Below the pieces are notes generated by a model that did no database searches, was not told the DNA's origin, and saw only the letters and a program-made list of their open reading frames with translations. Source: Bdellovibrio sp. (lineage in GTDB: Bacteria; Myxococcota; SpSt-1050). Taken from it: a stretch of 29,596 nt of DNA. The stretch spans positions 1 through 29,596 of the forward strand of contig DYEF01000090.1 of NCBI GenBank assembly GCA_020725805.1, given 5' to 3'. Positions 1-29,596 of the stretch are shown here, piece by piece. The position numbers and the translations under genes are program-made. The stretch's first letter is position 1, and every line of letters begins with the position of its first letter.

Positions 1-1
1 C

Positions 2-199
2 GGTATAAGCAGTATGGTCTATTATCCTGTTTTGCTTAGTAGTATGGCAGTATTTAAGGGGCGAATGAGGTGCTTGGAACTTAAAAATGCCGAACAGTTT
101 GCGAAGGAGGTAATAAGCCTGCCTGTAGGACCAACGCAGGAGAGAGAGACAACGCTCAGGATTGCATCCGGGCTCAAGAGGATATTGAGAGAGATATGA
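2..199 (+). CDS. DegT/DnrJ/EryC1-type sugar aminotransferase, 3' end only
   Basis: This is the last 65 codons of a gene that begins before the window. The reading frame is open from base 2. The tail fits the C-terminus of PLP-dependent nucleotide-sugar aminotransferases: a YPVLL segment (family YPxPLH-like), then a block ending in KEVISLPVGP, and a final helix (ETTLRIASGLKRIL) matching the family ending LPxxPxxxxxxxxxIxxxl. The active-site lysine and PLP-binding region lie upstream and are not visible, so the substrate cannot be told. Its stop codon overlaps the next start as ATGA (196-199), so it is probably translationally coupled to the 2-epimerase. Together they probably make an amino sugar for the surface glycan. 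An ATG at 14 lies inside the conserved domain and is not a real start. Confidence 0.75.
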   Translation, partial: GISSMVYYPVLLSSMAVFKGRMRCLELKNAEQFAKEVISLPVGPTQERETTLRIASGLKRILREI

Positions 200-1341
200 A
201 GTATAAGATTATTTCTGTTGTAGGTGCAAGGCCACAGTTTATAAAACTTGCCCCGATATATAAGGAGTTTGAGAAGTATAAGGATATCAGACATATTGTT
301 TTACATACAGGGCAGCACTATGACTTTCTGATGTCGGATGTCTTTTTTAAAAACTTTAATCTGCCCAAACCCGATATTAACTTAAATATCGGTTCCGGTT
401 CTCATCACATACAGACGGGGGAGATGATAAAGAGGATAGGAACCAAACTCGAAAGAATAAAGCCTGATATAGTAGTAATTTATGGTGATACAAATACAAC
501 GCTTGCGGGGGCAATTGCATCAGTCAAACTCAAAATCCCGATTGCACACATTGAAGCCGGACTCCGTTCTTTTATAAAATATATGCCGGAGGAGATTAAC
601 AGGGTTGTGGCAGACAGACTCTCCGATTTGCTCTTTGTCCCGTCAAAAAATGCAATTGTTAATCTTGCTAAAGAAGGGATTTCGAATGTAATAGCGAATT
701 CAGATGGTTTTAAGAGGGGCAATCCTCCGTATGTAATAGAATGTGGTGATCTGATGTATGATATTTTGAAGATTGTCTTAAAGAATGTTAAAGATGACGA
801 AAGGGATATACTTGGGAAGTACAATCTTGAGAGGAGAGGTTTCGCTCTTGCCACGGTTCACCGTGCAGAGAATACGGATAATGAGGAGAATCTCGAGAAT
901 ATTCTGGGTGCCCTTGATGAAATATCAGAGGATCTGAAGGTTATTCTTCCCTTGCATCCGCGGACAAGCGGAATCCTTCGGAAGAGCGGCAGACTGAAAA
1001 AATTCAGGAATATAACCATTATTAATCCCCTCTCCTACAATGAGATGCTGATTCTCGAGAAGAACAGCAGGGCGATATTTACTGATTCGGGCGGTGTTCA
1101 GAAGGAGGCGTTCTGGCTCAAAGTCCCCTGTATTACTATGAGAGATAAGACTGAGTGGGTCGAGACGGTAGAATCCGGCTTTAATATTCTTGCAGGTGCT
1201 GACAGAAAAAAGATTATAAGTGCGTTTAAAAAAACAGAAAAAAGATTTGAGCCGGATTCGGATAAAACCGGTGTGTATGGAAAAGGGGATGCCTCAGTCA
1301 GGATTGCAAAATTCATAAGAGATTTTTTGAGATGGCGATAA
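196..1341 (+). CDS. wecB: UDP-N-acetylglucosamine 2-epimerase (non-hydrolysing)
   Basis: This cytoplasmic enzyme interconverts UDP-GlcNAc and UDP-ManNAc. Its 381 residues match the usual family length of about 370-390. Visible motifs are GARPQFIKLAPI at 10-21, TGQHYD at 38-43, YGDTNTT with D98, HIEAGLRS with E120, PEEINR at 131-136, HRAEN with H222, PLHPRT, and the nucleotide-binding SGGVQKEAFWLKVPC block followed by TEWVETVESG. D98, E120, the PEE glutamate and H222 correspond to the acidic residues and histidine known to be important in WecB. The ATG overlaps the aminotransferase stop, and the 3' end overlaps the permease start by ten bases. The product probably feeds the polysaccharide exported by the next two genes. 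The family is secure. Relatives acting on modified UDP-sugars exist, so the exact sugar is less sure. Confidence 0.93.
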   Translation: MKYKIISVVGARPQFIKLAPIYKEFEKYKDIRHIVLHTGQHYDFLMSDVFFKNFNLPKPDINLNIGSGSHHIQTGEMIKRIGTKLERIKPDIVVIYGDTNTTLAGAIASVKLKIPIAHIEAGLRSFIKYMPEEINRVVADRLSDLLFVPSKNAIVNLAKEGISNVIANSDGFKRGNPPYVIECGDLMYDILKIVLKNVKDDERDILGKYNLERRGFALATVHRAENTDNEENLENILGALDEISEDLKVILPLHPRTSGILRKSGRLKKFRNITIINPLSYNEMLILEKNSRAIFTDSGGVQKEAFWLKVPCITMRDKTEWVETVESGFNILAGADRKKIISAFKKTEKRFEPDSDKTGVYGKGDASVRIAKFIRDFLRWR

Positions 1342-2138
1342 TCAGATTTTTTCTTGAGCCGTTTGAGCAGATTTTTACCCACAGAAGGCTGCTTGTAAAT
1401 ATTTCGTATAATGAAATACGAGGCAGAGTGGCCGGCTCTGCACTCGGTCTTGCGTGGCTGATATTGTATCCGCTTCTCCTGTTGTCTGCCTATGCCTTTG
1501 TTTATATATATGTTTTCAGTATAAGATTCCCGATCTTTACTACTAATGAGTATGTGGCGCTTATTTTCTGCGGGCTTATACCTTTTATCTCTTTTGCAGA
1601 TTCACTCGGAAATGGTATCGGTGCGGTAACCGGTAATGTAAATCTGATTAAAAACGTTATATTTCCGATAGAGCTGGTGCCGGTTAAGGTTGTATTCGTA
1701 AGCCAGATCACTCAGACAGTTGGTATCATTTTGCTGATAATTGCATCGGCCTTTTTTAAGAGGATTTCCTTCTTTTTGCTGATGCTTCCTGTTATATGGA
1801 TACTCCAGATTATTTTTACGATCGGAGTTGTGTGGATTATCTCTTCCCTCAATGTATTTCTTCGGGACCTGCAGCAGGTAATAAATGTCATCATACTTTT
1901 TCTTATGCTGGTCAGTCCCATTGCATATACACCAGAAATGGTACCTGAGGGGATGAGACCACTTTTGAAGATAAATCCGCTCTTCTATATCATTACAGGT
2001 ATTCAGGATTCGGTTATGGTAGGGAGACTGACAGAGCCATATCTTCTTCTTCTGTTTTTTATTATATCTGTCTCGTTCTTTGTTTTCGGGTACCACTTCT
2101 TCATTAGACTAAAAAGGGTATTTGCTGACAATGTCTGA
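1332..2138 (+). CDS. wzm: Polysaccharide ABC exporter, permease subunit (Wzm-like)
   Basis: This 268-residue integral membrane protein of the ABC-2 export family forms the channel for undecaprenyl-linked glycan. An amphipathic N-terminus (FFLEPFEQIFTHRRLLVN) is followed by the family hallmark of small and hydrophobic residues near RGRVAGSALGLAWLILYPLL. About six membrane segments are seen, near residues 35-60, 68-90, 110-140, 142-170, 182-200 and 232-255. The chain ends with a basic tail (IRLKRVFADNV). The length is typical for Wzm. The start overlaps the wecB stop region and the stop overlaps the Wzt start, the normal gene order for this heteromeric transporter. Similar permeases export capsules or teichoic acids, but the Wzt C-terminal domain next door favours an O-antigen-type system. 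Confidence 0.92.
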   Translation: MAIIRFFLEPFEQIFTHRRLLVNISYNEIRGRVAGSALGLAWLILYPLLLLSAYAFVYIYVFSIRFPIFTTNEYVALIFCGLIPFISFADSLGNGIGAVTGNVNLIKNVIFPIELVPVKVVFVSQITQTVGIILLIIASAFFKRISFFLLMLPVIWILQIIFTIGVVWIISSLNVFLRDLQQVINVIILFLMLVSPIAYTPEMVPEGMRPLLKINPLFYIITGIQDSVMVGRLTEPYLLLLFFIISVSFFVFGYHFFIRLKRVFADNV

Positions 2139-3969
2139 TATATCGATAAAGATTACACAGCTCGGTAAGGCCTACAGGTTGTACAATAAACAATCGGACA
2201 AGATACTTGACTCTCTCGGAATAAACAGACTTCTCTTTCTGAAGAAAAACTATTATCAGGAGTTCTGGGCATTAAGAGATATAAATATGATTGTTGAACG
2301 GGGAGAGAGGGTCGGACTTGTCGGCAGAAACGGTGCGGGTAAGAGTACATTGCTCAAAATTATCGCCGGCAATATTACGCCTACAACGGGTAAGGTCGTT
2401 ATTAATGGCAGGGTAGACGCACTTATGGAGCTTGGTACGGGCTTTCACCCCGAGTTTACCGGCAGGGAGAATATCAGGGCATCGCTCGGACTTTACGGGC
2501 TGACATACAGGGAGATCAAGAGACTTGAAGATGAGATAATCGATTTTGCAGAACTCGATGAGTTCATCGATTATCCGATTAAGACCTATTCGGCAGGTAT
2601 GTATACAAGACTTGCCTTTTCGGTCTCGACGATGCTCAGACCCGAGATACTGATTATAGATGAGATACTGAGTGCAGGGGATGCATACTTTGCCGGTAAG
2701 TGTATTGAGCGGATGAAGAGACTGACAGAGGAGAGCGGTGCAACTGTACTCTTTGTCTCCCACGATGTCTCATCTGTTCAGAAACTCTGTGAAAGGGCAA
2801 TATATCTCGAAAAGGGAAAGATAGTTGAGGATGGAGATACTCTTGAGGTGATAAAAAGATATACTGCTGTAATAAGGGAGATGGAGAATAACCGGTTACG
2901 TCTGAAGAGTCTCGGGCTTGTAAAGAAGGATGCACAGGTCATAAATACCGAGTACGGAAAGAATGTTCTGCTCTTTCACCTGATTGAGGAGAACTGGGGA
3001 ACGATAAAGGGTATGTATCCGTTTACGTCGATTGAATTCAGTATCGATGATAAATACAGTGATTGTATCGAGGTAGGCGGTGCGATGGATAATAATACAT
3101 CACACTCTGCATATCTCATTACCTCTCCGAGGTTTACTGACTGGAGTCTGCCTCAGAAAACAGGTGGATATACCACAAGGCTTGTGACCGATTGTGACGG
3201 GCTTTACAGACACGCTCCGTTCATATTCAGATTTCCGGAGCACATAACGGAATTTAATAAAGTTACTTTGAATTTGGGTTATGTAGATAATACGTCCGGC
3301 AGACTTTTTCTGGAAATCTATGATGGTGAAAGATATATCAGATTCGGGGAGATTCTGTTTACGGATTCCGGGAGACTGAAAACAGCAAAGTTTGAAATCA
3401 GTGATATCCTTAAGCAGTTTAAGTCGAAAAACAGTTCCTGTGATAGTACAGTTGATCAGGATAAAACCGCTGAAAGAAAGACTGAAAATCCGAATATCAT
3501 CTCAATAAAGGGTGATATATACGGAGAACTGCCTTCCCTTATCGAGGATATCAGAATTTATGATGCCGAAATGATTGAACGATATGTCTTTGTAACCAGA
3601 GAGAAGATGACGATCAGAATCAGTTACAATGCTTCGAAAAGGATAGAGAATCCGGTCTTCGTCGTTGCTGTATATGGTGCTGACGGATCAGTTGTGAATC
3701 AGGCAATAAGTTCGAAGGATAATATCAGGATAGAATCGATAGAAGGAAGCGGTTATGTCGATGTCATTTATGACCCGCTTATTATCGGTGAAGGTGATTA
3801 CTATATTTCGGCAGGTATCTTTAAGTCAGTTGACCTCTTCAGCAGAGGAGATAATCCCGCCTACTCAGTTCACGATAGGAGGTATTTACTCAAAGTTAGA
3901 CAGCCACATAATCTTAAAGTTCCACTTGGGATTGTAAATCAGGATATAAAGTGGGAGGTAAAGAAGTGA
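2131..3969 (+). CDS. wzt: Polysaccharide ABC exporter, ATPase subunit with extended C-terminal region (Wzt-like)
   Basis: This protein powers glycan export with Wzm. The ATPase domain occupies about residues 1-245: Walker A GRNGAGKST at 65-73, signature YSAGMYTR at 153-160, Walker B EILIIDE at 172-178, and switch histidine H211 in VSHD. Residues about 455-605 resemble the Wzt C-terminal carbohydrate-binding domain, with a DIRIYDAE entry and an IIGEGDYYISAGIF strand. In E. coli O9a Wzt this domain recognises the modified non-reducing end. A further beta-rich segment of about 155 residues (265-420) and a polar linker sit between them, making 612 residues where about 400-450 is usual. The start is ATG 2131. 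A TTG nine bases upstream is in frame, but the AAAAAGGG at 2111-2118 is better spaced for the ATG. The gene overlaps wzm by eight bases. Confidence 0.92.
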   Translation: MSDISIKITQLGKAYRLYNKQSDKILDSLGINRLLFLKKNYYQEFWALRDINMIVERGERVGLVGRNGAGKSTLLKIIAGNITPTTGKVVINGRVDALMELGTGFHPEFTGRENIRASLGLYGLTYREIKRLEDEIIDFAELDEFIDYPIKTYSAGMYTRLAFSVSTMLRPEILIIDEILSAGDAYFAGKCIERMKRLTEESGATVLFVSHDVSSVQKLCERAIYLEKGKIVEDGDTLEVIKRYTAVIREMENNRLRLKSLGLVKKDAQVINTEYGKNVLLFHLIEENWGTIKGMYPFTSIEFSIDDKYSDCIEVGGAMDNNTSHSAYLITSPRFTDWSLPQKTGGYTTRLVTDCDGLYRHAPFIFRFPEHITEFNKVTLNLGYVDNTSGRLFLEIYDGERYIRFGEILFTDSGRLKTAKFEISDILKQFKSKNSSCDSTVDQDKTAERKTENPNIISIKGDIYGELPSLIEDIRIYDAEMIERYVFVTREKMTIRISYNASKRIENPVFVVAVYGADGSVVNQAISSKDNIRIESIEGSGYVDVIYDPLIIGEGDYYISAGIFKSVDLFSRGDNPAYSVHDRRYLLKVRQPHNLKVPLGIVNQDIKWEVKK

Positions 3970-6900
3970 AATTCGAGAAGGAGTATTACGAGCAGTCCTC
4001 TCTCTGGGAACAGGGATTGCTTGATTACCAGATTGAGGTCATTGAAGAAATAAAGAGAATAATCCCTGAAGACGTAAAGACAGTTCTCGATGCGGGATGC
4101 GGAAATGGCGTTGTGTCGAACGGACTTGCAGGGAAATATGATATTACCGCTCTTGATATAAGCGAGACTGCCCTTAGATATGTAAAGGCATCTAAAAAGT
4201 TTATCGGTTCAATTGATAAGCTTCCTTTTGAAAGTAATTCGTTTGATCTTGTTATGGTAAATGATGTTCTGGAGCATCTGGACGATGAGACATTCGGTAA
4301 GGCACTGACAGAGATTGAGAGAGTTTCAAAAAAGTATATAATTGTTACCTCTCCGTTTCTTGAGAATCTGAAATTCAATTTTACGAAGTGTAAAAACTGT
4401 AAGAGAGAGTATCATATCAATCTTCACAAGAGAAGTTTTGCTTTTAATCAGATAAGGAATATATTTAAGGATTTTTCTCTGAAAAGTCTTACCTTCTGCG
4501 GGAGATTGTATCAGAGTACACATTCGGCTTTTACCGAAGAGAGACACAGGATTGAGCAGTTTGTAGGAGATCCGAAGGCAGTATGCCCGTTTTGTGGGTC
4601 GAAAGGGGGTTTTGAAACAGAGTCCGATAAATCTGTCCAAAGCAGAATTCTGGATGCAGAGGAATTTATTTTTTTGCAGAAGAACAGGGATTTATGGGAG
4701 AGAAGACCCGACAGACAGGAGTATGTAAGTCTGTATGAGAAGGGATATAAATCATCCGAGGATTCTGAAGTAAGTCCGGATCTCTCTTATGCAGGGATAT
4801 CCAAAACGAATGAAATTTTATTTTCAAGAGCACTAAGGGTTGAAGAGCTGAAACCGTTTAATCCTTATCCGCAGTATCAGGTTTTGTGCAGTAATTATGA
4901 ATATGAGCATAATTTTCTGAGATTTAAGAGCGAAACTATATCGGATATACTGAAATTTTCATTTCCTCATTTGATAAAGGATAGTGTCCTACTGAATATT
5001 GAACTGATTGCAAACAAAGAATCTGTAATTACGGTCAGTATCTATGATTCTCTTTTTGACAGATTTAGGTCATTAAAGGAATTAAATATTCTATCCGGTG
5101 AATCAATGATAAATCTGGAGGTTATTGATTCCTCTCTTCCGTCCAGATACGGGACACTCTTTCAGATATCCTTAAGAGGTGATATAAGTCTTAGAAAGAT
5201 ACGATTAAACGGAGTTGGTTCTGTATATGAGGTTGAAATATTAAAGACAGACGGGTATATAAAGAGAAGGTACAAAGGGATTGACCTCTCTTTGAAGACC
5301 GATCAGGAAGATATAAAACCGCTCTGGTTTTTTGATGATTTAGAGAATCTTGCTGATGGTATTCTTGTTAAGGATTTTTCTGAGAAGGAGTTTTATAAAT
5401 TAAATCAGAAAACTCTACATTTTATTATACCTTGTATTGAAAATTTGAGAGAAGAGCTTACAGAACTCAGTAAGAGTTTGTCGGAGCTTGAAAACCGGAG
5501 AGAAAAGTGTGAAGAGGCCTATCAGCAGTCGCTAAGGGAGATAAAGGCCTTGAATGATATGCTTTTGATAAAGGAGTCAGAGAGAAGAGATGCAGCGGCT
5601 CTGGCCGATAAATATTTTAAAGACCTTAAGAGCCTTGAAGAACGTTATACCGAACTTAATGACAAACTCAATGCAACTGAAGAATCGAGACAGAAGGCAG
5701 AAGAACTATATCAGGTTGCTCTCAAAGATATAAATGTGTTGAAGGGCCTTGTAGAGAGAAAGGAAGAAGAGAGAGTTAGTGTAGAGAAGATGTATCAGGA
5801 GTCGTTGGCTGAAAACCAAAGATTAATCAAACTTGTTGAGCAAAAAGAGATTCAGAGGGTAAAGGCTGAGGAGGTAGCAGGTAAGTATCTTGAAGATTTA
5901 AAGGTAATGGATAGAAGATATAGTGAATTGAATGATAAATTGAATCAGACAGAAGAATTCAGGCAGAAAGCGGAGAAGGCATATCAGGAGGCACTTGCAG
6001 AAATAAAGAGTCTTCATAATCTGCTCGAGCAGAAAGAAGAGCAGAGGAAAAAGGCAGAAGAGGTGGCCGGTAAGTATTTGGAAGATTTAAGGGTTCTTAA
6101 TACCAGATATCAGGAGATAAACAACAGATTAAATGAGACAGAGAAATTGAGGGCAAAAACTGAAAATATATATCAGGAATTACTGAAAGAATACAATATT
6201 TTCAAGGTAAATTATGATGAAAGCCTGAAAAGTGCCGATGAATTAAAAAGCAGAATAAATGTACTTGAAGATAAGTTAGGAAATTTAAATAGTGAATTTG
6301 AGAGAGTAAATAGCGAAAACAATTTGTTAATCAAGGAGAGGGAAGAATACAAAAGTTCTTATGAGATACTAAAAGGGAGAAAGGTCAGAAGGCTACTTGT
6401 CCTCTCTCATATGTTTCCCCACAGGGACCAGATGGTATTTGGTCCCTTCGTTCTGGATCAGGTAAAGGCACTTCTAAGGTATACTGATCTGGATGTCAGG
6501 GTGATTTCCTGCAGACCGTTCTGGATGAATACATATAATCCATTGAAACTCAAGGAGGCAAATCGTATTTACTGGGAAGAGATGAAGAAGGTAAGGTGGG
6601 AGGAGTGGGATGGTGTGAAGGTGATGTATCCTCCTTACAGAGTCGGGGGACCATTCAGATTTATCACGCACTGGCATACCTATTCACAGGCTGTAATGAG
6701 TGTAATAAACGATGTGTTAAGAGATTTCAGGTTTGATATGGTGCACGCACATACGGCATATATTGACGGAAATGCGGCAAAGCTTATTTATGAGAGATTC
6801 AGAATTCCATACATTATTACCGAACATATGGCGCCTTACTCCGAGTATGTAAGAAATCCGATAGTGCTCAGTAAATCAATTGAATCCAGCAGAAACGCTT

Positions 6901-7592
6901 TAAGGATTCTGTGCGTATCCCCGAAATTCAGAGATGAGATAGCATCCTTTATGCCTTCTGATGTAAGACAGAAACTTCTTGCTTACGGGAATGGTGTTTA
7001 TACAGATATGTTCTATCCTGTCTCAGAGAAAAATGGTCTCAGGACTCCTATAAAACTTTCATTTGTCGGTTCGCTTGATGAAAGAAAGAATCCGCTTTTG
7101 ATGCTTAAAGTATTTAAGAGGCTCAGGAGTGCGGGACTAAATGTGGTTCTCAATATTCTTGGCAAAGGTCCTTATCTGGATAAGATGAAGCATTTTGTAG
7201 CAGATAATAATCTGGCTGATTATGTCTTCTTCTCTCATTCGCTGCCATCGGAGGAATATGCAAAATTTTTCAGGGAGAAAACTGATATTCTTGTGCATCC
7301 GAGCAAATCAGAAGGGTTTGGAGTAGTTATAATTGAGGCACTATCCTGTGGTAAACCTGTGGTTACAACGAGGTGTGGTGGTCCGGAATATATCATTGAC
7401 GATGAGAGACTCGGGAGACTTGTTGATGTAGATGACGACGATGAACTATATGAAGCGATTGTAGATGTAATAGAAAATTATGAGTCTTTCGATCCTGTAT
7501 GGATGCACAACAATATTAAGGAAAGATTCGGATTCGAAAACTTTGCAAAGAGGCTCAGGGAGATGTACGAGGAGGCCTTAAAGGATCTATGA
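3966..7592 (+). CDS. Methyltransferase / coiled-coil / GT4 glycosyltransferase fusion
   Basis: A 1208-residue multidomain protein. Residues 1 to about 240 are a class I SAM-dependent methyltransferase: motif I VLDAGCGNG at 40-48, ALDIS as motif II, and LVMVNDVLEHL as the post-I motif. Two CxxC pairs (CKNC and CPFC), with a YHINLHKRSF segment after the first, suggest a zinc site. Residues about 245-490 look beta-rich and match nothing I know. Residues about 493-800 are a long charged coiled coil built of in-register repeats. Residues 804-1208 form a GT-B glycosyltransferase of GT4 type, with GSLDERKNPLLML, NILGKGPY and the donor-site block SEGFGVVIIEALSCGKPVV. The start is GTG 3966, overlapping the wzt stop as GTGA and preceded by GGAGG at 3953-3957. 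An in-frame GTG at 3951 overlaps that site. By analogy with WbdD I infer chain capping plus length control. Confidence 0.85.
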   Translation: MKFEKEYYEQSSLWEQGLLDYQIEVIEEIKRIIPEDVKTVLDAGCGNGVVSNGLAGKYDITALDISETALRYVKASKKFIGSIDKLPFESNSFDLVMVNDVLEHLDDETFGKALTEIERVSKKYIIVTSPFLENLKFNFTKCKNCKREYHINLHKRSFAFNQIRNIFKDFSLKSLTFCGRLYQSTHSAFTEERHRIEQFVGDPKAVCPFCGSKGGFETESDKSVQSRILDAEEFIFLQKNRDLWERRPDRQEYVSLYEKGYKSSEDSEVSPDLSYAGISKTNEILFSRALRVEELKPFNPYPQYQVLCSNYEYEHNFLRFKSETISDILKFSFPHLIKDSVLLNIELIANKESVITVSIYDSLFDRFRSLKELNILSGESMINLEVIDSSLPSRYGTLFQISLRGDISLRKIRLNGVGSVYEVEILKTDGYIKRRYKGIDLSLKTDQEDIKPLWFFDDLENLADGILVKDFSEKEFYKLNQKTLHFIIPCIENLREELTELSKSLSELENRREKCEEAYQQSLREIKALNDMLLIKESERRDAAALADKYFKDLKSLEERYTELNDKLNATEESRQKAEELYQVALKDINVLKGLVERKEEERVSVEKMYQESLAENQRLIKLVEQKEIQRVKAEEVAGKYLEDLKVMDRRYSELNDKLNQTEEFRQKAEKAYQEALAEIKSLHNLLEQKEEQRKKAEEVAGKYLEDLRVLNTRYQEINNRLNETEKLRAKTENIYQELLKEYNIFKVNYDESLKSADELKSRINVLEDKLGNLNSEFERVNSENNLLIKEREEYKSSYEILKGRKVRRLLVLSHMFPHRDQMVFGPFVLDQVKALLRYTDLDVRVISCRPFWMNTYNPLKLKEANRIYWEEMKKVRWEEWDGVKVMYPPYRVGGPFRFITHWHTYSQAVMSVINDVLRDFRFDMVHAHTAYIDGNAAKLIYERFRIPYIITEHMAPYSEYVRNPIVLSKSIESSRNALRILCVSPKFRDEIASFMPSDVRQKLLAYGNGVYTDMFYPVSEKNGLRTPIKLSFVGSLDERKNPLLMLKVFKRLRSAGLNVVLNILGKGPYLDKMKHFVADNNLADYVFFSHSLPSEEYAKFFREKTDILVHPSKSEGFGVVIIEALSCGKPVVTTRCGGPEYIIDDERLGRLVDVDDDDELYEAIVDVIENYESFDPVWMHNNIKERFGFENFAKRLREMYEEALKDL
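5493..6143 (+). repeat. In-register coiled-coil repeats of 63, 91 and 63 residues
   Basis: Inside the fusion gene, residues 510-572, 573-663 and 664-726 are copies of one unit. Its landmarks are RQKAExxYQ near the start, AEEVAGKYLEDL in the middle and RYxELNDKLNxTE at the end. The middle copy is 28 residues longer because the block running from KAEELYQ to KEEER is doubled. 63, 91 and 28 are all multiples of seven, so the heptad register is kept. A fourth, decayed copy begins at 6144 (LRAKTENIYQELLKE). The DNA copies are also visibly alike, for example around GGTAAGTAT in copies two and three, which points to fairly recent duplication. Confidence 0.85.
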
Positions 7593-9175
7593 AGATACTG
7601 ATGATTGCTCCTGATATCTTTATGATAGACAGAAGGATTCTGCTTGAGGCAGAGAGTCTGATTAAAAAAGGGCATAGTGTTACTCTCCTTTCTGGTTTCG
7701 AATGCAGGAAGGAAGAGCATTATACCGAGAAAGGAATAAGTATTCATCGCTATGTCTATGACTGGGATGATTACAGATTAAAGAGAATAAGAAAATTTCT
7801 GCCGCCGAAGGATGTTATTCACAGAGTCGTAAACAGAGGATTTATTCTCTTTGCAAACAGATTTCTGACACTTTCCCCTTTTGAGCGGTTTATATTCGAA
7901 AAGGCAAATCAGTTTGAATTTGATATAATTCACTGCCATGATTTACCTGTCCTGAAGCCTGCAATAGTTCTCTCTGCATTAAGAGATGTCCCGCTTATAT
8001 ATGATGCTCACGAGTTATACCCATCGCAGAAGGTGTTGCCACTAAGGCTCAGACTCAGAAGCTACATCAATGAACGGCTTTATATAAAATATGCTGACTA
8101 CGTTATAACTGTAAATGATTTTATAGCTGAGCTGATGAGAAGAAGATACGGGGTTGAAAATATTGATGTTATAATGAACTGCACCAAAGTTGAAGACGGA
8201 TTTGAACCATCTCATTTGAGAAATATTCTGAAAGAGAGGCTAAAATTAAAAGAAAGCGACAAGATTGTTCTCTTTCAGGGCTGGATTTCGCCCGAGCGGA
8301 ATTTAGATACCATAGTCAGGGCTTTTAGGTATGTTGGAGATAATATCAAACTCGTTCTCATTGGATATGGTCCTTATGAAGATAAACTAAGAGAAATAGT
8401 GAAGAAAGAAAGGCTAAAGAAGAGGGTATTTTTCTTCGGGGCTGTTCCGTCTGAAGAGATTCTGAGATATTCTGCCGGTGCGGATATCGGTATTATCCCT
8501 TATGAGCCAATCGATGAAAATCACTTATATTGTTCACCAAATAAGTTTTTTGAATTTATATTGTGTGGTATCCCTGTAATCTCAAACGATTTACCGTTTT
8601 TCAGGTCAATGAATGAGAGATACGGTGTTGGTGTAACAGCAGATATGAAGAGACCTCTCGAACTTGCAAAATCGCTACGGTCTGTACTTGAAGATAATGA
8701 GAAACTTAATAATTTGAGGGAAAATGCAAAAAAGGCCGCTCTTGAGTTAAACTGGGGCGTTGAGGAGGGGAAGTTATATGAGATTTACGACAAAATCTTT
8801 GAGATTCATAGGAGGAAGAGGGAGATGAAAAAGAAGAGATTCTTTTATCTGCCACTTCTTGCAATGGTGGGGACATATCTCGCCTGCAAGGGCGGACCAG
8901 AGATGGAACTTAGCCCGAATCAGAATTCATACAAGGTCGGAGATGAAATAGAGATAATGATAAGATATCTTCCTCCTTCTCAGCCGGAGGTCGAGTTCTG
9001 GGTAAAGAGAAATCCCGAGCCTTGGGTAAAGATTAGGGAATATAGCAAGAATCCTGTGATAAAATACAGATTTAATAAGCCCGGTGATTATGCCTTCGAG
9101 GCACACATAAAGGACGAAAAATCCCCTCAGGGATTCAGGGCACTCTGGAAGGGATTATATACAGTTCATCAATAA
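7589..9175 (+). CDS. GT4-type glycosyltransferase with a lipoprotein-like C-terminal extension
   Basis: Residues 1 to about 405 are a GT-B fold glycosyltransferase. An N-terminal KILMIAPDIFMIDRRI strand and a FDIIHCHDLP segment precede the C-terminal donor-binding half, with FQGWISPERNLDTIV, LIGYGPYEDKL, VFFFGAVPSEEIL and SPNKFFEFILCGIPVIS. The domain ends normally in a helix (LNWGVEEGKLYEIYDKIF). The frame then continues without a stop through a basic stretch into MKKKRFFYLPLLAMVG at 413 and a 95-residue, probably Ig-like beta domain ending in GLYTVHQ. Either the enzyme has a C-terminal membrane anchor with an external domain, or a second product starts at 8825. The start overlaps the previous stop as ATGA (7589-7592). 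It is the last gene of the polysaccharide operon and probably adds sugars to the same glycan. The acceptor is unknown. Confidence 0.82.
   Translation: MKILMIAPDIFMIDRRILLEAESLIKKGHSVTLLSGFECRKEEHYTEKGISIHRYVYDWDDYRLKRIRKFLPPKDVIHRVVNRGFILFANRFLTLSPFERFIFEKANQFEFDIIHCHDLPVLKPAIVLSALRDVPLIYDAHELYPSQKVLPLRLRLRSYINERLYIKYADYVITVNDFIAELMRRRYGVENIDVIMNCTKVEDGFEPSHLRNILKERLKLKESDKIVLFQGWISPERNLDTIVRAFRYVGDNIKLVLIGYGPYEDKLREIVKKERLKKRVFFFGAVPSEEILRYSAGADIGIIPYEPIDENHLYCSPNKFFEFILCGIPVISNDLPFFRSMNERYGVGVTADMKRPLELAKSLRSVLEDNEKLNNLRENAKKAALELNWGVEEGKLYEIYDKIFEIHRRKREMKKKRFFYLPLLAMVGTYLACKGGPEMELSPNQNSYKVGDEIEIMIRYLPPSQPEVEFWVKRNPEPWVKIREYSKNPVIKYRFNKPGDYAFEAHIKDEKSPQGFRALWKGLYTVHQ
8825..9175 (+). CDS. 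Possible internally started lipoprotein, in frame with the glycosyltransferase
   Basis: An ATG at 8825 lies in the frame of the preceding glycosyltransferase and follows a purine-rich run with two Shine-Dalgarno-like sites (AGGAGGAAGAGGGAG, 8810-8824). Read from here the product is 116 residues. It has a basic n-region (MKKKR), a hydrophobic core, and a cysteine at position 21 in YLAC, a non-standard lipobox because leucine is expected at -3. The remainder, with KVGDEIEIMIRY, EVEFWVKRNPEPW and NKPGDYAFEAHI, looks like one small beta-sandwich domain. I cannot match it to a named family. No stop codon separates it from the glycosyltransferase, so independent translation is an inference. Confidence 0.4.
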   Translation: MKKKRFFYLPLLAMVGTYLACKGGPEMELSPNQNSYKVGDEIEIMIRYLPPSQPEVEFWVKRNPEPWVKIREYSKNPVIKYRFNKPGDYAFEAHIKDEKSPQGFRALWKGLYTVHQ

Positions 9176-9257
9176 TCTGGAGACGTAGAGTAAAGATAAC
9201 TTGTCTGGTTCTTATATGACATCTTTTGCCTCATCTTAATAATAAGTTAACAAAAAT

Positions 9258-9286
9258 TTGCCTGATCGTAAATGTTGGTTTATAAC
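9258..9286 (+). promoter_or_regulatory. Sigma70-type promoter for the transglutaminase-fold gene
   Basis: TTGCCT (9258-9263) and TATAAC (9281-9286) are separated by exactly 17 bases. The site is 33 bases upstream of the ATG at 9319. It implies that the gene is transcribed apart from the polysaccharide operon that ends at 9175. Confidence 0.65.
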
Positions 9287-9289
9287 CAA
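9275..9289. promoter_or_regulatory. Inverted repeat over the -10 element, possible operator
   Basis: TTGGTT and AACCAA are perfect 6-base arms around a 3-base TAT centre that includes the start of the -10 element. A protein bound here would block RNA polymerase. The arm with its flank, ATAACCAAAA, recurs inverted at 13573-13582 upstream of the Cys-rich lipoprotein gene. This is pattern evidence only. Confidence 0.35.
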
Positions 9290-9318
9290 AATATGGGGAG
9301 GTTCATCTTGAGGTATAT

Positions 9319-11313
9319 ATGAGACCGTATATCTTAATCGCAGTACTGATTTCAACAGGTCTTTTCTGTTGCTATGATGAAAGTGAGTATTTAAGTAGTT
9401 CTCAAAATCTGCTCTTTCAGAGAGAGAGACCGGACGAGACAGATTATAACAGACCGCAGGTTAATGAAAAAGAAAACAGATTGCTCAAAAAGAAAATCAA
9501 TGAATTTATAGAAAGGAAGAAGGGGAATCTTTACCTGTTCGATTTCGGGTCAAATCAGTCTCCGTATATTGAGGGTTCTGTTGTCGTTACCCCGTTTAAC
9601 AGGAGTATATACCACAAATGGATAAATAATGCCGGAATAGTTGATGCAGACCAGAATATTATCAATCCTGTTTTTACAGATTTCTTAATCGGTAGCAGAA
9701 ATAATGAGCTTCATCTTACTGTACCATCGGGTGAATATGAGATTACGTTTATCTCAGGTTCGGAGAATTCGGATATCCGGCCTTTCGGTACGGTAATAAA
9801 CGGTACAGAATACACAATCTATAATCTGACTTTTCCAAGCTATGCCTCAAAAAAGGGATATTATGCCTTTAATACCATTGACAGGAGTATAAATGCAGAC
9901 AAAGATGGGATAAGAATCAGATTTCTTGATGAGTGGCTGATAAATGCAGTTATTGTAAGACCCAGAACTGACTTTGAAGTAAAGAGTTATTCGAAACTTC
10001 CTGTCTATAATTACAGAGCTGATTTTTATAACCTGCTCAGCAGAAATAATGCGATCAAGTGGTCCAACAAATTCGGGTATGATTACGGAAAGAACTGGGA
10101 TTATGTAATTCAGATGTCTGAGAACATACTGAAGAGTGCAGGGTTGTCAGATGCAGATAAATTTACAAAATTAAAATATATTGCCGATTATGTTGACAGG
10201 TCTACACGGGAGAGCTGCTGTGAAATTCCGGATATCGACATTCTCAATTCTCCTGTTGATATCCTTGACCCCGATGGTGCCAGGAAGGGGAGTTGTTTCG
10301 GAATGGCAAGACTTGTCGGGGTCCTTGCCAACAGTTACGGACTTCCTGCAAGACTTGTTATGTATTTCATTGATTCCGATTTCGCCGAGTTCCCGTCCCT
10401 CTTCCCTCAGATTAGTTCGCCTTTATTTCTGCTCAGAAATAACTTTCCGTACAGTACTTTTGCGATAGGGGGATATAATCATACGGAGGTGGAGGTCTTT
10501 TATAATAATAAATGGAGACTTCTGACAAATTATACCTTTGAAGAGCATATTGCGGAATATCCGGCAATCGATATTGTAAATAAAAGGGATATACCTTCGA
10601 AAAAACGTCATTTTTACAATAATGTTCAGGATATTATGTTTATCAACCTTTATATTGCAAATATAAACCGCGCTCCTGATTACTGCCGTCTTCCGTATAC
10701 TTATGCATTCTATGACCTCGATACGGCAACATCTATCTATCCTGAAAATTCTGTATGGACGTTCAAGACAGACAACCATCTTACATCATTAAATTCACTG
10801 AGAATAGGAAGGTACTGGAGTATAAGAGGTGTACTTGAATTACAGCACAGCTGGGTAAAGAGGATCGGAAGGGAACTCTTTATGCCAAGGCTGGAGCCGG
10901 AAGAAAAAGTTATCCTGAATATCCTGATTAGTGGTTCGAATAAAAACATAGAAGAAAATCTCAACCTTTATATAAATGATATTAAGGTTTATTATAAACC
11001 TTATGATGTCCTGAAGAATTACAGTTTTGATAAGAGAAACGGAGGGATATTTCAGTTCAGGATTATGATTGATAGGGACAGGATATTACAGGAGAGGCTG
11101 AATAGTTTTGATATTGAATTGAAGGATGCTGACTCACAGGTAAGTGTTGTGATTGGCACAAATGATAACAGAGTCTCCGATTACGAAACATTTACTATGG
11201 ATTACTGCAATCAGTGGGATATGATGAAATCTTCCAATTCGTATTACTATTATGACTCGGTCAGATACCCTTTGTATAATAATCCGGTAATCTTTCTGGA
11301 AATCGTGAAATAA
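9319..11313 (+). CDS. Exported transglutaminase-fold protein with N-terminal sugar-binding-like domain
   Basis: The 664-residue chain starts with a signal peptide whose cysteines (LFCC, 15-18) suggest a lipoprotein, though Cys at -1 is unusual. Residues about 70-215 begin with LYLFDFGSNQSPYIEG and resemble galactose-binding-like domains of carbohydrate-active proteins (FDFG...SPxxxG). Residues about 250-420 carry a transglutaminase core: C326 in GSCFGMARL, then GLPARLV, and H388 in GYNHTEVEVF. The expected catalytic aspartate, 16 residues after the histidine, is N404 (WRLLTNYTF). The C-terminal 230 residues look beta-rich and are unrecognised. GAGG at 9310-9313 supports the ATG. Its place after the glycan operon suggests a cell-envelope role. 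It could be a peptidase, a cross-linking enzyme or inactive. Confidence 0.72.
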   Translation: MRPYILIAVLISTGLFCCYDESEYLSSSQNLLFQRERPDETDYNRPQVNEKENRLLKKKINEFIERKKGNLYLFDFGSNQSPYIEGSVVVTPFNRSIYHKWINNAGIVDADQNIINPVFTDFLIGSRNNELHLTVPSGEYEITFISGSENSDIRPFGTVINGTEYTIYNLTFPSYASKKGYYAFNTIDRSINADKDGIRIRFLDEWLINAVIVRPRTDFEVKSYSKLPVYNYRADFYNLLSRNNAIKWSNKFGYDYGKNWDYVIQMSENILKSAGLSDADKFTKLKYIADYVDRSTRESCCEIPDIDILNSPVDILDPDGARKGSCFGMARLVGVLANSYGLPARLVMYFIDSDFAEFPSLFPQISSPLFLLRNNFPYSTFAIGGYNHTEVEVFYNNKWRLLTNYTFEEHIAEYPAIDIVNKRDIPSKKRHFYNNVQDIMFINLYIANINRAPDYCRLPYTYAFYDLDTATSIYPENSVWTFKTDNHLTSLNSLRIGRYWSIRGVLELQHSWVKRIGRELFMPRLEPEEKVILNILISGSNKNIEENLNLYINDIKVYYKPYDVLKNYSFDKRNGGIFQFRIMIDRDRILQERLNSFDIELKDADSQVSVVIGTNDNRVSDYETFTMDYCNQWDMMKSSNSYYYYDSVRYPLYNNPVIFLEIVK

Positions 11314-11338
11314 TCATAAAATCTGTCTATATCTGGCA

Positions 11339-11367
11339 ATTGTTCTACCCGAAGATTGTAGAATAAT
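11339..11367. repeat. Inverted repeat between convergent genes
   Basis: ATTGTTCTAC and GTAGAATAAT can form a 10-pair stem, including one G-U pair, around a 9-base loop. It lies in the 128-base gap between two convergent genes and might end transcription. It is AT-rich and has no adjacent T run on either strand, so I do not call it an intrinsic terminator. Confidence 0.3.
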
Positions 11368-11441
11368 ACCACCCGGGTTGAAAATAAGCCGGATACTTAT
11401 TGTGAGTCATTGCGGATTGTTTTATCTGCAGTTACTTTTGA

Positions 11442-13514
11442 TTAAAAATCTTTTCTGATAATCAGAAATCTTGCTGTTGAAACGGTTCCTTCTTCACCCT
11501 GTTTGAATCCCAGTTTCATCGAGCTGATATATGTGACCTTATCTTTGATAATCTGACTTATGAAGAATCCGTAACCACCTTCACCGAACCTGTTCTTAAG
11601 ACCGTCATCGGTCGGTGAGAGCAGTGTTACAATGTTACCGGGTGACCAGGGCGGGTTACCATCCTGTCTCGAGGCAAAGAGTAATCTGTGGTTTGTTGCG
11701 TCCTGGAAAGCAATATGGGCAAAATTGTCTTTATCGAATGCGAGCGAACAGTCAGGACCTGCAAACTCCTTGAGTCCGGGGGTAACTCCTGTATAAACCA
11801 CCTCGATTTTCGGTGTCTCATTTGCAAACCGCTCAATGTATTTCAACTGATTCAGAGACGCATCGTAATATGCAATTCCCATTCTGCCGTCAGGTGCGAA
11901 ATCGAGTGAGGCAAATCTTCCCACATCTCCTGTATCATTTCCGTCGCTGTCTTCACCGTCCAGTATTTCGATACTGACTGTATCTCCTTCTATTGTGGCA
12001 AGTTTCAGATTCCCTTTGAACTTTTCTGCGTCAACCGGAGCCCTGTCGTAATATGCTATGTAGACCTTACCATCTGTATGAATCCTGACTGAAGGAAAGA
12101 GTCCTACGCCCTCCTCGAGAACGTATGCTACAGTCCCTGCGTCCTTTCTGCAAACCGGTGCCTGTGCATCATCGAGGACGCATTTTTCATCACTGCTGCA
12201 ACCCGCACCCTCCTTGCAGGCTTTCTGGTCGGATGAAAGGGTTCTGCACAATGTCTGGTTGCTCTCGATAATACAGGCGTCTGTCGAACTGCACAGCCCC
12301 CTGCAACTGACCTTTGCTGTATCAATATCAATAATCTTCCAGTCCTCGGCTTTTGCCGGAACCTGATTTGATGCCGGAACTGCCAGTTTGAGTTTTGAAG
12401 TGAGCCTGTTCTCTCCCGGTGCTCCGTTCTTCTGGAAGTATGCTATATACGGGAGACCGGTTGAGGAGACTGCTATGGATGTGTACAAACCTACATTTTC
12501 GCCGTTCCCGTCAACGGTGTGGGTTGTCCAGACGGCTCCGTCAAAGTATGCAAACTTAAGAGATGTAGTTGAAACATCATAATAACTTATCATAATCCTG
12601 CCCGAACTATCGAGTCCGATGGATGTATACTTTCCGATATCCGGTCCGGAGTCTTTTATGCCTTTTCTGATTCCCTCGGGATTCCCTGCAAGCTGGCCGT
12701 TTTTGGGTACTCCGTCAATAAACTGAACATTCTTCGGGTCATATTCACCGAGCGGCCCGTTTCCGTTGTTGTCGAAGAGAAATTTTACGAGCACAAGGTC
12801 TCCGTATGTCTTGTTGTAGGCACTGGCAATGAGTTCATTATTCCCGGTCATTGTAAGTCTTGAATAGTATCCGAGGTCTCCTACCGGCAGGTCAGGGAGG
12901 ACCTTGCATTCACATTTTATCTCCTTGCAGGAGCTGAATGTCGAATCTTCGGGCGGGTCGGAAAACATCAGAATCTCTCCGGCCTTACAGGTTATCTTGC
13001 AGGCCGCAACGTCAGGGGCCGGAATACATTTGTCGGTCTCGGCAAGGCATACCTCCTTCTCACCGCATTTCCCGTTGCAGGGGAGTCTCTTCATACAGAA
13101 CGTGTTCATACAGAACATGCCTTCGGGACATTCATTGTTCTTGCCGCATTTCTTGTAATGGCAGTACTGTCCGTTTGTATCGCATTCCATTCCGTCAATA
13201 ACGCAATCTCCTCCCGAGCACTCCAGATATGAATCGACACAGGCCCTTCTTGAGCATATCTGTCCGGGATTGCAGTCTGAATCTGTCTGACACCTGATTG
13301 GTTTACAGATTCCGCACATAAGCTCCTGACCGCGCGGACAGGGCGCTGTATTTGTATCTGTTATGGCATCGCCTGATATATCTTCGAAACCGCTGTCGAT
13401 ATTGATTTTGGCATCGGGTTTATATCCTGTATCACCGGTTGCAGAATCTCCGCAATCGCAGGCGGATAATATTATAGCAAACAATATAGCCGTCAGAATA
13501 ATATGTCTGAACAT
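11442..13514 (-). CDS. Cys-rich beta-propeller lipoprotein
   Basis: Read from ATG 13514 (GGAGGT eight bases upstream) the product is 690 residues. It has a canonical lipobox LSAC with the acylated cysteine at 19, and D at +2. A low-complexity linker rich in Asp, Gly and Thr follows. Residues about 57-200 hold many closely spaced cysteines in units such as CQTDSDCNPGQIC and CGKNNECPEGMFC, which resemble the small disulfide repeats common in myxobacterial surface proteins. From about residue 210 the chain is built of propeller-type repeats with GxYxSI, YISYYD-like and LKFAYFDGAVW-like strands. A second Cys-rich block at about 402-458 interrupts the propeller. An in-frame upstream start at 13598 would bury the signal peptide and is rejected. 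The ligand is unknown. The protein is probably anchored to a membrane with the propeller outside. Confidence 0.72.
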   Translation of the reverse strand: MFRHIILTAILFAIILSACDCGDSATGDTGYKPDAKINIDSGFEDISGDAITDTNTAPCPRGQELMCGICKPIRCQTDSDCNPGQICSRRACVDSYLECSGGDCVIDGMECDTNGQYCHYKKCGKNNECPEGMFCMNTFCMKRLPCNGKCGEKEVCLAETDKCIPAPDVAACKITCKAGEILMFSDPPEDSTFSSCKEIKCECKVLPDLPVGDLGYYSRLTMTGNNELIASAYNKTYGDLVLVKFLFDNNGNGPLGEYDPKNVQFIDGVPKNGQLAGNPEGIRKGIKDSGPDIGKYTSIGLDSSGRIMISYYDVSTTSLKFAYFDGAVWTTHTVDGNGENVGLYTSIAVSSTGLPYIAYFQKNGAPGENRLTSKLKLAVPASNQVPAKAEDWKIIDIDTAKVSCRGLCSSTDACIIESNQTLCRTLSSDQKACKEGAGCSSDEKCVLDDAQAPVCRKDAGTVAYVLEEGVGLFPSVRIHTDGKVYIAYYDRAPVDAEKFKGNLKLATIEGDTVSIEILDGEDSDGNDTGDVGRFASLDFAPDGRMGIAYYDASLNQLKYIERFANETPKIEVVYTGVTPGLKEFAGPDCSLAFDKDNFAHIAFQDATNHRLLFASRQDGNPPWSPGNIVTLLSPTDDGLKNRFGEGGYGFFISQIIKDKVTYISSMKLGFKQGEEGTVSTARFLIIRKDF

Positions 13515-13536
13515 ACTATGACCTCCAGTAGAATCA

Positions 13537-13565
13537 ATTATACTTGATTGCTCGTCAAAATTCAA
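13537..13565 (-). promoter_or_regulatory. Sigma70-type promoter for the Cys-rich lipoprotein gene
   Basis: On the - strand TTGAAT (13565-13560) and a perfect TATAAT (13542-13537) are spaced by 17 bases, 22 bases upstream of the chosen ATG. This supports the start at 13514, since an mRNA starting just below the -10 would not include the longer reading frame's start. Confidence 0.7.
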
Positions 13566-13572
13566 ACAACTT

Positions 13573-13600
13573 TTTTGGTTATGGTCAAAATTTACCAAAA
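13573..13600. repeat. Inverted repeat in the divergent control region
   Basis: TTTTGGT (13573-13579) and ACCAAAA (13594-13600) are 7-base inverted arms 14 bases apart, between the divergent promoters of the lipoprotein and aldehyde dehydrogenase genes. The left arm extends to TTTTGGTTAT, the reverse complement of ATAACCAAAA at 9282-9291. It could be a regulator site. Confidence 0.3.
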
Positions 13601-13626
13601 TTGTCCTTTTCGCCGGTATTTTATGG

Positions 13627-13655
13627 TTGACGCAGTTTGGCCGGCCTGTTAGTAT
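13627..13655 (+). promoter_or_regulatory. Sigma70-type promoter for the aldehyde dehydrogenase gene
   Basis: TTGACG (13627-13632) and TAGTAT (13650-13655) are separated by 17 bases, 35 bases upstream of the ATG at 13691. The site is divergent from the lipoprotein promoter and probably drives the dehydrogenase and cyclophilin genes together. Confidence 0.6.
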
Positions 13656-13690
13656 CTCCTGAACGATAATTTCATACGGAGGTGTATTCT

Positions 13691-15190
13691 ATGGAAAAGT
13701 ATAAGATGCTTATTAACGGCGAGCTTGTTGATTCAGAGAGCGGCGAGTTCAGACCCACCATCAATCCGGCAAACCGCGAGACGGTTGCTATGGTGCCGGT
13801 TGCGACACTTAATGACACAAGAAGGGCAATTGAGTCTGCCAGAAAGGCCTTTGACAGCGGTATCTGGAGCGGGATGAACGTAAAGGAAAGGGCAAAAATA
13901 TTGTATAGAATAGTCGAAAAGATGCAGGAGAGACAGGATGAGCTTGCAAGGATTGAATCTATGGATTCGGGGGCGACGATAAGGAAGACCTCGATGATGG
14001 ATATTCCCGTCGGAATCGAGCATTTCAGGGCACTTGTGGAGCTGGGAGAGAAGATACCGACCTATGAACCGCTTCCGTGGATAGATTTTCCGTATATCAG
14101 CTGGAATTTCGTAAACCGGGAACCGATTGGTGTATGTGCCGGAATAATTCCGTGGAATTTTCCGTTTATGATGGCAGTCTGGAAGATAGCGCCTGCACTT
14201 ATTATGGGAAATACGATAGTCCTGAAACCTGCATCGGATACCCCGCTTACTGCTCTGGAAATCGGCAGAATCGCTGTTGAATCAGGGCTGCCGGAGGGTG
14301 TCCTGAATATTATAACAGGGTCCGGAAGCGTAGTGGGTGAGGAGCTTTGCAAAAATCCTATGATAGATAAGGTTGCGCTTACGGGTTCTACTGAGACCGG
14401 AAGACACGTAATGAAACTCGCCTCCGAAACGATAAAGAAGGTTACTCTCGAACTCGGAGGGAAGAGCCCCACTATTGTCTGTCCGGACGCAGACCTTAAA
14501 GTTGCCGTGGACGGTTCGCTCTTCGGTACGTTCTTCCACGCGGGACAGGTCTGCGAGTCGGGTACCAGATGCTTTGTACACTCTTCCATATACGATGAGT
14601 TTATGGAGATGATGAAGGAGCGGATTACACACATAAAGGTAGGAGACCCGCTCGATTTTGAATCCACTATGGGACCAGTCGTCTCCGAAGCACAGCACAA
14701 AAGGGTGCTCGGATATATAGAGAAGGGGAAGGCTGAAGGAGCAAAACTTGCCTGCGGCGGAAAGGTGCCGGATGAACTCAGAAACGGGTTTTTTATACTC
14801 CCCACGGTCTTTGAGAATGTAAGAAATGATATGACGATAGCGAGAGAGGAGATTTTCGGGCCTGTCCTGTCTGTGATTAAATATGATGAACTGGACGATG
14901 CAATAAATATGGCAAATGATTCGATTTACGGGCTTGGCGGTGCAGTCTTTTCGAGAGATATTCCTATGGCCATTCAGATTGCAAAGAGGATTCGCACGGG
15001 AACGGTCTGGATAAATGATTATCACCTCCTCAATCCGCTTGCCCCGTTCGGCGGATACAAACAGTCGGGTGTAGGCAGGGAACTGGGACCTCACGGTCTT
15101 CTGGAGTTTACACAGGTAAAGCATATTCATGTGGATTTATCGATAGACAGGAGCAAAAAATTCTGGTTTGATTACATTTTCAATGACTAA
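13691..15190 (+). CDS. NAD(P)-dependent aldehyde dehydrogenase
   Basis: This cytoplasmic enzyme of the ALDH superfamily oxidises an aldehyde to the acid. The 499 residues match the family size. Motifs in order are GIIPWNFPFMMAVWKIAPAL (oxyanion Asn and cofactor fold), VLKPASDTPL, TGSTETGRHV (Rossmann turn), LELGGKSP with general base E254, HAGQVCESGTRC with catalytic C288, EEIFGPVLSV, and the C-terminal FGGYKQSGVGRELG. These resemble the betaine-, aminobutyr- or retinal-aldehyde type, but the substrate is not set by sequence alone. ATG 13691 is chosen because GGAGG at 13678-13682 sits eight bases before it; an in-frame GTG at 13682 overlaps that site. The cyclophilin gene follows nine bases after the stop, so they are probably co-transcribed. 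Confidence 0.9.
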   Translation: MEKYKMLINGELVDSESGEFRPTINPANRETVAMVPVATLNDTRRAIESARKAFDSGIWSGMNVKERAKILYRIVEKMQERQDELARIESMDSGATIRKTSMMDIPVGIEHFRALVELGEKIPTYEPLPWIDFPYISWNFVNREPIGVCAGIIPWNFPFMMAVWKIAPALIMGNTIVLKPASDTPLTALEIGRIAVESGLPEGVLNIITGSGSVVGEELCKNPMIDKVALTGSTETGRHVMKLASETIKKVTLELGGKSPTIVCPDADLKVAVDGSLFGTFFHAGQVCESGTRCFVHSSIYDEFMEMMKERITHIKVGDPLDFESTMGPVVSEAQHKRVLGYIEKGKAEGAKLACGGKVPDELRNGFFILPTVFENVRNDMTIAREEIFGPVLSVIKYDELDDAINMANDSIYGLGGAVFSRDIPMAIQIAKRIRTGTVWINDYHLLNPLAPFGGYKQSGVGRELGPHGLLEFTQVKHIHVDLSIDRSKKFWFDYIFND

Positions 15191-15199
15191 GGAGTTTTT

Positions 15200-15685
15200 A
15201 TGACAAATCCGAGAGCAAAGATTATTACGAAGTACGGGACTATCGAACTTGAATTATTCCCGGATGTGGCACCCGGACATACTGAGAATTTCCTGAAACT
15301 TGCAAAGTCCGGCTTTTACAACGGGACTACTTTTCACAGGGTGATACCCGGTTTTATGATTCAGGGAGGGTGCCCGAATACGAAGCCGGGTGCAAAAGGT
15401 ATTCCCGGCACAGGCGGTCCGGGGTATACAATCAAGGCAGAGTTCAACAAGCATTTTCACAAACGCGGTATTCTCTCTATGGCGAGGGCACAGGACCCTG
15501 ACAGCGCTGGCAGCCAGTTCTTTATTGTAGTGGAGGATTCACTCTTTCTGGACGGTCAGTATACAGTTTTCGGAAGAGTTACATCCGGTATGGAAGTGGC
15601 GGATAAGATAGTCAATCTGCCCCGTGACAGGAGTGACAAGCCTTTTGAACGCGTAGAGATGACCGTGGAAGTAATTGAAGGTTAA
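15200..15685 (+). CDS. Cyclophilin-type peptidyl-prolyl cis-trans isomerase
   Basis: This folding catalyst accelerates Xaa-Pro isomerisation. The 161-residue single domain has the active-site segment [13 protein letters not shown] with R47, F52 and Q55, then [19 protein letters not shown] and GSQFFIVV. The tryptophan that binds cyclosporin in eukaryotic members is replaced ([15 protein letters not shown]), as in many bacterial enzymes. No signal peptide is present, so it acts in the cytoplasm. GGAG (15191-15194) immediately follows the dehydrogenase stop and precedes the ATG by five bases, indicating operon expression with it. The next gene, on the other strand, ends one base away. Confidence 0.92.
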
Positions 15686-15686
15686 T

Positions 15687-17891
15687 TTACCTGATATAAT
15701 TCTTCCAGTCCGACATACCGGGTCTTGATTTTGCCGTAATAAGCGAATTCTCAAAACGCAGATTCATATCCCCGAGATTTATCTCTGAACCTTTCCTGAT
15801 GAAAACCGGTATTTTGTAATACGGTGTTTCGACTCTGATTCTGACAGGACCTTTGTATTCCTTACCGGTAAAGACATCCATCCATTCACCTTCCGGAATA
15901 AAAACCTGCTTTTCCTGTGTCCCCTTCTTCCATACAGGGGCTACAAGAATATCGTCTCCGTAAAAATACTGTTCAAATTCGTCGAGAAAATCCTTGTTGT
16001 CCGGATACAGGGCAATCATTGGCCTGATTACAGGAGTTCCTTTTTTGTGTGCCTTCTCTGCCTGTCTGTACGAATATTCTATCAGGTCGGTATGCAGATT
16101 TGTGTACATAATATAGACCGCCAGCAATTCTTCATCGTAGAACGGGTCGTACGGATAACCGTTCTCATCCACAACACCACTCTGGCCGTCTGGCACCCTT
16201 GACCAGAAGGCCGCATTCAGGGTAGGACCTACTTCCATTATTGGTGTGAATGCCGAAAACTGGATCCATCTCATACATACCTCGCGGTCAGATTGTCTGC
16301 GGTACTGTGTATCATACCCGCAGGTATCAGAACCCCATATCGGGAAATTCATAAGTGCTGCTCTCTGTGCCGCAATTATGGCCGACCTGAGCCCGTATTC
16401 GGTCGGGGCGGTATCACCACCCCAGACAACCGCATTCTTCGCTGTGCCGACCCATCCGGCGCGCGGCATCACTATGAAATCCTTGACACCGGCTTTATCA
16501 AATGCCTCTCTTACAGATTTTGCATACAGGTAAGGAAAGTAATTATGATACTCCCTGTAACTCTTGCCGTTATAGTATTTGCCCGAGAAGAGGATTCCGT
16601 CCGGCACTTTTTCTTCTCCTCTGTCCAGTTTGAATCCTATAACGCCGTCCTTGATCCTTTTTATCAGGTAACTCTGCCACCAGTCTGCTGCCCCGGGGTT
16701 CGTCAGGTCGATAAGTTTTGCCTCTGGAGGAGGTGCAGGTGTAGGGTTTGTTACGAAGTATCCTTTTGATTCTCCTTCCTTTACCATTTTATCTCCCGCT
16801 GCCCATGGAGAAATCCAGAGCATAAATTTTATTCCATATGACTCGAGCCATTTAATCATTGCAACAGGGTTTGGCAGCCGCTTCTCGTCATATTCCAGAT
16901 TATCATAACCAAAGTCTCCCTCTCCCCACGGTCTGTCAATCCAGTATGCAGAGCAGGGAATATTGAGTTTCTGCATCATTACTATATCTTCTACAACCAT
17001 TGAATTGTAAGGTCCGTCGTAGGGGGTTTTGTCGAAGAAATATGGCAGGTTGTAGTGGTCGTCCCTCCATCTCAGATGTCCGAAAACAAATTTCGGGGGC
17101 ATAAGTGAGGTTCCGACGTATCCGGAATATTTTTCGGTGATCCTCAGCAGATTTTCACCGGTGAAGACAGTAAGAGGTAAGGTTGCTCCTTCATATATAA
17201 TAGCCGTTCTGTCCTCTCTTTCCGTTCCGAAGAGATATCTTCCCGGCCAGTTACTCTCGACGAAGATTCCGTATTTTGCAGTGCTTACAAAAAACGGGGA
17301 ATAGATTGATAGTGTGGGATAGGTATATAGAAGTACCTCCTGTCCTCTCAGGTTCAGTCCCTCTTTCATACCTTCCTCCCAGCTTTTGTCCTGATCTCCC
17401 TGAACCACTCTCTCCATCAGTCCGTAATATCCTTCATCGGATGTTGTGTTCAGAATGACTCCCGGTTGTTCAGAGGACAATTTCTTCTCAAGACCGAAAA
17501 GAATTTTAAGAGCACTTCCTTCGTTTTTAATGGTCAGTCTCCCCTTCCGCCCGTTTGCTGAGGATATTTCTATTACAGTACTCCCGTTTTCTGTCCCGAT
17601 AGAGTCGATTTTATTCAGAAATTCCCTTTCTGTGCGGTCTTTCTGAACGAAGAATCCTCCCCCGGCCCCGTAGTCTATCGAAAAGAGAAGTTTTCTGTTA
17701 TCTTTATTGAAAATTTCGATTTTCGGAACCTCTTTTTCAACAACGAATTCGAGCTCCTGTGTAATTACACCGGCATCCGGAGAAATCTCCGTATCCTCTG
17801 TATCTGCTGATAGATTGGAAAGGTCCCTGCCGGAACAGCTGTATAGAATAATATTCAGTGTTAACGCAGAAAAAATTATAATCCTTTTCAT
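15687..17891 (-). CDS. GH31 family alpha-glycosidase lipoprotein
   Basis: This is a membrane-anchored retaining alpha-glycosidase of family GH31 (alpha-glucosidase or alpha-xylosidase type). The 734 residues begin MKRIIIFSALTLNIILYSC, lipobox LYSC with the cysteine at 19, then an acidic linker. The (beta/alpha)8 core shows FGHLRWRDDHYN, SAYWIDRPWGEGDFGYD, KFMLWISPW, the nucleophile block FKLDRGE with D423, and the acid/base block WGGDTAP with D493. C-terminal beta strands include DDILVAPVW and FIPEGEWMDVFTG, which are typical of the family. ATG 17891 is chosen for GGAGG nine bases upstream and the perfect signal peptide; an in-frame start at 17957 would overlap the promoter. The +2 residue is Ser, compatible with outer-membrane sorting if rules resemble E. 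coli. Exact substrate is unresolved. Confidence 0.88.
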   Translation of the reverse strand: MKRIIIFSALTLNIILYSCSGRDLSNLSADTEDTEISPDAGVITQELEFVVEKEVPKIEIFNKDNRKLLFSIDYGAGGGFFVQKDRTEREFLNKIDSIGTENGSTVIEISSANGRKGRLTIKNEGSALKILFGLEKKLSSEQPGVILNTTSDEGYYGLMERVVQGDQDKSWEEGMKEGLNLRGQEVLLYTYPTLSIYSPFFVSTAKYGIFVESNWPGRYLFGTEREDRTAIIYEGATLPLTVFTGENLLRITEKYSGYVGTSLMPPKFVFGHLRWRDDHYNLPYFFDKTPYDGPYNSMVVEDIVMMQKLNIPCSAYWIDRPWGEGDFGYDNLEYDEKRLPNPVAMIKWLESYGIKFMLWISPWAAGDKMVKEGESKGYFVTNPTPAPPPEAKLIDLTNPGAADWWQSYLIKRIKDGVIGFKLDRGEEKVPDGILFSGKYYNGKSYREYHNYFPYLYAKSVREAFDKAGVKDFIVMPRAGWVGTAKNAVVWGGDTAPTEYGLRSAIIAAQRAALMNFPIWGSDTCGYDTQYRRQSDREVCMRWIQFSAFTPIMEVGPTLNAAFWSRVPDGQSGVVDENGYPYDPFYDEELLAVYIMYTNLHTDLIEYSYRQAEKAHKKGTPVIRPMIALYPDNKDFLDEFEQYFYGDDILVAPVWKKGTQEKQVFIPEGEWMDVFTGKEYKGPVRIRVETPYYKIPVFIRKGSEINLGDMNLRFENSLITAKSRPGMSDWKNYIR

Positions 17892-17924
17892 CAGAATAAA
17901 CCTCCGTAAAACAGGATGAGGCAA

Positions 17925-17953
17925 ATGATACTTGGTTTCACATTGTCTGTCAA
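17925..17953 (-). promoter_or_regulatory. Sigma70-type promoter for the GH31 gene
   Basis: On the - strand a perfect TTGACA (17953-17948) and TATCAT (17930-17925) are separated by 17 bases, 33 bases upstream of the ATG at 17891. It lies back to back with the promoter for the gene at 18038. Confidence 0.7.
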
Positions 17954-17975
17954 TCAACTTTGGTTCTGAAAAGAG

Positions 17976-18004
17976 TTGTTAATATATGATAGTGGTGATA
18001 GAAT
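17976..18004 (+). promoter_or_regulatory. Sigma70-type promoter for the InlB-like repeat protein gene
   Basis: TTGTTA (17976-17981) and TAGAAT (17999-18004) are separated by 17 bases, 33 bases upstream of the ATG at 18038. It diverges from the GH31 promoter. Confidence 0.6.
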
Positions 18005-18037
18005 ATCTGCTACATTCTGTTTCAGGAGGTTTGTCAG

Positions 18038-20011
18038 ATGACTTCTCTGAGGTTGGTTCTTGCTTTCTGTCTTGCTGTTCTTCCCGTTTCTGAGCTTGCT
18101 GCCGAGGGGGGAGTATTCAGTCCGAGGATAGCATATTCGGACAAGAGTATGAAATTTTTATCTGTATTTGCGGAAAAATATACCCAGAACGAAGGTCTGC
18201 GCGGACTCTTCATAGATAAGAGAGGCGATGCAAAAACGCCATTTTTCATCTCAAAGAATCTGATAATAAAACATACCGTAACCTACGCAGGTTCAAAGGA
18301 TATATTTCTGGTCCCTTATCATTATTGCAAAACCGGTTGTGTACTTGAGGGGCAGATTGTCTATTCAGACGGTAGCATTCTTGATACTCCCGTTCAGATT
18401 GCCATAAATACATACGGCTTTGGCAAGGTAGTTGCGGCCGCTGATGATGCTGCCTCGAGATTTCTTGTGGTCTGGCTGGATTACAGAAGCAGGTCAAATC
18501 CCCAGATTTTCGGAAGGTATATAAATTACGACGGGACAGTGACAGAGCCGGAGGTTGTACTTATGAAGACCGCAACTACTCTTTCGGACTTCGGCCTCGT
18601 CAGGGATAGTGCAAATAACAGATTTCTCTTTGTCTATTCAAGTAGTGACGTAAACGGATTCGGTGTTTTTGCACAGATAATAAATGACAACCTTACGCCG
18701 GACAGGACAGTAAAGGCAGCTGTTTCGAATGATTACAGTTGTAATGTTTCTCCGGCATATAGTGCAAAGGACAGACTCCTTTTTGTGGCATATTCGGACT
18801 ATCTGGCAGGGGTGAGTGCTTACAATATAAAGGCATTTACGCTCGATGAGAATCTGAAGGTCTTCTATACGGTAGATATCACGAGTGATTCGTTGCACAA
18901 CAGATATCCCGATACTGCATATAATCCGTTTATGAATAGCTTTGTTGTAACTTATATGACAAAGCCTCCCCAGGGAACTATTTCGAATGTGGCCCTGAGT
19001 TCCGTCAATGTGGCTGACGGCAAAATTGTGGATAAGTATCTTATGGACAAGACCGGAAAACTTACAATTATGAATCCGTCGGTTGCCGTAAATACTCTGT
19101 GCCCCAACGGAGTGGTTCTCTGTGAAAATTATGATGCACTGACCCTTGAAAACAGTCTGGGGAAATATTTTTTCGGTGATTTATGCCGTTTTGCTCTTAG
19201 TGTGACGAAGAAGGGAGACGGGAGCGGAAAGGTATTATCCGAACCCGCCGGTATCGACTGTGGTTCAGTATGCAGCGCTGAATATACAGACGGGGATAGT
19301 ATAAAACTCACGGCGATTCCCGATGAGAGCTCCTTATTTGCATCTTTCAGCGGCACACAGTGTATCGACGAGCCCGTATGTTCAGTCGTTGTGGATTCTG
19401 AAAAGAAGGTAGAGGCAGAGTTCATCCTGAAGACATTTATGATAAAAACGACTGCCGGACCGGGTGGTAAGGTTTTGCCCGAAAATCCGTTTGTCAAATA
19501 TGGTGCAGGTCAGAAAGTTGATATTATCCCCGACAACGGATATGTGATTGAGGATGTGCTGGTTGACAATATTTCGGCAGGGGCGGTTAGTTCGTATAGT
19601 TTTACGAATGTGACTTCGGACCACACTCTTTCGGCTACATTCAGACAGGAGAAGATTTTTTATAAGATATCTGCTTCTGCATCAGAGGGAGGTAGCATCA
19701 GTCCGTCAGGTGATATTCAGGTCGGAGCAGGGGAGAGTATAACCTTTCAGATTACTCCGTCAAACGGGTATTATCTTTCATATGCCGAAGTGGATGGCGA
19801 GAATATCGGCAAAGTGAATACATATACATTTACGAACATTGACAGGGACCATACCATATATGCTAGATTTGAACCCCATCTTGACGAATGGGATATCGAC
19901 GGAGGGACAAAAGATGTCACAGATGATTCCACTGGTCCGGATTCGGGCTCATTGGTAACTGAGGTTAAGAACGGCAAGGATTCGGGCTGCGGATGTTCTT
20001 TGCTTGAATAA
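18038..20011 (+). CDS. Secreted propeller protein with three divergent InlB-type repeats and a Cys-rich tail
   Basis: A Sec signal peptide (MTSLRLVLAFCLAVLPVSELAAEGG) starts this 657-residue exported protein. Residues about 60-385 contain propeller-like repeats with strands such as SRFLVVWLDYRS, NRFLFVYSSSDVNGFG and DRLLFVAYSDYL, each followed by a turn naming a period-like segment. Three copies of a divergent InlB B-repeat-like domain follow, at about 388-460, 468-535 and 546-613. They share a GxGGxVxP-like opening, GAGxxVxIxPxxGY and a closing DHTxxAxF. The first copy carries extra cysteines (CGSVCS, CIDEPVCS). The tail is acidic and ends SGCGCSLLE. Such proteins are usually surface or secreted adhesins or binding proteins. 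GAGG twelve bases upstream supports the ATG. No enzyme motif is seen. Confidence 0.68.
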   Translation: MTSLRLVLAFCLAVLPVSELAAEGGVFSPRIAYSDKSMKFLSVFAEKYTQNEGLRGLFIDKRGDAKTPFFISKNLIIKHTVTYAGSKDIFLVPYHYCKTGCVLEGQIVYSDGSILDTPVQIAINTYGFGKVVAAADDAASRFLVVWLDYRSRSNPQIFGRYINYDGTVTEPEVVLMKTATTLSDFGLVRDSANNRFLFVYSSSDVNGFGVFAQIINDNLTPDRTVKAAVSNDYSCNVSPAYSAKDRLLFVAYSDYLAGVSAYNIKAFTLDENLKVFYTVDITSDSLHNRYPDTAYNPFMNSFVVTYMTKPPQGTISNVALSSVNVADGKIVDKYLMDKTGKLTIMNPSVAVNTLCPNGVVLCENYDALTLENSLGKYFFGDLCRFALSVTKKGDGSGKVLSEPAGIDCGSVCSAEYTDGDSIKLTAIPDESSLFASFSGTQCIDEPVCSVVVDSEKKVEAEFILKTFMIKTTAGPGGKVLPENPFVKYGAGQKVDIIPDNGYVIEDVLVDNISAGAVSSYSFTNVTSDHTLSATFRQEKIFYKISASASEGGSISPSGDIQVGAGESITFQITPSNGYYLSYAEVDGENIGKVNTYTFTNIDRDHTIYARFEPHLDEWDIDGGTKDVTDDSTGPDSGSLVTEVKNGKDSGCGCSLLE

Positions 20012-20020
20012 GGTTGGATT

Positions 20021-20051
20021 TTGTTTCACAAACAGTTTGAAATTTGATAAT
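20021..20051 (+). promoter_or_regulatory. Possible promoter for the thioredoxin/TPR gene
   Basis: TTGTTT (20021-20026) and GATAAT (20046-20051) lie 34 bases before the ATG at 20086. The spacer is 19 bases, longer than ideal, so the call is tentative. The -35 overlaps a small inverted repeat, TTTGT-TTC-ACAAA. Confidence 0.4.
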
Positions 20052-20085
20052 ATCCTGTTTCATTAACCGTTGACGGAGGTATCTG

Positions 20086-21129
20086 ATGAACCTTAAAAAA
20101 ATGATTCTTATCGTTTTGGCAATTCTTGTCCAGTCTTCATTGCTCTATGCTGCCGAATTGACTTCTGAAAAGTGTGACCTGACGCATCTCAGGAGTCTGG
20201 CTTCACAGAAGAACACCAATATAGTGATAAACTTTTATGCCTACTGGTGTCCTGCCTGCCGCGAACTTTATAAGAAGGTGCTGACAACGGACGGGGTCAA
20301 GGGGATTCTTTCTGATTATGTCTTTACCCGCTGTAACGGAGAGGAGGGTGAGGGAGAGAAATTATTCAATCAGTACAAAATTACCGCTTTTCCGACACTT
20401 CTGATTCTGGATTCAGGCGGGAAGGAACTCGACAGGCTTGTTGATGAGATAGATGAACAGAAGATAAAGAAGACTCTTGAGCAGGCAAAGAGCGGGAAGA
20501 GTGAACTCGATGAGCTTGCAAAGAAGTCCGATGCCAATCCAAAGGATATTGACCTGATGTTCAATGTCTGTATGTCGTATATTTTCCGGTCAGACAGGGA
20601 GAAATCCAAGAAATACTGTGAGAAGATTCTGAAAGCAGACCAGAAGAACGAGAAGGGTTATGCATCACAGGTACTTCTTTCTCTCGGCAAATATCTGTAT
20701 TTCAGGGGAATCAAGGATTATGACCTTGCCGCGGCTCATCTTGAGCAGGTAATCAAACTCTTCCCCGAATCAAAAGAGGCAAAATCGGCCTTTATATTTC
20801 TGATATGTTCCTACGTCAAGGGAGGGAAAGAGGGTGTTGCGGTAATGAAACTCAGGGAACTCGTCAAGAAAAGTCCTAATACCAAGGAGCCTTATAAGAC
20901 ATTTGCGTATGTGAGCTGGAAGAATAAATGGAGAATAGACCAGGGCATCGAGAATGCAAAAAAGGCAACTGACCTCGACCCGTCTGATGACGATGCGTGG
21001 GATTTGCTCGCGGAGTTATATTTTCTCAAGGGGAACAAGGAAGAGGCCGTAAAGGCTATCGACGAGGCCATCAGACTGAAGCCCTCGGAGGAGTATTACA
21101 AAGAGCAGAAGGAGAGATTCTCCAAATAG
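20086..21129 (+). CDS. Periplasmic thioredoxin-fold protein with TPR repeats
   Basis: A 347-residue exported protein. MNLKKMILIVLAILVQSSLLYA is a Sec signal peptide. Residues about 30-140 form a thioredoxin fold with the redox motif WCPAC (54-58), preceded by NFYAY and followed by the cis-proline strand ITAFPTLLIL. The central residues differ from the CGPC of thioredoxin and the CPHC of DsbA. Residues about 155-345 are helical TPR-like repeats, the clearest being the last two (IDQGIENAKKATDLDPSD and GNKEEAVKAIDEAIRLKPS). It probably reduces or rearranges disulfides in exported proteins and uses the TPRs to bind partners. The Cys-rich lipoprotein encoded nearby is an obvious candidate client, by inference only. 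GGAGG 6 to 7 bases before the ATG supports the start. Confidence 0.82.
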   Translation: MNLKKMILIVLAILVQSSLLYAAELTSEKCDLTHLRSLASQKNTNIVINFYAYWCPACRELYKKVLTTDGVKGILSDYVFTRCNGEEGEGEKLFNQYKITAFPTLLILDSGGKELDRLVDEIDEQKIKKTLEQAKSGKSELDELAKKSDANPKDIDLMFNVCMSYIFRSDREKSKKYCEKILKADQKNEKGYASQVLLSLGKYLYFRGIKDYDLAAAHLEQVIKLFPESKEAKSAFIFLICSYVKGGKEGVAVMKLRELVKKSPNTKEPYKTFAYVSWKNKWRIDQGIENAKKATDLDPSDDDAWDLLAELYFLKGNKEEAVKAIDEAIRLKPSEEYYKEQKERFSK

Positions 21130-21151
21130 AGCATTAAAAGACCGAAAACAG

Positions 21152-21180
21152 TTGCATTAAAAATTTAATTTTGATATACC
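21152..21180 (+). promoter_or_regulatory. Sigma70-type promoter for the acyl-CoA ligase gene
   Basis: TTGCAT (21152-21157) and TATACC (21175-21180) are separated by 17 bases, 58 bases upstream of the ATG at 21239. It is the only good promoter match in the 109-base gap after the TPR gene. Confidence 0.55.
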
Positions 21181-21238
21181 TTTTGATGTTCCTAAATGGT
21201 TATGGGGGGGCGAGAAACTTTTTGCAAGGGAGAGTGCA

Positions 21239-23002
21239 ATGGACAAGAGATTTTATGTTGATGAAAGTAAACCCTGGTTCAAAAAAGAGGCAGGCTGGCC
21301 CGACGAAGTCCCGAAGAATATCGAATTCCCGGACACTCCGCTGGGTGATATGCTGAGGGAGACTGCAAAAAACTATCCCGATTACAGAGTTATCTATTTT
21401 CTGGGCAAAAGCATAACATACAGGGAGCTGAACGACTATGTCGACAGAGTGGCTTCTGCATTCCATAAACTGGGTATCAGAAAGGGAGATGTAGTGGCCC
21501 TGATGTTGCCGAATTCGATTCAGTACGTCATCTGCTATTATGCCACTGTGAGACTGGGAGCGATTGTATCAGGAATAAACCCGACCTATAAGCCTGCCGA
21601 GGTCCTTCATCAGATTAAAACTATCGGTGCCAAGGCCCTTGTGGTTCTGGACAACCTTTACGAACAGACTATTGCCCCGATAATAGACAAGACTGATATC
21701 AAGATTCTTATCGGCACCAATATTGCTGATTTTCTGGACCTTGGTTTTGTTAAGGAGTTTTTAGGTAAGCTCCTCAATAAAATTCCGAGCGGCAGGCTTC
21801 CTTCAGGGACGCTTATGCTCCGTTCACTTGCAAAATATTCTGTAAATCTGCCGGATGTCAAAATTGACCCCGATGATACGGCAACATATATTATGACCGG
21901 AGGTACAACCGGTGTGCCGAAGGCGGCGGTGCTAACCCATCGTAATCTTGTCGCAAATGCCCTCCAGTCGAAGGCATGGCTCTATAAGGCAAAACCGGGC
22001 GTAGGTGTAATAGGTGTTATCCCGCTCTTCCATTCCTTTGCAATGACCTGTGTAATGAATATCTCGATATGTAACGGCGGCTGGATGCTTTTATACCCGA
22101 GGCCTCCCAAGACAGATGATATGCTGGCGGATATCGAAAAACTCGCAACGGGTGACGGACTTATGTATGTCGGGGCAGAGATTCTCTTCAAGCGTCTTGC
22201 CGAATACCCCGATATCGCAAAGTACAATCTGGGAGGCAAACTGTCGCTCTGTGTGTCCGGTGCCGGACCTCTGCACAGACCTGTTCAGGAGGCCTTTGAG
22301 AAGAGCACAGGTGCAAGGCTGGTTGAGGGTTACGGACTTACCGAGGCGTCCCCCGTGGTCAGTGCCGGACCCTTCTGGGGAAACAGGAAGATCGGTTCAA
22401 TAGGTCTGCCCTTCCCCGGGACCGAGTGGAAGATAGTTGACCCGGTAGACCCCAATAAGGAGATGCCTCAGGGTGAGATAGGTGAACTCGCGGTAGCCGG
22501 ACCTCAGGTTATGAAGGGTTATCTCAACCGCCCCGATGAGACAGCGGAGACGATAGTCGAAATGAATGGTAAAAAGTGGCTGCTCACAGGAGATTTGGGA
22601 TTTATGGATGAGGGCGGGGCAGTATTTTTAAGGGACAGGAAGAAACAGCTCATCAAACATAAAGGTTATTCTGTCTTCCCGAAAGAGGTTGAGGAACTTG
22701 TGGGGAATAACGAACACGTCTCCGAAGTGGCGGTAGCAGGTATTCCTGACGAGGTTGAAGGCGAGGTAATAAAGGCATGGGTAGTGCTCAAGCCGGAATC
22801 AGAAGGCAAAATTACCGAAGAGGAGCTTCTGAAGTGGTGCAGGGACAATATGACTCATTACAAGGTTCCGAAATATATAGAGTTCAGGAAGGACCTCCCG
22901 AAGACTCTCGTAGGGAAGGTCTTAAGAAGAGAACTTCAGGAGAACGACCCGCTTTACAAAAAGGTGATGGAGGCAAGAAAGGCGAAGGAAGAAAAGAAGT
23001 AA
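21239..23002 (+). CDS. Acyl-CoA ligase of the AMP-binding superfamily (FadD-like)
   Basis: This cytoplasmic or membrane-associated adenylating enzyme activates a carboxylic acid, probably a long-chain fatty acid, with ATP and CoA. The 587 residues carry the superfamily core motifs: phosphate-binding loop MTGGTTGVPKAAVLTH near 219-234, VIPLFHSFAM, the A5 block GYGLTEASPV, the A7 block LTGDLGFMD, the hinge RDRKKQLIKHKGYSVFPKEVEEL, and the C-terminal lysine segment LPKTLVGKVLRREL. The hinge and FHSFA region resemble long-chain acyl-CoA synthetases more than acetyl-CoA synthetase, but chain length cannot be read from the sequence. AGGGAGAG before the ATG acts as ribosome-binding site. An acylphosphatase gene follows 33 bases later and is probably co-transcribed. 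Confidence 0.9.
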   Translation: MDKRFYVDESKPWFKKEAGWPDEVPKNIEFPDTPLGDMLRETAKNYPDYRVIYFLGKSITYRELNDYVDRVASAFHKLGIRKGDVVALMLPNSIQYVICYYATVRLGAIVSGINPTYKPAEVLHQIKTIGAKALVVLDNLYEQTIAPIIDKTDIKILIGTNIADFLDLGFVKEFLGKLLNKIPSGRLPSGTLMLRSLAKYSVNLPDVKIDPDDTATYIMTGGTTGVPKAAVLTHRNLVANALQSKAWLYKAKPGVGVIGVIPLFHSFAMTCVMNISICNGGWMLLYPRPPKTDDMLADIEKLATGDGLMYVGAEILFKRLAEYPDIAKYNLGGKLSLCVSGAGPLHRPVQEAFEKSTGARLVEGYGLTEASPVVSAGPFWGNRKIGSIGLPFPGTEWKIVDPVDPNKEMPQGEIGELAVAGPQVMKGYLNRPDETAETIVEMNGKKWLLTGDLGFMDEGGAVFLRDRKKQLIKHKGYSVFPKEVEELVGNNEHVSEVAVAGIPDEVEGEVIKAWVVLKPESEGKITEEELLKWCRDNMTHYKVPKYIEFRKDLPKTLVGKVLRRELQENDPLYKKVMEARKAKEEKK

Positions 23003-23035
23003 TCTGTTTACCACGGTTTTAAGAGCGGTTTTTTG

Positions 23036-23314
23036 ATGGCAGAAGAGATTGCTGTTCGTTTCAGGGTTACAGGAGTTGTGCAGGGTGTGGCCTTCAGATA
23101 TTATGCACAGAAAACGGCATATTCACTCGGTGTGTCAGGATGGATAAGAAATCTCAGGGATGGTTCTGTTGAGGGTCTTGCCGAAGGGAGCAAGTCCGGG
23201 GTTAATGCCTTTATCGAGTGGTGCAAAAAGGGTCCACCCTCTGCAAAAGTCGAGCAGGTTATAACCGAATATGTCCCGTTTTCAAATACTGAAGGGTTCG
23301 AGATAAGACGTTGA
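23036..23314 (+). CDS. acyP: Acylphosphatase
   Basis: This small cytoplasmic enzyme of 92 residues hydrolyses acyl phosphates. The signature loop GVVQGVAFRYYAQ carries catalytic R21, and GWIRNLRDGSVEG carries catalytic N39. The fold continues with VNAFIEWCKKGPPSAKV and ends in the strand EGFEIRR. The length is standard for the family. ATG 23036 is used; an in-frame TTG at 23033 precedes it directly and is less likely. The ribosome-binding site is weak (AAGAG at 23021), which suggests dependence on the upstream acyl-CoA ligase. It could remove mixed anhydrides, but a metabolic link to the ligase is only inferred from position. Its stop lies three bases from the end of the convergent DUF3106-like gene. 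Confidence 0.93.
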   Translation: MAEEIAVRFRVTGVVQGVAFRYYAQKTAYSLGVSGWIRNLRDGSVEGLAEGSKSGVNAFIEWCKKGPPSAKVEQVITEYVPFSNTEGFEIRR

Positions 23315-23317
23315 TGA

Positions 23318-23752
23318 TTACTGGGGCTTTTGCTTCTTCTCCCGTGCCTTTTCTCTGATTGCCTCTTTTTGTTCGGGGGATAGTTTTTTGTATTTGTTGT
23401 ATAGCTTTTTGAGTTTCTCCCGTTTTTCCTTCGGCAGGTTCTGATATTTCTTGTACTGGGCCTTTATCTTTATCTTCTCGTCTTCGGAGAGTTTGCTGTA
23501 ATACATATATGCATTTCTGATCTTTTCTCTCTCTTCGTTGCTCAGGCGCTTGAACTTCTGATAGTTTTCCAGTATCTCCTTCTGCTTTTCAGGGCTTAAG
23601 GATTTGAATTTGAGGTATCTCGCCTTGAGTTCCTTCTTCTCGCTCTCGGGTAGCTTGCTGTATTCTGTACGGTTTTCATCTGCATAAATATCTGCGGCCG
23701 AAATAAGGAAAAGAAAGATTAGGGCAAAAATAAATTTATTCATCTTCTTCAT
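23318..23752 (-). CDS. Exported DUF3106-like protein with six 18-residue repeats
   Basis: The 144-residue chain has a signal peptide (MNKFIFALIFLFLISAADIYA) and then, from residue 32 to 139, six head-to-tail repeats of exactly 18 residues. Each is built on xxLSPExxEKIxxxYxKY, as in KSLSPEKQKEILENYQKF. This resembles DUF3106 proteins, and the LSPEQ-like turns recall the LTxxQ motifs of CpxP and Spy-type periplasmic proteins. The repeats are rich in Lys and Glu, predicted helical, with a likely net positive charge. It is the last gene of the sigma/anti-sigma operon, starting inside the preceding gene (overlap 17 bases). An alternative ATG at 23743 would give a cleaner signal peptide. The function is unknown. 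I infer a periplasmic sensor or binding partner. Confidence 0.75.
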   Translation of the reverse strand: MKKMNKFIFALIFLFLISAADIYADENRTEYSKLPESEKKELKARYLKFKSLSPEKQKEILENYQKFKRLSNEEREKIRNAYMYYSKLSEDEKIKIKAQYKKYQNLPKEKREKLKKLYNKYKKLSPEQKEAIREKAREKKQKPQ

Positions 23753-23966
23753 AATCCATCATCTCCGATATTTCTTCGAATTCTCTCAGGTTTTCCACAA
23801 GGTTCAGATTTTTCAGCAAATCGAGATTCCTGATTATTTCTTCCTCTATATCATTCTCCGTTATTGTCTGAATCGGCGATTCTTCATCGTCAATTTTGTT
23901 GTTCTGTGCGTTCAGGGACAGGGGAATTACCAGTATCAAAAAGAGTATCAGGTGACTAAATTTCAT
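23736..23966 (-). CDS. Small exported acidic protein copying the anti-sigma tail
   Basis: A 76-residue protein with signal peptide MKFSHLILFLILVIPLSLNA. The mature part is very acidic and ends with EIIRNLDLLKNLNLVENL followed by an FEEISEMMD segment. This matches, almost position by position, the C-terminal tail of the upstream anti-sigma factor (EIISDLELFSNLDIIENL, then LEELNEVID). No named domain is recognised. GAGG nine bases before ATG 23966 supports this start, which lies inside the anti-sigma gene (overlap 11 bases). An in-frame upstream start at 23981 would add five residues before the signal peptide and is less likely. The shared tail suggests that both proteins bind the same periplasmic partner. 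Confidence 0.65.
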   Translation of the reverse strand: MKFSHLILFLILVIPLSLNAQNNKIDDEESPIQTITENDIEEEIIRNLDLLKNLNLVENLREFEEISEMMDYEEDE

Positions 23967-24450
23967 CGTCGATGACCTCATTGAGTTCCTCGAGGGTTTC
24001 CAGATTTTCTATTATATCAAGATTTGAAAATAGTTCAAGGTCGGAGATTATCTCGAGGTCGTCGGTTTTGTCCGGACTGAATATGCCTATTATGTGACTT
24101 TCTATTTCCCTGCCGGTATTCAGAGTATTATTGTGATTTTTATACAGAAAGACAGCCGTAAGGATTATTATTACTGATGCAGCGACAGCGATGACTCTGG
24201 GAAGGATGGTTGCCTTTCTCCTTCTGACTTCAGCACGGGAAATTATGTTTTCGAACATCCGGGAGCATTCCGAATCGCTCAGTTGAGGTATTTCCGGGGA
24301 GTTTCTCATCACATCGATTGTATTGAAATAATCTTCGAGCAGTTTTCTGCATCTGCCGCAATCCTGTATATGCAGGCTGATTTCCTTGTCATTCAGGGCT
24401 GACTCTTTTTTGTTGTAGTCAAAAAGCAGGTTGTCGATATGGTTATTCAT
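23956..24450 (-). CDS. Zinc-finger anti-sigma factor, single-pass membrane protein
   Basis: This 164-residue protein has a ZAS/zf-HC2-type motif near its N-terminus (HIQDCGRC with H27, C31, C34), in the region that binds the cognate sigma factor in the cytoplasm. A single membrane segment follows at about 85-104 (VIAVAASVIIILTAVFLY). The periplasmic part of about 60 residues is acidic and ends with a leucine/asparagine-rich motif, DLELFSNLDIIENLETLEEL. The gene overlaps the sigma factor gene by eight bases, the usual arrangement for an ECF sigma/anti-sigma pair. Release of sigma by proteolysis or conformational change is general for the family and not shown here. Confidence 0.82.
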   Translation of the reverse strand: MNNHIDNLLFDYNKKESALNDKEISLHIQDCGRCRKLLEDYFNTIDVMRNSPEIPQLSDSECSRMFENIISRAEVRRRKATILPRVIAVAASVIIILTAVFLYKNHNNTLNTGREIESHIIGIFSPDKTDDLEIISDLELFSNLDIIENLETLEELNEVIDDEI

Positions 24451-25009
24451 CCTTGATCTCCATAATACTTATAGTGGCCCTGTGAATAAGTGACTTGACG
24501 GTATTTATATTTGTATCCATAACCTGAGCCGTCTCCTCGTAGCTCAGTCCTTCTATTTTGTTGAGTATAAAGGCTGTCTTTTGTTTTTCGGGCAATTCGT
24601 CGAGCCTCTTTTCAATGTTTTTGAGAAGTTCATTAGCAAAAGCGGTCTGTTCCGGAGTAACGGATGACGAGAAAGAGACAGGTGTGGGTTCGTTCTCGCT
24701 AAGTGTATCCCTGTGATCTCTTATATAATTCAGGATACAGTTGTATGTCAGCCTGTAAAAGAAGGTGTTGAAACTTATCTCGGGGTTGTAGAGGTCTTTT
24801 TTCTGGTACAGCCTCAGAAATACCTCCTGCGTGATATCTCTGGCTGTTTCATAATTTCTCGAAAACCTGTAAGCCATAGAAAAGACTCTCCTTACAAACC
24901 TGTCATACAGAACCCTGAAGGCAGCCGCTTCTCCCTCGCGGAAACGCAGCATAATCTCGGCATCTGTCATCTTCAACGGATCAAAACCTTTTCCCTTCAG
25001 GTCTGCCAA
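24443..25009 (-). CDS. ECF-type RNA polymerase sigma factor
   Basis: This is a sigma70 family group 4 (ECF) regulator of about 190 residues. Region 2 is seen in EGEAAAFRVLYDRFVRRVFS and DITQEVFLRLYQK, and region 4 in LDELPEKQKTAFILNKIEGL, SYEETAQVM and NINTVKSLIHRA. The linker is short, as usual for the class. The start is uncertain. GTG 25021 overlaps the ribosome-binding site AAAGGAGG, so I prefer TTG 25009, which is 11 bases after it. ATG 24970 would also leave region 2 intact but has no good site. The gene heads a four-gene operon with its anti-sigma factor and two exported proteins, pointing to an envelope-derived signal. Confidence 0.87.
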   Translation of the reverse strand: MADLKGKGFDPLKMTDAEIMLRFREGEAAAFRVLYDRFVRRVFSMAYRFSRNYETARDITQEVFLRLYQKKDLYNPEISFNTFFYRLTYNCILNYIRDHRDTLSENEPTPVSFSSSVTPEQTAFANELLKNIEKRLDELPEKQKTAFILNKIEGLSYEETAQVMDTNINTVKSLIHRATISIMEIKDE

Positions 25010-25065
25010 GTATTTAAACACCTCCTTTTCTGTTTAGTTTCAGCAAAAATATCTGATTTCTGCAT

Positions 25066-25093
25066 AAACAAAAAAGCCCCGCAAAACGGGGCT
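25066..25093 (-). terminator. Intrinsic terminator of the HU-family gene
   Basis: On the - strand AGCCCCG, loop TTTTG and CGGGGCT form a GC-rich 7-base stem (25093-25075), followed by a T run. It lies 22 bases after the HU stop codon. On the + strand the hairpin is followed only by CTTTTCT, so it works best for the - strand. It separates the HU gene from the sigma factor operon. Confidence 0.85.
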
Positions 25094-25115
25094 CTTTTCT
25101 GAAAACGGTATTTCC

Positions 25116-25391
25116 TCAAATTATTTCCTTGAATTCCTTGCTCGGTCTGAATTTGACGGTTTTGCTTGCCTTTATCTTTATTTTTTCACCGGTTTTCGGG
25201 TTTTTTCCTTCTCTTGCCTTTCTCTGTCTCAGAACGAATGAACCGAAATGGGGATACAGAAAGCGGCTCTCCTTCTTAATAGCCTTTTTGATGTTCTCAA
25301 AAATGGAGTCCATTATAAGGTTCAGGGTCTTTTTTGAGATGGTTGTCTTGGTCTGTTTTCTTACTGCTTCGAGTAATTCTTGCTTGGTCAT
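25116..25391 (-). CDS. HU/IHF-family DNA-binding protein
   Basis: This nucleoid-associated protein of 91 residues belongs to the DNABII family and bends DNA as a dimer. The N-terminal helices (MTKQELLEAVRKQT, then SKKTLNLIMDSIFENIKKAI) are followed by the beta region with FGSFVLRQRKAREGKNPKTG, holding the conserved GxF and the NPxTG tip of the DNA-binding arm, and the closing KTVKFRPSKEFKE. The usual arm proline is present in the tip. GGAGG seven bases upstream of the ATG supports the start. It has its own promoter upstream and a strong terminator after it. HU and IHF subunits cannot be told apart with confidence, and a single gene suggests an HU-like homodimer. Confidence 0.9.
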   Translation of the reverse strand: MTKQELLEAVRKQTKTTISKKTLNLIMDSIFENIKKAIKKESRFLYPHFGSFVLRQRKAREGKNPKTGEKIKIKASKTVKFRPSKEFKEII

Positions 25392-25441
25392 TTATGCCCT
25401 CCTTGGCATCAGTGGTTAATAAATAAGCAAAATAGGGGATT

Positions 25442-25469
25442 TTGATAACATATCTTTAATCTTTGTCAA
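25442..25469 (-). promoter_or_regulatory. Sigma70-type promoter for the HU-family gene
   Basis: On the - strand a perfect TTGACA (25469-25464) is followed after 16 bases by TATCAA (25447-25442), 50 bases upstream of the ATG at 25391. The -10 is imperfect, but the -35 is exact. Confidence 0.55.
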
Positions 25470-25555
25470 CTATAAAGTTGCGCAGAATCTATATTTTACT
25501 TATGTCCGGCGTTGATATGAACAGCAAACCCGCTTAAATTCAGTATTCAGAAAGA

Positions 25556-28500
25556 CTATTCGTTTTCGAACACGGCATTCTTGCCCATGGTACCGGAAGG
25601 CTGCGGTCTGTCTGCAAATATGTCTCTGATCACTACTTTGTGGTCCCCGTTTTTATCTTCGAGCGGGAACCCGCGGTTGGTAAGCGGATATTCCTCCGTG
25701 CCTGACCACTTTCCCTGGTCCTTCGGGAGCCCTATTGTGTATTTATACTGAACATTTGTTAGCGGAGGGAAGGCAAAAGTCCCTGTCCAGATCTGGTCAT
25801 TTGCTACTTCATCCGAGCCCTGTCCGTCATCCCTTAATGCACAACCGACAGAATTCGGAATCCAGTCGCAGAGTTTCTCGGTCGCTCCTGTAATGTAAAC
25901 AATGCCGTTACCCTTGGGTGGTGGAGGAGTTGTGATATTGGTATACTGGTCGATAGGAATGACCTTGCCGCTTACATCGACCTTGAAGGTCACATAAATG
26001 AGCGTTGTGGTGTCTTCGAAGATGATTTTTGAACCGAAGTTGGGGGCAGAATCGATATCCGAATCTCCCCTTGCCACTACGTACAGGAGTTCGAGCGGGT
26101 CATCTTTTGTTATTTCGAGTGCATTAAAAGGAATTTTTATCTCGATGAGCTTCCCCTTGGATACAGGTCCGCCTGCGCTGATCCCGTTCAGCTGTGTAGC
26201 TGTCCATTTGCCGCTGCCGTCCGCATTTGAAAGGGTCAGACTGAGGCTGACCCCCGAAAAGTCAAGCACAAGTTCCTTTGCCGCACCTCCGGAGACGAAC
26301 TGAAGCGGTGTCCCGTTTCTTGTGCTCTTGTTGGAAGGGTTTGCAATATATTCTCCCTTGTCCTTATCCGTTATATGCTTGTGGGAGAAATAGAGGAATA
26401 TTTTCATATTGGAGTTGAGTTTTGCAGAGAGGTCGAAGTTAGAAAGAATTGCCGTATAGAAATTGTTGTCGTCATATCCGTAATAAATCATTGAAATTAT
26501 ATCGTCGGGAGAAGGTGTCGAACCCGAGGAGTCGATATCGTAGAAGAGTCCGCCTTCATTTGCCCATTCGCTCTCGTCCGGGTCGAAAATCCCATTGATA
26601 GTGGGGGGAGTTGTGAAAGGACCTTTGAGGCTCTTTGCCTTTGGCTGGACAATCGGGCCGAATTCCGGGGTTGTAATCTGTGCGCCCGCCAGTCTGGCAA
26701 ATTCATAGACGCCGTTCAGATGAGCCCTGAAAGACCGGTCGAACGGGGTATCGTCGTTTGCAGGTGATGTCATATCGTCGCCGTACCACCAGAACCAGTC
26801 AGAACCCTCCGCGCTGTAGATGGATTCCCATGCCTTCCATATGTAGTAATCTCTTTGGTTTGTTACTGGGTCGGGCATAGGTGCAGACGGGTTCGGACGC
26901 GGAAGACCGGTCTTCTCTAAGTCGCTTCTTGCCCTTCTCAGATATGTCCACGCCTGATTCTCCTCGGATTCCCCTATCCATATGGCGTAGTTTGAACCTA
27001 TCCAGCTGCCCGGCCAGAGGTCATCTATCTTCTTCATTGAGGATACCGGATGTGCAGGGATGTTTCTGCTTTCGTTACCTTCAATATATTCGGTGACGGT
27101 AGTTGTTATGATTTCACCCATTTTATAGGATTCGTTGAGTTTTGAATAGAGAAGATTTTTGAAACCGTTCCCCTGAAAGTCCTTGATATAGTTCTCCCAC
27201 GGATTCTCCCCGTCGGATATGACTACAACGAGTCTGTCAATCTGTCCGAAATTAGGGGCGTTCCTGAGAACGTCCTGTATGAATTCATTCGCTGCCTGTT
27301 CGGGGGTTAGTCCCTGAAATGCGAAACCTATCTTGTCGGATAGTGCGTTGTCCCTGAAGATGATGGCCATATCCTTATTCCCTCCGCCGTTTACCCTGTA
27401 GGGCTGGAACTGATTGAGTCCGGAGGGTTGGGAACGTTCGACGATTCCCTGGTCCGTTGCCACCCATTTGACCGAGTTGGATGCAAATACCTGAATTGCC
27501 TCATTTGAGACAGAGCCCTCGCCGGGCCACATCCCCACGGGTGTATAATTGAAGAGACCTGAAAAATAGGATAAGGCCTTCAGCACGTGTGCGTGTGCGT
27601 CCAGAGGATAGCTGAAGTTCGGCTGCGGGAGTACATCGGACGGCTGGCACTTCTTTGCTGTATCGGTATTTATCAGGAGCGGAAGGATGGGGTGATAGAA
27701 TGGCGTGGTGGTGAGTTCTATCTGTCCCTTCTTGGTCTCGAAGTTATAGGCGAGTTCCTTATGAACGGTAATTACATTTTTCATAATTTTGAGTTGTTCG
27801 GCCACAAGACGGTTACAGAGGTCTTCAGTGATCTTTACACCCTTTCTGAGATAGAACTTCCCGTCCGGTTTCTCCTCTACGACATCGGAGAGATCGACAG
27901 ATGAGCCGTCCGGCAGACTGACCCTGCCCCTTAGGAAATTCACATCGAACCACGCTATCTCGAAAAAGCCCTTGAGATTCAGCCAGTCTTCCTGTGTATA
28001 GGTTGCGCGGTTTTTGTCTCTTAATGCCTTATATTCCGGAAATCTCTCCATAACTGCATCTGATGTTGAGACACAGGACCATGCACCTCTGTAAAAATAT
28101 TCAATCTGTTCCTGTGTGGCCGTTGACGGGTCCGGTGTGTCTTTGAGCAGGATATCGATAAACGGGTCGGTCTTCCCCTCGTACTTTGCAAGGAATTCGG
28201 CCTCGTTGATACGGTTTGTGGCAGGATTGTAATACGGGGTGAGCCGTTTGATATAGTATTCGTCGAGCTGAAAGAGCATCACTGAGGTAAGATTTATGTT
28301 CAGGTGTACATCCGGATAATTTCTTAATACCTCGGCCATTCTGTAATAGCTCATTACGGCGTGTTTTCTTACCCATGGGCCGAGGAGCTGGTCCTTTACC
28401 GGGTCAAGGTAGGTCGGCTGATGCTGGTGCCATAGTATCGTGAGATATACCGACCGTTTGATCTGGGCTTTATTGCGGCTCTTGTCGATAGAATTGCCTG

Positions 28501-28972
28501 ATTTATCAGTAACGTTCTGAACGAGGACCGTATAGGTAAGCTGCGGGTTAATAACGGCGGAGGACGGAATTGTAAGGGTGGCAAACTCGTTTCTGACTGT
28601 AATTCCGTTGATTGCGATAACTGAATTGTCTGACCCTTTGATTGTATAATTTTCGGTCTTCGAACCCGATGTCTCATCGACAGGCTCGGAGAATCTTACC
28701 GTGATTACTTTTCCGTCGGGGGAGAAGGCGCTGACCACATAGGGGGCGGTTGTATCGACACCGGTATCCGTTATCTCTTCAGCGTCCGGAAAGCCCGTGT
28801 CTCTGATATCCTCATCTGATATGTCAGGCAGATTCCCGTCTTTTGTGCCGGAGGTGTCTATTGGTATTACAATATCCGTATTGCCTGAGTTACCGGTATC
28901 GGACGAAGAAGGACCTGAACAGCTGAAAAGAAGATAAATTAATATGAAAATTGCAGGGTAATGTCTTTTCAT
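25556..28972 (-). CDS. GH57-family glycoside hydrolase lipoprotein (amylopullulanase-like) with accessory beta domains
   Basis: A 1139-residue membrane-anchored protein. MKRHYPAIFILIYLLFSC gives lipobox LFSC with the cysteine at 18, followed by a Ser/Gly/Asp/Thr-rich linker. Residues about 70-160 form a Big/SbsA-like Ig domain (APYVVSAFSPDGKVITVRFS, then EPVDE). The GH57 core starts with LWHQHQP (W181), continues with the nucleophile block GMWPGEGSVS (E485 in GE) and has the second catalytic block VVISDGENPWENY (D587). Residues about 790-985 resemble a DOMON or CBM9-like module. The last 150 residues form another beta module with an unusual DDG..DEVANDQIWTG segment and a TNRGFPL strand. ATG 28972 follows GAGGAGG. 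An in-frame start at 29026 is rejected because it precedes the signal peptide by 18 residues. The likely substrate is an alpha-1,4/1,6 glucan. Confidence 0.85.
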   Translation of the reverse strand: MKRHYPAIFILIYLLFSCSGPSSSDTGNSGNTDIVIPIDTSGTKDGNLPDISDEDIRDTGFPDAEEITDTGVDTTAPYVVSAFSPDGKVITVRFSEPVDETSGSKTENYTIKGSDNSVIAINGITVRNEFATLTIPSSAVINPQLTYTVLVQNVTDKSGNSIDKSRNKAQIKRSVYLTILWHQHQPTYLDPVKDQLLGPWVRKHAVMSYYRMAEVLRNYPDVHLNINLTSVMLFQLDEYYIKRLTPYYNPATNRINEAEFLAKYEGKTDPFIDILLKDTPDPSTATQEQIEYFYRGAWSCVSTSDAVMERFPEYKALRDKNRATYTQEDWLNLKGFFEIAWFDVNFLRGRVSLPDGSSVDLSDVVEEKPDGKFYLRKGVKITEDLCNRLVAEQLKIMKNVITVHKELAYNFETKKGQIELTTTPFYHPILPLLINTDTAKKCQPSDVLPQPNFSYPLDAHAHVLKALSYFSGLFNYTPVGMWPGEGSVSNEAIQVFASNSVKWVATDQGIVERSQPSGLNQFQPYRVNGGGNKDMAIIFRDNALSDKIGFAFQGLTPEQAANEFIQDVLRNAPNFGQIDRLVVVISDGENPWENYIKDFQGNGFKNLLYSKLNESYKMGEIITTTVTEYIEGNESRNIPAHPVSSMKKIDDLWPGSWIGSNYAIWIGESEENQAWTYLRRARSDLEKTGLPRPNPSAPMPDPVTNQRDYYIWKAWESIYSAEGSDWFWWYGDDMTSPANDDTPFDRSFRAHLNGVYEFARLAGAQITTPEFGPIVQPKAKSLKGPFTTPPTINGIFDPDESEWANEGGLFYDIDSSGSTPSPDDIISMIYYGYDDNNFYTAILSNFDLSAKLNSNMKIFLYFSHKHITDKDKGEYIANPSNKSTRNGTPLQFVSGGAAKELVLDFSGVSLSLTLSNADGSGKWTATQLNGISAGGPVSKGKLIEIKIPFNALEITKDDPLELLYVVARGDSDIDSAPNFGSKIIFEDTTTLIYVTFKVDVSGKVIPIDQYTNITTPPPPKGNGIVYITGATEKLCDWIPNSVGCALRDDGQGSDEVANDQIWTGTFAFPPLTNVQYKYTIGLPKDQGKWSGTEEYPLTNRGFPLEDKNGDHKVVIRDIFADRPQPSGTMGKNAVFENE

Positions 28973-29275
28973 AACGACCTCCTCGGCAGAATATACTACA
29001 ACATTTTTTTCCTTATTAAAAGCCAAATCATTTTCTGTTATTAAAGTTGAACGAGGATATATTGAAAGTCTTTGGTTAGAGATAAAGAGCTGAAGAGCTG
29101 AAGTTTTGATAGAGAACCTTTTTAGGATTTTTTGAAAATTTTGGGGTATTTCCAGCGAAAAAATCCTATTGACATCAAAAAAAAAAAAAGAATGGTATAT
29201 TTTAATGTGAAGATGGAGGGGAAGAATGTTTTTGAAAAACAGGAATGAATATGTTTTAATAAAGAGTAGGGAAAG
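28973..29275. other. 303-base divergent intergenic region
   Basis: The gap between the GH57 gene (- strand) and the partial gene at the window end holds the GH57 ribosome-binding site (GAGGAGG), a possible + strand promoter with an A tract (29169-29201) and a 17-codon leader ORF at 29226. Upstream of GH57 on the - strand I found TATATT- and TAGTAT-like -10 elements but no convincing -35 partner. The middle (about 29040-29160) is AT-rich and holds nothing I can name. Confidence 0.6.
29169..29201 (+). promoter_or_regulatory. Possible promoter with a 13-A tract in its spacer
   Basis: A perfect TTGACA (29169-29174) is followed by a tract of 13 adenines (29177-29189) and TATATT (29196-29201). The spacer is 21 bases, too long for good activity; a poorer -10 (TGGTAT, 29193-29198) would give 18. 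Changing the length of the A tract would tune or switch such a promoter. Confidence 0.4.
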
Positions 29276-29279
29276 ATGA
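29226..29279 (+). CDS. Short leader ORF of 17 codons
   Basis: ATG 29226 follows a strong ribosome-binding site (GGAGGGGAAG) by one to a few bases and opens a 17-codon frame, MFLKNRNEYVLIKSRER. Its stop TGA (29277-29279) overlaps the next ATG as ATGA. No family is recognisable. It could be a coupling leader that passes ribosomes to the next gene, or a chance frame. Confidence 0.35.
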   Translation: MFLKNRNEYVLIKSRER

Positions 29280-29596
29280 GAAGGGTTATTTTATTGTTAG
29301 TTCTTGTTTATATGTTTGACCGGGAGTCTTATGCCGGGTCTGTCCCTACTAATAGTAAGTTTGAAGTTTTGCCTGTTTATTTTGGTTGGGGAGGTCATCC
29401 TGAGAAGTTTGCGTTGGTAAAGGAGGGAGTGGATATATCGATAGGAGTGTGTAAATGTAGTATATCCGATGGTGTTAGTACCGATATTTGCCGCAGGAGC
29501 GATAGGTGTCCTCATGAAAGAAATGGGGTACCAGTGGATTTTAAGCCTAACCCACAGAATTGGAAGATTCGTTATTACAATCCTATCACCACAGAA
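29276..29596 (+). CDS. Exported protein of unknown function, 5' part only
   Basis: The frame is open from ATG 29276 to the window end (107 codons). The N-terminus (MRRVILLLVLVYMFDRESYAG) looks like a short signal peptide, with probable cleavage after SYA. The visible mature part holds a GWGGHPEKFALVKEGVDISI segment and four cysteines, CKC then CRRSDRC, that could pair or bind metal. I do not recognise a family. The start overlaps the stop of the leader ORF, and AGGGAAAG just upstream is a possible ribosome-binding site. The end of the gene is not in the window. Confidence 0.6.
   Translation, partial: MRRVILLLVLVYMFDRESYAGSVPTNSKFEVLPVYFGWGGHPEKFALVKEGVDISIGVCKCSISDGVSTDICRRSDRCPHERNGVPVDFKPNPQNWKIRYYNPITTE

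Follow-up and report, generated by a model that had tools for sequence, protein, structure and literature searches.

The window, as we call the whole 29,596-nucleotide stretch of DNA that was analyzed, begins inside an operon with the order aminotransferase (end), UDP-sugar 2-epimerase, wzm, wzt, a large fusion gene, a second GT4 glycosyltransferase gene and a gene for a transglutaminase-like protein. Upstream, the operon runs on beyond the contig end. At 2..199 (+) is the C-terminal end of a DegT-type aminotransferase, which in frame 2 matches the C terminus of the DegT protein of a sister species and which shares an ATGA overlap with the next gene. A non-hydrolysing UDP-sugar 2-epimerase of the WecB/WbpI-like type (196..1341, +; TIGR00236, E=3e-94) is followed by Wzm, an ABC-2 permease of the Wzm/RfbD-like type (1332..2138, +; PF01061, E=1.7e-9). 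Wzt (2122..3969, +) is a 615-aa protein with an ATPase (PF00005, E=3e-20) and a Wzt_C domain (PF14524, E=2.4e-12) at Wzt residues 468-592, which correspond to ~3523-3897 of the window. Between the ATPase and Wzt_C lies an extra region (~255-467, ~210 residues) that is well conserved in the sister species and has no Pfam match.

The fusion gene (3966..7592, +) encodes 1208 residues in an uninterrupted frame; the ORF translation showed no stop anywhere between these positions. Its GTG start at 3966 shares four bases (GTGA) with the wzt stop and is preceded by a GGGAGG Shine-Dalgarno-like site. Since the start arrangement in the sister species is identical, with the same GTGA overlap and a ribosome-binding-like site, translation of the fusion gene is probably coupled to that of wzt. 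A previous sequence-only reading of this DNA had placed the fusion directly after a Wzt with a Wzt_C-like domain, and both the four-base overlap and the Wzt_C match bear this out.

The second GT4 gene (7589..9175, +; PF00534, E=3.6e-24) has a C-terminal Y_Y_Y beta domain (PF07495, E=4.4e-5) and is conserved in the sister species. The reading frame of this ORF stays open through a lipoprotein-like signal, MKKKRFFYLPLLAMVGTYLAC, and on into the Y_Y_Y domain. An AGGAGG ribosome-binding-like site before an internal ATG at 8825 suggests that this ATG is a second start, in which case the ORF would contain an embedded lipoprotein gene; it may also be a true fusion. The sister second GT4 has the identical in-frame layout, and a purine-rich site is found there too.

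The operon in a sister species and the genome context

The sister species is the MAG Deltaproteobacteria bacterium SKW273, which was assembled separately and belongs to a sample series that we take to be of hot-spring origin. Its operon has identical genes in identical order, and further upstream it contains an oxidoreductase-acyltransferase gene and the aminotransferase gene in full. Judged by their families, these upstream genes and the epimerase suggest a pathway resembling that to UDP-2,3-diacetamido uronic acids. The fusion protein is 58% identical to its sister counterpart, which is split between two contigs, with the last 78 residues on the second. When relatives were sought by a genome-wide pattern search, only the sister contig and one methyltransferase fragment came up.

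The source genome also encodes an initiating phosphoglycosyltransferase and Wzy/ligase-type proteins. The oxidoreductase that starts the operon in the sister species is represented by its first 46 residues at the end of contig C22 (25000-37882; G000, L063), so C22 probably joins the window across a gap of ~2.4 kb. On C22 there is a cluster of the Wzx/Wzy type (flippase, asparagine synthase, polymerase and several GTs), and the ABC-type and Wzx/Wzy-type clusters seem to be neighbors; the sister species has a different gene at the position corresponding to the C22 cluster. On the other side of the operon, a 718-aa ORF at 11442-13598 (-) has no convincing Pfam or NCBIfam match, and GH31 and GH57 (with CBM20) glycoside hydrolases encoded at 15687-17957 (-) and 25556-29026 (-) form a theme of alpha-glucan degradation downstream of the glycan operon.

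Domain architecture of the fusion protein

The fusion protein begins with a class I SAM methyltransferase domain (residues 1-206; 3966..4583, +) that contains motif I, VLDAGCGNG, and matches Methyltransf_11 (PF08241, E=3.7e-16, residues ~41-123). It ends with a GT4 glycosyltransferase domain of the GT-B type (residues 804-1208; 6375..7589, +) that matches Glycos_transf_1 (PF00534, E=1.3e-32, residues ~1026-1173); the query that gave both sets of Pfam residue numbers started 5 residues upstream. The retaining GT-B motif E-x7-E could be read off the GT4 sequence as EGFGVVIIE. The GT4 domain is the best-conserved part of the fusion, with 80% identity to the sister protein, while the methyltransferase domain is 63% identical and the coil between them 43%.

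The methyltransferase is a generic class I enzyme. When its profile was compared with PDB sequences, the closest solved structures were unrelated methyltransferases, and the WbdD chains of known structure gave no match at E<=0.1 in this comparison, which was of sequences only. One CxxC motif is found at C142/C145, and a second (C207/C210) lies just past the domain. In the alignment, C142, C145, C207 and C210 are invariant in both species, and the four cysteines could form a zinc site where the methyltransferase domain ends. Between the methyltransferase and the coil, no kinase family match was found even at E<=5, and the ~80 residues from the methyltransferase to the following beta domain are too few for a 223-residue kinase such as that of Klebsiella pneumoniae O7 ORF6.

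The next region, of ~170 residues (286-455; 4821..5330, +), has no Pfam match. AlphaFold2, given two sequences, modeled it as an all-beta sandwich with a mean pLDDT of 58 (best blocks 65-82) that resembles carbohydrate-binding modules (CBMs). Among its closest solved folds were CBM36, CBM6, CBM35, CBM29 and CBM4, and the CBM matches reached Z 8.6-9.8, the best at 2.5 A over 104 residues, for a model with a pLDDT of only 58. Since domains of ephrin receptors and Cry proteins, which share this jelly-roll type, scored nearly equal to the CBMs, we use "CBM-like", with low-to-moderate confidence, as a statement on fold and not on function. For residues 1-517, AlphaFold2 with two sequences only gave a mean pLDDT of 32, and the N-terminal half was not modeled as a whole. 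When 195 genomes of the phylum were sampled, the beta domain, and with it the full architecture, was found in only two, the source genome and the sister species. Although the beta domain of the fusion resembles the extra region of Wzt in looking like a beta-sandwich segment, homology between them was unsupported (BLASTP E=0.096; hhalign probability 0.2%).

The coiled coil (residues ~474-803; 5385..6374, +) follows a single continuous heptad register. The hydrophobic period is 3.50 over the whole stretch, and Pro and Gly are nearly absent. When ~474 to ~803 was scanned in 21 overlapping 42-residue windows, one heptad phase came out best every time, and the same was true in 20/20 windows of the sister protein. 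Self-similarity of the coil peaked at 63 residues, a repeat of nine heptads, and eight of the ten top offsets were multiples of 7 (in 300 shuffles, the mean number of such multiples among the top ten was 1.4 and the maximum 5). The coil length differs between the two species by 28 and 14 (11+3) residues, which are 4 and 2 heptads. Since these changes are in whole heptads, the register is kept in both species, as is expected if a rod must stay straight while its length varies. If fully extended, the ~330-residue coil would measure ~49 nm at 0.1485 nm per residue. An obvious membrane helix was looked for in the fusion protein and none was found.

The sequence-only reading had described a methyltransferase, a coiled coil and a GT4 in one polypeptide, and the single open ORF with Pfam matches at both ends confirmed this. 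The middle region does read as a coiled coil, since in each of the two species the heptad register runs through ~330 residues without a break. Its limits for the GT4 (804-1208) held, while the methyltransferase, claimed as 1-240, is placed here at 1-206 and the coil is ~330 residues long instead of ~300. The three domains that it named were found; the beta domain and the conserved CxxC pair had been overlooked.

A proposed model of glycan synthesis and its alternatives

We propose that the fusion protein probably unites polymerase, ruler and terminator in a single chain and makes a glycan that Wzm/Wzt exports. The C-terminal GT4, near the membrane, would add sugars to the undecaprenol-linked chain, perhaps with the neighboring second GT4; since the fusion has a single GT4, a hetero-repeat polymer would need that second GT. 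The ~330-residue coil would oligomerize as a dimer or trimer and hold the N-terminal methyltransferase up to ~49 nm off. Only a chain that spans the rod would get to the methyltransferase, where its non-reducing end would be methylated and growth would stop. The CBM-like domain beside the methyltransferase may hold or position the chain, and the C-terminal domain of Wzt would read the capped end and license export. As there is no kinase-sized domain, the predicted cap is a plain methyl group in ether linkage, like that of E. coli O8 and K. pneumoniae O5, and not a methylphosphate. The domains and their order, the heptad register, the gene order and the conservation were observed directly; from them we infer the polymerase role, the cap chemistry, the length control, the oligomer state and the function of the CBM-like domain. 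Methyl capping and length control by the fusion, which the sequence-only reading had put forward, are plausible by analogy with the characterized systems.

The ruler reading draws on the methyltransferase (1-206) and the GT4 (804-1208) being parted by the coil (474-803) in an unbroken register, on the linked Wzm and Wzt_C-bearing Wzt upstream, and on the operon being kept in the sister species. It is also favored by an MTase-coil-GT2-GT4 fusion that occurs separately, behind wzm-wzt, in a second family of the phylum, by the assayed precedents of K. pneumoniae O7 ORF6, WbdD and WbbB, and by the CBM-like fold between methyltransferase and coil, as reported for O7 ORF6. Counting against it are the generic class of the methyltransferase, whose unrelated nearest structures do not indicate the acceptor, the lack of an obvious membrane helix in the fusion, the presence of just one GT4 in the chain, the unmodeled N-terminal half (pLDDT 32) together with the moderate confidence of the CBM-like model, and the finding of the full architecture in only 2 of the 195 sampled genomes. 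More tentatively, and with somewhat more doubt than belief, we suggest that the protein might be a self-contained minimal machine that combines one GT4 polymerase, a ~49 nm ruler varying by whole heptads, a chain-holding CBM-like domain and a kinase-free methyl cap.

Other explanations of the architecture were weighed against this model. The genome assembly is a draft broken into 115 contigs, and the fusion could on that account be a sequencing or assembly chimera of two genes. However, the fused protein, its frame and the operon recur in the separately assembled sister species, and the frame is uninterrupted over the gene. The read-level join of two genes that the sequence-only reading had itself raised is thereby excluded, and the sister species refutes an assembly chimera, the probability of which we regard as negligible. 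It was also considered that the coil merely oligomerizes or co-localizes the enzymes, with the methyltransferase methylating along the chain during synthesis and the length being set elsewhere. Coiled coils commonly serve just to oligomerize proteins rather than to measure, and a generic methyltransferase whose nearest structures do not indicate its acceptor would fit such a role. Nevertheless, a layout that keeps the methyltransferase at one end of an unbroken ~49 nm register and the GT at the other would be costly for simple decoration, and the Wzt here has Wzt_C, which reads a terminal cap in characterized systems (PMC11231755); we consider this explanation improbable.

Slightly less improbable, though still unlikely in our estimate, is that the GT4 of the fusion acts as an adapter (primer) transferase and that the GT4 encoded at 7589-9175 is the main polymerase, recruited in the manner of WbdD and WbdA, with the ruler and the cap unchanged. 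The two GT4 genes adjoin, and the coiled-coil protein WbdD has no GT (PMC11231755). On the other hand, GT modules C-terminal to the coil have the placement of the polymerase in O7 and O12 (PMC11231755), and no part of the fusion is better conserved than the GT4 domain, with its 80% identity.

If the polymerase-ruler-terminator reading is true, the coiled-coil ruler strategy of Klebsiella and E. coli would extend, in a very compact form, to a little-studied lineage. The rods of the two sister species, with a net length difference of 14 residues (two heptads, ~2 nm), would then yield slightly different modal glycan lengths. By 2024 there was one report of a CBM-like domain in a terminator (O7 ORF6), and a second case would help reveal its purpose.

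Comparison with known systems

ORF6 of K. pneumoniae O7 is one chain with an N-terminal methyltransferase, a kinase, a CBM, a coiled coil and two C-terminal GT2 modules, and it was assayed in vitro (PMC11231755, J Biol Chem 2024). Alphaproteobacteria, gammaproteobacteria and cyanobacteria have orthologues of it, of which only a part are fused to GTs (PMC11231755). The sequence-only reading knew of no described enzyme with this exact order, a claim that fails in view of ORF6. Like ORF6, the window protein has an N-terminal methyltransferase, a coil and a C-terminal GT in one chain encoded with wzm and wzt, and, going by a model with a pLDDT of 58, it may also have a CBM-like domain before the coil. 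By the published description of ORF6, the two are set apart in that the window protein lacks the 223-residue kinase, the O7 cap being methylphosphate, and has a single GT4 where ORF6 has two GT2 modules.

In the characterized Klebsiella systems, the coil has the terminator at one end and the polymerase at the other (PMC11231755). O12 WbbB has polymerase, coil and terminator in a single chain (PMC11231755). The window protein is likewise a self-contained chain with a putative N-terminal terminator, a coil and a putative C-terminal polymerase, whereas the terminator of WbbB is a beta-Kdo transferase and its two polymerase GTs are from other families. WbdD (E. coli O9a/O8; K. pneumoniae O3/O5) also has an N-terminal methyltransferase as terminator and a coiled-coil ruler, and it feeds a Wzm/Wzt transporter with a CBM; the cap in O8/O5 is methyl only, and the O9a WbdD has a kinase. 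Unlike WbdD, which has no GT and recruits the separate polymerase WbdA, the window chain includes the GT4. The catalytic domains of WbdD are ~20 nm from the membrane (PMC5082667), and the window coil, at ~49 nm if extended, is about twice this reported reach.

Fusions of the MTase-coil-GT2-GT4 type were found immediately behind wzm-wzt in a different family of this phylum (G037 L055:4879-8103) and on plasmids of Pseudodesulfovibrio (P. profundus), Gluconobacter and Allorhizobium, where they are annotated just as glycosyltransferase. They share with the window protein an N-terminal methyltransferase, a coiled-coil-like stretch and a C-terminal GT4 in one chain, and differ in their mostly shorter or weaker coils, an additional GT2 and no identified CBM-like domain. 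The same domain order near Wzm/Wzt, which had been suggested as a check, was found in full in the sister species and with an extra GT2 in G037. At L055:4115-8103, the fusion is preceded by a short Wzt of 251 aa, which is too small to include a C-terminal domain; in that system, recognition of the chain end must work differently or not take place. At L086:4983-8612, on the P. profundus plasmid, near-perfect tandem repeats of LEGELAERDKVLVAEQAR lie between the methyltransferase and the GT2 and could possibly be a ruler that varies rapidly in length.

An already catalogued relative with the identical layout may exist. The type of machine is already described in Klebsiella and is not a new kind; what is distinctive in the window protein is the combination of no kinase, a single GT4, a long unbroken coil and a putative jelly-roll CBM-like domain.
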